A stretch of 64,000 nt of DNA from Rhizobium indicum (GTDB lineage: Bacteria > Pseudomonadota > Alphaproteobacteria > Rhizobiales > Rhizobiaceae). The position numbers were made by a program, and so were the translations under genes. The stretch spans positions 1,798,001 through 1,862,000 of the forward strand of contig NZ_CP054021.1 in NCBI RefSeq assembly GCF_005862305.2. The letters are read 5' to 3'. The notes under the pieces are model-generated. The model was given only the letters and a program-made list of their open reading frames with translations, made no database searches and was not told where the DNA came from. Positions 1 through 64,000 of this stretch are shown one piece after another. The first letter of the stretch is position 1; every line of letters starts with the position of its first letter.

Positions 1-303
1 GCCGATATCGAAGATTCGGAAGCGAGCCAAGCGACATCGATGAGCTCGGTGATGCAGCAGATCAGCCTGGCGCTTGGCGTCGCACTCGCCGCCGCGATCC
101 TCGAGAGCTCGATCTATTTCCGCGGCGAAGCGCTGCAGGTGGCCGATTTCCACCTTGCCTTCTACATCATTGCCGGACTGACGGTCATTGCGACCATTCC
201 CTTCATCCGGATGGACCGCAATGCCGGCGCACTCGTTTCCGGCCACCGCTTGAAGACGATGACGGCAGCAACTGTCGAAGCCGAACAGCACGCGGTGAAA
301 TAA
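1..303 (+). CDS. MFS multidrug exporter, DHA2 family, C-terminal end (partial)
   Basis: The reading frame is open from base 1, so the start lies outside the window; about 100 C-terminal residues are present. The segment ASQATSMSSVMQQISLALGV and the following hydrophobic stretch resemble the region near the last membrane helices of 14-TM DHA2 (EmrB/QacA-like) drug:proton antiporters. Another helix (FYIIAGLTVIATIPFI) leads to a cytoplasmic tail, as is usual for the family. The substrate cannot be deduced. A RIME-like palindrome starts directly after the stop codon and may end or stabilise the transcript. Confidence 0.75.
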   Translation, partial: ADIEDSEASQATSMSSVMQQISLALGVALAAAILESSIYFRGEALQVADFHLAFYIIAGLTVIATIPFIRMDRNAGALVSGHRLKTMTAATVEAEQHAVK

Positions 304-412
304 AGCATGCGCGCAAAAGTGTGCAGCGGTTTTGCGGTAACGACATGCGTGGAAACAAAGAGCTAAAGCTCGAGGAGCGAATCTGAAAGATTGCGACGAG
401 CTTTTGGCAGCT
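304..412. repeat. RIME-like rhizobial intergenic palindrome pair
   Basis: Two imperfect palindromes fill the space between the MFS gene and the VOC gene. The first has arms GCATG/CATGC and GCAAAA/TTTTGC around 305-347; the second has AAAGCTCG/CGAGCTTT arms around 366-410. The wording GCAAAAGTGTGCAGCGGTTTTGCG followed by a CATGCGT and an AAAGAGCTAAAGC tail is what I remember of the RIME family of intergenic mosaic elements in Rhizobium/Sinorhizobium. A related copy lies at the right edge of the window. Confidence 0.7.
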
Positions 413-413
413 G

Positions 414-797
414 CTACCGCGGGTTTTCGCAGACTGCAGAGAGCTTGTTGCCGTCGAGGTCACGCACATAGGCGGTATAGAAATGGGCATGGTAGGAGCG
501 CAGGCCGGGCTCACCCTCATCCACGGCGCCTGCCGCGATTGCCGCCGCATGGAAGGCATCGACATCCGCCCGTGTTTCGGCTGCAAGCGCCACCATGGCG
601 CCATTGCCTGAGGTCGCCCTGCGGTGATTGAACGGCGTCACCACCCAGAAGCGGCAGCGCGTATCACCCTCGGCGGCATAGCCGATTTCCTCTTCGGAAG
701 AGCGCTGGCGGCGATAGCCGAGGGGAGACAGCACGGCATCATAAAAATGCCCTGCGCGATAGAGGTCGTTGGTTCCGAGCGTGACGTAAAGAAGCAT
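414..797 (-). CDS. VOC (glyoxalase/bleomycin-resistance fold) family protein
   Basis: The 127-residue product has the length and layout of single-domain VOC proteins. It opens MLLYVTLGTNDLYRAGHFYDAVL, the typical first beta strand and helix, and ends with YVRDLDGNKLSAVCE, where the family usually has its last metal ligand (a Glu after DPDGN). Members are dioxygenases, isomerases or antibiotic-binding proteins, and nothing here shows the substrate. It stands alone, with repeat elements on both sides. Confidence 0.8.
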   Translation of the reverse strand: MLLYVTLGTNDLYRAGHFYDAVLSPLGYRRQRSSEEEIGYAAEGDTRCRFWVVTPFNHRRATSGNGAMVALAAETRADVDAFHAAAIAAGAVDEGEPGLRSYHAHFYTAYVRDLDGNKLSAVCENPR

Positions 798-819
798 GGG
801 ATCAGCGGTTCAATCCTTA

Positions 820-920
820 CAGCGCCGCGCGTCCTTTCAGACGCGCAAAGGACGCGGCGACGCTTTCCATTGCTGCATATCTTATCCTTAAATCGATACC
901 GTTTTAAGGAGTTATGCAGT
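820..920. repeat. Two-hairpin repeated element of rhizobial intergenic type
   Basis: Hairpin 1 is GCGCGTC (827-833), a 6-base loop and GACGCGC (840-846). Hairpin 2 has CTGCATA (873-879) paired with TATGCAG (913-919), with CCTTAAA/TTTTAAGG inside it. I recall this block (TACAGCGCCGCGCGTC, then a TCCTTAAATCGAT core inside CTGCAT arms) as recurring between genes in Rhizobium and Agrobacterium genomes. It lies upstream of the VOC gene and downstream of rlmE, where it could act as a terminator or small RNA. Confidence 0.55.
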
Positions 921-954
921 CGATCGCCATCATCCGTCAGGACCGGCCCGAAGA

Positions 955-1674
955 TCAAGCTTCTTCAGCGTCGCCTTCGGCCTTGCGCCCCTTGAACCCC
1001 TTGGCCAGCAGGAACATCTCGACCGATTCGGCGCGCGACGAGTTCGGTTTGACATGGACGACCTGGCGGAAGTTCTGCTTCAGCATGGCGAGTAGCTCAC
1101 GCTCGGTGCCGCCCTGAAAGGTCTTGGTGAGGAAGTGCCCGCCTTCCCCCAGGACTTCGACGGCGAAATGTGCCGCGACTTCGCAGAGATGCATGGTGCG
1201 CAGATGATCGGTGCGATGGTGGCCGGTGGTGGGCGCCGCCATGTCCGAGATGACGAGATCAGGCGTGCCGCCGACGGCCTCCAACAGCTTTTCCGGCGCA
1301 CTGGGATCGAGGAAATCGAGCTGCAGGATCTTGACCCCCGGCAGCTGGGTCATTTCAAGGAAATCGATCGCAGCCACACGAATATCATCATCTGTCGAGC
1401 CGGTGACCTTGGCTGCGATCTGCGACCAGCTGCCCGGCGCAGCGCCGAGATCGATGATGCGCCTGGCGCCGCGCAGGATATGATGTTTCTCGTCGATCTC
1501 CAGCAGCTTGAAGGCGGCCCGGGCGCGATAGCCTTCAAGCTGGGCGCGCTGCACATAGGGATCGTTGATGTGACGCTCCAGCCATTGGCGGGAGGAGGCC
1601 TTCATCTTCTTGTTTTTGACGCGCTGGCCGAGTTTGCGGCCGGTGCGGTTTCCCGCGATCGGTGCCTTGGTCAT
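955..1674 (-). CDS. rlmE: 23S rRNA (uridine-2552 2'-O) methyltransferase RlmE (FtsJ/RrmJ)
   Basis: The 239-residue product matches RlmE, which methylates U2552 of 23S rRNA late in 50S assembly using S-adenosylmethionine. It has the [12 protein letters not shown] segment with the first catalytic Lys, the SAM loop DLGAAPGSW, the Asp motif [10 protein letters not shown], the second Lys in KTFQGG and the Glu in [15 protein letters not shown], completing the K-D-K-E tetrad. It lies just after the ppx-like gene on the same strand (14 bp gap), a pairing I recall from other rhizobia. The N-terminus has an extra basic stretch. Confidence 0.93.
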
Positions 1675-1688
1675 GCCTATTCCTTATC

Positions 1689-3257
1689 TCACGATCTCAC
1701 GCGCTGGCCGCGGCGGTTGCGATTGCGCCGCCACACGCCGTCATCGGCCATCATGTCGGTGAGCAGGCCTTCCCTCAAGCCGCGATCGGCAACCCGCATG
1801 CGCGGGCTCGGCCAGCGGCGGCGGATCGCCTCGAGAATGGCGCAGCCGGCGAGCACCAGATCGGCCCGGTCAGGCCCGATGCAGGGATTAGCGGCGCGGC
1901 TTGCGAAATCCCAGGAGAGAAGCTTTGCCTGCATGGCGGAGACCTCATCGTCGGACAGCCAGATGCCATCGACCTTGCGCCGGTCATAACGCGGTAGGTC
2001 GAGATGCACGCCGGCAAGCGTCGTCACCGTGCCCGATGTGCCGATCAGGTGAAAGTCGCCGCTCTGGGCGACCTCGATCTCCGGGCAATTGAAGCTTCCA
2101 AGCATGCCTTCGACTTCACGCACCATGCCTTCGAAGGCCTCCGGCGTGACGTCGTGCCCGCCATGGCGCTCCGACAGGGTCACGACGCCGACCGGAAGCG
2201 AGGTCCAGTGGGTGATGTGATTGGCAAGGCGGCTGAAGCGATTGTCGCCAATACGGATGACGGCAATCTCCGACGAGCCGCCGCCGATATCGAAAAGCAC
2301 GACGGAGCGCGTCTCGCGACCGACCAGCGAGGAGCAGCCGGAGACGGCAAGCCGCGCCTCTGTCTCGCGATCGATGATCTCGAGCGCGAGGCCGGTTTCG
2401 GCAACGACCCGGCTGAGGAATTCCTCGCCATTGACTGCCTGGCGGCAGGCTTCGGTGGCGATCAGCCGCATGCGGCGGATCTGCCGGTTCCTGAGCTTGG
2501 AGGCGCAGATCCTCAGCGCCTCGATCGCCCTCTCCATCGCCTCATCCGACAGACGGCCGCTTGCCGCAAGGCCTTCGCCGAGGCGCACGATGCGGGAAAA
2601 AGCATCGACGACGCGGAATTGACCCGGACGAGTCGGCTGGGCAATGAGGAGGCGGCAATTGTTGGTGCCGAGATCGAGGGCGGCGTAGAGCTCCTCCGGC
2701 CACACATGCTCGCCGGCCTGACGATCCCCCGGATGCCCGGAATGGGACTGGCTTTCCTGGCGGCCCCTGCGGTTGGCGCTTGCGCCATTCAGTGCTTCAC
2801 GCAGTTCGGCCCTGAGCACGGTTTCTTCTGCGCGGCTTTCCTGCTGCTGGGCGCCTGATGGTTTTGCCGGTGTCAGCGGCCGGCCCTGCAGACCGCGCTT
2901 GCCGCGGTTTTTGCGGCGATTGCGACGGCTCGGCGCTGAATCGCTATCGGAGCGGACAGCATTGCCTGCCGCCGCCGTCTGTTCCATTGCCTGGGGGAGA
3001 GGTGAACCATCCTGCACAGCACCATGGCCACCACGACGGCGACGCTTGCGCTTGCGGGCCGGATTCCCGGCTGCATCTTCTATCGGGCGCGCAGGCTGTC
3101 CGGCACCGCCGGAGGGCTCATGCGAAGCGGGATGAGCCGCGTTGCGGGATTGCCCGCTACGTTTGCCCTTGCGGCGCCTGGACTTTTTGCCGTCCTTGCG
3201 CCCTGCCGCCGACGCCCCGTCAAATTGCGGCTTTGCGCCGCCTTCGGGGTCTTCCAC
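1689..3257 (-). CDS. ppx: Ppx/GppA phosphatase family protein with basic N-terminal extension
   Basis: The domain begins near residue 190 with YAALDLGTNNCRLLIA, the phosphate-binding loop of the ASKHA-fold exopolyphosphatase/pppGpp phosphatase family. FDIGGGSSEIAVI is the second phosphate loop and LIGTSGTVTTLAG the third. It should hydrolyse polyphosphate and/or pppGpp. It lacks the C-terminal HD-like domain of long E. coli Ppx, as is common in alphaproteobacteria. The first 185 residues are low-complexity with basic clusters at about 21-33, 68-76 and 111-121, perhaps binding polyanions. The start is GTG at 3257. It is probably co-transcribed with rlmE. Confidence 0.85.
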   Translation of the reverse strand: MEDPEGGAKPQFDGASAAGRKDGKKSRRRKGKRSGQSRNAAHPASHEPSGGAGQPARPIEDAAGNPARKRKRRRRGGHGAVQDGSPLPQAMEQTAAAGNAVRSDSDSAPSRRNRRKNRGKRGLQGRPLTPAKPSGAQQQESRAEETVLRAELREALNGASANRRGRQESQSHSGHPGDRQAGEHVWPEELYAALDLGTNNCRLLIAQPTRPGQFRVVDAFSRIVRLGEGLAASGRLSDEAMERAIEALRICASKLRNRQIRRMRLIATEACRQAVNGEEFLSRVVAETGLALEIIDRETEARLAVSGCSSLVGRETRSVVLFDIGGGSSEIAVIRIGDNRFSRLANHITHWTSLPVGVVTLSERHGGHDVTPEAFEGMVREVEGMLGSFNCPEIEVAQSGDFHLIGTSGTVTTLAGVHLDLPRYDRRKVDGIWLSDDEVSAMQAKLLSWDFASRAANPCIGPDRADLVLAGCAILEAIRRRWPSPRMRVADRGLREGLLTDMMADDGVWRRNRNRRGQRVRS

Positions 3258-3499
3258 GTTGTTTTTCCACCGCGCCGCGCAAGTCTTGAGATATGCAGCA
3301 GGCGCTCATTCGATTTTTGCGTTGCGGCAAGAATATCAGCGCCCGCCGAAATCGCCAAATTCTTTTTTGGACAGGGGATTTGCAGCGGTTTCACCTTTCC
3401 GTGGCAGCACCGATTTTTTTCAAAACAGCTATTTGCAATCCCCCGGCTTTTGGTTATAAGCGCCGCACACCAGCCGACCGCCCGCCGGTTCGCTTATAC

Positions 3500-3573
3500 T
3501 GGGGAATAGTTCAATGGTAGAACGACGGACTCTGACTCCGTTAATCTTGGTTCGAATCCAGGTTCCCCAGCCA
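3500..3573 (+). tRNA. tRNA-Gln (anticodon CTG)
   Basis: A full cloverleaf is visible: acceptor TGGGGAA pairs with TTCCCCA, D arm, anticodon stem ACGGA/TCCGT (3525-3529 with 3537-3541), loop CTCTGAC with anticodon CTG at 3532-3534, TTCGAAT T-loop, discriminator G and an encoded CCA. It marks the left border of the polysaccharide region. I looked for a direct copy of its 3' end further right, as an attachment site would leave, and did not see one. Confidence 0.96.
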
Positions 3574-3611
3574 ATATTTCACTAAGCGATTGATTTTACG
3601 GCAAAACGGGT

Positions 3612-3950
3612 TTGCTTTTATCTGCCCTCCCGGTGCCCTCCTCCAATGCCTGCTTCCTTTTCGCTGCCCTGATCACTTGGATCGATTGGCGCAGCATGTC
3701 GGCGAATCCGACATCGTGGCTTGGGCGAGCATCTTGCAGCATCTACGCACTACACGCGCCCATTTCGATTTTTGTTGCTTTCGTGCGTGCCGTGGTGGGC
3801 AGCGATTGTAGGCGCTATTGGCATCGGCCTGACGTCTTCTGGCTTCTGGAACGGCCCATCGACAAAATTGGTCAGCGACTGGGAAAACAAATGCAAACTA
3901 ATGAGGGTTCCGGAATGCTGATTTACAACAGCGCAGAAAATAAAGATTGA
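3612..3950 (+). pseudogene. Decayed C-terminal part of an acyltransferase-3 family gene
   Basis: One frame reads SWLGRASCSIYALHAPISIFVAF, the usual late membrane helix of OafA-type acyltransferases. A +1 frame then continues PWWAAIVGAIGIGLTSSGFW, and the first frame resumes with LLERPIDKIGQRLGK, matching the ERP motif that closes this family. The product is thus spread over two frames by compensating indels, and the N-terminal 300 or so residues are missing. It sits between tRNA-Gln and an intact acyltransferase gene, and is most likely scar DNA from an earlier insertion. Confidence 0.65.
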
Positions 3951-4079
3951 AATCGGCCCCGCCCACAAATCTTTTATCAGGCCACACTGTTCTCCCTCCA
4001 AGATCTCTGTGTTAGGCACCCCAAAAGCGCCAATCTTGCGCGCGACCAAAGTACGCTCTCGATATCGAAGGCAGGCACA

Positions 4080-6056
4080 TTGAAGGTTTACCGACCAGAG
4101 ATTGATGGCTTACGGGCCATATCGGTGATCGCGGTCATTCTTTACCACGCCGGGTTCACGGTTGCCGGCCACACGTTGCTTCCTGGCGGATACATTGGCG
4201 TCGACGTATTTTTTGTGATCAGCGGCTTCCTGATTTCCCAAATTTTGTTGACGGAAATCGAAGCAACGGGGCGTATCGATTTCCTTAAATTCTATGCTCG
4301 GCGCGCGCGGAGAATTTTGCCGGCGTTGTTCGCAGTCATTTTTGCGACAATTCCCCTCGCCTATTATTTTTTGTTACCATTGGAACTCACAGACTACGCG
4401 AACTCCATAGGGTCGTCGCTCCTGTTTGGATCGAATATCTATTTTTATTTTACTGCGGCTCTGTACGGGGAGCCCAATACCCTTCTCAAGCCCTTTCTTC
4501 ACACCTGGTCGTTGAGCGTCGAAGAGCAATTTTATATCGGCTTTCCGGTCTTATTGCTGATCGTGCGTCGATACTTGAAATCAAAATTCTTGCCATACGT
4601 GTTGCTCGTGGCAGCCCTCAGCTTTGTATTGTGTATCGTGACGGTGCGGCATGATCCGCAACAGGCCTTCTACTCGCCACTCACCCGGGCCTGGGAACTG
4701 CTGGCCGGAACACTTCTCGCCTATCACGAAGTGAGGCGTGGACGAACCCGCCCTCGGCCGTTACTCGCGGCGGCCGGGCTTATCCTCGTTCTTGGCTCAC
4801 TCATCTTTTTTGGAAAGGATACGGTTCATCCTGGCAGGTTGACTTTGATCCCAGTCATCGGGACCTGTCTGGTGCTCGCATTCGCCGGTCAGCAGAACGC
4901 AGCCGGGCGCCTGTTGGCTTCTCGGCCTGCGGCGCTCACCGGATTGGTATCCTACTCTTTATATTTGTGGCATTATCCGGTCTTCGCCTTCTGGCGGTTG
5001 ACAAGCTTGAATTTCGACAATGGTGACAAGCTTCTCGCCATCGCAGTGACGGTCCTGGTCGCGGTCGTCAGCTTTGTCGTCATCGAAAAGCCCCTTCGCC
5101 ACACCAGGAGAAGCCGCGCTCTCTGGATCACCCTGAGCTCATCCGTTGTCACCATCACGGCTGCTGTCCTGTCAGCAATCACTATGGCCGGTTTTCCTCA
5201 CAGGCTGGATGAAGTCTATTCACCTCTCGCGCAGACGAACGAAGCACGGCTCGAAAGCACTTTTCTAAGCCTGAACGACAACATTCAAGCTGGGAAACCA
5301 ATTATCTTCATCATTGGGGACTCGCACGCCAGAAACTGGTCGATCGCGCTAAAAAATTACATCGATACCGACCGATATCAAATCGTGGCAATCAGCTACT
5401 TGAACTGCATGGTGGAGATCAAGAACGATATCGTTAAGGCCCCCTCTCGCGCCAGCATTTACGACAAATACTGCATTCCCTTTGAAAAATATATCAACGA
5501 CAAGTCATTGCTCAGCCGAACGAAAGCGATCTTTCTCACGAGCCTTCGGCCTTTCGAGTACACCGTCAACCCCTTCAGGTTTGAGCTTCTTTCCTGGATG
5601 AAAAGCCACTCGGACGACGCGCGCATTTTCGTTTTCGGAAATTATTTCCAGCTCGACGAATCGCACTCGTGCCTAGGGCTGATGTTTCAGAGAAAATCTG
5701 ATGCCTCCATATGCCTGCGGGAGGCGACCTATCCGCCGGCTAACCAGCCTTTAGAGCAACTGCCATTTTTCCCATCCGATCTAGCGTTCACCTACGTCGA
5801 TATCGTCAAGCTTCACTGCGATTACGACAAGGAGAAATGCCTCACGAGCAGCAGGGGTGTTCCGTTCATCACAGACTGGAACCATCTGACAGCACAATTT
5901 CTGACGACCCTGATTGGTGACATTCTGGAAAAGAGAACCGCCGACCTACGGGGCGACGGTCTCCTCGATTTCCTGGTACCGCCGCACGCCAGGCAATCCG
6001 AACGAACTGCAAGTTCTCAGCCGAACGCTGGTCGAACGTCTTCCGCTTCTCCATGA
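4080..6056 (+). CDS. Acyltransferase-3 / SGNH polysaccharide O-acyltransferase (OafA/YrhL type)
   Basis: The 658-residue inner-membrane enzyme begins with YRPEIDGLRAISVIAVILYHAG, whose conserved Arg and His define acyltransferase family 3. It has GYIGVDVFFVISGFLIS and LHTWSLSVEEQFYIGFP and about ten membrane helices to residue 380. A periplasmic SGNH hydrolase-like domain follows, with IIGDSHARNW near residue 413 and DWNHLTAQF near 600, giving Ser and Asp-His. Such fusions acetylate O-antigens or exopolysaccharides. The start is TTG at 4080. Base composition is more AT-rich than the flanking core genes, suggesting transfer. Confidence 0.88.
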   Translation: MKVYRPEIDGLRAISVIAVILYHAGFTVAGHTLLPGGYIGVDVFFVISGFLISQILLTEIEATGRIDFLKFYARRARRILPALFAVIFATIPLAYYFLLPLELTDYANSIGSSLLFGSNIYFYFTAALYGEPNTLLKPFLHTWSLSVEEQFYIGFPVLLLIVRRYLKSKFLPYVLLVAALSFVLCIVTVRHDPQQAFYSPLTRAWELLAGTLLAYHEVRRGRTRPRPLLAAAGLILVLGSLIFFGKDTVHPGRLTLIPVIGTCLVLAFAGQQNAAGRLLASRPAALTGLVSYSLYLWHYPVFAFWRLTSLNFDNGDKLLAIAVTVLVAVVSFVVIEKPLRHTRRSRALWITLSSSVVTITAAVLSAITMAGFPHRLDEVYSPLAQTNEARLESTFLSLNDNIQAGKPIIFIIGDSHARNWSIALKNYIDTDRYQIVAISYLNCMVEIKNDIVKAPSRASIYDKYCIPFEKYINDKSLLSRTKAIFLTSLRPFEYTVNPFRFELLSWMKSHSDDARIFVFGNYFQLDESHSCLGLMFQRKSDASICLREATYPPANQPLEQLPFFPSDLAFTYVDIVKLHCDYDKEKCLTSSRGVPFITDWNHLTAQFLTTLIGDILEKRTADLRGDGLLDFLVPPHARQSERTASSQPNAGRTSSASP

Positions 6057-6213
6057 GTTTGAGCGGACGGACGCCGGGAACGACGGTAAACTTGGTGTTC
6101 AAGTCCGGACCTCGGCATGCCCCATCGTCTCGATCAAGGAGCCACGTCGCCTAAAGCTGACGGCTCACACGTCACGCCAATCGCAGCCCTTTGGAGTTCT
6201 GGATGCCCGACAG

Positions 6214-7167
6214 CTATTGTCGCGCTACGGCGGCTTTGCCTTCGAACTGCAGGAACCAATCATACACTGCGCGGATACCTTCCTCCAGCGAGATGCGTGG
6301 CTTCCAGCCCATGTTCTTCAGCTTGTCGGTGCTCATGAGCTTACGCGGCGTCCCGTCAGGCTTGGAGAGGTCGTGGGCAATTTTTCCTTCGTAACCGACA
6401 ACACGGCAAACCAACCGCGCGAGCTCGATGATTTCAATGTCCTCTCCCGAACCGACATTGACGTGCTGCGCGTCCGAATAGTTCTTCAACAGGAAAACCA
6501 GCGCATCCGCGCAATCGTCAACGTGGAGGAATTCCCGTCGTGGCTTTCCGGTTCCCCAGATGGCAATTTCGGATGCCCCCGTCACCTTTGCGAGGTGCGC
6601 TTTGTGAATTAGCGCCGGCAGAACGTGACTGGATTGCAGATCGAAATTATCGCCCGGACCATAGAGGTTGGTGGGCATGGCAGAAATATAGTCGCGTCCG
6701 TGCTGCTTGCGGTAGGCGTCGGCCAGCTTGATCCCGGCAATCTTGGCTATAGCATACCACTCGTTGGTCGGCTCAAGCGGTCCGGTCAAAAGCGCATCTT
6801 CAGAAATCGGCTGCGGCGCGAATTTAGGATAAATGCAGCTTGAGCCCAGAAACAGAAGCCTGTCGACGCCGTTACGATGCGCGGCTTCGAAGATATTGGC
6901 CTCAATAATCAGGTTATCGTAGAGGAAATCGGCCGGGAAGGTATCGTTCGCAAGAATACCGCCAACCTTTGCAGCAGCGAGGATGATCGCATCCGGTCTG
7001 TTCGTCTGGACGAATCTCTCGACCTCGTCCTGCCGTTTGAGATCAAGCTCCTGTCGCGTTGCCGTGATGACAGTGCAATTTTCTGAGTGAAGCCTGCGCA
7101 CAAGCGCGCTGCCGACCATGCCGCGATGACCGGCGACCCAGATTTTCTTGTTGGACAGGTCGGACAC
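6214..7167 (-). CDS. fcl: GDP-L-fucose synthase
   Basis: The 317-residue SDR enzyme converts GDP-4-keto-6-deoxymannose to GDP-L-fucose by 3,5-epimerisation and NADPH reduction. It shows IWVAGHRGMVGSALVRRL (Rossmann glycine motif), LFLGSSCIYPKFAPQPI and EWYAIAKIAGIK, the Ser-Tyr-Lys set with the Cys typical of Fcl. The start is GTG at 7167, immediately after the gmd stop codon, so the two are translationally coupled. Together they supply fucose or a related 6-deoxyhexose to the surface glycan. Confidence 0.95.
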   Translation of the reverse strand: MSDLSNKKIWVAGHRGMVGSALVRRLHSENCTVITATRQELDLKRQDEVERFVQTNRPDAIILAAAKVGGILANDTFPADFLYDNLIIEANIFEAAHRNGVDRLLFLGSSCIYPKFAPQPISEDALLTGPLEPTNEWYAIAKIAGIKLADAYRKQHGRDYISAMPTNLYGPGDNFDLQSSHVLPALIHKAHLAKVTGASEIAIWGTGKPRREFLHVDDCADALVFLLKNYSDAQHVNVGSGEDIEIIELARLVCRVVGYEGKIAHDLSKPDGTPRKLMSTDKLKNMGWKPRISLEEGIRAVYDWFLQFEGKAAVARQ

Positions 7168-8268
<1,101 letters not shown>

Positions 8269-8409
8269 TTATGGAAACGACCGAACGAGTGCAACCCCCA
8301 TGTAACTGCGGGCAGGTCGGCGAAATGAGTATCGTCGACCTCTTCGGCTGACGTGAGACTGGCACAATGAGACTAGAGCTTTCATTTGTCAGATGTCCAA
8401 GGGCTAAAT

Positions 8410-8566
8410 ATGATCCTGGTGACGGGAGGAGTCGGCTTCATCGGTGCGAATTTCGTGCTCGGCTGAGCTTGCGCTTCACGATGAACCAGTCGTCAACCTC
8501 GATGCGCTCACCTATGCCGGCAATCTTGAAAACCTTACGTCCGTGATGGCCATTCAAGCACCATAG
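8410..8566 (+). pseudogene. rfbB: Remnant of rfbB (dTDP-glucose 4,6-dehydratase) N-terminus
   Basis: From the ATG at 8410 the frame reads MILVTGGVGFIGANFVLG then stops. In the next frame it continues LALHDEPVVNLDALTYAGNL, ENLTSVMA, then stop. Both pieces match consecutive N-terminal segments of RfbB/RmlB (Rossmann loop, then the NLDxLTYAGNLENL motif), with a small deletion and frame change between them. Only about 50 of 350 residues remain, so it cannot be functional. Confidence 0.8.
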
Positions 8567-8941
8567 AAGAAACTGTCGATCACTGTCTCAAGATTGCAAC
8601 GGCACCCTCCAAACAGGTCCAAATTTGCCTTGTGACCGGGCCGTTGTGGGTGTTGTCGTGATCGCAGGATATGCTAAGGCCAATACCAGGAATTAATTAG
8701 GTGCAACTGAATGGATGACGCGGATGGCCCCTCGCCCCAATTGGTGAGAGCGCCCTTTTGCGGATCTCCGTGACGATCAATTCGTGACAGCATCCGCTGG
8801 CTGTGACCCTTTTACAAAGGGACGAGAAATTGAGGAGCGAGATCCGCTGTGTCAGATTATCTGTGAAAAACGACGCGGTTCTCCGGCCTGATCGAAATGT
8901 GAAGTAGGCGTCTGCTGGCGGAGGCTGAGGTTAGTCAAAGC
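8567..8941. other. Intergenic stretch without a recognisable gene
   Basis: After the rfbB remnant all six frames are short and broken, and I recognise no protein family, transposase end or tRNA. The stretch probably holds further scar DNA and the promoter of the + strand glycan cluster, which begins at 8942. A weak GAGG lies about 12 bases before that start. Confidence 0.4.
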
Positions 8942-10138
8942 ATGAAAATTGGCATCTTGTTAGAAAACCCGATTCAGGTCGGTGGCGGATTCAATCAAGC
9001 AATCAATGCGATCGTACAACTCCAGCGTATCATCGGAAAACAGCATGAGGTCGTGGCTTTCACGACAATCAAAGCCAATCTTCAGCATCTCAAGCGGCTT
9101 GGAGTTCCCGCAGAATACCTGCCTGCCGCCGGAAGGCTATCTCGAATTGCACTCGCCGTGTTGCGCCGCTTAATCCGCAAGGAAATTGGCAAAGCGTGGA
9201 TGGCAAACAAGATCGAAAATGCGCTGCTGAAAGCAGGCATGGATCTGGGGTATTTCGTTACACATTCCTCAACTCCGAACTATTTCCGCAAGCTCAACTA
9301 CGTCACAACAGTCCTTGATCTCTGTCATCGGGACGATCTCGAATTTCCGGAAGTCAGCTCCGAAGGCAGATTCGAAGAACGAGAGCGGCACTTTTCCACA
9401 TGCCTGCCACGTGCGGTCGCCGTCTTGGTGGCATCACATCAGCTACTGAAGAGGATTGTCGTTCGCTACGGAGTTGACGAAGAGCGCATGATTGCGATGC
9501 CGTTCGAGCCCTCTCCTTTCTTAAGTGAAGCGCATTCGATTGATCGCACAGCCGTGCTCGGCAATTACGGGCTGAGGGATGGCTATTATTTCTATCCGGC
9601 GCAATTCTGGCCTCATAAGAACCATATACGCATTCTTGAAGCGATCTCGTTGTTAAAGCAAAAGGCGGCCGTTAATTCCGACGTACGCGTGGTCTTTTCG
9701 GGTGCGGATAGCGGTAATTTGGCCTGGATCAAGCAGCAAGCGCAGCGGTTAGGCGTCTCTGACAATGTGACGTTTCTCGGCTTTGTACCGGTTGATCACA
9801 TGCGCGCGCTTTACGAAGGCGCTCTGGCCGTCGTGATGTCGACTTATTTTGGCCCGACCAATCTACCGCCGTTGGAAGCGTGGGCAGTCGGCCGCCCGTT
9901 GATCTATTCGGCGCACCTCAATGAACAGGTCGGCGATGCGGCGTTGTTTGCCGACGCTAATGACGCAGAGCAGTGGGCCGACGCAATGTTGCGCATTCGG
10001 GATCCTGCGGTGGCAGTTGATCTGATCGAAAAAGGGCGTAAGCAGCTAAAAGCGATCGACACGGAGCGGCTCGAAGCCGAGACCCTATTCGTACATAGAC
10101 TCGAGCAATTTGCGCAACGCAGGAAATGCTGGGAATAA
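8942..10138 (+). CDS. Glycosyltransferase family 4 (GT-B)
   Basis: The 398-residue protein is a GT-B retaining transferase. The N-terminal half has a glycine-rich loop (IQVGGGFNQAINAIVQL). The C-terminal half contains FYPAQFWPHKNHIRILEAI, VTFLGFVPVDHMRALYEGAL and TYFGPTNLPPLEAWAVGRP, the donor nucleotide-sugar site with the E-x7-E-like segment. It is presumably cytoplasmic, adding a sugar to the growing O-antigen or capsule chain. It is clearly paralogous to the product of 13416-14627, sharing FYPAQFWPHKNH and FGPTN-PPLEA. Donor and acceptor are unknown. Confidence 0.85.
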   Translation: MKIGILLENPIQVGGGFNQAINAIVQLQRIIGKQHEVVAFTTIKANLQHLKRLGVPAEYLPAAGRLSRIALAVLRRLIRKEIGKAWMANKIENALLKAGMDLGYFVTHSSTPNYFRKLNYVTTVLDLCHRDDLEFPEVSSEGRFEERERHFSTCLPRAVAVLVASHQLLKRIVVRYGVDEERMIAMPFEPSPFLSEAHSIDRTAVLGNYGLRDGYYFYPAQFWPHKNHIRILEAISLLKQKAAVNSDVRVVFSGADSGNLAWIKQQAQRLGVSDNVTFLGFVPVDHMRALYEGALAVVMSTYFGPTNLPPLEAWAVGRPLIYSAHLNEQVGDAALFADANDAEQWADAMLRIRDPAVAVDLIEKGRKQLKAIDTERLEAETLFVHRLEQFAQRRKCWE

Positions 10139-10140
10139 TC

Positions 10141-11076
10141 ATGGAATGCGCACCAGTCATACTTTTTGTCTTCAATCGTCCCATGCATATGGCACGGACT
10201 ATCGCTGCATTGCAGGCAAACGAATTGGCGGAACAGACGCCGCTGTTCATTTTTTGCGACGGTCAGCGCAATGAAAAAGAAGCGGAGCGCGTGCGCCAGG
10301 TCCGTGAACAGGCAAAGACGGTAACGGGTTTCAAGTCAGTCACTATCGTCGAGCGTGAAAAAAACTATGGCCTTGCCGGCTCCATCATCGATGGCGTGGG
10401 CCGTCTGTGCGAACAATATGGCCGCGTCATCGTCGTCGAGGATGACCTGATAACCTCGCCTGACTTCTTGCGCTATATGAACCAGGGGCTGGATCTTTAT
10501 GCAGATGAGGAGCGCGTCGCCAGCATTCACGGTTACGCCTATCCGGTCCCCAACGACGATGCTCCCGAGAGCTATTTCCTACGTGGGGCGGACTGTTGGG
10601 GCTGGGCCACGTGGGCCCGGGCATGGAAACATTTCGAACCCAATGGGGCTAAGCTTCTGATAGGCCTGAAAGAGAAAGGCCTTGCCAAAGCTTTCGACTA
10701 TGATGGGAACGCCTTTTTCCTGGCGATGCTGCGCAATCAAGTCAAAGGCAAGAATCAATCTTGGGCGATCAGGTGGCATGCCAGCGCTTATCTGGACAAT
10801 ATGCTGACTCTCTACCCTCGCCAGAGCCTTGTGGAGAACTCAGGGTTTGACGACAGCGGAGTCCACTGCAGCGATGTCGATTATTACGCCGGCAGCCTCG
10901 GGCATGCGCCGGGGAAATTGCAAAAGATCCCCGTTGAAGTTAACGAACAAATGCGACTGCGCGTGTTGGGCTTTTTCGCAAAGATGCGCCGCCAGCGGAT
11001 GAATGATTTTTACAAGCTCGTATTCTCGGCCGGGGTCAAGCGCATACGCAAAGTAGTCGGTTTGGCGGCATCCTGA
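10141..11076 (+). CDS. Glycosyltransferase, GT-A fold (GNT-I/GT2-like)
   Basis: The 311-residue product starts APVILFVFNRPMHMARTIAALQAN, a nucleotide-sugar-binding beta-alpha unit. It has IVVEDDLITSPDFLRYMNQGL, an EDD metal-binding motif like that of GNT-I-type inverting transferases, and DCWGWATWARAWKHF, typical of bacterial members in polysaccharide clusters. An in-frame ATG at 10126 overlaps the previous gene, but ATG 10141 has GGGAA at a better distance, so I chose it. Substrates are unknown. Confidence 0.8.
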   Translation: MECAPVILFVFNRPMHMARTIAALQANELAEQTPLFIFCDGQRNEKEAERVRQVREQAKTVTGFKSVTIVEREKNYGLAGSIIDGVGRLCEQYGRVIVVEDDLITSPDFLRYMNQGLDLYADEERVASIHGYAYPVPNDDAPESYFLRGADCWGWATWARAWKHFEPNGAKLLIGLKEKGLAKAFDYDGNAFFLAMLRNQVKGKNQSWAIRWHASAYLDNMLTLYPRQSLVENSGFDDSGVHCSDVDYYAGSLGHAPGKLQKIPVEVNEQMRLRVLGFFAKMRRQRMNDFYKLVFSAGVKRIRKVVGLAAS

Positions 11077-11104
11077 CGCATCGGTCGATTTGGGAAAGAG
11101 AAAC

Positions 11105-11539
11105 ATGATAGAAAAGATCACGAACCGTGGCGAACTGCAGGCCATGATATTGCGGTCGAACTACACGTTCGATGGTATCCAATTTTTCACGCCGGACGAA
11201 TTTTCGCAGCAACTCGCCTATATGAAGCGACCGACTGGCTATGTCATCCAACCCCACGTTCACAACGCCGTCGCGCGCGAGGTCCTCTATACGAAGGAGG
11301 TCCTGCTTATAAAGTCGGGCGTTGTCCGCGTGGACTTCTATTCCGACGCGCAGGAATACTACGAAAGCGCGATCCTGCGCGCTGGCGACGTCATCCTGCT
11401 TGCCTTCGGCGGACATGGTTTTGAAATCATCGAAGAAGCTGAAATCATCGAAGTCAAACAGGGACCTTATGCCGGAGAATCCGATAAGACACGATTTGTA
11501 CCGTCGGTGCGGGAACTGAAGATAAAGGGTGTCGAATGA
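11105..11539 (+). CDS. Cupin-fold protein of glycan clusters
   Basis: The 144-residue protein shows a jelly-roll pattern: PHVHNAVAREVLYTKEVLLI (His-rich strand), SGVVRVDFYS, LRAGDVILLAFGGHGFEI, and a closing EVKQGPYAGESDKTRF. Similar cupins occur beside sugar-nucleotide genes in other bacteria and may be epimerases or ketoisomerases, but no function is established here. The start is ATG 11105 with GGGAAAGAG upstream; an in-frame TTG at 11090 is less likely. It overlaps the next gene by 4 bases. Confidence 0.65.
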   Translation: MIEKITNRGELQAMILRSNYTFDGIQFFTPDEFSQQLAYMKRPTGYVIQPHVHNAVAREVLYTKEVLLIKSGVVRVDFYSDAQEYYESAILRAGDVILLAFGGHGFEIIEEAEIIEVKQGPYAGESDKTRFVPSVRELKIKGVE

Positions 11540-12645
11540 TTCCGGTCAATGAACCGCTGCTGAATGGTAACGAGAGCAAGTATCTGCTGGAATGTATCGA
11601 GACCGGCTGGATTTCCTCCGAAGGCCCTTTCATCACACGTTTTGAGCGTGAGTTTGCCGCGACTGTCGGCCGCAAGCACGCAATCGCCGTTGCGAACGGT
11701 TCGATGGCTCTCGACGCTGGCATGATGGCGCTTGGCCTGGAGGAAGGCACTGAGGTCATCATGCCGTCCTTCACGATCATTTCCTGCGCAGCAGCCATCG
11801 TGAGAGCGGGTTGTGTGCCGGTTGCGGTGGATTCGGATCCTCTCACCTGGAATATCGATCCGACGAAGATCGAAGCAGCTATTACGCCGAAGACGCGCGC
11901 CATCATGGTGGTGCATATCTATGGCCTGCCCTGCGATATGGCCGCGATCAACGAGATCGCCCGCCGCCACGACCTCAAGATCATCGAAGACGCTGCAGAA
12001 ATGCATGGACAGACATATAACGGCCAGCCTTGCGGCAGTTTCGGCGATGTCAGCATTTTCAGCTTCTATCCCAATAAGCACATTACCACAGGCGAAGGTG
12101 GCATGATCGTCACCGATTCCGACGCCCTTGCCGACAGATCTCGAAGCCTGCGAAATCTCTGCTTCCTGCCTGCCCGTCGCTTTGTTCACGAGGAACTGGG
12201 CTGGAATATGCGTATGACAAATATGCAGGCGGCTTTGGGTTGCGCGCAGCTTGAGCGCCTTCCGGAATTCGTCGAGCGCAAACGTGCGATGGGCAAACTG
12301 TATACCGAGCTGCTTCAGGACCTGCCCGGCATTCAACTGCCGTTGCCCGAGACAACGTATGCCCGGAATATCTATTGGGTCTATGGCATCGTGCTGAAGG
12401 ACGAGATCGATTTCGACGCAGCCGAAGCGATGAAACGATTGGCGGCCAAAGGGGTAGGCTGCCGTCCGTTTTTCTGGCCGATGCACGAGCAGCCCGTTCT
12501 GCAGAAGATGGGCTTCTTCAAGGACGCAGATCTTCCCATCGCCGCAAAGCTTGCGCGCCGCGGCTTCTATATTCCAAGCGGCATGGCGCTGAGGGAAGAT
12601 CAAATTCGCGAAGTCGCGGGTATCGTAGCGGAGGTCATCCGTTGA
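11536..12645 (+). CDS. DegT/DnrJ/EryC1/StrS family sugar aminotransferase
   Basis: The 369-residue PLP enzyme has the family course: GWISSEGPFITRFEREFA, IAVANGSMALDAGMMALGL, VHIYGLPCDMAAI, IIEDAAEMHGQTYNG and SFYPNKHITTGEGGMIVTD, where Lys181 is the expected Schiff-base residue. It should transfer an amino group from glutamate to a keto-sugar nucleotide. Resemblance is strongest to GDP-perosamine synthase-like members, so GDP-4-keto-6-deoxymannose from Gmd is a plausible substrate; the product of the LegB-like dehydratase is the alternative. Confidence 0.88.
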   Translation: MIPVNEPLLNGNESKYLLECIETGWISSEGPFITRFEREFAATVGRKHAIAVANGSMALDAGMMALGLEEGTEVIMPSFTIISCAAAIVRAGCVPVAVDSDPLTWNIDPTKIEAAITPKTRAIMVVHIYGLPCDMAAINEIARRHDLKIIEDAAEMHGQTYNGQPCGSFGDVSIFSFYPNKHITTGEGGMIVTDSDALADRSRSLRNLCFLPARRFVHEELGWNMRMTNMQAALGCAQLERLPEFVERKRAMGKLYTELLQDLPGIQLPLPETTYARNIYWVYGIVLKDEIDFDAAEAMKRLAAKGVGCRPFFWPMHEQPVLQKMGFFKDADLPIAAKLARRGFYIPSGMALREDQIREVAGIVAEVIR

Positions 12646-13412
12646 CGACCAGTTTCGGATTGTACTCCCAGTATTACGATCTTCTCTATAAGGACAAGGA
12701 CTACGAGGGCGAAACAGCTTATGTGAAAGCTCTGCTGGAGCGTTATGCCACCGGCCCAATCTCACAGATTATGGAGCTAGGCTCCGGCACCGGCATTCAC
12801 GCCGAAAAGATCGCAGAAGCCGGATATGGGGTGCTGGGGGTAGAGCTGTCGGAAACCATGCTTGCGGCGGCCATGCCGAAGGCGGCACAGTCGGGCGGCA
12901 AACTTGATTTCAAGCTGGGCGATGCACGCACATTCCGGACGGATCGGCAATTCCAGGCGGTCATCTCCCTTTTTCATGTTTTGAGCTATCAGACGTCCGA
13001 TGCCGATCTCGAAGCGATGATGGAGACTGTCTCCCACCATCTCGAAGATGGAGGAATTTTCATATTCGACTTCTGGTACGGACCAGCAGTCCTTTGGCAG
13101 CGGCCGAGCACCCGCGTCAAACGCTTGGAAAACGATGAGATTTCCGTCGTTCGCGTTGCAGAGTCGGTCGTGCATGACGCCGAGAACGTCGTGGATGTCA
13201 ATTACACGATCTTCGCGACGGAGAAGCTGAGCGCCAAGACCGAAATGGTTTGCGAAACCCACCGCATGCGCTACCTCTTCCTGAACGAGATAAACCGCCT
13301 CCTGACGAATGCGGGGATGAGCCGTGTGATTGCCGAAGAGTGGATGTCCAGTTCGACGCCGGGGACCGAAACCTGGGGCGTCTGTGTCGTAGCGCGCAAG
13401 AACGCGGGCTGA
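12642..13412 (+). CDS. Class I SAM-dependent methyltransferase
   Basis: The 256-residue product begins at TTG 12642, inside the stop of the aminotransferase gene, with GGAGG at 12630-12634 correctly spaced. Motif I is IMELGSGTGIHAEKIA and the acidic end of strand 2 is VLGVELSETML, followed by VISLFHVLSYQ and FIFDFWYG. This is the usual small-molecule methyltransferase of sugar clusters, able to N- or O-methylate a sugar. The opening YSQYYDLLYKDKDY is typical of such enzymes. The target is not evident. Confidence 0.82.
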   Translation: MTTSFGLYSQYYDLLYKDKDYEGETAYVKALLERYATGPISQIMELGSGTGIHAEKIAEAGYGVLGVELSETMLAAAMPKAAQSGGKLDFKLGDARTFRTDRQFQAVISLFHVLSYQTSDADLEAMMETVSHHLEDGGIFIFDFWYGPAVLWQRPSTRVKRLENDEISVVRVAESVVHDAENVVDVNYTIFATEKLSAKTEMVCETHRMRYLFLNEINRLLTNAGMSRVIAEEWMSSSTPGTETWGVCVVARKNAG

Positions 13413-13415
13413 CTG

Positions 13416-14627
13416 TTGGCGATACATTTGGACGACCGAATTACCTTGCGCCGGAAGAGGATTGGTTTCTATCTCGGAGTAGGCCGCCATGCCGGTGGTA
13501 TGTTCCAGTATGCGCAAAGCCTTGTGCAGGCCCTGTCTTCAATCGACGGCACGGACGTGGAGGTCATCGTTGCCTATGGGGACGAAGCCTGGCGCTCTGA
13601 ACTTGATGCCAGCCCGCTGAAGACCGTCCCGCTGCAGCACTGGAAGCGGGGCGAGACACTTGCCAAGCTGTTCATGGTTCTGCCCGGCTCCGTAGCGCGT
13701 AACATCGCGAGATGGGTGAACCCACTCGTGCGGGAATTGACATCTCTCCAATGTGATCTGTGGATTTTTCCGGCTCAAGACGCCCTGACCTGGCAGATCA
13801 AGGAGCCCTCGATCGCAACCATTCACGATTTGATGCACAGATATGAACGCAGCTTTCCAGAAGCCGGAAGCTGGTTGCGCTTTCAACTGAGAGAAAGCCG
13901 GTTCCGTCACCTTGTGAACCAGGGCGTTGCCGTGCTCGTCGATTCCGAAACCGGGCGGCGGCATGTCATGGAAAGCTACGGTACGCCAGAAGATCACATA
14001 TATCCGCTGCCTTATATCGCTCCGAACTATCTTACGGATTCGGTCGAGACGCCCGCCTTCGCCGAACGCTACCGGCTTCCGGAAAAATTCTATTTTTATC
14101 CGGCGCAATTCTGGCCTCACAAGAATCACTTGCGGCTCATACAAGCGCTGGCAGCCGCGCGCAGGACTCATCCGAACATGGAACTGGTCTTGGCGGGCAA
14201 TACAAAGCGCGAATATGCGGCCGTCAAAGCGACAGCAAGCGAGCTTGGGCTATCCCAAGCTGTTCACTTCGTCGGTTATGTACCGGATTCGGATCTGGCT
14301 GGGTTTTATCGTCGTGCCAGAGGGTTGGTCATGCCGACTTTTTTCGGCCCGACAAACATTCCGCCGCTTGAAGCGATGGTGTGTGGTTGCCCCGTTTTGA
14401 TATCGGACAAGTATGGTATGCGTGAACAGTGCGGCGACGCGGCTCTCTATTTCTCGCCGCAATCCGTCGCGGAAATTCAAGGGGCAATGAGCCGCCTGTG
14501 GGAAGATGAAGACCTACGTTCCTCTTTGATCAAAAAGGGGCTTGAAAGAGCTTCCTTGTGGAAGCAAGAAGATTTCGACCACCGTCTGAGAGAAATTTTG
14601 GGGCGTGTCCTCGATCGAGTCGCATGA
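13416..14627 (+). CDS. Glycosyltransferase family 4 (GT-B), paralogue of the first one
   Basis: The 403-residue protein starts at TTG 13416, three bases after the previous stop. The N-terminal acceptor domain has GVGRHAGGMFQYAQSL. The donor domain has FYPAQFWPHKNHLRLIQAL, VHFVGYVPDSDLAGFYRRA and PTFFGPTNIPPLEAMVCGCP. Its C-terminal half is nearly co-linear with the protein at 8942-10138, so the two arose by duplication and probably add related sugars. The end overlaps the predicted start of the exporter permease. Confidence 0.85.
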   Translation: MAIHLDDRITLRRKRIGFYLGVGRHAGGMFQYAQSLVQALSSIDGTDVEVIVAYGDEAWRSELDASPLKTVPLQHWKRGETLAKLFMVLPGSVARNIARWVNPLVRELTSLQCDLWIFPAQDALTWQIKEPSIATIHDLMHRYERSFPEAGSWLRFQLRESRFRHLVNQGVAVLVDSETGRRHVMESYGTPEDHIYPLPYIAPNYLTDSVETPAFAERYRLPEKFYFYPAQFWPHKNHLRLIQALAAARRTHPNMELVLAGNTKREYAAVKATASELGLSQAVHFVGYVPDSDLAGFYRRARGLVMPTFFGPTNIPPLEAMVCGCPVLISDKYGMREQCGDAALYFSPQSVAEIQGAMSRLWEDEDLRSSLIKKGLERASLWKQEDFDHRLREILGRVLDRVA

Positions 14628-15591
14628 TACATGGCGTTGGTCCATGCAGTCCCCTGAGGCCGTAGAAAATATGGCACGAGTAACGGCTAACGGAGAGTTT
14701 GAGCGCATTAATATGACAGGTCACGTGACAAAACAGGAAGGGGAAAGCGGCACCGAACCCTGGGATATAGTCATCAAGCCGTCCGGCACCATCAGCGTCG
14801 GGCTGACGACCGCGTGGAAATATCGTGAACTTATCTGGATGTTCTTCAAAAGGGATTTCACGACATTCTACAAGCAAACCGTGCTTGGACCGGTTTGGTA
14901 TCTCATACAACCGATACTGACGACGGTCACCTATTACATCGTCTTCGGAAAGATTGCCAATCTCTCGACCGATGGAATTTCCCCGCTTGTCTTTTATATG
15001 TCCGGCACCATTATCTGGAATTATTTCTCAGCTTGCCTCACCAATAACTCAGAAACATTTTCGAAAAACTCGAACTTGTTTGGAAAAGTGTATTTCCCCC
15101 GGCTAGTCGTACCACTCGCAGTCGCGATGAGCGGCCTGGTCGCATTTGCCATCCAATTCACGCTGCTGCTTACGATCTCTTTTGTTCTCTGGCTTAGTCA
15201 GGATGATATTGTGATCAGCTTGCGTTTCGTTTTCGCGACACCATTGATTTTGCTATATGTTGCAACGCTTGGTGTGGGAATGGGACTCTTGGTTTCCGCG
15301 CTGACAGTTCGATATCGTGATCTGGTTTATGCCGTCGGTTTCGTTACGCAGCTTTGGATGTATGCGACACCCGTCGTCTATGCTTTCAGCCAGGTTCCCG
15401 AACGATATCAATGGTTTTACTACCTCAATCCGATGACGACTCCGGTTCAGGTATTCCGTTGGGCACTTTTCGACGCGTCGCCGCTTCCTCTGAGCATTTG
15501 CCTGGCGAATGTCGCGGCCACTCTGATTATTATGTTTGGCGGCTTGATACTTTTTGCGCGGGCTGAGGCAACCGCTATGGATACCGTTTGA
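14605..15591 (+). CDS. wzm: Polysaccharide ABC exporter permease (Wzm/RfbA/KpsM type)
   Basis: The 328-residue membrane protein carries about six helices after residue 65 and the ABC-2 pattern FFKRDFTTFYKQTVLGPVWY, IIWNYFSACLTNNSETF, FGKVYFPRLVVPLA and VRYRDLVYAVGFVTQLWMY, typical of permeases exporting O-antigen or capsule. The exact start is unsure: GTG 14605 overlaps the upstream gene, and ATGs at 14644, 14671 and 14713 are also possible. It is coupled to the ATPase gene by a TGATG overlap. Confidence 0.92.
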   Translation: MSSIESHDTWRWSMQSPEAVENMARVTANGEFERINMTGHVTKQEGESGTEPWDIVIKPSGTISVGLTTAWKYRELIWMFFKRDFTTFYKQTVLGPVWYLIQPILTTVTYYIVFGKIANLSTDGISPLVFYMSGTIIWNYFSACLTNNSETFSKNSNLFGKVYFPRLVVPLAVAMSGLVAFAIQFTLLLTISFVLWLSQDDIVISLRFVFATPLILLYVATLGVGMGLLVSALTVRYRDLVYAVGFVTQLWMYATPVVYAFSQVPERYQWFYYLNPMTTPVQVFRWALFDASPLPLSICLANVAATLIIMFGGLILFARAEATAMDTV

Positions 15592-16910
15592 TGAATGATA
15601 TCGTTATACGCGCCGAGAATGTCAGCAAACACTATCGCTTGGGTATCATCAATCACGGCACCTTGTACCGCGACCTCCAAAGCTGGTGGGCGCGGTTCCG
15701 CAATCTGCCGGACCCCAATGCCTCCGTGTCGGATTACGCTTCCGACAGACAGAACAAGGCTCGGCTTAAGAACGATATTTTTCACGCCCTGGATGATGTC
15801 TCCTTCGAGATCTCCCGCGGCGATATCGTTGGCGTAATCGGTCGCAATGGGGCAGGCAAGTCGACCCTTCTGAAGCTGATGTCTCGCATAACGCGTCCAA
15901 CCTCGGGCTATATTGGCATTCGAGGCAGGATTGCGAGCCTCTTGGAAGTCGGAACCGGCTTCCACCCCGAACTCACGGGCCGCGAAAACGTTTACTTAAA
16001 CGGTGCCATTCTTGGAATGACACACTCCGAAGTTCGCAGGAAGTTCGATGAAATCGTCGAGTTCGCAGAAATCGGCGATTTCATCGACACCCCAGTCAAA
16101 CGTTACTCTTCAGGCATGTATGTTCGACTTGCCTTTTCCGTTGCGGCACATCTGGAACCCGAAATACTTCTTGTCGATGAGGTTTTGGCAGTTGGCGACG
16201 TCAACTTCCAGAACAAATGTATGGGCCGAATGCGGGAGGTGACCAAGGCGGGCCGAACAATCATGTTCGTCAGCCATAATATGACAGCTGTAAGCAGTCT
16301 TTGCCCTCAATCCATTCTGTTGTCCGACGGTCGCGTAGCTGCCGTGGGCAGTACGTCCGATGTCATTCGCGCCTATCTCGACCGGCCTGAACTGAGCGGG
16401 AAGATAGATTTTGAAATCGACCCACAGGATGTCGACGGCAAGGCGGTGATCTCTCGCCTTTCCATCCGAAAGGAAGATGGCGAGTTAGCACAAACTGTTG
16501 AACTCACGAAGAATTTTATCATCGAGATGGAGTATGAACTGCGCGAGCCACTGACAGGGCTTTCCGTCGGGCTGCAGATCATGATGGAGGATGGTTATTC
16601 CTCGGTCATCAGCCTGTCTGATCCGGAACTCGACGTAAGCCGCCTCGACACCCGGTCCCCAGGTTATTATCGGGCACGAGTCGTCATTCCGGCTGGCTTG
16701 TTGAACACTGGAACCTTTTATCTCCGCGCCGGCATTTCCAGCCGTTTTTCGATCTATTCGGTGGTTGAGGGTATTCGGTTCGAAGTCGAAGACAATGTCG
16801 GGATCATCCAGATGCTGGGGCAGCAGCGAAAACCGTCGATTTCGGCGATCCAGCTCCCCTGGGATGTGAAGATGCTCTACCTCCGCGATTCTGAAGGCTT
16901 ATTGAAATGA
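15591..16910 (+). CDS. wzt: Polysaccharide ABC exporter ATPase with C-terminal glycan-recognition domain (Wzt)
   Basis: The 439-residue protein has Walker A GRNGAGKST, the SSGMYVRLAFSVA signature, Walker B LLVDEVLAVGD and the switch His in FVSHNM. After about residue 250 there is an extra beta-rich domain like Wzt-C, which in E. coli O8/O9a binds the modified non-reducing end of the finished chain before export. This suggests that the exported polymer is terminally capped. ATG 15591 shares a base with the permease stop (TGATG). Confidence 0.93.
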   Translation: MNDIVIRAENVSKHYRLGIINHGTLYRDLQSWWARFRNLPDPNASVSDYASDRQNKARLKNDIFHALDDVSFEISRGDIVGVIGRNGAGKSTLLKLMSRITRPTSGYIGIRGRIASLLEVGTGFHPELTGRENVYLNGAILGMTHSEVRRKFDEIVEFAEIGDFIDTPVKRYSSGMYVRLAFSVAAHLEPEILLVDEVLAVGDVNFQNKCMGRMREVTKAGRTIMFVSHNMTAVSSLCPQSILLSDGRVAAVGSTSDVIRAYLDRPELSGKIDFEIDPQDVDGKAVISRLSIRKEDGELAQTVELTKNFIIEMEYELREPLTGLSVGLQIMMEDGYSSVISLSDPELDVSRLDTRSPGYYRARVVIPAGLLNTGTFYLRAGISSRFSIYSVVEGIRFEVEDNVGIIQMLGQQRKPSISAIQLPWDVKMLYLRDSEGLLK

Positions 16911-17887
16911 AGAAAGTACTCGTGACCGGTGCGGACGGCTTCATCGGCTCTCACCTCGTTGAAACCTTGGTCAAGGCAGGCGTGGAAGTCCGCGCCCTCT
17001 GCCAGTACAACTCGTTTTCCAGCTGGGGCTGGCTGGACCAGTCTGAATACCGCGGCAAGTTCGAGGTCATTCTTGGAGACGTTCGCGACCCGGCGCAAAT
17101 GCGTGCCGTCGCTAAAGGCGTTGACACGATATTTCATCTGGCCGCGCTCATCGCTATTCCCTATTCCTATCAGGCGCCGTCCAGCTATGTAGACACCAAC
17201 ATTAATGGCACGTTGAATGTGCTTCAGGGCGCTCTCGATGCAAGCGTTGGCCGCGTCATCCAGACCTCGACCAGCGAGGTCTACGGAACGGCTCGCTTTG
17301 TCCCAATCAGCGAAAGTCATCCGCTGCAGGCACAGTCGCCCTATTCGGCGTCAAAAATCGGTGCTGACGCGATGGCCTACAGCTATCATTCGAGCTTCGA
17401 CCTGCCGGTGACGGTCGCACGGCCTTTCAACACTTTCGGCCCACGACAATCCGCAAGGGCGGTAATTCCGACTGTGATTTCACAGCTTCTGAGCGGACGG
17501 ACGACGCTGAAGCTTGGTGCGCTCTCGCCCACCCGGGATTTCAATTTCGTGCAGGATACATGCGACGGCTTTCTGGCGCTCGCGGCCTGCGACGAAGCCA
17601 TCGGCCAGACGGTCAATATCGGCTCGGGCAGCGAGATATCGATCGGCGATACCGTTCGGCTGATCGCCGATATCATCGGCGTCAGCGTCGAGATCGAATG
17701 CGATGAACAGCGTTTGCGTCCGGCAAACAGCGAAGTGGAACGTTTGTGCTGCGACAACAGCCTGATCAAGTCTCTGACAGGATTTTCGCCGCGTTACAGC
17801 TTGGAAGATGGTCTGAAAGCGACGATCGACTGGCTGCGTCAGCCACAGAATCTGGCGAGATACAAGGCGGATATCTTCAATGTCTAG
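16907..17887 (+). CDS. NAD-dependent sugar-nucleotide 4,6-dehydratase, LegB-like
   Basis: The 326-residue extended SDR has KKVLVTGADGFIGSHLVETL, then ALCQYNSFSSWGWLD, which I know from the LegB-type HexNAc-nucleotide 4,6-dehydratases of legionaminic-acid pathways. It also has QTSTSEVYGTA and SPYSASKIGADAMAY (Thr/Ser, YxxxK). A 4-keto-6-deoxy-HexNAc nucleotide is the likely product. The gene overlaps wzt and the following nucleotidyltransferase, opening the nonulosonate-like block. Assignment is by motif only; a general epimerase remains possible. Confidence 0.8.
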   Translation: MKKVLVTGADGFIGSHLVETLVKAGVEVRALCQYNSFSSWGWLDQSEYRGKFEVILGDVRDPAQMRAVAKGVDTIFHLAALIAIPYSYQAPSSYVDTNINGTLNVLQGALDASVGRVIQTSTSEVYGTARFVPISESHPLQAQSPYSASKIGADAMAYSYHSSFDLPVTVARPFNTFGPRQSARAVIPTVISQLLSGRTTLKLGALSPTRDFNFVQDTCDGFLALAACDEAIGQTVNIGSGSEISIGDTVRLIADIIGVSVEIECDEQRLRPANSEVERLCCDNSLIKSLTGFSPRYSLEDGLKATIDWLRQPQNLARYKADIFNV

Positions 17888-18593
17888 GCGCGCAGTCATT
17901 CTGGCCGGCGGAATGGGAACGCGGTTGCGGCCCTATACCGTCGTGCTTCCAAAGCCTTTGATGCCGATCGGCGACTATCCTATTCTTGAGGTGATCATTC
18001 GTCAGCTGATATCAGGCGGATTTCAACATATAACGCTTGCCGTCAACCACCAGGCCGAGCTGATCAAGGCTTTCTTCCAGGATGGCGACAAGTGGGGTGT
18101 ACGCATCGACTATTCGCTTGAGGACGAACCTCTTGGCACCATGGGGCCGCTGCGGCTGATAAAGGATCTGCCGGAGAATTTCCTGGTGATGAACGGCGAC
18201 ATTCTGACGGATCTCAACTATGCCGATTTTCATGATGCTCACGTCCGCGACGGGAATATATTCACGATCTCGTCCAAGACGCGTCAGCATCGCATAGACT
18301 ATGGCGTTCTTGACACCGGCGAGGCCGGGCTGTTGACCGGTTTTCGAGAGAAACCGACGGCCGAATACAAAGTCAGCATGGGCGTCTACATGGTGTCTTC
18401 GAGGGCCGTCGAGCACATACCACAAGGTGGTGCCTACGGCTTCGATCAGTTGATGCTTGATCTTCTTGCGGCCGGCAAGCCGGCCACGGTTCGAGATTTT
18501 GCAGGCTATTGGCTCGATATCGGACGGCCTGACGATTATGCCTTGGCGATCGAGCAGTTCGAATCCATGCGGTCCAGGTTCTTGAATGGTTGA
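17880..18593 (+). CDS. Sugar-1-phosphate nucleotidyltransferase
   Basis: The 237-residue enzyme has AVILAGGMGTRLRPYT, the pyrophosphorylase signature, followed by PKPLMPIGDYPILE, DEPLGTMGPL and FLVMNGDILTDLNY, where the Asp binds metal. It lacks any C-terminal hexapeptide acyltransferase domain, so it only makes NDP-sugars. In the legionaminic-acid cluster of Campylobacter a comparable enzyme (PtmE) makes GDP-glucosamine, so that role is a reasonable guess next to a LegB-like enzyme. It overlaps both neighbouring genes by 8 bases. Confidence 0.85.
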   Translation: MSRRAVILAGGMGTRLRPYTVVLPKPLMPIGDYPILEVIIRQLISGGFQHITLAVNHQAELIKAFFQDGDKWGVRIDYSLEDEPLGTMGPLRLIKDLPENFLVMNGDILTDLNYADFHDAHVRDGNIFTISSKTRQHRIDYGVLDTGEAGLLTGFREKPTAEYKVSMGVYMVSSRAVEHIPQGGAYGFDQLMLDLLAAGKPATVRDFAGYWLDIGRPDDYALAIEQFESMRSRFLNG

Positions 18594-19431
18594 TGCCATC
18601 GTCACCGGTGCTGGCGGTTTTCTTGGGAGTCGTCTGGTCAGACGGCTTGAGCAAGCTGGTTTTGACGTGCTCGCGCTTGACCGAACGCATGGAGACATAA
18701 GCGAAGAAAAGGTTTGGCAGGAGCTTCCCGCCGCACGCACGCTGTTTCACCTTGCCGGCAGGACATTTGTTCCAGATAGCTGGAGCCAAGGACCGAGTTT
18801 CACGGCCGCCAACGTCCTCGGAACGCAACACGCTTTGAACTGGTGCAAGCGACACAAGGCCAAACTCGTGTTCGCAAGCGCCTATGTTTACGGGGTGCCT
18901 GACCGGCTGCCGATCCATGAAAGCGATCCGGTCAGGCCGAACAACCCTTATGCCCTTTCCAAACATCTTGCCGAACAGCTTTGTGAGTTCGCCGCCACGC
19001 ACGAGCAGATACCGGTGGTGGTATTGCGTCTTTTCAATATATACGGCGCAGGGCAGCGACCCGAATTTCTGATACCGACGCTTCTGAACCAGATACGGGC
19101 GAAGCAGGAAATACAGGTCCTGGATCTCAGTCCCCGGCGAGACTATATCTTCGTTGACGATGTCCTGAGCGCCTTTGCCAAGGCCATGGACGTCGCGGAA
19201 GGCTACCATTGCATCAATATCGGCTCCGGAATGTCGTATTCGGTGCAGGAAATAATCGACATCTTGCAAGAAGCTGCCGGCACTGCTCTACCTGTAGTGT
19301 CATCTTGCACAGTTCGGCGGAATGAAATACCTGACGTGCGGGCCGATATCACGCGGGCTCGCACCATTCTCGGATGGCGGCCGGAATGGGATCTGCCGGC
19401 CGGGATGCGCGCGATGATGAAGGAGTCGTAA
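18586..19431 (+). CDS. NAD-dependent epimerase/dehydratase (extended SDR)
   Basis: The 281-residue SDR has DAIVTGAGGFLGSRLVRRL, FHLAGRTFVPDSW, FASAYVYGVPDRLPIHE and PYALSKHLAEQLCEFA (YxxxK), and a C-terminal part with the usual DYIFVDDVLSAF. It is shorter than typical dehydratases, as with 4-ketoreductases or C4-epimerases. It probably reduces or epimerises an intermediate made by the two preceding genes. The exact substrate is unknown. Confidence 0.8.
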   Translation: MVDAIVTGAGGFLGSRLVRRLEQAGFDVLALDRTHGDISEEKVWQELPAARTLFHLAGRTFVPDSWSQGPSFTAANVLGTQHALNWCKRHKAKLVFASAYVYGVPDRLPIHESDPVRPNNPYALSKHLAEQLCEFAATHEQIPVVVLRLFNIYGAGQRPEFLIPTLLNQIRAKQEIQVLDLSPRRDYIFVDDVLSAFAKAMDVAEGYHCINIGSGMSYSVQEIIDILQEAAGTALPVVSSCTVRRNEIPDVRADITRARTILGWRPEWDLPAGMRAMMKES

Positions 19432-19432
19432 A

Positions 19433-20503
19433 TTGAACGAACGTTACGTTCCGATCAACAAGGGCAACTACTCGATGGACACGGTCGAGCGCGAAGCCGC
19501 GTTCGACAAATTCCGGGGCGAAGGGTGGGAAGCCGAATACGCAGATTACCGTCGCAAATGGTCAGAATATGCCCTGACCCAGCAGGTTTCGGACTATCCG
19601 CTGCTGGTCGATCTTGAACTGGCATCGATCTGCAATCTGCGCTGCCCGATGTGCTATACGATCAGCGACGAGTTCAAGAAAAGTGTGAACACGACGCGGA
19701 TGGACTGGGATCTCTACTGCCGCATCATCGATGAGATCGGCGGCAAAGTTCCTGCGATCCGTCTGTCGCTGCGGGGCGAGGCCACGCTGCACAAGCGCTT
19801 CGCCGACTGTGTGCGTTATGCCAAGGATCATGGGATCAAGGAAGTCTCGACCCTCACGCACGGCTTCAAGCTCAACAGAGACTATTTCGCTCAGCTTGTC
19901 GACGCCGGCATCGACTGGATCACCGTTTCAATCGACGGCACCGGTGAGACCTACGAGAAAATCCGCAAGCCGATCAAGTTCGAGGCCCTGCTCGACAAGA
20001 TCAAAGACATCAAGAAGTACAAAGACGAGCGCGGGCTCCACCGTCCGGTCATCAAGGTGCAGGGCATCTGGCCGGCGATCAGGGAAAATCCGGATCTCTA
20101 CTATGAAACCTTTGCGCCTCATGTGGATCTTGTCGCCTTCAACCCGCTGATCGACTATCTCGGCAACGATTCTGACGTTCAATATCTGGATAACTTCACC
20201 TGCCCTCAGCAATACCAGCGCCTCGTTATCGGCGCCGACGGGCTTGTGATGAAGTGCTCGAACGACGAGGAAAATCGCGAAGTCATTGGTGACGCGACGA
20301 TGGAGACGGTACACCAGATTTGGCACGGCGAAAAAATGAATGCAGTCCGCGCCTTGCACAAAGAACCGCAGGGCTTCTTGAAAAGCGAAGTATGCCGCCG
20401 ATGCTACCTGCCTCGCCTGACGGATGACGAGCCGACCGAAATCTGCGGCCGGAAAGTGATTGTCCGAAATTACGTGGATCGGGCTCAGGAAATCGGAAAA
20501 TAG
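19433..20503 (+). CDS. Radical SAM enzyme with C-terminal SPASM-type domain
   Basis: The 356-residue protein has the radical SAM cluster C67-NLR-C71-PM-C74 in LASICNLRCPMC, a SAM-binding LSLRGEATLH strand and ITVSIDGTGETYEKIR. A Cys-rich tail (FTCPQQYQRL, LVMKCSNDEE, SEVCRRCYLPR) would hold an auxiliary FeS cluster. Such enzymes do radical dehydrogenation, epimerisation or peptide maturation. Here it lies between sugar-nucleotide SDR genes and a NeuB-like gene, so a carbohydrate substrate is likely. The start is TTG 19433 with GGAG 8 bases upstream. Confidence 0.85.
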   Translation: MNERYVPINKGNYSMDTVEREAAFDKFRGEGWEAEYADYRRKWSEYALTQQVSDYPLLVDLELASICNLRCPMCYTISDEFKKSVNTTRMDWDLYCRIIDEIGGKVPAIRLSLRGEATLHKRFADCVRYAKDHGIKEVSTLTHGFKLNRDYFAQLVDAGIDWITVSIDGTGETYEKIRKPIKFEALLDKIKDIKKYKDERGLHRPVIKVQGIWPAIRENPDLYYETFAPHVDLVAFNPLIDYLGNDSDVQYLDNFTCPQQYQRLVIGADGLVMKCSNDEENREVIGDATMETVHQIWHGEKMNAVRALHKEPQGFLKSEVCRRCYLPRLTDDEPTEICGRKVIVRNYVDRAQEIGK

Positions 20504-20602
20504 AGAAGCAGCCGGGAGTCGTATACTGGTCGTGTGCGGGATGACGTCGCTGTGCTACCGCTATTGGAACGCCGGCTGTATAGTGAATTGCAGGAGTAGC
20601 AG

Positions 20603-21619
20603 ATGTTCCGGAACTACCGACCTGACCGGTGTTATATTATCGCCGAAATCGGCGGGAATTTTACGACTTTTGATCAGGCAAGACGGCTGATCAACGAGGC
20701 AAAGGCGTCCGGCGTGGATGCTGTCAAGCTCCAGACTTATCGCGCAGAGACCCTGTCGAGCCGCAACGCCATGTTCGATATGGAAAACACCGGCGTTACC
20801 TCGCAATTCGAGCTTTTCCGTAAGTATGAAATCGGTCACGAGCTTCACGAAGCGGTTTTCCGCTATGCCGAGGAGCATGGGCTGGACTGGTTTTCGTCGC
20901 CCTCACACGAAACGGATGTCGATCTGTTGGAGAAGTGTGGGGTTGGTGCCCACAAGGTGGGTTCGGACGATGCGGTCAACATTCCCTTTCTCCGCTATCT
21001 GGCAAAAACGGGCAAGCCGATAATCCTGTCGACGGGGATGTCGACGCTCGACGAAGTTCGGGAATCCGTTGCCGCAATCAAGGAGGCGGGTAATCAGAAG
21101 CTCATTCTGCTGCACGCCATCACAAGTTATCCGACGCATCCGGAAAATGTGAACCTGCGCGCAATGCAAACGATGATGGAGGCGTTTCCGGATCTCGACG
21201 TTGGCTATTCCGACCATACGTTGTCCCCCGTCGCCAGCCTTTGTGCTGCCGCGATGGGGGCACGGGTTATAGAGCGGCATTTCACCTACGACAAAGCCGC
21301 CGACGGTCCCGACCACATACTCTCCGCCGATCCGGCGGAAATGAAATGGCTTGTGGATGCGATACGTGCGTTCGAGATCATGAAGGGCAGTGGTCGCAAA
21401 GAGCCGGCAGCAAGTGAAGCGACGACAAGATTGAACAACCGCAAAAGCATTGTCGTCAATCGACCGCTCAAAGCCGGCCATGTCATCTCTGCCGGCGATA
21501 TCTCTGTCAAACGACCTGGGACGGGAGTCGAACCTAAGCATCTCGAAACTCTTGCGGGGCGACGGCTCGTAAAGGATCTTGATGCGGACGCCGTTCTCCA
21601 GTGGAGCGATCTGGCGTGA
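20603..21619 (+). CDS. NeuB-family nonulosonic acid synthase with SAF domain
   Basis: The 338-residue enzyme matches NeuB/SpsE/PseI: YIIAEIGGNF, DAVKLQTY, DWFSSPSHETDVDLLEKC, AHKVGSDDAVNIPFL, ILSTGMSTLDEV, LLHAITSYPTHPENVNL, VGYSDHT, and a C-terminal antifreeze-like SAF domain from about residue 280 (KSIVVNRPLKAGHVIS). The family condenses phosphoenolpyruvate with a six-carbon amino sugar to give a nine-carbon 2-keto acid. Which sugar is used cannot be read from sequence. The next gene overlaps by GTGA. Confidence 0.88.
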   Translation: MFRNYRPDRCYIIAEIGGNFTTFDQARRLINEAKASGVDAVKLQTYRAETLSSRNAMFDMENTGVTSQFELFRKYEIGHELHEAVFRYAEEHGLDWFSSPSHETDVDLLEKCGVGAHKVGSDDAVNIPFLRYLAKTGKPIILSTGMSTLDEVRESVAAIKEAGNQKLILLHAITSYPTHPENVNLRAMQTMMEAFPDLDVGYSDHTLSPVASLCAAAMGARVIERHFTYDKAADGPDHILSADPAEMKWLVDAIRAFEIMKGSGRKEPAASEATTRLNNRKSIVVNRPLKAGHVISAGDISVKRPGTGVEPKHLETLAGRRLVKDLDADAVLQWSDLA

Positions 21620-22293
21620 CGCTTGGCATCATTATCCAGGCGCGGATGGGATCGACCCGATTGCCGGGAAAGGTGCTTCGCGACATTTCCGGCAAGCCGC
21701 TTCTCGGACATGTCCTGGGTAGGCTTCAGATGTTGACGCGGCCTGCCAGGATTGTCGTTGCAACATCATCGGCCGGCGAGAACGATATGATCGAAGCCTG
21801 GTGCCTTGAGCACGGCGTAAGCTGCTTTCGTGGCGACGAAGCCGATGTTCTCGATCGTTATTTTCAATGCGCAAAATCGCTCGGAATGTCCGACATTGTT
21901 CGATTGACCGCGGATAATCCTTTCACTGACATCGAGGAGCTCGAAAGGCTGATCGATCTGCACCAAAGACAGGGATTCGACTACACGCATGCGTTCGGCC
22001 AGTTGCCTATAGGCGTCGGCGCCGAAATATTTACCTTCGAAGCGCTGTCGCGCAGTCATCGCGAGGGAAAACTGCCGCACCATCGCGAGCACGTGAATGA
22101 ATACTTCACCGACCGGCCGGAACTGTTCAAGATCGGCCAGCTCGACGTGCCGCCGGCCAAAATATCCCCCGAACTGCGCCTGACGGTAGATACTGAAGAA
22201 GACTGGAGACGTGCCTGTGCTCTTACAGCGCGCGGGGGTGGGAACTGGCTCGGGACAGAAGAAGCGATCAGACTATGTTCGTCTTCTGCATAG
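21616..22293 (+). CDS. Acylneuraminate cytidylyltransferase family protein (SpsF-like)
   Basis: The 225-residue protein begins TLGIIIQARMGSTRLPGKVL, the CTP-binding loop of the SpsF branch of CMP-NeuAc/CMP-Kdo synthetases, and continues CFRGDEADVLDRYFQCA and VRLTADNPFTD. It should activate the 2-keto acid made by the preceding gene as a CMP-sugar. I chose GTG 21616, which overlaps the neuB-like stop (GTGA) and has GGAG upstream; GTG 21601 is an alternative. The order SpsE-SpsF-SpsG is that of the Bacillus sps operon. Confidence 0.83.
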   Translation: MTLGIIIQARMGSTRLPGKVLRDISGKPLLGHVLGRLQMLTRPARIVVATSSAGENDMIEAWCLEHGVSCFRGDEADVLDRYFQCAKSLGMSDIVRLTADNPFTDIEELERLIDLHQRQGFDYTHAFGQLPIGVGAEIFTFEALSRSHREGKLPHHREHVNEYFTDRPELFKIGQLDVPPAKISPELRLTVDTEEDWRRACALTARGGGNWLGTEEAIRLCSSSA

Positions 22294-23240
22294 AAAGTTC
22301 GCATGCACGCGGAATGGGGCATCTGTTTCGATCGTTGACACTCGCCACCGAACTGCGTTCGCGCGGTCATCCGGTCCTATTTCTAGCGAACGATCATCCG
22401 AATTCGTTGAGGATCATCCGGGAGCGCGGCTTTGACGTGGCGCTTTATGGTCTCGCCTCCGTGACCGGATGGGAGAATGGCTTTATCGAACCCGATGCAA
22501 GTTCCTCGGTCTGGATCAATGACCGCCTCAATACGCAGCGATCCCACAGTGAAGCGATCAAGCGTTTGGGCGCCAAGCTCGTTACCTTTGATGATCGTGG
22601 CGATGGCGCGGAACTTGCCGACATCAACATCTGCGCTCTCCTGTTCGAAAAGACGGAGGATCTCAAGGGCAAGGATGTTCGGCTGGGGGTGGAGTACATG
22701 ATACTCAATCCGGAAATCGCGGCGTTTCGCAGGCTTCGGCAAAGCCTCGCGTCGATCCTGGTCACGCTCGGCGGCGCCGATACCTACGGCGTGACTGTCC
22801 GCGTCGCCAAATGGCTGAGCAGCAAGTCTTTTCCCGTCACGATCGTTACAGGCCCGAGCTTCCAGCACATGGCGGAGCTTGAAGAGGTCGTCGCGACCGC
22901 GGCACCCGATCGGTTCAAACTGCTCAACCAGGTGCCGTCGCTTGCGGCAGAGATGCATGGGCACGATCTGGCGATTACCGGCGGCGGTGTTACACCTTTC
23001 GAAGCCTGTGCGGCTGGCTTGCCGTGTGTGGTGATCGCCAACGAACCTTTCGAAATCCCGGTCGGACGTGCACTCGAGGGGTTAGGAGCGGCGTTCTTTG
23101 CCGGGCATCACTCGGCGTTCGATCTCGGCATCCTGGAAAAGCCGATCCCCATCAGGACCATGAGCGAGACTGCCATGGCCAAGGTTGACCTTGGCGGCGT
23201 CGGCCGCGTTGCCGATTTGCTTGAAAGACTGGCTGCATGA
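22275..23240 (+). CDS. PseG/SpsG-like nucleotide-sugar hydrolase or glycosyltransferase
   Basis: The 321-residue GT-B-like protein opens FVFCIESSHARGMGHLFRSL, matching the xGxGHxxR loop of PseG, then has ILVTLGGADTYGVTVRVAKWL and LAITGGGVTPFEACAAGLPCVVI, the nucleotide site. PseG removes UDP from the 2,4-diamino sugar before NeuB-type condensation. The protein thus completes a hydrolase-synthase-cytidylyltransferase trio, although in reverse gene order. It overlaps both neighbours. Confidence 0.78.
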   Translation: MFVFCIESSHARGMGHLFRSLTLATELRSRGHPVLFLANDHPNSLRIIRERGFDVALYGLASVTGWENGFIEPDASSSVWINDRLNTQRSHSEAIKRLGAKLVTFDDRGDGAELADINICALLFEKTEDLKGKDVRLGVEYMILNPEIAAFRRLRQSLASILVTLGGADTYGVTVRVAKWLSSKSFPVTIVTGPSFQHMAELEEVVATAAPDRFKLLNQVPSLAAEMHGHDLAITGGGVTPFEACAAGLPCVVIANEPFEIPVGRALEGLGAAFFAGHHSAFDLGILEKPIPIRTMSETAMAKVDLGGVGRVADLLERLAA

Positions 23241-23938
23241 CCATCACAGCGGTTATTCACCAGCCGGATTTCGCTTCATATCTCGGCTTTTTTCAGCGTT
23301 TTTTGAATGCCAACCTCTATATCGTTCTCGATCACGTTCAGTTTGTCCATGGCACGAGCAAGAGCTGGACGCATCGTGATAAAATAAAGACGGCACAGGG
23401 CGATCGGTGGCTCACCGTCGGAATCAGAAAGCCAAGGCTCGGCACCCGGATCAACGAGGTGGAAATGGCGCCCGGCACCGAATGGATTGACCAAAACCTT
23501 TCCCTGCTTCGCGAAAACTATCGCAAGTCCGCCGGTTGGAGCGAGGTCTTTCCGCGCATCGAGGCTCTCTACGGCAAGCGGTTCGATCTGCTGGCCGATT
23601 TCAACATGCATTTCCTCGAAGGCATCCTGGATATGCTTCAAATCACCATGCCAACAGTGCGGTCGAGTGCGTTAAGCCCGGAGGGGCATAAGAACGAATT
23701 GCTTATCGAACTGCTGCGCAAGGTAGGAGCAACACGTTATCTCTCAGGTCTCGGCGCGCGCGGCTATATGCAGCCTGAACTGTTCGAGGCAGCCGGGATC
23801 GAAATCGAATGGCAGCATTTCGTCCATCCGGTTTATCCACAGCCCTTCGGCGAGTTCATGCCCTATCTCAGCATCCTCGACACACTGCTGAATTGTGGTA
23901 TTGCAGGCACGCGTGACCTGCTCTGGAGTTGCAAATGA
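23237..23938 (+). CDS. WbqC-like family protein
   Basis: The 233-residue protein matches the WbqC family: AVIHQPDFASYLGFFQRFLN, LYIVLDHVQFVHGTSKSWTHRDKI, WLTVGIRK, TRYLSGLGARGYMQPELFE and QHFVHPVYPQPFGEFMPYLSILD. Members occur in O-antigen and glycan clusters, and their biochemical activity is not settled to my knowledge. The upstream overlap is 4 bases (ATGA), so it belongs to the nonulosonate-like transcription unit. It may act on an acyl or amino decoration of the sugar; this is inference. Confidence 0.8.
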   Translation: MTITAVIHQPDFASYLGFFQRFLNANLYIVLDHVQFVHGTSKSWTHRDKIKTAQGDRWLTVGIRKPRLGTRINEVEMAPGTEWIDQNLSLLRENYRKSAGWSEVFPRIEALYGKRFDLLADFNMHFLEGILDMLQITMPTVRSSALSPEGHKNELLIELLRKVGATRYLSGLGARGYMQPELFEAAGIEIEWQHFVHPVYPQPFGEFMPYLSILDTLLNCGIAGTRDLLWSCK

Positions 23939-24567
23939 ATATTCTCGCGATCGGTGCCCATTTTGACGACGTGGAACTAGGCTGTGGCGGTGCATTGGCG
24001 CGTCACGCTACAAACGGCGACACGGTTTATGTCTATGTCGCGACCGTATCCGGCTTTTCCAACCAGTATGACCAGTCCGTCCGCAGCAGCCAGGTCGCCA
24101 GGGCGGAAGCGGATGCTGCGATGGACATTCTCGGCGTCCAAAAGATGTTCTGTGGTGAGTTCAAAACCCTTCAGATCGAATTCGTCGATCCGCTGAATAT
24201 CGAGATCCTCAAGCTCGTGCAGGATCTGAAGATCGATATGGTCTACACCCACTGGGTCGGAGACATCCACCATGACCACCTGGCCTTGTCGCGCGCATCG
24301 CTGCACAGCTGCCGCCATGTGCCTCGTCTGCTGATGTACCGCAGCAACTGGTACCATTCGACCGTCGATTTCAGGGGGAATTTCTACGTCGACATCACCT
24401 CCCATTGGGACCAGAAGGAAAAGGCGATCCTTGCCCATGAATCCGAGATGGAGCGCACGGGGCGGAAATGGGTGAGCTTCTTCCGCAACGAAGCCGAGAA
24501 CGCCGGCCAGCGCATCGGTGTAAAATACGCGGAGGTTTTTGAGGTGGTGAAGTGGCTGCAGCTTTGA
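23935..24567 (+). CDS. PIG-L family deacetylase
   Basis: The 210-residue protein has the LmbE/PIG-L signature ILAIGAHFDDVELGCGGALARH (AHxDD zinc motif) and the later HWVGDIHHDHLALSRA, whose His completes the zinc site. The family removes N-acetyl groups from GlcNAc-type sugars or related amides. Next to WbqC it could free an amino group so another acyl group can be installed. ATG 23935 overlaps the WbqC stop by ATGA. Confidence 0.88.
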   Translation: MNILAIGAHFDDVELGCGGALARHATNGDTVYVYVATVSGFSNQYDQSVRSSQVARAEADAAMDILGVQKMFCGEFKTLQIEFVDPLNIEILKLVQDLKIDMVYTHWVGDIHHDHLALSRASLHSCRHVPRLLMYRSNWYHSTVDFRGNFYVDITSHWDQKEKAILAHESEMERTGRKWVSFFRNEAENAGQRIGVKYAEVFEVVKWLQL

Positions 24568-25418
24568 GGAAGATTTTGACCTTTGGCTCCATGCTGCTCC
24601 CCTATGGTGTGCATGAGTTGAGGCGCAGGCTAAGTACTCGCCACAAATTCTCTGCTGATGTCGCGAGATCACTGGCAGAAAATAGACAGCTTGCTGGTCA
24701 GCACGAGGGTGGCCGCTGTTTTATTTTAGGGAACGGCCCGAGCGTCAAGGGCTTGGATCTGTCGCGACTTCATGGCGAAGCCGTTATAACCGTTTCCAAC
24801 GGCTATTTGCACTCCGATTTTGGCAAGTTCCAGTCTCGTTATCATTGTGTCCCGCAGATTACCTACGTGACGATGACATCGGAGGACGTGATCGACTGGT
24901 TTAACGAGATGCATTCGCACTTGGGCGCCGCGGAACTGTTTCTCAGTTCTACTGAAGCGGAGCTCGTTCGAAAACACAATCTGTTTTCAGGGCGAACGGT
25001 TCGGTATCTCGTGCTCGGTGAAAGCTTCGACGAAAGAACATCAGAGGAAATCGTCGATATCTCTCAACCGGTCCCTCGTGTCGAGTCGGTGCCGGTGATG
25101 GCCTTGATGATAGCGATGTATCTTGGTTTCAAAGAGATCATCCTGCTCGGCGTCGACCACGATCGTTTCCTGTCATCAACCTACCAATATGCGTTCGACC
25201 TCAAGGTGCAAAAGGGAAAAGATTTCACCGTCAATGCGGACGGCACCCTGACAAGGAGCCGTCACGACGAGTTTCAGCAGCTGGCGCGGCTGTGGCGGCA
25301 GTATCGAGCCATCGCAAATATTGCCAAAGCGAATGGTATCCGCGTCGTCAATTCCACACCCGGCGGAGCACTGGACGAATTTGAGAGGCGGCCTTTCCAA
25401 GCTTGGTTCGAAGAATGA
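24552..25418 (+). CDS. MptE/DUF115-like or Cst-type (GT42-like) protein, possible CMP-sugar transferase
   Basis: The 288-residue product has GRCFILGNGPSVKGLDLSRL, VITVSNGYLHSDF, and PVMALMIAMYLGFKEIILLGVDHDRFL. This GNGPS-to-GVDxD layout is shared by the MptE/Maf (DUF115) proteins and bacterial sialyltransferases of the Cst-II type. Because it follows CMP-nonulosonate-like genes, a role as the transferase using that CMP-sugar is attractive. That is inferred, not shown. The start is GTG 24552, overlapping the PIG-L gene by 16 bases. Confidence 0.65.
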   Translation: MAAALRKILTFGSMLLPYGVHELRRRLSTRHKFSADVARSLAENRQLAGQHEGGRCFILGNGPSVKGLDLSRLHGEAVITVSNGYLHSDFGKFQSRYHCVPQITYVTMTSEDVIDWFNEMHSHLGAAELFLSSTEAELVRKHNLFSGRTVRYLVLGESFDERTSEEIVDISQPVPRVESVPVMALMIAMYLGFKEIILLGVDHDRFLSSTYQYAFDLKVQKGKDFTVNADGTLTRSRHDEFQQLARLWRQYRAIANIAKANGIRVVNSTPGGALDEFERRPFQAWFEE

Positions 25419-25539
25419 AGCGCCTTCATCCTGCGTCAGTACTGGTTGATAGAACAAACGCGCGGTTCGCTGTCGCCGATGTGTCTTTTGCGCAACGGCC
25501 AGATTTCTGTTGGTTCGTAAGGAAAGACGACAATATTTG

Positions 25540-26397
25540 ATGCGCGTAAAGGTCCTAATTCCGGTCTTCAACCGACTTGAGCACACTCGCAAAGTTATCG
25601 CGGCCTTGAGGGCCCAAACCGTTGTCGACAGTATTCGAATTGTCGTCATTGATGACGGCTCAACCGATGAAACGGCTGAGTTCCTCGCGGCGCAGCCTGA
25701 CGTGACGAGCATAAGAGGCGACGGCAATCTTTGGTGGGGCGGAGCCATAGAGGTCGGTCTGAAGCGGGTTCTGCCCGACTGCGGTCCCGAAGACTACATC
25801 CTGTTCGTCAACAATGACACGTGGTTTGGCCCGACCTATGTCGAGACATTGATACGGTGTTCACGCGAAAATGGGGATGCCATTGTCGGCAGCGTCGTTC
25901 ATGAGGAGGAGAGCGACCCACCTTTGACGGGCGTGGGACCGCGCTTGAACATAAATCGTATTGCGGTATGGGACATTCTTGCCGAGTTGAGTGAAGAGGA
26001 GCGCCGGAATCCTAAGCCGCTCTATAAGGCGGACGCGCTCAGCGGTCGCGGAACGTTGTTTCCCGCGGAACTGTTCAAACGACATGGAACCATGCGTCCG
26101 CGTTTCCTGCCGCATTATATGGCCGATTACGAAATATCCATGCGCTTCGCACGAACGGGCGTACAACTCCTTGTTTCCAGCGAAGCCATAGTTTATTCAC
26201 CGCCAGTCTACGGCGCTCACGTGTCGAATACGTCTTCGTGGAAGAAGCATTTTGGCCGGCGCTCGCCCCACAATGTATTTCAGCGGGCCGCGTTCTATTC
26301 TTTGATCGGCACGCCTTTGCAACGGCTGACAGCGCCATTGCGCATGGCGGCCTTCATGATTATCCGGACGGCCCACACTCTGCGAGCGAAGAAATGA
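25540..26397 (+). CDS. Glycosyltransferase family 2 (rhamnosyltransferase-like)
   Basis: The 285-residue GT-A enzyme starts VKVLIPVFNRLEHTRKVIAAL, with VVIDDGSTDETAEFL, GDGNLWWGGAIEVGL and YILFVNNDTWFGPTY, where the D-x-D-like NNDT binds the metal-nucleotide. NLWWGG is common in rhizobial and cyanobacterial GT2 proteins. ATG 25540 is chosen over an upstream TTG because AAGGAAAG lies before it. The next gene starts inside its stop codon. Confidence 0.86.
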   Translation: MRVKVLIPVFNRLEHTRKVIAALRAQTVVDSIRIVVIDDGSTDETAEFLAAQPDVTSIRGDGNLWWGGAIEVGLKRVLPDCGPEDYILFVNNDTWFGPTYVETLIRCSRENGDAIVGSVVHEEESDPPLTGVGPRLNINRIAVWDILAELSEEERRNPKPLYKADALSGRGTLFPAELFKRHGTMRPRFLPHYMADYEISMRFARTGVQLLVSSEAIVYSPPVYGAHVSNTSSWKKHFGRRSPHNVFQRAAFYSLIGTPLQRLTAPLRMAAFMIIRTAHTLRAKK

Positions 26398-27416
26398 AAA
26401 AGGACAATAACGACGCAATGAAGAGCGATCATCAGATGCAGTGTATTGCCTGCGGTTCGAATATGGAAACATTTATCGAGCGCATATCCGACGATCGATA
26501 CGGCTGCCCCGGTGTATATTCGATCGAGAGGTGCGTGTCTTGCGGTCATATGACGACAACACCGCCGCTGACGGAAGAAGACCTGCCTGGGCTTTACAGC
26601 ACCTATTATCCGCGCCGGGAAGTCGATTTCTCCGCCATAGAGCGAGAAGCTGCGCTGGTAAACAAGCCTTTCGCCGCTTTCAATCGTTGGATGGCCGGCA
26701 CCGATCACCAAGGCCACTATCTGGCGCAGCCTGGTGAGAAGGTACTGGATGTCGGTTGCGGCTCATGCATTTCGCTGCTCGAAATGAGGAACAAGGGTAT
26801 CGAAAGCTGGGGGATTGAGGCCGATCCGAATGTACGGACGATTGCCGATCACTTCGGTTTGCAAGTCCATATCGGCAACATTTACGATCTGCCTTTTCCC
26901 GACATGAAGTTCGACCTGATTGTATTGAATCAGGTGCTCGAACATGTGCCGGATCCCTCGGCCATGCTGCAGGCGGTAAGAGAACGTCTCACCCCCCAGG
27001 GCCGCGTGATCATGGCGTTCCCCAATACGGGCTCGTTTCATCACAAGATCTGGAAAGACCGCTGGATCAATTGGCACATTCCCTATCACCAAAATCATTT
27101 CAACCGCACCTCTTTTACCAAGCTCGCCGGCAAGTTTGGTTACAAGGTCGAAAACGTCAGAACGGTTACGCCTAATCTCTGGTCGGTCCTGCAATTACGC
27201 ACCGCACGCGAGCGGAAGCAGGAGGGCAAGTCATCATCCACCTGGACGCACAATGCTGATGCAATCCAAGTCAGGCCACCGTTCTTCACTCGACTGAAGA
27301 ACGTAGCCCTATCGCGTGGCGCACGTGGGGCCGGGATGGTGATGGGATTGGGCAATCGAATTCTGGATGCCGCAGGCAAGGGCGACAGCCTTCTCTTCGT
27401 GCTGAGGCCGATCTAG
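26394..27416 (+). CDS. SAM-dependent methyltransferase with N-terminal zinc-ribbon
   Basis: The 340-residue protein has two CxxC pairs (CIACGS and CVSCGH, about residues 17-50) forming a small zinc knuckle, then the class I core: VLDVGCGSCISLLEM, WGIEADPNVRTIADHF, FDLIVLNQVLEHVPDPSAML and GRVIMAFPN. Such zinc-ribbon methyltransferases are common in LPS and secondary sugar clusters, methylating sugars or acting on chain ends. With a Wzt-C domain in the exporter, a terminal methyl cap is a plausible role. ATG 26394 overlaps the upstream stop; ATG 26418 is possible. Confidence 0.82.
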   Translation: MKKDNNDAMKSDHQMQCIACGSNMETFIERISDDRYGCPGVYSIERCVSCGHMTTTPPLTEEDLPGLYSTYYPRREVDFSAIEREAALVNKPFAAFNRWMAGTDHQGHYLAQPGEKVLDVGCGSCISLLEMRNKGIESWGIEADPNVRTIADHFGLQVHIGNIYDLPFPDMKFDLIVLNQVLEHVPDPSAMLQAVRERLTPQGRVIMAFPNTGSFHHKIWKDRWINWHIPYHQNHFNRTSFTKLAGKFGYKVENVRTVTPNLWSVLQLRTARERKQEGKSSSTWTHNADAIQVRPPFFTRLKNVALSRGARGAGMVMGLGNRILDAAGKGDSLLFVLRPI

Positions 27417-27549
27417 AAATTCCACCCCGCTCTCCCGCAAGGTCAGGCGATCGCAGGTAGGAGAATTCAACATAACGCTCCGACTGCATGGGAGCGGATA
27501 TGCAGGCATGGGTGCAGTTCAAGCTCACGCCGCGAGGCCTGGATACAAT

Positions 27550-27678
27550 GACATATGGCGTGTCAAGAACCGGAAGAAGTTGCTTCGAACTGGCGAGGGT
27601 CGCAGGATGGAGCCGAGTGCTCGAGGCCCCGGCTAGAAAGATGGCCTTGCGCGGCTTTTTCTTCGGGATCTCCTGCAT
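27550..27678 (-). pseudogene. rfbA: Remnant of rmlA/rfbA (glucose-1-phosphate thymidylyltransferase)
   Basis: On the minus strand the frame reads KAIFLAGASSTRLHPATLAS, then SKQLLPVLDTPYV, matching the first 35 residues of RmlA (normally AGGSGTRLHPATLxxSKQLLPVYDKP). Similarity then ends and the frame soon becomes unlike any nucleotidyltransferase. The catalytic GGSG is altered to GASS. It is a short scar of a dTDP-rhamnose pathway gene, at the opposite end of the cluster from the rfbB remnant. Confidence 0.78.
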
Positions 27679-27781
27679 TGATCAAGGATAATCTGCAGTA
27701 CTGGATTGCGACGCCGCCTTTCCGTCTGCTACGGGTTGGCCAGATTTCGCCCCTTAAAATGTAAGCAAGACACCCGTCAAG

Positions 27782-28582
27782 ATGGCTGCAGACACTGCCG
27801 ATCCACGTATTCCCCGGATAAGCCTCATCACCGTTTGCTGGAACGCCGAGCGGACCATTGCCGATACGTTGCGGTCCATCGACACGCAAACCTACCGCGA
27901 TTTCGAGCACATCATCATTGACGGGGGCTCAAGCGATTCCACGCTCGCCATCATCGCTTTGGCGCCGGCGGACAACCGCCGCGTACTTTCGGGACGGGAC
28001 GGAGGTATCTATGAGGCGATGAACAAGGGGATTGGCCTTGCGAGCGGCGACATCATCGGCTTTTTGAATGCGGACGACACTTTCGAGAGCAGCGACTCCC
28101 TCGAAACCGTGGCGGCCGCGCTGGAAGATCCAGCGTATGATGGCTGCTACGGCGATCTCGTCTATGTTTCCAACCGGCATATCGACCGCAAGATCCGCTA
28201 CTGGAAATCGCGTACGTTCAGGTCCGGTTCGTTCGCCCGTGGCTGGTGTCCACCGCATCCGACATTTTATGTTCGCCGTAGCATTTATGAACAGTTCGGG
28301 CGGTTTGATCTGCGTTATCGGCTTGCAGCCGACGTCGAGCTTATGATGCGATTTTTGGAAGTCGCGCGGATCAGAACAATCTATATCCCGCGAGTCCTGG
28401 TCAGGATGCGCTTAGGGGGGGCCACGAACAAGAACGTTCAAAATATATCGCGTCAGAACAAGGAGGTGCTGTGCGCCCTTGCCGACCACGGCCTGAAGGT
28501 CTCAACATCAATGTTCTGGGTCTTTAAGATCGTGAACCGGTTGGGCCAGTTCCTGATGCGCAATCGATCGCAGGATTTATAA
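27782..28582 (+). CDS. Glycosyltransferase family 2 (WcaA-like)
   Basis: The 266-residue GT-A protein starts PRISLITVCWNAERTIADTL, followed by HIIIDGGSSDSTL, SGRDGGIYEAMNKGI, IIGFLNADDTF (the DxD-like ADD) and CPPHPTFYVRRSIYEQFG. It resembles the GT2 enzymes that add a hexose or HexNAc in colanic acid-like and O-antigen clusters. It is separated from the main run by the rmlA scar, so it may have its own promoter. The cluster ends here. Confidence 0.87.
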   Translation: MAADTADPRIPRISLITVCWNAERTIADTLRSIDTQTYRDFEHIIIDGGSSDSTLAIIALAPADNRRVLSGRDGGIYEAMNKGIGLASGDIIGFLNADDTFESSDSLETVAAALEDPAYDGCYGDLVYVSNRHIDRKIRYWKSRTFRSGSFARGWCPPHPTFYVRRSIYEQFGRFDLRYRLAADVELMMRFLEVARIRTIYIPRVLVRMRLGGATNKNVQNISRQNKEVLCALADHGLKVSTSMFWVFKIVNRLGQFLMRNRSQDL

Positions 28583-28714
28583 GCGTAAATCCACGCCGCC
28601 GTCGATAGCCGGTTTCACACCGCCACCCTCCCCGAACCCGTCCGCAATCGCCGTCATCCGCTCCGCCGCAGCATGCCCGATCTCCCCCCGGGGTACCAGG
28701 AGGTCCGATTGGGT

Positions 28715-31700
28715 TCACGCAAAAAGGAAATCCCCCGAGTCTAGGCTCGTCAAGGCTACGTTCCTCAACACTATGGTGTTGTCGATATCGGCTGTAACGA
28801 TTGTATCGTTGCCATACTGACTGGATGCAGCAAAAAGCGATTCCCAGTCGGCGAAAATGTTGTGATCGATTCTGATCGTGTCGTGCGCCGTGCCGGTTGC
28901 CATGAAGTCTATGATCGTGTCGTGGCCCCAGTTCGACAAATAAACGAACAAGTCTGCCGCCTCGCCACCAACGAGGATGTCGTTGCCGGCGCCACCGGCA
29001 ATGGTGTCGGTCCCGCTACCGCCGACGATTAGGTTGTCCAGCGAGTTTCCTGTTCCGACAAAGTCCGTCGTTCCGATATAGGTGAGGTTCTCGACATCAC
29101 TGCCAAGCGTGTAACTCGCCAGTGTCGTGCGAACCGTGTCGATCCCCGCGTCAGCGTTCTCGGCTACGATATCGACGGCATTGTCGACGATGTAAGTGTC
29201 ATTGCCTGCCCCGCCGATCAAGGTATCGGCGCCGGCGCCACCATCCAGCACATCATTGCCGGCGCCGCCGGTGATCGTGTTGGCGAGAGCATTGCCGGTG
29301 CCGGTGAAGTTTGCCGATCCCGTGTAGGTGAGGTTCTCGACATTGTTGCCGATCGTATAGCTGGCAAGCGCCGTCTGGACCGTGTCTGTCCCCTCGTTCG
29401 CATTCTCGATCACAAGGTCGGTCGCAATATCGACGACATAAAGGTCGTCACCCGTCCCGCCTGACATCGTGTCGGAACCCGCACCACCAATCAATGTGTC
29501 GTTGCCGACGCCACCGCTGAGATTGTCCGCAGCTGCCCCACCGGTCAGGACGTTGCTCAGCGCATTGCCCGTGCCGGCAAAGGCTGCCGTTCCGATATAG
29601 GTGAGGTTCTCGACATTGGCTCCCAGTGTGTAGGCGGCCAGGGCCGTGCGAACCGTGTCGGTTCCCGCGGCGGCGTTCTCGGCAACGCTGTCACCGACAT
29701 TGTCGACGATATAGGTGTCGTCGCCCGCACCGCCGATCAGCGTATCGGCGCCTGCCCCGCCATTCAGCACATCGTTGCCGGCGCCGCCGGTGATGGTGTT
29801 GGCGAGCGCATTGCCGGTGCCAGTGAAGCTGGCCGATCCCGTGTAGCTCAGGTTCTCGACATTGATCAGTGCAGCGATCGAGTAGGTCGCAAGCGACGTG
29901 CGGATTTCGTCGGTGCCGGCACTGGCCAACTCGGTGACGATGTCGCTCGCACTGTCGACCACATAGATGTCGTTGCCCGCACCGCCGTTCAGCGTGTCAT
30001 TGCCGGCGCCGCCGTCCAGCAGATCGTTGCCGGCACCGCCGGTGATCGTGTTGGCGAGCGCATTGCCGGTGCCGATAAAATCGCCGGTGCCGATGAAAGC
30101 TAGGTTTTCGACATTGGCAATATTGGTCAAGGCATAGGAAGAAAGCACCGTCCTGATCAGATCGGTCCCTTCATTCACCCCTTCGGTGACCACGTCGGCC
30201 AGATCATCGACGATATAGATGTCGCTGCCCGCTCCGCCGATCAAACTATCGGCACCAGCCCCGCCATTCAGCGTGTCGTTGCCGACACCACCAGTGATCG
30301 TGTTGGCAAGGCTATTGCCTGTCCCGGCAAAGGCTGCCGTTCCGATGTAGGTGAGGTTCTCGACATTGGCTCCCAGTGTGTAGGCGGCCAGTATCGTGCG
30401 AACCGTGTCGGTTCCTTCATCGGCGTTCTCGGCAACGCTGTCGCCGGCATTGTCGACGATATAGGTGTCGTCGCCCGCACCGCCGATCAAGCTATCGGCA
30501 CCTGCCCCGCCATTCAGCGTATCGTTGCCGTCGCCGCCTGACAGCGTATCGATGGCAGCCGCCCCTGTGATTACATTGTCGAGATCGTTCCCGGTCCCGG
30601 CAAAGGCTGCCGTTCCGATATAGGTGAGGTTCTCGACATTGGCGCCAAGCGTATAGCTTGCCAGGGTCGTGCGAACCATGTCGGTTCCCGCGGCGGCGTT
30701 TTCGGCAACGCTGTCGCCGACATTGTCGACGATATAGGTGTCGTCGCCCGCTCCGCCGATCATCGTGTCGGCGCCTGCCCCGCCATTCAGCGTGTCATTG
30801 CCGGCGCCGCCGGTGATCGTGTTGGCCAGCGCATTGCCGGTGCCGGTGAAGTTGGCCGATCCCGTGTAGCTCAGGTTCTCGACATTGATCAGTGCAGCGA
30901 TCGAGTAGGCTGCAAGCGACGTGCGGATTTCGTCGGTGCCGGCACTGGCCAACTCGGTGACGATGTCGCTCGCACTGTCGACCACATAGATGTCGTTGCC
31001 CGCACCGCCGTTCAGCGTGTCATTGCCGGCGCCGCCGTCCAGCAGATCGTTGCCGGCGCCGCCGATGATCGTGTTGGCGAGCGCATTGCCGGTGCCGGTG
31101 AAGTCGGCGGATCCCGTGTAGCTCAGCTTCTCGACATTGTTGCCGAGCGTATAGTTTGCCAGCACGGTCTTGACCGTGTCGGTTCCCGCGCCGGCGTTCT
31201 CGGCAACGCTGTCGCCGGCATTGTCGACGATATAGGTGTCGTCGCCCGCACCGCCGATCATCGTGTCGGCACCTGCCGCACCATTCAGCGTGTCGTTGCC
31301 GACACCACCAGTGATCGTGTTGGCAAGGCTATTGCCTGTCCCGACAAAGGCTGCCGTTCCGATGTAGGTGAGGTTCTCGACATTGACGCCAAGCGTATAG
31401 TTTGCCAGCACGGTCTTGACCGTGTCGGTTCCTTCATCGGCGTTCTCGGCAAGGCTGTCGCCGGCATTGTCGACGATATAGGTGTCGTCGCCCGCACCGC
31501 CGATCAGCGTATCGGCGCCTGCCCCGCCATTCAGCGTATCGTTGCCGTCGCCGCCTGACAGCGTATCAGCGGCGGCCGCCCCTGTGATTACATTGTCGAG
31601 ATCGTTCCCGGTCCCGGCAAAGGCTGCCGTTCCGATATAGGTGAGGTTCTCGACATTGACGTCAAGCGTATAGCTTGCCACGGTCGTGCGAACCATGTCG

Positions 31701-34700
31701 GTTCCCGCAGCGGCGTTTTCGGCAACACTGTCACCGGCATTGTCGACGATATAGCTGTCGTCGCCCGCTCCGCCGATCAAGCTATCGGCACCTGCCCCGC
31801 CATTCAGCGTGTCATTGCCGGCGCCGCCGGTGATCGTGTTCGCCAGCGCATTGCCGGTGCCGGTGAAGTTGGCCGATCCCGTGTAGCTCAGGTTCTCGAC
31901 ATTGTTGCCAATCGTATAGCTTGAAAGCGCCGTCTGGACCGTGTCTGTCCCCTCGTTCGCATTCTCGATCACAAGGTCGGTCGCGATATCGACGACATAA
32001 ATGTCATCACCCGTCCCGCCCGACATCGTGTCGGAACCAGCACCGCCAATCAATGTGTCGTTGCCGCCAGCGCCAGTGAGCTTATCGGCAACGACACCGC
32101 CCTTGATGATGTTGTCGAGCGCATTGCCCGTGCCGGTAAACGCGGCCGTGCCGCCATAGGTGAGGTTCTCGACATTGACCCCCAGCGTATAGGCGGTCAG
32201 ATTCGTCTGCACCGTGTCGATACCCTCATCGGCATTCTCGATGACGATGTCACCGGTGGAGATGACATAGGTGTCGTCGCCCGTGCCGCCATTTAGCGTG
32301 TCGACCCCGGCACCTCCAGCCAGGACATTGTTCAGCGCGTTGCCTGTCCCGGCAAACGCACCAGTTCCGATATAGGCGAGGTTCTCGACATTGGCGGCAA
32401 GCGTATAGCTTGCCAGGGTCGTGCGAACCGTGTCGGTTCCCGCGGCGGCGTTCTCGGCAACGCTGTCGCCGGCATTGTCGACGACATAGGTGTCGTCGCC
32501 CGCTCCGCCGATCAAGCTATCGGCACCTGCTTCGCCATTCAGCGTGTCGTTGCCGACGCCGCCGGAAAGCGTATCAGCCGCGGCCGCCCCTGTGATTACA
32601 TTGTCGAGATCGTTCCCTGTTCCGACAAAGTTCGTCGTTCCGATATAGGTGAGGTTCTCGACATCACTGCCAAGCGTATAGCTCGTCAGTGTCGTGCGAA
32701 CCGTGTCGGTCCCCGCGTCAGCATTCTCGGCGACGATATCGACGGCATTGTCGACGATGTAGGTGTCGTTGCCTGCCCCACCGATCAAGGTATCGGCGCC
32801 GACGCCACCGTCCAATATGTCGTTGCCGGCGCCGCCGGTGATCGTGTTGGCCAGCGCATTGCCGGTGCCGGTGAAGTTGGCCGATCCCGTGTAGGTGAGG
32901 TTCTCGACATTGTTGCCAATCGTATAGCTGGCAAGCGCCGTCTGGACCGTGTCTGTCCCCTCGTTCGCATTCTCGATCACAAGGTCGGTCGCAATATCGA
33001 CGACATAAATGTCGTCACCCGTCCCGCCTGACATCGTGTCGGAACCCGCACCACCAATCAATGTGTCGTTGCCGACGCCACCGCTGAGATTGTCCGCAGC
33101 TGCCCCACCGGTCAGGACATTGTCGAGATCGTTCCCGGTCCCGGCAAAGGCTGCCGTTCCGATATAGGTGAGGTTCTCGACATTGGCGCCAAGCGTATAG
33201 CTTGCCAGGGTCGTGCGAACCATGTCGGTTCCCGCGGCGGCGTTTTCGGCAACGCTGTCGCCGACATTGTCGACGATATAGGTGTCGTCGCCCGCTCCGC
33301 CGATCATCGTGTCGGCGCCTGCCCCGCCATTCAGCGTGTCATTGCCGGCGCCGCCGGTGATCGTGTTCGCCAGCGCATTGCCGGTGCCGGTGAAGTTGGC
33401 CGATCCCGTGTAGCTCAGGTTCTCGACATTGATCAGTGCAGCGATCGAGTAGGTCGCAAGCGACGTGCGGATTTCGTCGGTGCCGGCACTGGCCAACTCG
33501 GTGACGATGTCGCTCGCACTGTCGACCACATAGATGTCGTTGCCCGCACCGCCGTTCAGCGTGTCATTGCCGGCGCCGCCGTCCAGCAGATCGTTGCCGG
33601 CACCGCCGGTGATCGTGTTGGCGAGCGCATTGCCGGTGCCGATAAAATCGCCGGTGCCGATGAAAGCTAGGTTTTCGACATTGGCAATATTGGTCAAGGC
33701 ATAGGAAGAAAGCACCGTCCTGATCAGATCGGTCCCTTCATTCACCCCTTCGGTGACCACGTCGGCCAGATCATCGACGATATAGATGTCGCTGCCCGCT
33801 CCGCCGATCAAACTATCGGCACCAGCCCCGCCATTCAGCGTGTCGTTGCCGACACCACCAGTGATCGTGTTGGCAAGGCTATTGCCTGTCCCGGCAAAGG
33901 CTGCCGTTCCGATGTAGGTGAGGTTCTCGACATTGGCTCCCAGTGTGTAGGCGGCCAGTATCGTGCGAACCGTGTCGGTTCCTTCATCGGCGTTCTCGGC
34001 AACGCTGTCGCCGGCATTGTCGACGATATAGGTGTCGTCGCCCGCACCGCCGATCAAGCTATCGGCACCTGCCCCGCCATTCAGCGTATCGTTGCCGTCG
34101 CCGCCTGACAGCGTATCGATGGCAGCCGCCCCTGTGATTACATTGTCGAGATCGTTCCCGGTCCCGGCAAAGGCTGCCGTTCCGATATAGGTGAGGTTCT
34201 CGACATTGGCGCCAAGCGTATAGCTTGCCAGGGTCGTGCGAACCATGTCGGTTCCCGCGGCGGCGTTTTCGGCAACGCTGTCGCCGACATTGTCGACGAT
34301 ATAGGTGTCGTCGCCCGCTCCGCCGATCATCGTGTCGGCGCCTGCCCCGCCATTCAGCGTGTCATTGCCGGCGCCGCCGGTGATCGTGTTGGCCAGCGCA
34401 TTGCCGGTGCCGGTGAAGTTGGCCGATCCCGTGTAGCTCAGGTTCTCGACATTGATCAGTGCAGCGATCGAGTAGGCTGCAAGCGACGTGCGGATTTCGT
34501 CGGTGCCGGCACTGGCCAACTCGGTGACGATGTCGCTCGCACTGTCGACCACATAGATGTCGTTGCCCGCACCGCCGTTCAGCGTGTCATTGCCGGCGCC
34601 GCCGTCCAGCAGATCGTTGCCAGCGCCGCCGGTGATCGTGTTGGCGAGCGCATTGCCGGTGCCGGTGAAGTCGGCGGATCCCGTGTAGCTTAGCTTCTCG

Positions 34701-37700
34701 ACATTGTTGCCGAGCGTATAGTTTGCCAGCACGGTCTTGACCGTGTCGGTTCCCGCGCCGGCGTTCTCGGCAACGCTGTCGCCGGCATTGTCGACGATAT
34801 AGGTGTCGTCGCCCGCTCCCCCGATCAGCGTGTCAGCACCTGCCGCACCATTCAGCGTGTCGTTGCCGACACCACCAGTGATCGTGTTGGCAAGGCTGTT
34901 GCCTGTCCCGACAAAGGCTGCCGTTCCTGCATAGGTGAGGTTCTCGACATTGACGCCAAGCGTATAGTTTGCCAGCACGGTCTTGACCGTGTCGGTTCCC
35001 GCAGCGGCGTTCTCGGCAACGCTGTCGCCGGCATTGTCGACGATATAGGTGTCGTCGCCCGCACCGCCGATCAAGCTATCGGCGCCTGCCCCGCCATTCA
35101 GCGTGTCGTTGCCGTCGCCGCCTGACAGCGTATCAGCGGCGGCCGCCCCTGTGATTACATTGTCGAGATCGTTTCCGGTCCCGGCAAAGGCTGCCGTTCC
35201 GATATAGGTGAGGTTCTCGACATTGGCGTCAAGCGTATAGCTTGCCACGGTCGTGCGAACCGTGTCGGTTCCCGCAGCGGCGTTTTCGGCAACACTGTCA
35301 CCGGCATTGTCGACGATATAGCTGTCGTCGCCCGCTCCGCCGATCAAGCTATCGGCACCTGCCCCGCCATTCAGCGTGTCATGGCCGGCGCCGCCGGTGA
35401 TCGTGTTGGCGAGCGCATTGCCGGTGCCGGTGAAGTTGGCCGATCCCGTGTAGCTCAGGTTCTCGACATTGATCAGTGCAGCGATCGAGTAGGCTGCAAG
35501 CGACGTGCGGATTTCGTCGGTGCCGGCACTGGCCAACTCGGTGACGATGTCGCTCGCACTGTCGACCACATAGATGTCGTTGCCCGCACCGCCGTTCAGC
35601 GTGTCATTGCCGGCGCCGCCGTCCAGCAGATCGTTGCCAGCGCCGCCGATGATCGTGTTGGCGAGCGCATTGCCGGTGCCGGTGAAGTCGGCGGATCCCG
35701 TGTAGCTCAGCTTCTCGACATTGTTGCCGATCGTATAGTTTGCCAGCACGGTCTTGACCGTGTCGGTTCCCGCGCCGGCGTTCTCGGCAACGCTGTCGCC
35801 GGCATTGTCGACGATATAGGTGTCGTCGCCCGCACCGCCGATCATCGTGTCGGCGCCAGCCGCACCATTCAACGTGTCGTTGCCGACACCACCAGTGATC
35901 GTGTTGGCAAGGCTATTGCCTGTCCCGGCAAAGGCTGCCGTTCCGATATAGGTGAGGTTCTCGACATTGGCTCCCAGTGTGTAGGCGGCCAGTATCGTGC
36001 GAACCGTGTCGGTTCCCGCGGCGGCGTTCTCGGCAACGCTGTCACCGGCATTGTCGACGACATAGGTGTCGTCGCCCGCTCCGCCGATCAAGCTGTCCGC
36101 ACCTGCTCCGCCATTCAGCGTGTCATTGCCGGCGCCGCCGGTGATCCTGTTGGCGAGCGCATTGCCGGTGCCGGTGAAGCTGGCCGATCCCGTGTAGCTC
36201 AGGTTCTCGACATTGATCAGTGTAGCGATCGAATAGGTCGCAAGCGACGTGCGGATTTCGTCGGTGCCGGCACTGGCCAACTCGGTGACGACGTCGCTCG
36301 CACTGTCGACCACATAGATGTCGTTACCCGCTCCGCCGTTCAGCGTGTCGTTGCCGGCGCCGCCGTCAAGCGTGTCGTTGCCGGCGCCGCCGGTGATCCT
36401 GTTGGCGAGCGCATTGCCGGTGCCGGTGAAGCTGGCCGATCCCGTGTAGCTCAGGTCCTCGACATTGATCAGTGCAGCGATCGAATAGGCTGCAAGCGAC
36501 GTGCGGATTTCGTCGGTGCCGGCACTGGCCAACTCGGTGACGACGTCGCTCGCACTGTCGACCACATAGATGTCGTTGCCCGCTCCGCCGATCAGCGTGT
36601 CAGCACCTGCCCCGCCATTCAGGATGTCATTACCGACACCACCAGTGATCGTGTTGGCAAGGCTATTGCCTGTCCCGGCAAAGGCTGCCGTTCCGATGTA
36701 GGTGAGGTTCTCGACATTGGCTCCCAGTGTGTAGGCGGCCAGTATCGTGCGAACCGTGTCGGTTCCCGCGGCGGCGTTTTCGGCAACGCTGTCGCCGGCA
36801 TTGTCAACGACATAGGTGTCGTCGCCCGTTCCGCCGATCAAGCTATCGGCACCGGCCCCACCATCCAACACATCATTGCCGGCGGCGCCGGTGATTGTGT
36901 TGGCCAGCGCATTGCCGGTGCCGGTGAAGCTGGAGGATCCCGTGTAAATCAGATTCTCGACATTGTTGCTGAGAATATAACCTGAAAGCGCCGTCCGTAC
37001 GGTGTCCGTCCCCTTGTTCGCACTCTCGACCACAAAATCGACGCCAGCGTCGACCACATAGATGTCGTTGCCGGCACCGCCGATCAGCGTGTCGTTGCCG
37101 GCGCCGCCATCCAGCGTGTCGTTGCCGGCGCCGCCGGTGATCGTGTTGGCGAGGCTACTTCCAGTTCCGGTAAAAGCGCCAGTGCCGGTGAAGGTCAGGT
37201 TTTCAACATTGGCATTGATGGTCAAGGCATAGGAAGAAAGCACCGTCCTGATCAGATCGGTCCCTTCATTCAGCCCTTCGGTGACCACGTCGACCAGATC
37301 ATCGACAATATAGGTGTCGTTGCCCGTTCCGCCGATCAATGTGTCATTGCCGGAACCGCCGGAAAGCGAATCATTTCCGGCATTGCCCCAGAGCGTATTG
37401 TCCGCCTCATTACCTATAATCGAATCGTTGCCGGAGCCGGCCTGAACGTTCTCAATCAACGATGCAACATTGCCCTGATAAAGAAGGGCGTTGAAAATGT
37501 TGCCGCGGGCATAGCCATTATTCGGACCTCCGCCCAGATCGGCCAGCTGACCCTGGGAAAAAACCGAGTGCCCCCCTGCTCGCAAGTCGATTTTGAGGCC
37601 CGTCGTATAGGCACTCAGGTCGTAGGTATCGATACCGCCGCCGTCCCAGATTGTCGCGAAGATCCTGTTGGCAGCGGGCGTGATGGCCGCAACGCCGTCG

Positions 37701-38428
37701 ACATAGGTGATGCCCTGGTTCGGATTCCACTTGTAGACCGTATTGCCACTGTTCGTGGTATAGTCCGCACCATACATCTCCTGCAGGGCGGCGATGTCGA
37801 GCATCATGAAGCTTTGTGGCGCGCCATCATGCTCATACTTGTACCCACTCAAACTGTCTCCGACATATGTGTGGTAGGTCATGATCGTATATTCGAGCGA
37901 GTCGTAGGCGTTCGGAACGACTATCTCCCCTTCGTGACCATGTTTCAGTCCGAGAGCGTGACCCAGCTCGTGCGCCAAGGTATGGCCCGCATAGTTGCCG
38001 AACCTCGGAAAGCGAAGATCATCTTCGGTGCCAGCATATCCCGTCCCGAACCAGACATCACCACCCGGCCAGCCGGCAATTGGTAAATAGGCCCATGCCG
38101 TGTCAGGCAGAGACGATTGAGCGAACCGCACCGTTGCGGTACCCGCGCTTCCCGCCTCAAAGTTGGCGTTCGTGAATCCCTCGACGGAGAAACCGTCATT
38201 TGCCGCACTCCCGTAAGACTGCTCCATAAAGTACAAGGCGAGAGACTGCTGCTGGGACGAAATTGAAGAGAAAGAATGGTATTTTTCGTCACCATAGGCA
38301 TACGATGACGAGCTCGTGGGAAACGCATAGGTTATCGTTCCGCCCCAGGCAAAGTTGCTCAAGAGCCCGTCTACCTTCTGATCCCCAGTCGAGAAGACGT
38401 ACGTGGTCCAATTATTAACGTCCGTCAT
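28715..38428 (-). CDS. Giant RTX protein with N-terminal serralysin-like M10 protease domain
   Basis: The 3237-residue product carries HELGHALGLKH (153-163), the HExxHxxGxxH zinc site, and a Met-turn TIMTYHTY (about 182-187), as in serralysins and rhizobial homologues. From about residue 330 to the end are roughly 33 modules of 82-91 residues. Each has two or more GGxGxDxLx calcium nonapeptides, a VENLTYIGTAAFAGTGN block and a GTDTVRTxLASYTLG strand. The end VALTSLDSGDFLFA looks like a type I secretion signal. ATG 38428 is chosen since GGGGA precedes it; ATG 38452 lacks a ribosome site. Export would need an ABC/HlyD/TolC system not intact here. Confidence 0.9.
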   Translation of the reverse strand: MTDVNNWTTYVFSTGDQKVDGLLSNFAWGGTITYAFPTSSSSYAYGDEKYHSFSSISSQQQSLALYFMEQSYGSAANDGFSVEGFTNANFEAGSAGTATVRFAQSSLPDTAWAYLPIAGWPGGDVWFGTGYAGTEDDLRFPRFGNYAGHTLAHELGHALGLKHGHEGEIVVPNAYDSLEYTIMTYHTYVGDSLSGYKYEHDGAPQSFMMLDIAALQEMYGADYTTNSGNTVYKWNPNQGITYVDGVAAITPAANRIFATIWDGGGIDTYDLSAYTTGLKIDLRAGGHSVFSQGQLADLGGGPNNGYARGNIFNALLYQGNVASLIENVQAGSGNDSIIGNEADNTLWGNAGNDSLSGGSGNDTLIGGTGNDTYIVDDLVDVVTEGLNEGTDLIRTVLSSYALTINANVENLTFTGTGAFTGTGSSLANTITGGAGNDTLDGGAGNDTLIGGAGNDIYVVDAGVDFVVESANKGTDTVRTALSGYILSNNVENLIYTGSSSFTGTGNALANTITGAAGNDVLDGGAGADSLIGGTGDDTYVVDNAGDSVAENAAAGTDTVRTILAAYTLGANVENLTYIGTAAFAGTGNSLANTITGGVGNDILNGGAGADTLIGGAGNDIYVVDSASDVVTELASAGTDEIRTSLAAYSIAALINVEDLSYTGSASFTGTGNALANRITGGAGNDTLDGGAGNDTLNGGAGNDIYVVDSASDVVTELASAGTDEIRTSLATYSIATLINVENLSYTGSASFTGTGNALANRITGGAGNDTLNGGAGADSLIGGAGDDTYVVDNAGDSVAENAAAGTDTVRTILAAYTLGANVENLTYIGTAAFAGTGNSLANTITGGVGNDTLNGAAGADTMIGGAGDDTYIVDNAGDSVAENAGAGTDTVKTVLANYTIGNNVEKLSYTGSADFTGTGNALANTIIGGAGNDLLDGGAGNDTLNGGAGNDIYVVDSASDIVTELASAGTDEIRTSLAAYSIAALINVENLSYTGSANFTGTGNALANTITGGAGHDTLNGGAGADSLIGGAGDDSYIVDNAGDSVAENAAAGTDTVRTTVASYTLDANVENLTYIGTAAFAGTGNDLDNVITGAAAADTLSGGDGNDTLNGGAGADSLIGGAGDDTYIVDNAGDSVAENAAAGTDTVKTVLANYTLGVNVENLTYAGTAAFVGTGNSLANTITGGVGNDTLNGAAGADTLIGGAGDDTYIVDNAGDSVAENAGAGTDTVKTVLANYTLGNNVEKLSYTGSADFTGTGNALANTITGGAGNDLLDGGAGNDTLNGGAGNDIYVVDSASDIVTELASAGTDEIRTSLAAYSIAALINVENLSYTGSANFTGTGNALANTITGGAGNDTLNGGAGADTMIGGAGDDTYIVDNVGDSVAENAAAGTDMVRTTLASYTLGANVENLTYIGTAAFAGTGNDLDNVITGAAAIDTLSGGDGNDTLNGGAGADSLIGGAGDDTYIVDNAGDSVAENADEGTDTVRTILAAYTLGANVENLTYIGTAAFAGTGNSLANTITGGVGNDTLNGGAGADSLIGGAGSDIYIVDDLADVVTEGVNEGTDLIRTVLSSYALTNIANVENLAFIGTGDFIGTGNALANTITGGAGNDLLDGGAGNDTLNGGAGNDIYVVDSASDIVTELASAGTDEIRTSLATYSIAALINVENLSYTGSANFTGTGNALANTITGGAGNDTLNGGAGADTMIGGAGDDTYIVDNVGDSVAENAAAGTDMVRTTLASYTLGANVENLTYIGTAAFAGTGNDLDNVLTGGAAADNLSGGVGNDTLIGGAGSDTMSGGTGDDIYVVDIATDLVIENANEGTDTVQTALASYTIGNNVENLTYTGSANFTGTGNALANTITGGAGNDILDGGVGADTLIGGAGNDTYIVDNAVDIVAENADAGTDTVRTTLTSYTLGSDVENLTYIGTTNFVGTGNDLDNVITGAAAADTLSGGVGNDTLNGEAGADSLIGGAGDDTYVVDNAGDSVAENAAAGTDTVRTTLASYTLAANVENLAYIGTGAFAGTGNALNNVLAGGAGVDTLNGGTGDDTYVISTGDIVIENADEGIDTVQTNLTAYTLGVNVENLTYGGTAAFTGTGNALDNIIKGGVVADKLTGAGGNDTLIGGAGSDTMSGGTGDDIYVVDIATDLVIENANEGTDTVQTALSSYTIGNNVENLSYTGSANFTGTGNALANTITGGAGNDTLNGGAGADSLIGGAGDDSYIVDNAGDSVAENAAAGTDMVRTTVASYTLDVNVENLTYIGTAAFAGTGNDLDNVITGAAAADTLSGGDGNDTLNGGAGADTLIGGAGDDTYIVDNAGDSLAENADEGTDTVKTVLANYTLGVNVENLTYIGTAAFVGTGNSLANTITGGVGNDTLNGAAGADTMIGGAGDDTYIVDNAGDSVAENAGAGTDTVKTVLANYTLGNNVEKLSYTGSADFTGTGNALANTIIGGAGNDLLDGGAGNDTLNGGAGNDIYVVDSASDIVTELASAGTDEIRTSLAAYSIAALINVENLSYTGSANFTGTGNALANTITGGAGNDTLNGGAGADTMIGGAGDDTYIVDNVGDSVAENAAAGTDMVRTTLASYTLGANVENLTYIGTAAFAGTGNDLDNVITGAAAIDTLSGGDGNDTLNGGAGADSLIGGAGDDTYIVDNAGDSVAENADEGTDTVRTILAAYTLGANVENLTYIGTAAFAGTGNSLANTITGGVGNDTLNGGAGADSLIGGAGSDIYIVDDLADVVTEGVNEGTDLIRTVLSSYALTNIANVENLAFIGTGDFIGTGNALANTITGGAGNDLLDGGAGNDTLNGGAGNDIYVVDSASDIVTELASAGTDEIRTSLATYSIAALINVENLSYTGSASFTGTGNALANTITGGAGNDVLNGGAGADTLIGGAGDDTYIVDNVGDSVAENAAAGTDTVRTALAAYTLGANVENLTYIGTAAFAGTGNALSNVLTGGAAADNLSGGVGNDTLIGGAGSDTMSGGTGDDLYVVDIATDLVIENANEGTDTVQTALASYTIGNNVENLTYTGSANFTGTGNALANTITGGAGNDVLDGGAGADTLIGGAGNDTYIVDNAVDIVAENADAGIDTVRTTLASYTLGSDVENLTYIGTTDFVGTGNSLDNLIVGGSGTDTIAGGAGNDILVGGEAADLFVYLSNWGHDTIIDFMATGTAHDTIRIDHNIFADWESLFAASSQYGNDTIVTADIDNTIVLRNVALTSLDSGDFLFA
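29040..31905. repeat. Internal duplication within the RTX gene, copy A
   Basis: This 2.9 kb block matches 32607-35472 at a constant offset of 3567 bases with few differences. Landmarks such as GACATCACTGCC (29093 and 32660) and GATAAAATCG (30074 and 33641) keep the same spacing. Both copies include rare variants, for example the IANVENLAFIGTGDF module, which argues for one segmental duplication rather than independent repeat drift. Similarity stops near 31905/35472, where the modules differ. Confidence 0.8.
32607..35472. repeat. Internal duplication within the RTX gene, copy B
   Basis: This is the second copy of the 29040-31905 block, offset by 3567 bases and in the same orientation. The sequence from about 33420 to 34830 is almost unchanged from its partner, while the outer parts show scattered substitutions. 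The offset is 1189 codons, so the frame is kept. Left and right limits are by eye and may be off by tens of bases. Confidence 0.78.
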
Positions 38429-38549
38429 AAAGTCCCCGTTTGCGCACGCCATTCGGCCGCGCCTAATGCCAGTTTCCCTCTGCCCGAAATCAGAGGAAAA
38501 TTCAACTAAAAGCTTTATTTCGCTTCGGAAAAGTTTTTGACCTTAGTAA

Positions 38550-38935
38550 CTAACGCTCATGAAGCGCTTCCGCCGCAACCTCTACCAAAGGCCAGAAGAC
38601 ATATTCCAGGATCCTGTGCTCGCCCGTTCGAACCTTCGCAATTGCTGCCACGGCGGCACTTAAATTGACGTTACGGTCATCTGCTGAAATTTAATAAGCC
38701 TCAGGCTTGGTGATATCGGGAAAGCGAGAGGCCCGCATTGTTTCGGCGCCGCCGCAGGTCGTCTCCGGCTATCGTGCCGCGTCGGGTTCGAGGATCGCAT
38801 CTGCCGCAATCTTGGTGACGTGGGCTGCGATCGTTCCGTAGTGAAGGGAAATGCTTCGAGCTTGACGACAGCGTCCTGTCCGACCGTGGTGAAGCCGATG
38901 TCCTTGTTCAAAGCGCAATTTGGAGATCAAACGCG
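38550..38935 (-). pseudogene. C-terminal remnant of an HlyD/PrsE-type secretion adaptor
   Basis: Reading the minus strand, one frame gives NKDIGFTTVGQDAVVKLEAF-PFT. A second frame continues YGTIAAHVTKIAADAILEPD-AAR then stop, and near the end there is KVRTGEHRILEYVFWPL-VEVAAEALHER then stop. These are consecutive C-terminal segments of type I secretion membrane-fusion proteins (VGQxAxVKLEAFPFTRYG, then TGxRRVLEYxxSPL, then LRER). They are split by indels, and the N-terminal 300 residues are absent. It is upstream of the RTX gene on the same strand. Confidence 0.8.
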
Positions 38936-38978
38936 CTCCCCAAGAAAAATGGGCGAAGCTGAAATCCCGCTGAGCTGG

Positions 38979-39782
38979 TCAGCTTGAAAGCCTGCTCCGG
39001 GCGTTCTCCGCCAATTCCTGCACCCGGTCTACGGGGATGCGGCCGATCAGCATGAAGGCGTGCGTCGCATTCGACCAATAGACGACGTTCATACCCTTGC
39101 GGCTTTCGAGGTCCGGTGCCTTCGGCCCCTTGTCAGACTTGACGATGCAGAGCGCCATCGGCCCGGTCTCGGGGTCGAGATAGGCGATCTGGGCGAGCGT
39201 CTTGCCGTCATATTGCAGCAACTGGGCGCGTTTGAAATCGATGCCTGGGAGCGAGACGGCTTCGGGGGAGAGTGAGAGGCCGAGTTTTTCGTCAAGACCG
39301 GCGAGCTGGGCGGCCTGATCCTCCCTGCCGGGGACGGGGCCGGCGAGCGTTTCGGCGGTATAGAGCGAGATATAATCGGCGACCACGGCGCGCCATTCGC
39401 TGTTTTCGTCCTTTGCCGACAAGCCCTTGCTAATGCCGATGACGGCGCGGTCGATGGCGATGCCGGCGACCAGCGAGGCGGCGAGCGCGCCGAGGAAGCG
39501 GCGGCGGCTGGCGAATGCGGGCGTGGAGGCGGAACTGGCGCTTTGCTGCGCCGGGATGGCGGCGAGCATCGCCTCCAGCTTCTCGCGAGGGGCTTCGGCG
39601 AGCAGCGGGGCGAAGGCTTGCTCGAAGGGCAGGTTGGCGCGCGCCAGGAATTCCAGCCGTTCGGCGGTGCTCTCGTCTTCGTTCACAATGGCCTCGATGC
39701 GAGCAGCCTCTTCGGCTGTCAGTTCGCCATCGATGAAGGCGGTCAGGTCCTCGTCGGAGGGAATGGTGTGTTTCTTCGTCAT
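38979..39782 (-). CDS. Anti-sigma factor, membrane-anchored
   Basis: The 267-residue protein starts PSDEDLTAFIDGELTAEEAARIEAI, the short helical N-terminus of RsiW/ChrR-type anti-sigma factors, without the usual HxxxCxxC zinc motif. After RRRFLGALAASLVAGIAIDRAV (about 90-112, one membrane helix or signal anchor) comes a roughly 150-residue periplasmic domain. Its start overlaps the stop of the ECF sigma gene by 4 bases, so the pair is co-expressed, and it should hold the sigma factor inactive. The stimulus is unknown. Confidence 0.85.
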   Translation of the reverse strand: MTKKHTIPSDEDLTAFIDGELTAEEAARIEAIVNEDESTAERLEFLARANLPFEQAFAPLLAEAPREKLEAMLAAIPAQQSASSASTPAFASRRRFLGALAASLVAGIAIDRAVIGISKGLSAKDENSEWRAVVADYISLYTAETLAGPVPGREDQAAQLAGLDEKLGLSLSPEAVSLPGIDFKRAQLLQYDGKTLAQIAYLDPETGPMALCIVKSDKGPKAPDLESRKGMNVVYWSNATHAFMLIGRIPVDRVQELAENARSRLSS

Positions 39783-40384
39783 TGCCGTCCCCCTTCCGGT
39801 CCGGCGTCGGAGAGCTTGGCGCGGGCGGCCGCCAGCCGGCTCATCACGGTTCCGATCGGAATATCCAAAATGCCCGCAACCTCGCGATAGGAAAGTCCTT
39901 CCACATAGGCGAGGAAAACCACCGTCCTTTGCGCCTCGGGCAGCGCATTCACCTGTTTCAGCACCTGGTTCGCCATCACATGCGTTTCGGTGTCGTGGGC
40001 GCCGTCGAAGGTCAGCGTCTCCCCGGCATCGACGAAACCCTGGCCCTGGCGCACCCGGCGCGAGCGGATCTCGTTCAGCCAGATCGAATGCAGGATCGAA
40101 ATCAGCCAGCGGTCGAGCCGGGTACCGGGGATGAACTGATCGGCGCGCTCGAGCGCGCGAAGGCAGGTAGCCTGCACGAGGTCGTCGGCGACATCGCGCC
40201 GGTGCGAGAGAACGAGACCATAACGCCAGAGCCTTGCCAGATTTTCCGTCAGGCCGCTCCTGATATCCGCTTCGCTCGCGATGGCCGCCTCCGCCGATCC
40301 TGCTCTCTTCGGAACCGCCGGACGAACCGGCGATTCCATTCTCGCGCGACTATAGGCAGGAAATATGCTGCGCGCGACCGACAT
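39779..40384 (-). CDS. ECF-type RNA polymerase sigma factor
   Basis: The 201-residue protein has sigma region 2 (WRYGLVLSHRRDVADDLVQATCLRALERADQF, with the DDLVQxxxLRA core and FxPGTRLDRWL) and region 4 (LPEAQRTVVFLAYVEGLSYREVAGILDIPIGTVMSRLAAAR, helix-turn-helix). ATG 40384 is used because AAGGGA is well spaced before it; TTG 40408 is a longer option. It lies between a TPR protein gene and its anti-sigma gene on the same strand. Its regulon cannot be read here. Confidence 0.92.
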   Translation of the reverse strand: MSVARSIFPAYSRARMESPVRPAVPKRAGSAEAAIASEADIRSGLTENLARLWRYGLVLSHRRDVADDLVQATCLRALERADQFIPGTRLDRWLISILHSIWLNEIRSRRVRQGQGFVDAGETLTFDGAHDTETHVMANQVLKQVNALPEAQRTVVFLAYVEGLSYREVAGILDIPIGTVMSRLAAARAKLSDAGPEGGRQ

Positions 40385-40430
40385 TCTCACATCCCTTTCG
40401 CGGTTCAAATCTTCCCGCCCTGCCTGCCGA

Positions 40431-40967
40431 TCAGATCTTCGACGGGTCGAGGATGACAGCGTTCAGATCCTGATATTCCTCGCAGCCGGTGCCGCAGATC
40501 GCCTTGATTGACTTCAGCTGGTCCTTGGCGAGATCGAGCTGACCCTTGATGACATAGGCTTCGCCGAGATATTCGCGGACCTTGGCATATTGCGGGTCCA
40601 TCTTCACCGACCGCAGATAATAGGAAATGCCCTCGTCGGTGCGGCCAAGCTTGCGGGTGGCATAACCGCGATAGTTCAGTACTTCGGCAGTGTTCTGGTC
40701 CTTGACCGTGTCGAGCACGGCAAGCGCCTCCTCATAGCGGCCGGCCTTGGCCAGCGAATAGGCATAGTCGGCACGGTTCTCGTCGGAGACGTTGGCGCTC
40801 TGCTGCTTGACGCATTTCTTCGTCTTCTGGTCGTAGATCTCGCCCTTCTTGCAGACCGGCGTCGTGCTGCTATCATCGCCGATCGCAAAAACCGGGCCGG
40901 AGACAACAGAAGCGGCAAGGCAGCCGCCGAGAATGATGGAAGCGATGCGGACTGTCATGATCGTCAT
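40431..40967 (-). CDS. Secreted TPR-repeat protein
   Basis: The 178-residue protein begins with a signal peptide (MTIMTVRIASIILGGCLAAS, then VVSGPVFA), so it is periplasmic. A CKKGEIYDQKTKKC motif, frequent in small rhizobial secreted proteins, follows. Two to three TPR helices come next (ADYAYSLAKAGRYEEALAVL, VLNYRGYATRKLGRTDEGI, AKVREYLGEAYVIKGQLDLA), ending with a C-x2-C-containing tail. ATG 40967 with GGAG upstream is the start. It precedes the ECF gene by 46 bases and may be in the same operon. Confidence 0.8.
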   Translation of the reverse strand: MTIMTVRIASIILGGCLAASVVSGPVFAIGDDSSTTPVCKKGEIYDQKTKKCVKQQSANVSDENRADYAYSLAKAGRYEEALAVLDTVKDQNTAEVLNYRGYATRKLGRTDEGISYYLRSVKMDPQYAKVREYLGEAYVIKGQLDLAKDQLKSIKAICGTGCEEYQDLNAVILDPSKI

Positions 40968-41135
40968 GGGGAAACTCCTCGAAAGTGACGTTGCGACGAG
41001 AGAACACCGCTGCATCCAGCTTTATTCGGCTGCTGCTTGCATTTCCTTCTTCACCCTTTCGTGAAGCTTCAGAGCTGAATAATTTGGGCGTCCGCGTGTT
41101 TTCCTTCGTTCCGCCGGAGGGACAAGGAGAATTCT

Positions 41136-42188
41136 GTGACCGATACCGTGAAACTCGTCAGCCTCGCCGTCGCCACACCCGAACATGTCATTTTCCAAAA
41201 ACAGGCGCTCGAAGCCTCGGCCCGGCTGTTTGCCGACCGCTTCGAGGATTTCCGCCATCTTGCCCGCGTCTTCGATAGCGCCGGCATCGACAAGCGCCAT
41301 GCGGCGCGGCCGCTTGCCTGGTTCGACGAGCCGCATGGCTGGCAAGACCGGATGCAGGCCTTTGCAGAGGTGGCGGGCGGGCTTTTCGTCGAGGCTGCCA
41401 GCTCGGCTCTTCGCCAGGCAGGGCTTGAGGCTGGCGATGTCGACTGTGTCGTGACCGTCTCCTCCACCGGTTTTACGACACCGAGCCTTGATGCGCAGCT
41501 TAGCCGCAGAATGGGTTTCAGACCCGATATCGAACGCGTGCCGGTCTTCGGGCTTGGCTGTGCCGCCGGCGTGTCAGGTTTTGCGATCGCCTCGCGACTG
41601 GCGCGGAGCCGGCCGGGCACTGTTGTGCTTTTCGTCTCGATCGAGCTTTGCACGCTCGCCTTCCGGCTGGACGAGCTGACGCGGCCGAACATCATCGCAA
41701 CGGCGCTTTTCGGCGACGGCGCTGCCGCCTGCGTGCTGCGATCAGGCGAAGACGGGCTGGCGGAAGTGGAATCGACCGGCGAGCATCTTTTTCCCGACAC
41801 GCTCGATATCATGGGCTGGAAGATCGATGACGGCGGCTTCGGCATCGTGCTGGCGCAATCGCTGCCACCCTTTGCCGAGCGGGAGCTTGGCCCAGCGGTA
41901 ACGGCCATTCTGGCCCGAAACGGGCTGAAACCGGAGGATATAGACCGCTTCATCTGCCATCCCGGCGGCATGAAGGTGCTGGCCGCGATGGAGAGCGCGC
42001 TTTCGATGGTCCCGGGCACGTTGGATCACGAGCGCGCCGTGCTGGCCGAATATGGCAACATGTCCTCGCCAACCATCCTCTTCGTGCTGGAGCGGGCGAT
42101 CCGCGCCGGATTGCCGGCGCGCGCTGCGATGATCGCCATGGGGCCGGGCTTTTCGGCCAGCTGCGTGACGCTCAGGAGGGTGGCATGA
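41136..42188 (+). CDS. Type III polyketide synthase (chalcone/stilbene synthase family)
   Basis: The 350-residue enzyme has the catalytic Cys in GLGCAAGVSGF (Cys142), a His in FICHPGGMKVL and an Asn in EYGNMSSPTILFVLER, the Cys-His-Asn triad of type III PKS. SSTGFTTPSLDAQL and GDGAAACVLRSG support the family. Bacterial members paired with a membrane methyltransferase make alkylpyrones or alkylresorcinols from long-chain acyl-CoA and malonyl-CoA. The start is GTG 41136, with AAGGAGA correctly spaced. The methyltransferase gene overlaps its stop. Confidence 0.9.
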   Translation: MTDTVKLVSLAVATPEHVIFQKQALEASARLFADRFEDFRHLARVFDSAGIDKRHAARPLAWFDEPHGWQDRMQAFAEVAGGLFVEAASSALRQAGLEAGDVDCVVTVSSTGFTTPSLDAQLSRRMGFRPDIERVPVFGLGCAAGVSGFAIASRLARSRPGTVVLFVSIELCTLAFRLDELTRPNIIATALFGDGAAACVLRSGEDGLAEVESTGEHLFPDTLDIMGWKIDDGGFGIVLAQSLPPFAERELGPAVTAILARNGLKPEDIDRFICHPGGMKVLAAMESALSMVPGTLDHERAVLAEYGNMSSPTILFVLERAIRAGLPARAAMIAMGPGFSASCVTLRRVA

Positions 42189-42688
42189 TGTGGCCGTCAA
42201 TCGCGCTTCTGGCATTCGTAACGCTGCAGCGGCTGGGGGAACTCGTGCTCGCCCGGCACAATACGGCGGCGCTTCTTGCCAGAGGCGCCAGAGAGGTGGC
42301 ACCCGAGCATTATCCCACCATGGTGGCGCTTCATGCCGGCTGGATTATTGGTCTCTGGCTGCTTGCACCGGGTAGACCGGTCGCGCTCTTCTGGTTTCTG
42401 GTATTCATGGGGCTGCAGGCGTTGCGGCTCTGGGTGCTGGCGACGCTGAAAGGCCGCTGGACGACGCGCATCATCATCCTGCCCGGCGCGCCACTCGTCA
42501 GATCAGGGCCCTATCGCTTCCTCCGGCATCCAAACTATGCGATCGTCGTCGGCGAGATCGCCGTCCTTCCCCTCGCCTTCGGCCTGCCGCTTTACGCGAT
42601 CGTCTTTTCACTTCTCAACGCGCTTATCCTCCATGTCCGCGTGAAGGCTGAAAATGCCGCACTGAAAAGCGCAATGATTTTGAAATGA
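42185..42688 (+). CDS. ICMT-like membrane methyltransferase (BpsB/YpbQ type)
   Basis: The 167-residue membrane protein has four or five helices and the ending GPYRFLRHPNYAIVVGEIAVLPLAFGLP, matching the isoprenylcysteine carboxyl methyltransferase-like family. AENAAL near the C-terminus is likewise conserved in bacterial homologues. In Bacillus, bpsB beside the type III PKS bpsA methylates alkylpyrones, so the same coupling is likely here. The ATGA overlap implies co-translation. Confidence 0.85.
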   Translation: MMWPSIALLAFVTLQRLGELVLARHNTAALLARGAREVAPEHYPTMVALHAGWIIGLWLLAPGRPVALFWFLVFMGLQALRLWVLATLKGRWTTRIIILPGAPLVRSGPYRFLRHPNYAIVVGEIAVLPLAFGLPLYAIVFSLLNALILHVRVKAENAALKSAMILK

Positions 42689-42752
42689 ATGCGATTTTCC
42701 GTTTGCGTCGCGGTATCGGCACGGGCATTTTCACCCCGACAGACAAAGCGGA

Positions 42753-44012
42753 ATGCAAGCGGAAATGACGAAAAACGCAATCGTGCTCGGCGCCGGCATC
42801 GTCGGGGTCTCCACGGCCATCCATCTTCAGCGGCGCGGCAGGCAGGTGACGCTGATCGACCGCAAGGATCCGGGTAACGAAACCTCGTTCGGCAATGCCG
42901 GCCTGATCCAGCGGGAAGGTGTGGCACCCTACGGCTTTCCCCAGCAGCTCGGGCTTTTGCTGCGTTATGCGCTGAATAACCGCATCGACGCGCATTATCA
43001 CCTGCGCACACTGCCGAGCCAGATCGCCTTTCTCGCCCGCTACTGGTGGAATTCCAATGCGCGCCGCCACGCGATCATTACCCGGGCCTATGCGCCGCTG
43101 ATCGAAAATTCGATTGCCGAACACAAGGACCTGATCGAGGCGTCGCAGGCCGAAGGGCTGATCCGCAAGGACGGCTGGATCAAGATTTTTCGCACTGAAG
43201 CCAAGCGCGACGGAGCTCTTTCGGAGGCAGCACTTTGGCAGAATGAATTCGGCGTGGAGTATGACAGCCTGAGTCCGGCCGATATCGCCCGCATGGAACC
43301 TCATCTTACCGGCGATTTCGCCGGCGGCATCCGCTGGCGCGATCCCTGGTCGGTGCTCGACCCGCATGCGCTGACATCGGCCTATCGCCGCTATTTCGAA
43401 AGTATCGGCGGCCGCTTCGTCACGGGTGACGCCGCCTCGCTCGGCCCGTACGGCTCCGGCTGGAAGATCCTGACGAGGGAAGGTCCGCTCGAAGCAGAGG
43501 ATGCGGTGATAGCGCTCGGCCCCTGGGCGGCCGTTGCAACGCGCCGGCTCGGCTATTCATTCCCGCTCGGCGTCAAGCGCGGCTATCACATGCATTATGC
43601 CGCCGAGGGCAATGCCGTGCTCAACAATTGGACGCTCGATGCCGAACGCGGCTATCTCCTGGCGCCGATGCGCCGCGGCATACGCCTGACGACAGGGGCG
43701 GAGTTTGCAACGCTCGACGCGCCGAAGACGCCGGTCCAGCTCGACCGCGCCGAAGCCGTGGCGCGCACCATCTTCCCGCTTGGAGACCGGCTCGATCCCG
43801 AGCCCTGGATGGGCGCGCGGCCCTGCACGCCAGACATGATGCCTGTTATCGGCAAGGCGCCGCGCCATCAGGGCCTGTGGTTTGCCTTCGGCCATGCCCA
43901 TCACGGGCTGACGCTCGGGCCGGTGACCGGCCGCGTGCTTGCCGAACTCATCACCGGTGAGGCGCCGTTCATCGATATTGCGGCCTATTCGCCGCGGCGT
44001 TTCAACCCGTGA
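42753..44012 (+). CDS. FAD-dependent D-amino-acid dehydrogenase-like oxidoreductase (DadA family)
   Basis: The 419-residue protein has the dinucleotide fold AIVLGAGIVGVSTAIHLQRRGRQVTLID and ETSFGNAGLIQREG, and, near the C-terminus, MGARPCTPDMMPVIGKAPRHQGLWFAFGHAHHGLTLGPVTGR. These are marks of the DadA/glycine-oxidase family, which oxidatively deaminates D-amino acids or N-substituted amino acids. The exact substrate is unknown. Its 3' end overlaps convergent gntK by 11 bases. ATG 42753 or 42765 could be the start. Confidence 0.85.
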   Translation: MQAEMTKNAIVLGAGIVGVSTAIHLQRRGRQVTLIDRKDPGNETSFGNAGLIQREGVAPYGFPQQLGLLLRYALNNRIDAHYHLRTLPSQIAFLARYWWNSNARRHAIITRAYAPLIENSIAEHKDLIEASQAEGLIRKDGWIKIFRTEAKRDGALSEAALWQNEFGVEYDSLSPADIARMEPHLTGDFAGGIRWRDPWSVLDPHALTSAYRRYFESIGGRFVTGDAASLGPYGSGWKILTREGPLEAEDAVIALGPWAAVATRRLGYSFPLGVKRGYHMHYAAEGNAVLNNWTLDAERGYLLAPMRRGIRLTTGAEFATLDAPKTPVQLDRAEAVARTIFPLGDRLDPEPWMGARPCTPDMMPVIGKAPRHQGLWFAFGHAHHGLTLGPVTGRVLAELITGEAPFIDIAAYSPRRFNP

Positions 44013-44538
44013 TACCGAGCGCTGCAAGGCTCTTGAGCGCCGTTGCCGCGATGCCTTCGATCGTGTCGTCGATATCGACAGTGACGACGCCCAGCTCGCC
44101 GGTCGGCGGTTCCAGCGTCGCCAGCTGACTTTCGAGCAGCGAGGCCGGCATGAAATGTCCCTTGCGCTCGCCCATCCGCTTCATCAGCAACGCTTTGGAA
44201 CCTTCGAGATAGACGAAGAACAGATTGCCGCCGACAGCAGCCCTGAGCCTGTCGCGATAGATGCGCTTCAGCGCCGAGCAGGAGACGATAATGCCCTCGC
44301 TCTTCTCCATCGAGGCTTTCATGTCTTCGCCGATGCGGTCGAGCCAGGGCATCCGGTCCTCATCGGTCAGCGGAATGCCCTTCGACATCTTCTCGACATT
44401 GGCGGCGGGATGGAGCGCATCGCCTTCGACGAAGGTCAGGTGCAGGGCTTCGGCGAGTTTCTCGCCGACGGAGGATTTGCCGCAGCCGCTGACTCCCATG
44501 ACGATGATCGCATGGGATTTGTTCATCTGCTCCGACAT
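44002..44538 (-). CDS. gntK: Gluconokinase
   Basis: The 178-residue kinase has the P-loop IIVMGVSGCGKSSVGEKLA, then FVEGDALHPAANVEKMSKGIPLTDEDRMPWLD, which is diagnostic of thermoresistant gluconokinase, and SCSALKRIYRDRLR. It phosphorylates gluconate to 6-phosphogluconate for the Entner-Doudoroff or pentose phosphate route. A strong TAAGGAGGA stands just before the ATG at 44538. It follows dppF on the same strand by 26 bases and may be read through from the dpp operon. Confidence 0.95.
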   Translation of the reverse strand: MSEQMNKSHAIIVMGVSGCGKSSVGEKLAEALHLTFVEGDALHPAANVEKMSKGIPLTDEDRMPWLDRIGEDMKASMEKSEGIIVSCSALKRIYRDRLRAAVGGNLFFVYLEGSKALLMKRMGERKGHFMPASLLESQLATLEPPTGELGVVTVDIDDTIEGIAATALKSLAALGITG

Positions 44539-44564
44539 GATTCCTCCTTAGCTTGCCTTCCCGC

Positions 44565-45518
44565 TCAATCGAGCGGGAAGTGACAGGCATATTGTTGTGC
44601 ACCCTCTCCACTTAGTTCGGGAGAAACCTGGCGACAATAGTCCTGTGCCTTCCAGCAGCGCGGATTGAAGTGGCAACCCGACGGCGGCTTCAACGGCGAA
44701 GGCAGTTCGCCCTGCAGGCGAATGCGGGTCTTTTCGCGATCGGGATCGGCGATCGGCGTCGCCGACAGCAAGGCTGCCGTATAGGGATGGCGCGGCCGGG
44801 CGAAAACCTCGGCGGCCGGGCCGGTTTCCACAGGACGGCCGAGATACATTACCATCACCTCGTCGGCGATATGATGGACGACGGACAGGCCGTGCGAGAT
44901 GAAGAGATAGGCAAGCCCCATCTCCTTCTGCAGGTCCATCAACAGGTTCAGCACCTGCGCCTGGATCGACAGGTCAAGCGCCGAAACCGGTTCGTCGAGC
45001 ACCAGCACCTTCGGCCGCAGCATCAGGGCGCGGGCAATGGCGATGCGTTGGCGCTGGCCGCCCGAGAACATATGGGGATAGCGGCCATAATGCTCCGGCC
45101 GCAGACCGACGCGGGCCATCATCTCCTCCACCTTGCGGCGGCGGGCGGCGGCGTCGAGACTGGTGTTGATCTTCAGCGGCTCTTCGAGGATCGAGCCGAC
45201 CTTCTGGCGCGGGTTGAGCGAGCCGTAGGGGTTCTGGAAGACGATCTGCACCTGGCTGCGCAGGCTGCGATCGCCGACATGGGCGGGCTTGCCGTCGATC
45301 AGCAATTGCCCCGATGTCGGATTCTCGATCATCGTGACCAGACGGGCGAGCGTCGACTTGCCACAGCCGGATTCGCCGACGACGGCGAGCGTCTTGCCGG
45401 AATGCAGGCTGAAGCTGACGCCGTTCAGCGCCTTGACCGTGGCATCGGCTTTGAAGAGGCCGCGGTTGACGGTGTAGAAGCGGGCGAGATCCCTGCCCTC
45501 GAGAACAGCGCCCGTCAT
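44565..45518 (-). CDS. dppF: Dipeptide/oligopeptide ABC transporter ATPase DppF
   Basis: The 317-residue ATPase has Walker A GESGCGKST, signature SGGQRQRIAIARAL, Walker B VLVLDEPVSALD and the oligo_HPY tail [11 protein letters not shown] with a Cys-rich end (FNPRCWKAQDYCRQ) resembling the FeS-binding tail of this family. It powers uptake with DppD. It overlaps the dppD stop by ATGA. In R. leguminosarum the Dpp system is reported to take up delta-aminolevulinic acid as well as peptides. Confidence 0.93.
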   Translation of the reverse strand: MTGAVLEGRDLARFYTVNRGLFKADATVKALNGVSFSLHSGKTLAVVGESGCGKSTLARLVTMIENPTSGQLLIDGKPAHVGDRSLRSQVQIVFQNPYGSLNPRQKVGSILEEPLKINTSLDAAARRRKVEEMMARVGLRPEHYGRYPHMFSGGQRQRIAIARALMLRPKVLVLDEPVSALDLSIQAQVLNLLMDLQKEMGLAYLFISHGLSVVHHIADEVMVMYLGRPVETGPAAEVFARPRHPYTAALLSATPIADPDREKTRIRLQGELPSPLKPPSGCHFNPRCWKAQDYCRQVSPELSGEGAQQYACHFPLD

Positions 45519-46531
45519 ACGAGATCTCCTGCAGTTTCAACGGCCATGATGCCGGGGTGCCCGAGCGGCTTGCCGTCCTTCAAAGGATAGTTGCAGAGCG
45601 CCAGTCCAAGCTCCGGTCCCTGACGGACGACACCGCGATCGCACTCGACCGTGGCAAAGCCGCAGCGCGGCGCGAAGAGACAGCCTGTCGGGCGACCGTG
45701 CTGGCCGGGAACGACACCGGCGATCGAGGGAAGACGCTGGCCGACCTTGGCGCGCTCCGGCAGGGCGGCGAGGAGGGCTGCGGTATAGGGATGATGCGGA
45801 TCGCGAAACAGCGCCCTTACCGGCTGTTCCTCGACCTTCTGGCCGGCATATTGCACCTGCACGCGTTCGGCGGTTTCAGCAACGACCCCCATGTCGTGGG
45901 TGATCAGCACCAGCGCCATGCCCTGCTCCTTCTGCAGGCGAACGAGCAGATCGAGGATCTGTGCCTGGATCGTCACGTCGAGCGCAGTCGTCGGCTCGTC
46001 GGCGATCAGGAGCTTCGGATTGCAGGCGAGCGCCATGGCGATCATGACGCGCTGGCTCATGCCGCCGGACATCTGATGCGGGAAGTTCGACAGGCGCTCT
46101 TCCGGCGCCGGAATGCCGACGAGGTTGAGCAGTTCGATCGAGCGCTGGCGGCGCTCCTTGCGGTTGAGGCCCATATGAAAGCGCAGGGTCTCGCCGAGCT
46201 GAAAGCCGACGGTGAAGCACGGGTTGAGGCTCGACATTGGCTCCTGGAAGATCATCGCCATATCCTTGCCGATGATCCTGCGGCGCTGGCGGGCGGAGAT
46301 GCCGCGCAGGTCCTTGCCATCGAACTGCATCCGGTCGGCGGTGATCCTCGCCGTCCAGGGCAGAAGCCCCATCAGGGCCAGCATGGCCACGGATTTACCC
46401 GAGCCGGATTCGCCGACGACCGACAGGATCTCGCCCTTGTCGCAGGCAAGCGATACGCCGTCGACGGCCCGGAAGAGACCGGAAGAGGTCTGGAATTCGA
46501 CCGTCAGATTTTCAATCTCGAGGAGTGACAT
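45515..46531 (-). CDS. dppD: Dipeptide/oligopeptide ABC transporter ATPase DppD
   Basis: The 338-residue ATPase has [42 protein letters not shown] and the oligo_HPY end [17 protein letters not shown], followed by a Cys-containing tail ([14 protein letters not shown]). It works with DppF at the inner face of the permease. ATG 46531 shares one base with the dppC stop (TGATG); a GTG one codon upstream is possible. Confidence 0.93.
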
Positions 46532-47421
46532 CACGACCTCTTCAGTTTGGGATCGAGCGCGTCGCGCAGGCCGTCACCCATCAGGTTGATGGCGAGAACG
46601 GTGATGAGGATGGCAAGACCCGGGAATGTCACCACCCACCAGGCGCGCGAGATGAACTCACGGGATTCGGCCAGCATCGTTCCCCATTCGGGTGTCGGCG
46701 GCTGGGCGCCCATGCCGAGAAAGCCGAGCGCGGCGGCATCGAGAATCGCCGCCGAGAAGGCGAGCGTCGCCTGAACGATCAGTGGCCCAAGACAGTTCGG
46801 CAAGATCGTCTTGAACATCAACCGGAAGGTGCCGGCACCGGCGACGCGCGAGGCGATCACATATTCCTTCTCACGCTCTGAAATGACCGAGGCCCGCGTC
46901 AGCCGGACGAAATGCGGCTGGTTGACCAGCGAAATCGCGATCATCGCATTGGTGAGACCGGGTCCCAGCACGGCCACCAGAACGAGAGCCAGCAGCAGCG
47001 ACGGGAAAGCCAGGATGATGTCCATCAGGCGCATGATTGCCGTATCGATCTTGCCGCGGAAAAATCCGGCAACGAGGCCGATCAGGACGCCTGAAATGAC
47101 CGAAAGCGTGACGACGACGACGCCGATGAAGAGCGAGAACCGCGCGCCATAGATCAGGCGCGAGAGGATATCGCGGCCGACAGCATCCGTTCCGAGCGGG
47201 AAGGAGGCGCTGCCCGCCTCCATCCAGAACGGCACGGCGAGCAGCACCGCACGGTTCTGCTCGTTCGGCTGATGTGGCGCAAAGAGCGGCGCAAGGATTG
47301 CGACGACCAGGATGATGGTGAAAACCACGAGGCCGATGACGGCGCCCTTGTTGCGGGAGAAATAATGCCAGAACTCCGCAAGAGCGGATGGCTGGCCGGT
47401 TTTGACGGTGACCGTGCTCAT
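46531..47421 (-). CDS. dppC: Dipeptide ABC transporter permease DppC
   Basis: The 296-residue permease has an N-terminal helix (GAVIGLVVFTIILVVAILAPLFAP) and FPLGTDAVGRDILSRLIYGAR, a motif of DppC/OppC. VISEREKEYVIASRVAGAGTFRLMFKTILPNCLGPLIV is the EAA loop contacting the ATPases. About six membrane helices are visible. It follows dppB by 9 bases. Confidence 0.94.
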   Translation of the reverse strand: MSTVTVKTGQPSALAEFWHYFSRNKGAVIGLVVFTIILVVAILAPLFAPHQPNEQNRAVLLAVPFWMEAGSASFPLGTDAVGRDILSRLIYGARFSLFIGVVVVTLSVISGVLIGLVAGFFRGKIDTAIMRLMDIILAFPSLLLALVLVAVLGPGLTNAMIAISLVNQPHFVRLTRASVISEREKEYVIASRVAGAGTFRLMFKTILPNCLGPLIVQATLAFSAAILDAAALGFLGMGAQPPTPEWGTMLAESREFISRAWWVVTFPGLAILITVLAINLMGDGLRDALDPKLKRS

Positions 47422-47430
47422 GGACCGCTC

Positions 47431-48435
47431 CTAATGACGAATGCGCGGATTGATGAAGCCATAGAGAACATCAACAATCAGATTGACCAGCATGATGACG
47501 CCGGCGATCAGCAGAAGACCACCCTGGACCACGGCATAATCGCGCTTGAAGACCGAATCGACCATCCATTTGCCGATGCCCGGCCAGGAGAAGATCGTCT
47601 CGGTGAGGATGGCGCCGGCTAGAAGAACGCCAATCTGCAGACCGATCGTGGTGATGACAGGGATCATTGCGTTGCGCAGCGCATGCACGCCGACGACGCG
47701 CAGCGGCTTCAGGCCTTTCGAGCGCGCGGTGCGGACATAGTCCTCACCCAGAACTTCGAGCATCGCCGAACGCGTCTGGCGCGCGATGACGGCGAGCGGG
47801 ATGGTCGCCAGCACGATGGTCGGCAGAATGAGGTAGCTGACGGCTGAGGCGAAGGCTCCCTTCTGGCCCGACAGCAGGCTGTCGACAAGCATGAATCCGG
47901 TGACCGGCTTGAAGAAATACATCAGCGAGATGCGGCCGGAAACCGGCGTCCAGCCGAGATAGCCGGAGAAGAAGATGATGAGCAGCAGACCCCACCAGAA
48001 AATCGGCATGGAATAACCGATGAGGGCAACACCCATCACGCTCTGATCGAACCACGTGCCTCGCTTGACGGCCGCAAAAACGCCGGCGGGCACGCCAAGA
48101 CAGACGGCGATAATGATGGCACAGAGCGAAAGCTCCAGTGTTGCCGGGAACAATGTGAAGAACTCGCCGAGAACGGGCCGCTTGGTGACGATCGAGGTGC
48201 CGAGATCGCCTTGCAGCACTTTTCCGAGATAATCGAAATACTGCACATATATGGGCCTGTCGAAACCGAGATCGTGCATGATCTGGGCGTGACGTTCCGG
48301 CGCCATCACACGTTCACCCGACAAAAGCATGACGGGGTCGCCGGGGATCATGCGGATGAACGAGAAGGCTATTAGCGAAACGCCAAGGAATGTCGGGATC
48401 AGCACCGCGAGGCGGCCGATGAAAAAACGCAACAT
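47431..48435 (-). CDS. dppB: Dipeptide ABC transporter permease DppB
   Basis: The 334-residue permease has the DppB start FFIGRLAVLIPTFLGVSLIAF, FIRMIPGDPVMLL, and the EAA loop VLGEDYVRTARSKGLKPLRVVGVHALRNAMIPVIT, with ETIFSWPGIGKWMVDSVFKRDYAVVQGG near the end. It makes the channel with DppC. A perfect 12-bp hairpin lies between dppA and this gene. Confidence 0.94.
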   Translation of the reverse strand: MLRFFIGRLAVLIPTFLGVSLIAFSFIRMIPGDPVMLLSGERVMAPERHAQIMHDLGFDRPIYVQYFDYLGKVLQGDLGTSIVTKRPVLGEFFTLFPATLELSLCAIIIAVCLGVPAGVFAAVKRGTWFDQSVMGVALIGYSMPIFWWGLLLIIFFSGYLGWTPVSGRISLMYFFKPVTGFMLVDSLLSGQKGAFASAVSYLILPTIVLATIPLAVIARQTRSAMLEVLGEDYVRTARSKGLKPLRVVGVHALRNAMIPVITTIGLQIGVLLAGAILTETIFSWPGIGKWMVDSVFKRDYAVVQGGLLLIAGVIMLVNLIVDVLYGFINPRIRH

Positions 48436-48455
48436 AGCAGGTTTTCCAATAGTTT

Positions 48456-48483
48456 CCGGCGGTCAGGGGAACCTGACCGCCGG
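48456..48483 (-). promoter_or_regulatory. Hairpin between dppA and dppB
   Basis: CCGGCGGTCAGG (48456-48467), loop GGAA and CCTGACCGCCGG (48472-48483) form a perfect stem. No T-run follows on the minus strand, so it is unlikely to end transcription fully. Such stems after a binding-protein gene usually protect the upstream mRNA and let the SBP be made in excess over the permeases. Confidence 0.7.
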
Positions 48484-48522
48484 CCGCACCCGGCGTTGAC
48501 CGGGCAGTTTACAGATTTTTTA

Positions 48523-50118
48523 TTATTCGGAAATGTCCACACCGTCGAAGCGGTGAATTCCGAGCGGGTCCATGAAGAAGCCCGAGACCTTCTTGCTCAT
48601 CGGAACGAAGACCAATGAGTGGTCGAGCGTATTCCAGGGAGCTTCCTTCTTGAAGATCAGCTGAGCCTGTTCATAGGCCTTCGTGCGCTCGGCGACGTCG
48701 GCCGTCTGCTTGGCCTTCGTCATCAGATCGTCGAATTCCTTGTTGCACCACTGAGCGCGGTTGTTGCCGCCGACAGCGTCGCAGCCAAGCAACGTATCCA
48801 TGAAGTTGTCAGGGTCGCCATTGTCGCCGGTCCAGCCGAGGATGACGGCACCGTCGCGATTCTTGTCGGACGAGAGCTTCAGATATTCGGCCCATTCATG
48901 AGTGACGATTTCCGCATCGACGCCGACCTTGGCCAAGTCGGCCTGCATCAATTCTGCGGCGCGGCGCGCGTTCAACATGTACGGACGCGAAACCGGCATC
49001 GCCCAGATCTTCATCTTCAGATCCTTGACGCCGGCATCTGCCAGCATCTTCTTCGACGCATCGGGATCGTACTTGTCGTCTACGACGGCATCGTTATAGG
49101 ACCACATCGTCGGCGGGATCGGGTTCTTGGCAACGGCTGCGGCACCCTGGAAGACGGCGTCGACGATCGCCTGCTTGTTGATCGCCATGTTCAGCGCCTT
49201 GCGGACTTCGGCCTTGTCGAAGGGAGCAATCAAGGTGTTGTAGGCGAGATACGAAACGTTCAGGCCGGCTTGCTCGAGCACGGTCAGGTTTTCGTCCTTC
49301 TTGAGTTCGGCGACGTCAGCCGCATTCGGATACGGAATGAGGTGGCATTCGCCGGCCTTCAGCTTCTGCGCGCGGACGGCAGCATCAGAGGTGATCGCGA
49401 AAACCAGATCGTCGATCTTTTCCTTGCCCTTGAAATAGGTTTCGTTCGCCTTGTAGCGGATAACGGCATCCGGCTGATAGGCGACGAAGGTGAACGGGCC
49501 GGTGCCGAGCGGCTGCTGGTTCAGCTGCGCCATCTTGCCGTCGGCGGCGAGCTTGTCGGCATATTCCTTGGAGACGATCGAGGCGAAGTCCATGGCGAGG
49601 TCGGCGAGGAACGGCGCTTCGGGATGGTTGAGCGTGAACTTGACGGTGAGGTCATCGACCTTCTCGATCGACTTGATCAACTCCGGGAAGCCCATGCCGG
49701 CAGCATATTCGTAAGAGCCGCCCTCGACATACTTGTTCCACGGATTGTCAGCCTTGAGCTGGCGCTCGAACGAGAAGATGACGTCGTCGGCATTGAAGTC
49801 ACGCGTCGGCGTGAAGAAGTCGGTGGTCTGGTACTTGACGCCCGGATGAAGCTTGAAGGTGTATTCCTTGCCGTCGGCCGAAACGCTCCAGCTGTCGGCC
49901 AGGCCCGGCTCGATCTCGGTGCCGCCATGCTTGAATTCGACGAGACGGCTATAGACCGTACGCGACGACGCGTCGAAGGTCGTGCCTGCCGTGTAGAGGC
50001 TCGGGTCGAAGCCTTCCGGCGAGCCCTCGGAGCAATAAACAAGGGTCTTGGACCAGGCCGACGTCGCCATGACGGAAATCAGGGCCGTCGCTGCCAGGAG
50101 GACAGAGATCTTTTTCAT
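48523..50118 (-). CDS. dppA: Dipeptide (and probably ALA/haem) ABC transporter binding protein DppA
   Basis: The 531-residue family-5 solute-binding protein has a signal peptide (MKKISVLLAATALISVMATS, then AWS) and KTLVYCSEGSPEGFDPSLYT, like DppA. It continues with SRTVYSRLVEF, PLGTGPFTFVAYQPDAVIRY and NRAQWCNKEFDDLM, family marks. It is the first gene of dppABCDF, facing away from rirA's terminator. ATG 50118 is chosen for the signal peptide and GGGAAAC upstream. Confidence 0.94.
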   Translation of the reverse strand: MKKISVLLAATALISVMATSAWSKTLVYCSEGSPEGFDPSLYTAGTTFDASSRTVYSRLVEFKHGGTEIEPGLADSWSVSADGKEYTFKLHPGVKYQTTDFFTPTRDFNADDVIFSFERQLKADNPWNKYVEGGSYEYAAGMGFPELIKSIEKVDDLTVKFTLNHPEAPFLADLAMDFASIVSKEYADKLAADGKMAQLNQQPLGTGPFTFVAYQPDAVIRYKANETYFKGKEKIDDLVFAITSDAAVRAQKLKAGECHLIPYPNAADVAELKKDENLTVLEQAGLNVSYLAYNTLIAPFDKAEVRKALNMAINKQAIVDAVFQGAAAVAKNPIPPTMWSYNDAVVDDKYDPDASKKMLADAGVKDLKMKIWAMPVSRPYMLNARRAAELMQADLAKVGVDAEIVTHEWAEYLKLSSDKNRDGAVILGWTGDNGDPDNFMDTLLGCDAVGGNNRAQWCNKEFDDLMTKAKQTADVAERTKAYEQAQLIFKKEAPWNTLDHSLVFVPMSKKVSGFFMDPLGIHRFDGVDISE

Positions 50119-50389
50119 AATATTGTTTCCCGGTTGTTCTTCTTGATGTTTGGAGATCGTAGAATGCATCTCGATCGACGGTTGATGGAACGATATTTAT
50201 CTACTGAAAGCAACGGGCTATGCAGAAAAATTTTCCAGCTGGACAATTTTAGAAATTTTCAGTCAAAAATCAGCCGCATTTGGAAATATTCGGACAAAAA
50301 TGACCAAAATTTTGTCGCATTTGGTATAAAAGCGCGCCCATCGCGACATGCAACCGGCATTTCCCAGCATTCGGAGGCCGATGAGACGC
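50119..50389 (-). promoter_or_regulatory. dppA upstream region with direct repeats
   Basis: This AT-rich stretch holds no gene. CGCATTTGG occurs twice, at 50275-50283 and 50316-50324, 41 bases apart (about four helix turns), and a GGACAA motif recurs at 50241 and 50292. Such spacing suits a regulator binding on one face of the DNA near the dppA promoter. I see no TGA-N9-TCA iron box in it. Confidence 0.4.
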
Positions 50390-50430
50390 CTGCAAAAACA
50401 AAAACCGCGGTTGCCAGGGCAACCGCGGTT
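50390..50430 (-). terminator. Intrinsic terminator of rirA
   Basis: AACCGCGGTTGCC (50403-50415) and GGCAACCGCGGTT (50418-50430) form a perfect 13-bp stem. On the minus strand it is followed by the T-rich TTTTTGTTTTTG (50390-50402). It is 25 bases past the rirA stop, separating rirA from dpp. Confidence 0.88.
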
Positions 50431-50454
50431 CAGAAGCAAATTCTGATCTTTAAA

Positions 50455-50937
50455 TCAGGCGGCGGGGGCAACGATCGCGGGTTTGCGATATGCCGGCTCG
50501 CCGGTGATTCCGAGAAGGAAATTGATCTGCGGACGCGCCTTGACGAGGTCGTCAATGGAGTATTCCGAAAGCACTGCAAAGAAGGCGTTGAGCGCCTTGC
50601 GCAGCGCCGAATTCAAACCGCAGCTGTCGACCAGCGGGCACTCGACCTCACCGTCATCCTCGAAGCATTCGGCCATGGCGAAGCTGTCTTCCGTCACCCG
50701 AACGACGTCGAAAAGACTAATGTCGGCGGCCGGTTTGCCCAAGCGCACGCCGCCGTTGCGACCGCGCACGGTTTCGACCAGACCCGCCTTGTTGAGCGGC
50801 TGGAGGATCTTGAAAAGAAAGAGCTCGGAAACGCCATAGGCCCTGGCGATTTCCGGAATCCGGCTCAAGTGTCCGTCGTTGGCAGCACAATACATCAACA
50901 TGCGAACCGCATAGTTGGTCTGCTTCGTCAACCGCAT
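50455..50937 (-). CDS. rirA: Rrf2-family iron-responsive regulator RirA
   Basis: The 160-residue protein closely matches rhizobial RirA: RLTKQTNYAVRMLMYCAAN, a winged helix (IPEIARAYGVSELFLFKILQPL), VRGRNGGVRLGK and three FeS Cys in AECF...EC...SC (91, 100, 106). RirA carries a 4Fe-4S cluster and represses iron uptake genes when iron is sufficient. The cysteine spacing has one more residue than the 91/99/105 I recall for R. leguminosarum. It has its own terminator and a candidate iron box in its leader. Confidence 0.92.
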   Translation of the reverse strand: MRLTKQTNYAVRMLMYCAANDGHLSRIPEIARAYGVSELFLFKILQPLNKAGLVETVRGRNGGVRLGKPAADISLFDVVRVTEDSFAMAECFEDDGEVECPLVDSCGLNSALRKALNAFFAVLSEYSIDDLVKARPQINFLLGITGEPAYRKPAIVAPAA

Positions 50938-50947
50938 GCCATTCTCC

Positions 50948-50962
50948 TGACTCGTCTGTTCA
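50948..50962. promoter_or_regulatory. Candidate iron-responsive operator (TGA-N9-TCA)
   Basis: TGA, nine bases, TCA lies 10 bases from the rirA start and abuts the AGGAGA ribosome site at 50942-50947. It fits the IRO motif proposed for RirA targets in Rhizobium. Chance occurrence is about 1 in 4096 positions, so the site is suggestive only. Confidence 0.45.
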
Positions 50963-51045
50963 GACCTATATAGGCGGTTTGCTAGTTTTGAACAATTCCA
51001 AAATATGAAATTCGCATTCAGCTTATGAGGCCATTTGCCGCGACG

Positions 51046-52101
51046 TCAATCCCGCTTCAGGATCTCGACGTAATCCAGAATCGCCTGCTTGCGCTCGGGC
51101 GTGCCTGGATGAGTGGACAGCATGCTGGTGCGGGAGTGGTCGCCGAGCTTGGTCTCCAGCAGATCGAAAAATCTGGCGATCGCGACGGGATCCATGCCGG
51201 CCTTGCGCATCAGTTCGACCGAGCGCCGGTCGGCCTCAGCCTCGGCACCGCGAGAATAGGACAATGCGAGCAGGCCGCCGCCTTGCGTCAGGATGTCCTC
51301 GACGCCGGAGCCGATATCGCCGGCAATCAGCATGACGAGACCGGCGACGCCCGCGGCCCGATAGAGCTGCCTGAGGCTGTGCTTGTATTCGACATGGCCG
51401 ATCTCGTGTGCGAGAACGCCTGTTATCATCTCGTCGTCGCCACCCGCCAATTCGATCAACTGGTCGGTGAGGACGATATTGCCGTCGGGAAGCGCGAAGG
51501 CATTGGGACCGATCAAACCGCCATTGCGAAAATTCAGGACATAGCGGTCGGCGCCGCCTTCGGCATTGGCCGCCACCTTTCGGAAGCGATCGGCGATTTC
51601 GGCCTGCCGGATCTCCTTTATGTGGCTTGGAGACAGCGCCGTCGTATCAAGCGTGTTGAGAGCGCCATAGGACATCATCTCAGAGACGACAGGCGGCGTC
51701 ACGAAGATGGCGACTTCGACGAGCGCCGGCAGCGCATAACGATAGATTCCGACGGCAAGCAGAACGACCGCGACCGCGAAGACGAAGATGCGGGGATGAA
51801 ACTCTTCAAGCCGATGCACCCATCCGCTTTTGCCGCCAGCGCGAAGAAAGGCATCGATTGCGTCATTGTCGGCGCTCTCGAAGACCGAACCGTCGGTAAA
51901 GACCGCACGCCGGGGGATCGATCCGACGCGCGCCGTAAAGGAGACCTTTCCGATGGCGCCATCGGAAAGAGCCGCATCTTCCGCGGTCACGGCGATGAGG
52001 CGCCCGCCCCGCGACAGCAGGCGGGCGGGAACGGCGGCGCTCGAATGCGGCGGATACCATTCCCCCGTCGCGATGGTTTCTCCGTCAGAAACCAAAATCA
52101 A
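51046..52101 (-). CDS. M48-family zinc metalloprotease
   Basis: The 351-residue protein has one membrane helix (IFVFAVAVVLLAVGIYRYAL, about 107-126) and then an M48 domain: VLAHEIGHVEYKH (HExxH, His232), ALSYSRGAEAEADRRSVELM (third zinc ligand Glu) and STHPGTPERKQAI. The N-terminal 100 residues contain a beta-rich domain of unknown role. TTG 52101 is the only usable start, overlapping the DUF898 gene by 17 bases. The pair DUF898-M48 is recurrent in alphaproteobacteria as I recall and suggests a joint envelope quality-control role. Confidence 0.87.
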   Translation of the reverse strand: MILVSDGETIATGEWYPPHSSAAVPARLLSRGGRLIAVTAEDAALSDGAIGKVSFTARVGSIPRRAVFTDGSVFESADNDAIDAFLRAGGKSGWVHRLEEFHPRIFVFAVAVVLLAVGIYRYALPALVEVAIFVTPPVVSEMMSYGALNTLDTTALSPSHIKEIRQAEIADRFRKVAANAEGGADRYVLNFRNGGLIGPNAFALPDGNIVLTDQLIELAGGDDEMITGVLAHEIGHVEYKHSLRQLYRAAGVAGLVMLIAGDIGSGVEDILTQGGGLLALSYSRGAEAEADRRSVELMRKAGMDPVAIARFFDLLETKLGDHSRTSMLSTHPGTPERKQAILDYVEILKRD

Positions 52102-53167
52102 GCCCTTCCATGCTCATATATTCCGAACCGACGGCAGTGCCGCTGGCTTCAAACTGCGTAAAGACCTCGCCGATCTCGCCTTCGATGCGGATCGCTGTGT
52201 GCTCGGTGACATAACGCGCCAGCCGAACCGCCGCCCAAGGGCGCATCAGGCCGAGGGTAAGCACCGTCACCACGACGTTCGATATGGCGATCCAGGCATA
52301 GCGTGCACGGGAAAGATCGCTCCGCAAGACATGCCGGCCGTCGATCCGTGTCGACGACCAGACGATGTTGTGGACAGCCGCCCGATAGATGAGACCGGCA
52401 AGGCCGTAGATGATGATGAGGCCGAAGACGACCAGATACATTCCCGACACCACCATGAAGATAAGTGGATCACTCTCAACCGAGCTGGCATCAGAAGCCT
52501 GTATCCCGACGACTATGATCGCAATCAAGGCAGAGAGCACGACCGCGCCCAGCACGACCATCACGGCCGGGATGACAAGCGCGCCGTAAAGCGCGCCGAG
52601 CTTGGGATCGGTATCGAAAGGCCGGTTGCCGTAGCGGAGATTGTTGAAAATGTAGCGGTTGAGCCAGCGGCTGGCGAAGGGCGCAAGCAAACCCAGCGAC
52701 AGGACGGCGACGAGGCTTCCGAGCATGACGGAGACGAAGGCGCCGCCGGCGGAGCCGGTGAAATCAAATCGGACGTTGCGGTAGCTGGTTACGCGGGCGT
52801 TGAAACGAAGGCCCCTCACGATCAGCCAGGGAAGTGCGATGAGGATGAGGACCGTGGTTACTAGCGAGAACAGCGGATGAATCACCGCCAGAATGTTGGC
52901 AACGATAACGAAGGCCACCACAATGAGGCGGCCGATAAAGATCTGCATGCCGGTGGCGTGATATTCGAAACTACGGCCGAGCAGGACGGTGTTGCCGTAG
53001 AAATAACGATTGCGCCGCACCTTCGCCCAGGCCGAATAGATGCCAAGCGTTACGATCGTCAGAAGAACGTTGACGATCCAGATGCCGAAATATTCCGATG
53101 CCGTGCCGGTGAACCTTGCACGCTCGAATGCGTTCGCCGCGGCGCCCGCGGACACTCGATTATCCAT
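52085..53167 (-). CDS. DUF898 (YjgN-like) membrane protein
   Basis: The 360-residue protein has about eight membrane helices in two repeats. FTGTASEYFGIWIVNVLLTIVTLGIYSAWAKVRRNRYFYGNT is the classic DUF898 opening, and it recurs near the C-terminus as WIAISNVVVTVLTLGLMRPWAAVRLARYVTEHT. Function is unknown. GGGGGAAG before ATG 53167 sets the start. It is translationally coupled to the M48 protease gene. Confidence 0.9.
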   Translation of the reverse strand: MDNRVSAGAAANAFERARFTGTASEYFGIWIVNVLLTIVTLGIYSAWAKVRRNRYFYGNTVLLGRSFEYHATGMQIFIGRLIVVAFVIVANILAVIHPLFSLVTTVLILIALPWLIVRGLRFNARVTSYRNVRFDFTGSAGGAFVSVMLGSLVAVLSLGLLAPFASRWLNRYIFNNLRYGNRPFDTDPKLGALYGALVIPAVMVVLGAVVLSALIAIIVVGIQASDASSVESDPLIFMVVSGMYLVVFGLIIIYGLAGLIYRAAVHNIVWSSTRIDGRHVLRSDLSRARYAWIAISNVVVTVLTLGLMRPWAAVRLARYVTEHTAIRIEGEIGEVFTQFEASGTAVGSEYMSMEGLDFGF

Positions 53168-53269
53168 ATTTGCTTCCCCCAAAGCGTAACAAGCCCACCG
53201 GCTCATGACGGGAATCACGCGACCGGCAGCTCATCTGAAAGCAAATCCGGCAAAAATCAACAACTTAGA

Positions 53270-53304
53270 ATCGAAAAATCCGGGAGCCGAAAGGCCCCCG
53301 GATT
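53270..53304 (-). terminator. Intrinsic terminator of mmsA
   Basis: AATCCGGGAGCC (53277-53288), loop GAAA and GGCCCCCGGATT (53293-53304) pair with one mismatch. On the minus strand a TTTTTC tail follows. It lies 30 bases beyond the mmsA stop. Confidence 0.85.
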
Positions 53305-53333
53305 GCAGATTGAAGATTGGAAGCTTGTGAAGA

Positions 53334-54830
53334 TTACTTCATCGTCGGCATGACGAATTCGGCGCCGCTCTTGATGCCGGAGGGCCAGCGGGCGGTGACA
53401 GTCTTGGTCTTCGTCCAGAACTTGATCGAATCCGTCCCGTGCTGGTTGAGGTCGCCGAAGCTCGAGGCCTTCCAGCCGCCGAAGGAGTGGTAGGCGAGCG
53501 GAACCGGGATCGGAACGTTGATGCCGATCATGCCGATATTGATGCGCGAGGCAAAATCGCGGGCGGCATCGCCGTCGCGGGTGTAGATTGCAACGCCGTT
53601 GCCGTATTCGTGCTTCATCGGCAACGACAGCGCTTCCTCATAGTTGTTGGCGCGAACGACGGAGAGGACAGGTCCGAAGATTTCGGTCTTGTAGATATCC
53701 ATCTCCGGCGTGACGTGATCGAACAGGCAGCCGCCGACGAAATAGCCGTCTTCATAGCCCTGGAGTTTGAAATCGCGGCCGTCGACGACGAGCTTGGCGC
53801 CTTCCTCGATGCCGCGGTCGATCAGGCCGCGAACACGGGTATAGGCCTCCTTGGTGACGAGCGGGCCCATGTCGGCCTTGTCGTCGGTATAGGGGCCGAT
53901 GCGCAGGGATTCAATCTTCGGCGCCAGCTTCTCGACGAGGCGGTTGGCGGTTTCTTCGCCGACCGGAACGGCAACCGAGATTGCCATGCAGCGCTCGCCG
54001 GCCGAACCGTAGCCTGCGCCCATCAGCGCATTGACGGCCTGATCCAGGTCTGCATCCGGCATGATGATCATGTGGTTCTTGGCGCCGCCGAAGCACTGGG
54101 CGCGCTTGCCGTTCATCGCCGCGGTGCCATAGACGTAGCGGGCGATCGGCGTCGAGCCGACGAAGGAGACAGCGCCGATATCGGGATCGGTGAGGATCGC
54201 GTCGACGGCACCCTTGTCGCCATTGACGACGTTGAGGATGCCGGCGGGCAGGCCGGCCTCGATCATCAGTTCGGCGAGACGGATCGGCAGGGAGGGATCA
54301 CGCTCGGAGGGCTTCAAGATAAAAGCGTTGCCGCAGGCGATTGCCGGTGCAAACATCCACATCGGGATCATGCCGGGGAAATTGAAGGGGGTAATGCCGG
54401 CGCCGATGCCGACCGGCTGGCGGATCGAATACATGTCGATCGCCGGGCCTGCGCCCTCGGTGAACTCGCCCTTGGCAAGATGGGGAATGCCGCAGACGAA
54501 TTCGCAGACTTCGAGGCCGCGAATGACGTCGCCCTTGGCATCCTCGATCGTCTTGCCGTGCTCCTTGGAGAGGATTTCGGCAAGCTCGTCCATGTGCTTG
54601 TTCAGGAGTTCGACGAACTTGAAGAAGACGCGGGCGCGGCGCTGCGGATTGGTGGCAGCCCATTTCGGCTGCGCAGCCTTGGCGTTTTCGACGGCGGCAC
54701 GCAGTTCCTCGACGCTTGCGAGTGCGACCGTCGCCTGCACTTCGCCAGTCGCCGGATTGTAGACATTGCTCACGCGGCCGCTGGTGCCGGCAACATGTTT
54801 GCCGCCGATGAAATGACCGATCTCATGCAT
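53334..54830 (-). CDS. mmsA: Methylmalonate-semialdehyde dehydrogenase (CoA-acylating)
   Basis: The 498-residue enzyme has ITPFNFPGMIPMWMFAPAIACGNAFILKPSE and GSAGERCMAISVAVPVG, with the catalytic Cys near 281, and FGGWKASSFGDLNQHGTDSIKFWTKTKTVT at the end, all typical of MmsA (ALDH6). It turns methylmalonate semialdehyde into propionyl-CoA in valine degradation and, in rhizobia, in myo-inositol use (IolA). The LysR gene opposite may regulate it, by position only. Confidence 0.94.
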   Translation of the reverse strand: MHEIGHFIGGKHVAGTSGRVSNVYNPATGEVQATVALASVEELRAAVENAKAAQPKWAATNPQRRARVFFKFVELLNKHMDELAEILSKEHGKTIEDAKGDVIRGLEVCEFVCGIPHLAKGEFTEGAGPAIDMYSIRQPVGIGAGITPFNFPGMIPMWMFAPAIACGNAFILKPSERDPSLPIRLAELMIEAGLPAGILNVVNGDKGAVDAILTDPDIGAVSFVGSTPIARYVYGTAAMNGKRAQCFGGAKNHMIIMPDADLDQAVNALMGAGYGSAGERCMAISVAVPVGEETANRLVEKLAPKIESLRIGPYTDDKADMGPLVTKEAYTRVRGLIDRGIEEGAKLVVDGRDFKLQGYEDGYFVGGCLFDHVTPEMDIYKTEIFGPVLSVVRANNYEEALSLPMKHEYGNGVAIYTRDGDAARDFASRINIGMIGINVPIPVPLAYHSFGGWKASSFGDLNQHGTDSIKFWTKTKTVTARWPSGIKSGAEFVMPTMK

Positions 54831-54971
54831 GGGTGTTCCTCCTGTTTTTCGATGGCCGACAATCGCACTTCAATTTGCACAAATCAATGCGCTGATATAA
54901 GCAACCGTTGTGCGTAAATTATAGCCCTGTCGTTGTATTAGGCGCTGCGGCTGCTTCAAATTTGGCACCGC

Positions 54972-55001
54972 ACGCCGACAAGTCAAACGCCGACAAGTCA
55001 A
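54972..55001 (+). repeat. 15-bp tandem duplication
   Basis: ACGCCGACAAGTCAA occurs twice in a row (54972-54986, 54987-55001) in the region between divergent mmsA and the monooxygenase-LysR genes, about 20 bases before the latter's start. A further GGTCAAAC lies just after. It may be slippage or a regulator half-site pair. Confidence 0.6.
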
Positions 55002-55022
55002 ACCCTGGGGGAGGTCAAACCG

Positions 55023-55337
55023 ATGAGCCGGAAACCCGTTGTCAGAATGGCGGAGCTGGAGATCGATCCGGACACGCTTGAAACCTATTGCGCATTGCTT
55101 ACGGAAGAAATCGAAGCAGCCGTCGCGCTGGAAGACGGCGTCCTTTCCCTGAGCGCCGTTTCCATCAGGGACAACCCAAACCGGATCCGTATCCTTGAAG
55201 TCTACGCCGACCAGGAAGCATACGAGGCACATCTGCGGACACCGCATTTCCTTAAGTACAAGAACCAGACGGCGCACATGGTCACATCGCTGACACTTAT
55301 CGAGGTCGATCCGATCGCAATGCTTGCCAAGCCATGA
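55023..55337 (+). CDS. Antibiotic biosynthesis monooxygenase (ABM)-like quinol monooxygenase
   Basis: The 104-residue protein matches the ABM dimeric ferredoxin-like fold: VRMAELEIDPDTLETYCALLTEE, AVALEDGVLSLSAVSI and NRIRILEVYADQEAYEAHLRTPHFLKY. Related YgiN proteins oxidise quinols. GGGGAGG is properly spaced before the ATG. It overlaps the LysR gene by ATGA, so it may be under LysR control or co-expressed. Confidence 0.85.
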   Translation: MSRKPVVRMAELEIDPDTLETYCALLTEEIEAAVALEDGVLSLSAVSIRDNPNRIRILEVYADQEAYEAHLRTPHFLKYKNQTAHMVTSLTLIEVDPIAMLAKP

Positions 55338-56215
55338 ACTGGGACGATGTTCGTATTTTCCTCGCCGTCGCCCGCACCGGGCAGATCCTTGCCGCTTCGA
55401 AGCGGCTCGGGCTCAATCACGCCACGCTCTCGCGTCGACTGACTTCTCTCGAAGAGGCGCTGAAGACGCGGCTTTTCATCCGCCGCACGAATGGCTGCGA
55501 GCTGACGGCCGAAGGCGAAGTGTTCCTGGCATCCGCAGAGCGGATGGAAACGGAAATGCTCGCGGCACAGGCCAGCCTCGGCCATACCGATACGGCAATC
55601 GCCGGGACCGTGCGCGTCGGCGCGCCTGATGGGTTCGGCGTTTCCTTTCTTGCGCCGCGCATGGGCAGATTGATCGAGCGCCATCCGGAGCTGAAGATCC
55701 AGCTCGTACCGGTGCCGCGTTCTTTCTCACTCTCGCTGCGCGAGGCCGATATCGCCATCACGCTGGAGCGGCCCGAACAAGGCCGGCTCGTCTCCTCCAA
55801 GCTCACCGACTACACGCTCGGCCTTTATGCCTCGCGGGATTATCTGGCGTCACAAGGAGCGCCCGCCGATGTCGACGCGCTCAAGGCGCATCGCCGCATC
55901 GGCTATGTCGAAGACCTGATCTTCACCGCGTCACTGAATTTTTCCGGCGCAGTCATGCGGAGCTGGGATGCGGGCTTCGAGATTTCGACGGCGATCGGAC
56001 AGACGGAGGCGGTACGAACAGGTGCCGGCATCGGCATCCTGCACGATTATATCGCCAGGCAATATCCGGAACTCCAGCGCATTCTGCCGGAGGTTTCGAT
56101 CCGGCGCGCCTACTGGACGACTTATCACGAAACGGCGCGCGACCTCATGCGCGTCAGGACCGTCGCCGATTTTCTCCAGGAACTCGTCAGCGCCGAGCGG
56201 CACATTTTCCTTTAA
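55334..56215 (+). CDS. LysR-family transcriptional regulator
   Basis: The 293-residue protein has the LysR N-terminal helix-turn-helix (WDDVRIFLAVARTGQILAASKRLGLNHATLSRRLTSLEEALKTRLF) and a C-terminal effector domain (VRVGAPDGFGVSFLAPRM...). It is coupled to the monooxygenase gene rather than divergent from a target. Regulation of mmsA is possible because of the shared intergenic region. Its 3' end overlaps a small minus-strand gene by 4 bases. Confidence 0.9.
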   Translation: MNWDDVRIFLAVARTGQILAASKRLGLNHATLSRRLTSLEEALKTRLFIRRTNGCELTAEGEVFLASAERMETEMLAAQASLGHTDTAIAGTVRVGAPDGFGVSFLAPRMGRLIERHPELKIQLVPVPRSFSLSLREADIAITLERPEQGRLVSSKLTDYTLGLYASRDYLASQGAPADVDALKAHRRIGYVEDLIFTASLNFSGAVMRSWDAGFEISTAIGQTEAVRTGAGIGILHDYIARQYPELQRILPEVSIRRAYWTTYHETARDLMRVRTVADFLQELVSAERHIFL

Positions 56216-56379
56216 GTCTCGAAAGTGTGCTTTGCCGGCTCGTCGTTCTCGTCAGGATTGGGAACCGGTGCTTCGTCAGGCAGCCTGTCCGGCTCCGGTT
56301 CCTTGATCGGAGGTACCGGCTTCCAGCCGGGCCCGGGCATCGGCGGCTGGTCGGGAATGGGTTCGTTGGGCACGGACAT
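56212..56379 (-). CDS. Small proline-rich hypothetical protein
   Basis: The 55-residue protein starts MSVPNEPIPDQPPMPGPGW and has about 30% Pro plus acidic residues, ending EPAKHTFET. GGGAGG is well spaced before ATG 56379. No signal peptide, membrane helix or known domain is visible. It converges on the LysR gene with overlapping stops. I recall similar short Pro-rich proteins in rhizobia but know no function. Confidence 0.6.
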   Translation of the reverse strand: MSVPNEPIPDQPPMPGPGWKPVPPIKEPEPDRLPDEAPVPNPDENDEPAKHTFET

Positions 56380-56422
56380 GACCGCCTCCCTTTCATGATT
56401 TCAGTTTACGCGACGTTCGGGG

Positions 56423-56860
56423 CTATTTGTCCGGCTTCAGCGATTCGGCAGCACGCATCGGCATGCTATCGATGATGGCGAAGAGCTCGCCATCGGTAAT
56501 CGGCTCGCTGGCCTTGAGCTTGACGGTGCCGTCCTTGCCGAGAAGGAAAGCGGCGAATTCGCCGACCTCCGGCGCCTCGAGATCACGGCGGATGGCCTCA
56601 CCGTCGAGGCCGTCAGCCGCACCGAAGAGTGGTCGAACGCCGGCGCCGGAAATCTTCAGCACCACCAGGTCGCGATCATCGAGGGCTGAGCGATCGGCCA
56701 GCAAGTGATTTTCCTGCCGGGCGGCGCGGGAATTATCCCTGTCGGCGAAAACAACGAAGACGCGGTTCTTCCACTGGAACTGGGCGAGGCTTTCGACCGG
56801 CGCATAAGCGCTGTTGGTCACGTCGATCTTGGTCGCACCGTAGAGCAGGGTCTTCGACAT
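56423..56860 (-). CDS. DUF4174-domain protein
   Basis: The 145-residue protein has SLAQFQWKNRVFVVFADRDNSRAARQENHL, LVVLKISG and LLGKDGTVKLKASEPITDGELFAIIDSMPMRAAE, matching the DUF4174 fold, a small thioredoxin-like alpha/beta domain without the CxxC. GGGAGAATATGC precedes ATG 56860. Usual members have a signal peptide; this one does not, so it may be cytoplasmic. The role is unknown. Confidence 0.78.
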   Translation of the reverse strand: MSKTLLYGATKIDVTNSAYAPVESLAQFQWKNRVFVVFADRDNSRAARQENHLLADRSALDDRDLVVLKISGAGVRPLFGAADGLDGEAIRRDLEAPEVGEFAAFLLGKDGTVKLKASEPITDGELFAIIDSMPMRAAESLKPDK

Positions 56861-56954
56861 GCATATTCTCCCGTTAACATGGAGAACGGCCCCGGCGCGA
56901 CATGGGTTCCATCGAAACGATAGGAACCAGGTTTTCATTCTGATCGTGGGGAGA

Positions 56955-57031
56955 TGGTACGGTTGGGGGGTCTCGAACCTCCGACCTCAGGTGCCACAAA
57001 CCTGCGCTCTAACCAACTGAGCTACAACCGC
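56955..57031 (-). tRNA. tRNA-His (anticodon GTG), without encoded G-1
   Basis: The 77-base cloverleaf on the minus strand has acceptor GCGGTTG pairing with CAACCGT, anticodon stem CAGGT/ACCTG, loop TTGTGGC with GTG (56995-56997), the T-arm with TTCGAGA, discriminator A and encoded CCA. The base before G1 is T, not G, and the discriminator is A. This matches the known alphaproteobacterial tRNA-His type, which lacks the otherwise universal G-1:C73. Confidence 0.95.
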
Positions 57032-57110
57032 ATATATCGCGCTTGGCGCGACGGGGGTCACATACGAGGACTTGGCGAGGAATTCAAGTCCCATTCCTCG
57101 TCAATATACA

Positions 57111-57139
57111 AAAAGGCTGGACGCGAGGTCCAGCCTTTT
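57111..57139 (-). terminator. Terminator downstream of the phasin gene
   Basis: AAAAGGCTGGAC (57111-57122), loop GCGAG and GTCCAGCCTTTT (57128-57139) form a perfect 12-bp stem, and the T/A ends make it work in both directions. It stops the phasin transcript (ending at 57162) before tRNA-His. Confidence 0.88.
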
Positions 57140-57161
57140 ATCTCCGATCGGTAAGGACCGA

Positions 57162-57611
57162 TCAGGCAACCTTGAAGGAAGCCATGGCCTTTTCGGCGGC
57201 GTCCTTGGAGGGCTTTGCGAGCTTTTCGGCCACCTGCTTGGTGGTTTCCTGGATCGACTTGGCCTGCTCGACGGTGAGTTCGGCCTGCTTGCGGATGAAC
57301 GAGGTCTGCAGCTCGAAGAATTCGGCCGGCGACTTGACGCCGAGCAGCGCTTCGAAGTGCGACAGCGAGTTCTCGGAATTGATGCGCAGGATGTCGATCG
57401 CCTTCAGGCCGATCTCGACCGAGCCGGCCTGTGCCGTCTGGACGGTGGCTTCGAGCGTCTTGCCGGCTTCCTCGCCAGCGGTCTTCAGCTTGGCATAGGC
57501 ATCCTTCGACTGCTGAGCGCCCTTTTCGGCGAATTCACGGAAAGATTCCGTGAACTTGGATGGGTCGAAAGAAGCAATTGAAAAAACGTCGTCGGTCTTT
57601 ATGGTAGCCAT
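57162..57611 (-). CDS. Phasin family protein (PHB granule-associated)
   Basis: The 149-residue protein is helical: SFDPSKFTESFREFAEKGAQQSKDAYAKLKTAGEEAGKTLEATVQTAQAG, HFEALLGVKSPAEFFELQTSFIRKQAELTVEQ and a Lys/Ala-rich end, the pattern of Phasin_2 proteins that coat poly-3-hydroxybutyrate granules. AAGGA before ATG 57611 sets the start. Two TGC-rich palindromic sites lie upstream. Acetoacetyl-CoA synthetase, also tied to PHB, lies downstream in the window. Confidence 0.9.
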   Translation of the reverse strand: MATIKTDDVFSIASFDPSKFTESFREFAEKGAQQSKDAYAKLKTAGEEAGKTLEATVQTAQAGSVEIGLKAIDILRINSENSLSHFEALLGVKSPAEFFELQTSFIRKQAELTVEQAKSIQETTKQVAEKLAKPSKDAAEKAMASFKVA

Positions 57612-57681
57612 GGGTCGCATCCTTTGGGTTGAGGCAGCCGCTGCCTGCGTTAGTTGGATGATGCTTATATAAGACATTTCA

Positions 57682-57715
57682 TTGTGCATTGCAACAATTA
57701 TTGTGCAGTGCACAA
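57682..57715 (-). promoter_or_regulatory. TGC-rich palindromic sites upstream of phasin (PhaR-like operator?)
   Basis: TTGTGCAGTGCACAA (57701-57715) is a perfect 7-1-7 palindrome, and TTGTGCATTGCAACAA (57682-57697) is a looser copy. PhaR/AniA repressors of PHB genes in alphaproteobacteria bind TGC-rich repeats, and a similar TGCATTGCA lies before the acetoacetyl-CoA synthetase gene. The match is by appearance. Confidence 0.5.
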
Positions 57716-57824
57716 GACGTTAACCTTTCCGGCCGAAAACCCCCTCCTCTTCTGGACCGGCATGCGCCCCGCAGTTATTAATAAGCCGTTAATCTAAGAA
57801 GGCCGACAGCGACAAGGTTCGAAC

Positions 57825-61700
<3,876 letters not shown>

Positions 61701-61706
61701 TAAAGA

Positions 61707-61730
61707 AAAGGCAGCCAAGAGGCCGCCTTT
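61707..61730 (+). terminator. Probable terminator of the histidine kinase gene
   Basis: AAAGGCAGCC, loop AAGA and GGCCGCCTTT form a stem with one mismatch directly after the stop codon. Only three T residues follow, so it is weaker than the other terminators in this window. Confidence 0.55.
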
Positions 61731-61916
61731 GAAATTTGGTGCTGTTCAACAAGAGCTCAGTCGATCGACGTCATGTTTCGGAGGCCGGAAGGCCCCAGGC
61801 CGCATCGTTCATGTGCGGCCCCCAAGTTAGCTTCACCTTTGACAAACCTTTCTTAACGAAAGGTTTCCATGACAGGAAATTGATCAAGGGTGAAAGCTCG
61901 TAATCTACGATCGCTG

Positions 61917-63869
<1,953 letters not shown>

Positions 63870-63902
63870 TCAATCCTCCTCCCCAATGCCGTCCTTATAT
63901 CA

Positions 63903-63914
63903 TGCTGCATTGCA
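63903..63914 (-). promoter_or_regulatory. TGCAATGCA-type site upstream of acetoacetyl-CoA synthetase
   Basis: On the minus strand the bases read TGCAATGCAGCA, sharing the TGCAATGCA core with one of the two phasin-upstream sites. It lies about 35 bases before the start. Shared PhaR control of PHB genes is a possibility. Confidence 0.4.
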
Positions 63915-63950
63915 TTATAAAGCGCGGAACCGACGCGATCCGACGCCCAG

Positions 63951-64000
63951 AGTATGATGTCGAAAAGTGTGAGCGATTTTCGGACGACATCATGCTCCAA
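63951..64000. repeat. RIME-like palindrome at the right edge (cut by the window)
   Basis: ATGATGTCG then AAAA (63954-63966) faces TTTTCGG then CGACATCAT (to 63993). GTGTGAGCG in the loop matches the AAAAGTGTGCAGCG middle of the left-edge element. It is a second copy of the same repeat family. Confidence 0.65.

Follow-up and report, generated by a model that had tools for sequence, protein, structure and literature searches.

A probable nonulosonate cassette combining a BtrN-like radical SAM enzyme with a WbqC/PIG-L pair in Rhizobium indicum and other bacteria

Nine consecutive genes of the soil bacterium Rhizobium indicum (positions 16907 to 24567 of the window, i.e., the whole analysed stretch of 64,000 nucleotides) very probably encode a nonulosonate pathway, as a preliminary description of the locus had proposed. 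This reading draws on the NeuB-family synthase, the PseG-like protein and the cytidylyltransferase, on a fusion of NeuB to the radical SAM enzyme in relatives, and on a GT42-like transferase. Judging from sequence, the nine genes appear to form a transferable cassette common to many bacteria, and we document here its gene content, conservation and co-occurrence, its link to NeuB and the predicted folds of its products. The cassette probably makes a CMP-activated sialic-acid-like nine-carbon sugar, and the earlier suggestion that the product may be unusual is supported as probable.

All the proteins named in that description are encoded on the forward strand where it placed them (Table 1; the start coordinates are mechanical first start codons). 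The series of ten genes from the LegB-type dehydratase to the MptE/Cst-like protein is indeed mostly overlapping, by 4 to 19 nt between adjacent genes, with two exceptions, a 1-nt gap between the SDR and radical SAM genes and a 99-nt gap between the radical SAM gene and neuB. Only the PseG-like and MptE-like proteins of this series fall below their profile cut-offs.

Table 1. Genes of the cassette, its exporter neighbours and the upstream DegT gene
Feature	Position	Strand	Profile evidence
DegT aminotransferase, upstream, LegC-like	11536..12645	+	TIGR04181 335 bits, below cut-off of 420
Wzm-type ABC-2 permease (exporter, neighbour)	14605..15591	+	PF01061 71.3 bits; overlaps Wzt start
Wzt-type ATPase with C-terminal Wzt_C domain (exporter, neighbour)	15588..16910	+	PF00005 77.8 bits; PF14524 30.4 bits, at its cut-off
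LegB-type 4,6-dehydratase	16907..17887	+	TIGR04180 517.9 bits, over cut-off of 475
Sugar-1-phosphate nucleotidyltransferase	17880..18593	+	PF00483 131.8 bits, over cut-off
SDR, possible 4-keto reductase	18586..19431	+	PF01370 161.3 bits, over cut-off
Radical SAM/SPASM (twitch) enzyme, BtrN-like fold; cassette marker gene	19433..20503	+	PF04055 and PF13186, over cut-offs
NeuB-family nonulosonate synthase with SAF domain	20603..21619	+	PF03102 275.7 bits, PF08666 45.1 bits, over cut-offs
SpsF-like cytidylyltransferase	21601..22293	+	PF02348 108.5 bits, over cut-off
PseG/SpsG-like nucleotide-sugar hydrolase	22275..23240	+	TIGR03590 117.8 bits, below cut-off of 153.55
WbqC protein, BshC-like fold	23237..23938	+	PF08889, over cut-off
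PIG-L de-N-acetylase, BshB1-like	23929..24567	+	PF02585 67.4 bits, over cut-off
GT42-like (Cst)/MptE-like probable nonulosonate transferase	24552..25418	+	Profile match to Cst-II

Cassette loci were collected by scanning genome contigs for the radical SAM protein with two exact peptide words, a procedure that under-counts divergent relatives, and 36 loci were obtained, 11 of which come from species of Rhizobium; two of the genomes, G281 and L023, probably represent a single one. The loci were found via the radical SAM protein alone, and in 28 of the 36 each of the eight partners reaches at least 100 bits, so the gene order is not due to chance. The correlation test, with a small Wzt comparison, excludes the near-identical rhizobial rows (R. 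indicum among them), which had inflated it and made up 14 of its 26 rows. The coupling to a Wzm/Wzt exporter put forward in the preliminary description is not a property of the cassette, as Wzt reaches at least 300 bits in 20 of the 36 loci, some of which are cut by contig ends.

The R. indicum NeuB has a NeuB domain followed by a SAF domain, and the family motifs AEIGGNF, KLQTY, G[YF]SDHT and E[RK]HFT are kept in 34/34 proteins. Its scores are below both NCBI equivalog cut-offs, with 329.6 bits against 399.65 for TIGR03569 (taken for LegI, with SpsE as the only LegI-specific reference) and 279.2 against 340.25 for TIGR03586 (PseI), and together with the other cassette NeuBs it forms a clade of its own (SH-aLRT 99), so homology does not give its exact product. 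This tree, a quick search with SH-aLRT support only, comprised 22 cassette loci, R. indicum and 11 controls; near-identical Rhizobium rows were left out, and 19 of 30 control loci were dropped for an aligned stretch shorter than 280 residues. The branching of NeuB had been named beforehand as a check, and the R. indicum protein lies apart from 8h2c and from the PseI of a Clostridium locus (L038). The PseG-like protein, below the LegG/PseG cut-off (Table 1), has no Pfam match at an E value of 0.001.

The dehydratase is of the LegB type, with STSEVYG invariant in all 34 cassette LegBs of at least 350 bits (R. indicum included), and is far from PseB (TIGR03589, 64.7 against 407.75 bits). For the nucleotidyltransferase, the best NCBIfam models are guanylyltransferases and GlmU-like proteins, all below cut-off. 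The SDR, located between the nucleotidyltransferase and radical SAM genes in 31 of the 36 loci, has MoeE5 and GDP-6-deoxy-D-mannose reductase as its nearest solved sequences, followed by many UDP-glucose 4-epimerases. A catalytic Glu is the mark of dehydratases among SDRs; the cassette SDRs have Y or C where LegB has this Glu and keep YxxxK (33/33), and from these residues a 4-keto reductase, or a 4-epimerase, is possible.

Pfam and NCBIfam profiles detected no LegH-type N-acetyltransferase among the ten proteins encoded between 15588 and 24567, in agreement with the earlier statement that the operon lacks a LegH/PseH-type enzyme, and no LegC/PseC aminotransferase in the cassette. The latter absence had gone unremarked in the preliminary description. 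It is the more telling of the two, and a nonulosonate without an amine at C7 appears fairly likely.

The proposed route, each chemical step of which we infer, would begin with the nucleotidyltransferase activating a HexNAc-1-phosphate, probably that of GlcNAc, from which LegB would remove water to give a 4-keto-6-deoxy sugar. The SDR would then reduce the 4-ketone, in place of amination by an aminotransferase, the PseG-like enzyme would release the 6-deoxy-HexNAc, and NeuB would condense it with phosphoenolpyruvate to a 5-acetamido-3,5,9-trideoxy-nonulosonic acid whose C7 bears OH instead of NH2, to be converted to the CMP sugar by the SpsF-like enzyme. The radical SAM enzyme would act on the same series of intermediates, near the step catalysed by NeuB, and its most likely role there is that of a twitch dehydrogenase of the BtrN type oxidising a hydroxyl. 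PIG-L would take off an N-acetyl group, and the amine thus freed would be acylated, perhaps with an amino acid, by WbqC with its BshC-like fold. The R. indicum strain would then use the GT42-like protein to place the sugar on a chain exported by Wzm/Wzt.

Ordinary legionaminic acid is the most familiar alternative to this route, with the upstream DegT protein acting as LegC, an acetyltransferase coming from another source, and the radical SAM, WbqC and PIG-L proteins merely decorating the product. LegB over its cut-off agrees with it, as do the upstream DegT gene, which has the same direction and LegC as its best match, and the sub-cut-off LegC relatives found in 13/13 carrier genomes, one of them at 416.3 bits against 420. 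However, LegC is over its cut-off in none of these 13 genomes, the DegT protein at that place is much less similar in 10 of the 11 Rhizobium loci (177 to 188 bits; in L004 it lies behind an FdtA gene), and no DegT match was found in 10 of the 28 full loci, four of them shortened by contig ends. The SDR found in 31 of the 36 loci also stands against it. We regard legionaminic acid as rather unlikely, and the upstream DegT protein more likely serves another sugar of the chain. Still less probable is another 2-keto sugar acid (e.g., C8 or C10), made by a NeuB with a different acceptor; the separate branch of NeuB and its scores below the equivalog cut-offs would allow it, but its motifs are intact, and its partners (LegB and the PseG-like and SpsF-like proteins) agree with a route that starts from a HexNAc. 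Bradyrhizose, a C10 sugar of the Bradyrhizobium O-antigen considered for the Rhizobiales host, was rejected after a literature search gave no link to these genes. In terms of stereochemistry, fusaminic acid is a possible product of the nonulosonate route, and excerpts of one paper that names it (PMC7371886) make no mention of a radical SAM gene.

The radical SAM protein carries a CX3CX2C motif and one predicted four-cysteine auxiliary cluster site, as in twitch enzymes of the BtrN type, and Cys 67/71/74 and 257/275/321/324 are invariant in 38/38 sequences (39/39 with L075). Its top match, both by profile and by fold, is BtrN, the radical SAM dehydrogenase of butirosin synthesis, and SpeY and DesII share the same motif and twitch domain. 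Our reading builds on the reactions of these three enzymes and on the cluster ligands of BtrN. Identity in the structural alignments is 14 to 22%. Unlike BtrN, the cassette enzyme carries a further conserved segment at its N-terminus (mostly VPINKGNY), is encoded in nonulosonate operons and is fused to NeuB in two relatives. In the Clostridium locus, a 49% identical protein adjoins genes for PseB, PseC, PseI and PseG, all over cut-off. That the enzyme is an oxidase has, in our view, somewhat less than an even chance. A DesII-like deaminase/dehydratase or an epimerase, from which the same cassette would yield a deoxy, keto or epimeric nonulosonate, is a more doubtful assignment given the lead of BtrN. 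Radical SAM epimerases use Cys hydrogen donors, and no Cys beyond the seven presumed ligands is invariant in the alignment, which argues against such an epimerase. The preliminary description also saw the radical SAM enzyme as standing in for LegH/PseH. This does not hold as a like-for-like exchange, because in the eight relatives examined for it an extra gene between the radical SAM gene and neuB (five hexapeptide acetyltransferases, one AT3 acyltransferase and two methyltransferase-like genes, one of them weak) stands beside an intact radical SAM gene.

The last two cassette genes recall bacillithiol synthesis, as the PIG-L deacetylase, with AHFDD invariant in 32/32 proteins, is nearest to BshB1 and adjoins a protein with a predicted BshC-like fold. 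They differ from that system in their surface-polysaccharide context and in a BshB1 score below the equivalog cut-off (TIGR04001, 82.3 against 182.5 bits), and WbqC has 233 aa compared with 540 for the cysteine ligase BshC. The Pfam scan of WbqC gives PF08889 only, and not BshC (PF10079). A search for sequence homology between WbqC and BshC, in which 26 BshC loci were each represented by their longest frame (25 confirmed), showed no profile-profile similarity (hhalign 1.3% and 1.2%). Among 21 WbqC proteins the invariant residues include H8, Q9, P10, D11, R47, K51, G171 and G173. We tentatively propose that WbqC is an amino-acid or acyl amide ligase; a past guess at the function of one gene of the family was reportedly that of a glycine transferase. 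It has not far from an even chance of being no amide ligase at all, the BshC match reflecting a shared nucleotidylyltransferase-type fold and the protein being a nucleotidyltransferase or another kind of acyltransferase. The missing profile similarity agrees with this, and the Foldseek and VIA lists leave room for other families. Outside the cassette, PIG-L lies within 1.5 kb in 20 of 30 WbqC loci and is absent from that distance in the other 10, and in Bacteroides and Dickeya WbqC has DegT genes as neighbours, according to excerpts of two papers (PMC10434189, PMC9650423). The family is termed functionally uncharacterised in the excerpted part of PMC5532660, and 65 of the 249 genomes sampled from the phylum contain it.

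A profile of relatives of the MptE-like protein matches the sialyltransferases Cst-I and Cst-II over about 200 positions (profile A3, 17 sequences, against PDB: Cst-II, E 3.6e-5, positions 54 to 252). As a single sequence, the R. indicum protein matches Cst at E 0.0038 over 184 to 220 only. It is below the Pfam MptE-like cut-off (24 against 34.6 bits), and at E 0.001 no further Pfam family matches it, GT42 included.

Known nonulosonate routes are set apart from one another by their aminotransferases, acetyltransferases and epimerising dehydratases. CMP-legionaminic acid is made by GDP-linked LegB-C-H-G-I-F with PtmE in Campylobacter and by UDP-linked SpsM-C-D-G-E-F in Bacillus subtilis, according to excerpts of PMC13317340 and PMC7439481. 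The cassette shares with this pathway a LegB-type dehydratase, a PseG/LegG-like hydrolase, a NeuB-family synthase and an SpsF-like cytidylyltransferase, but lacks LegC/SpsC and LegH/SpsD and adds the SDR, radical SAM, WbqC and PIG-L proteins. With the pseudaminic acid pathway (PseB-C-H-G-I-F) it has the PseG-like and PseI-like steps in common, but its dehydratase is LegB instead of PseB, and the R. indicum cassette lacks PseC and PseH. The literature searched gave no report of a nonulosonic acid together with a radical SAM enzyme or with BtrN, and the cassette is not described in the excerpts of PMC7371886, PMC7439481, PMC13317340, PMC5372718, PMC6282198, PMC12925313, PMC6309461, PMC10434189, PMC9650423 and PMC5532660. 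Within that literature, the radical enzyme and the deacetylase/ligase-like pair are absent from the sialic-acid-type pathways that were checked.

Nonulosonic acids affect how hosts, phages and plants perceive bacteria. We suggest, as a speculative overall picture, that a sialic-acid-like sugar is edited by a radical SAM enzyme while it is being built, that a BshB/BshC-type pair swaps the N-acetyl group for an amino acid, and that the nine-gene cassette moves between phyla and joins varied glycosyltransferase and exporter sets. The mass of the expected keto acid, traceable by standard alpha-keto-acid labelling, can be predicted from the cassette: by calculation the NeuB product, an isomer of 9-deoxy-Neu5Ac, would have 293.11 Da, lowered by 2 Da through oxidation and by 42 Da through de-N-acetylation and then raised by an amino-acid residue, against 334 Da for diacetamido legionaminic acid. 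The cassette also offers a hypothesis on the WbqC family that can be put to the test. If the picture is true, nonulosonate metabolism would, as far as the literature searched shows, have its first radical step, the WbqC family would gain a function, and soil, aquatic and gut bacteria would share the same unknown acidic surface sugar.

Profile and reading-frame analysis of the window bore out, item by item, the gene list of the preliminary description, which forms a one-strand series running from Wzm to an MptE/Cst-like gene. The series lies within a low-G+C stretch (0.52-0.57 across about 4-28 kb of the window, against 0.57-0.65 outside) of a 7.53-Mb genome of 6 contigs, and its NeuB is the only NeuB match in the whole genome. 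Judging from the genes upstream of the cassette, a GDP-derived deoxyhexose may also be present in the same surface polysaccharide. A very large protein is encoded past the polysaccharide locus.

Features of the window and of loci fetched from other genomes
Locus	Position	Strand	Content
Window	6214-8229 and 4080-6056	- and +	GDP-mannose 4,6-dehydratase, second epimerase-family gene, AT3-SGNH O-acyltransferase
Window	11536-12645		DegT, the window's own LegC match (333-335 bits)
Window	14605-15591		Wzm
Window	15588-16910		Wzt
Window	16907-24567	+	Nine-gene cassette: LegB, nucleotidyltransferase, SDR, radical SAM/SPASM, NeuB-SAF, SpsF-like cytidylyltransferase, PseG-like, WbqC, PIG-L
Window	19433-20503	+	Radical SAM/SPASM enzyme
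Window	24552-25418		MptE/Cst-like
Window	28715-38452	-	3245-residue protein; RTX calcium-binding repeats (28 matches), serralysin C-terminal domain (one match)
L035	5035-12620		After the NeuB-radical SAM fusion: amino-acid adenylation protein (over cut-off), AAC(3)-like protein
L038	711-12467		Pseudaminic acid genes with Maf/MptE-like protein, two formyltransferase-like genes, PIG-L, radical SAM
L076	869-2221		DUF4910 protein next to NeuB
L139	8736-15137	-	WbqC adjoining asparagine-synthase-like gene, flanked by two distant radical SAM/SPASM genes
L141	6006-9503	-	WbqC, BshB1-like PIG-L, DegT-like gene adjoining PF00953 glycosyltransferase

As query for relatives we used the radical SAM protein, whose gene would not be expected in a pathway of this type. 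It has 2195 relatives at an E value of 1e-20, some of which may be outside any cassette, and R. ruizarguesonis holds a 99% identical copy. In a census of 36 loci in species-representative genomes, where a partner was counted if it reached at least 100 bits within 10 kb, all eight partners (LegB, nucleotidyltransferase, SDR, NeuB, SpsF, PseG, WbqC, and PIG-L) were found in 28 loci, seven in four, five in L017 (its contig cut short), two in L038, and none in L035 and L036. The full loci span five named phyla (Pseudomonadota, Nitrospirota, Nitrospinota, Chlorobiota, and Bacillota), and those with seven partners extend the range to Bacteroidota and Thermodesulfobacteriota; gene order is mostly conserved outside Lachnospiraceae and shuffled within them. 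Identity matrices of the eight partner families correlated with that of the radical SAM enzyme at r of 0.889-0.971 (26 rows, 14 rhizobial). With the window as sole rhizobial row (13 rows), LegB gave an r of 0.444 and the other seven families gave 0.682-0.807, values reached at most once in 1000 shuffles; for comparison, the non-core Wzt gave 0.519 over 7 rows, and NeuB 0.877 on 7 rows. Part of the correlation is shared descent; the nine genes nonetheless occur together, and the cassette is a real unit. Its distribution is patchy, with 2/297 genomes at order level, own genome included, and 4/398 at phylum level (E 1e-40), counting the own genome and one distant relative, compared with 96/249 for NeuB across the phylum. 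WbqC is also found elsewhere: the WbqC-PIG-L pair has another home in L141, with no NeuB match in the 18 kb around, and there is none in the 20 kb around the WbqC of L139.

A NeuB-family gene is present in 36/36 loci, counting two fusions. In L035, NeuB-SAF and radical SAM-SPASM are joined in one 706-residue protein, preceded by a PseF-PseG-like fusion with each half below cut-off, and L036 codes for a homologue of equal length (706 residues), of which the first 350 residues cluster with the L035 fusion among NeuBs. A DUF4910 protein lies two genes ahead of the L035 fusion and recurs in L076. In Clostridium L038, a 49% identical radical SAM relative is found downstream of PseB, PseC, PseI, and PseG (all over cut-off), and a flavodoxin/ferredoxin-like protein encoded in the same stretch could supply it with electrons. 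NeuB is also near relatives of 56% and 32% identity in two further genomes. Judged by gene context and the NeuB fusions, the radical SAM enzyme is part of nonulosonate synthesis. The window NeuB itself reaches the equivalog cut-off of neither NeuB nor PseI. A quick tree, built with three enzymes of solved structure and 11 control NeuBs, gathers the 23 cassette NeuBs in a single clade (SH-aLRT 99), separate from SiaC (1xuu), SpsE (1vli), and PseI (8h2c); long branches leave the position of this clade uncertain.

No aminotransferase was found within the cassette. Among 13 carrier genomes (12 cassette carriers and one Clostridium variant), none had LegC over its cut-off and all had weaker matches, the strongest (416.3 of 420 bits) in Schaedlerella, about 2.6 Mb away from that genome's cassette. 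In 10/11 Rhizobium loci, the DegT beside the exporter differs from that of the window (177-188 bits), and a DegT match is absent in 10/28 full loci, four of those ten being shortened. The place of LegC is taken by the SDR, with YxxxK present and the dehydratase glutamate absent in 33/33; LegB keeps this glutamate in 34/34. The closest solved sequences of the SDR are MoeE5 and GDP-6-deoxy-D-mannose reductase, with many 4-epimerases behind them. We infer that the SDR reduces the 4-position, which would leave a hydroxyl at C7 of the product; it may instead be a 4-epimerase. Between the radical SAM and NeuB genes, eight relatives tested contain an extra gene, coding for a hexapeptide acetyltransferase (5), an AT3 acyltransferase (1), or a methyltransferase-like protein (2); in the window, 99 nt separate the two genes.

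A literature search that largely left subscription journals uncovered returned no description of a radical SAM enzyme with nonulosonic acid or sialic acid synthase, or of BtrN with nonulosonic acid. As the dehydratase, hydrolase, synthase, and cytidylyltransferase of nonulosonate synthesis are already known, we rate the cassette as a variation on this synthesis and not a new kind of system.

Wzm and Wzt, the proposed export partners, head the series in the window. With Wzt (at least 300 bits) in 20/36 loci and the MptE/Cst-like gene (at least 100 bits) in 25/36, exporter and transferase look like attachments to the cassette. Along a stretch of about 200 positions, the family profile of the MptE/Cst-like protein matches Cst-II at E 3.6e-5; the protein is a plausible nonulosonate transferase. 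FdtA was confirmed in L004 only among Rhizobium carriers. These carriers have a common core, a very similar Wzt, and two flank types (L004-L011, L013, and L023 versus the window and L012) that differ in their glycosyltransferase genes and in DegT; it looks as though the core is retained while the remainder of the chain gets swapped.
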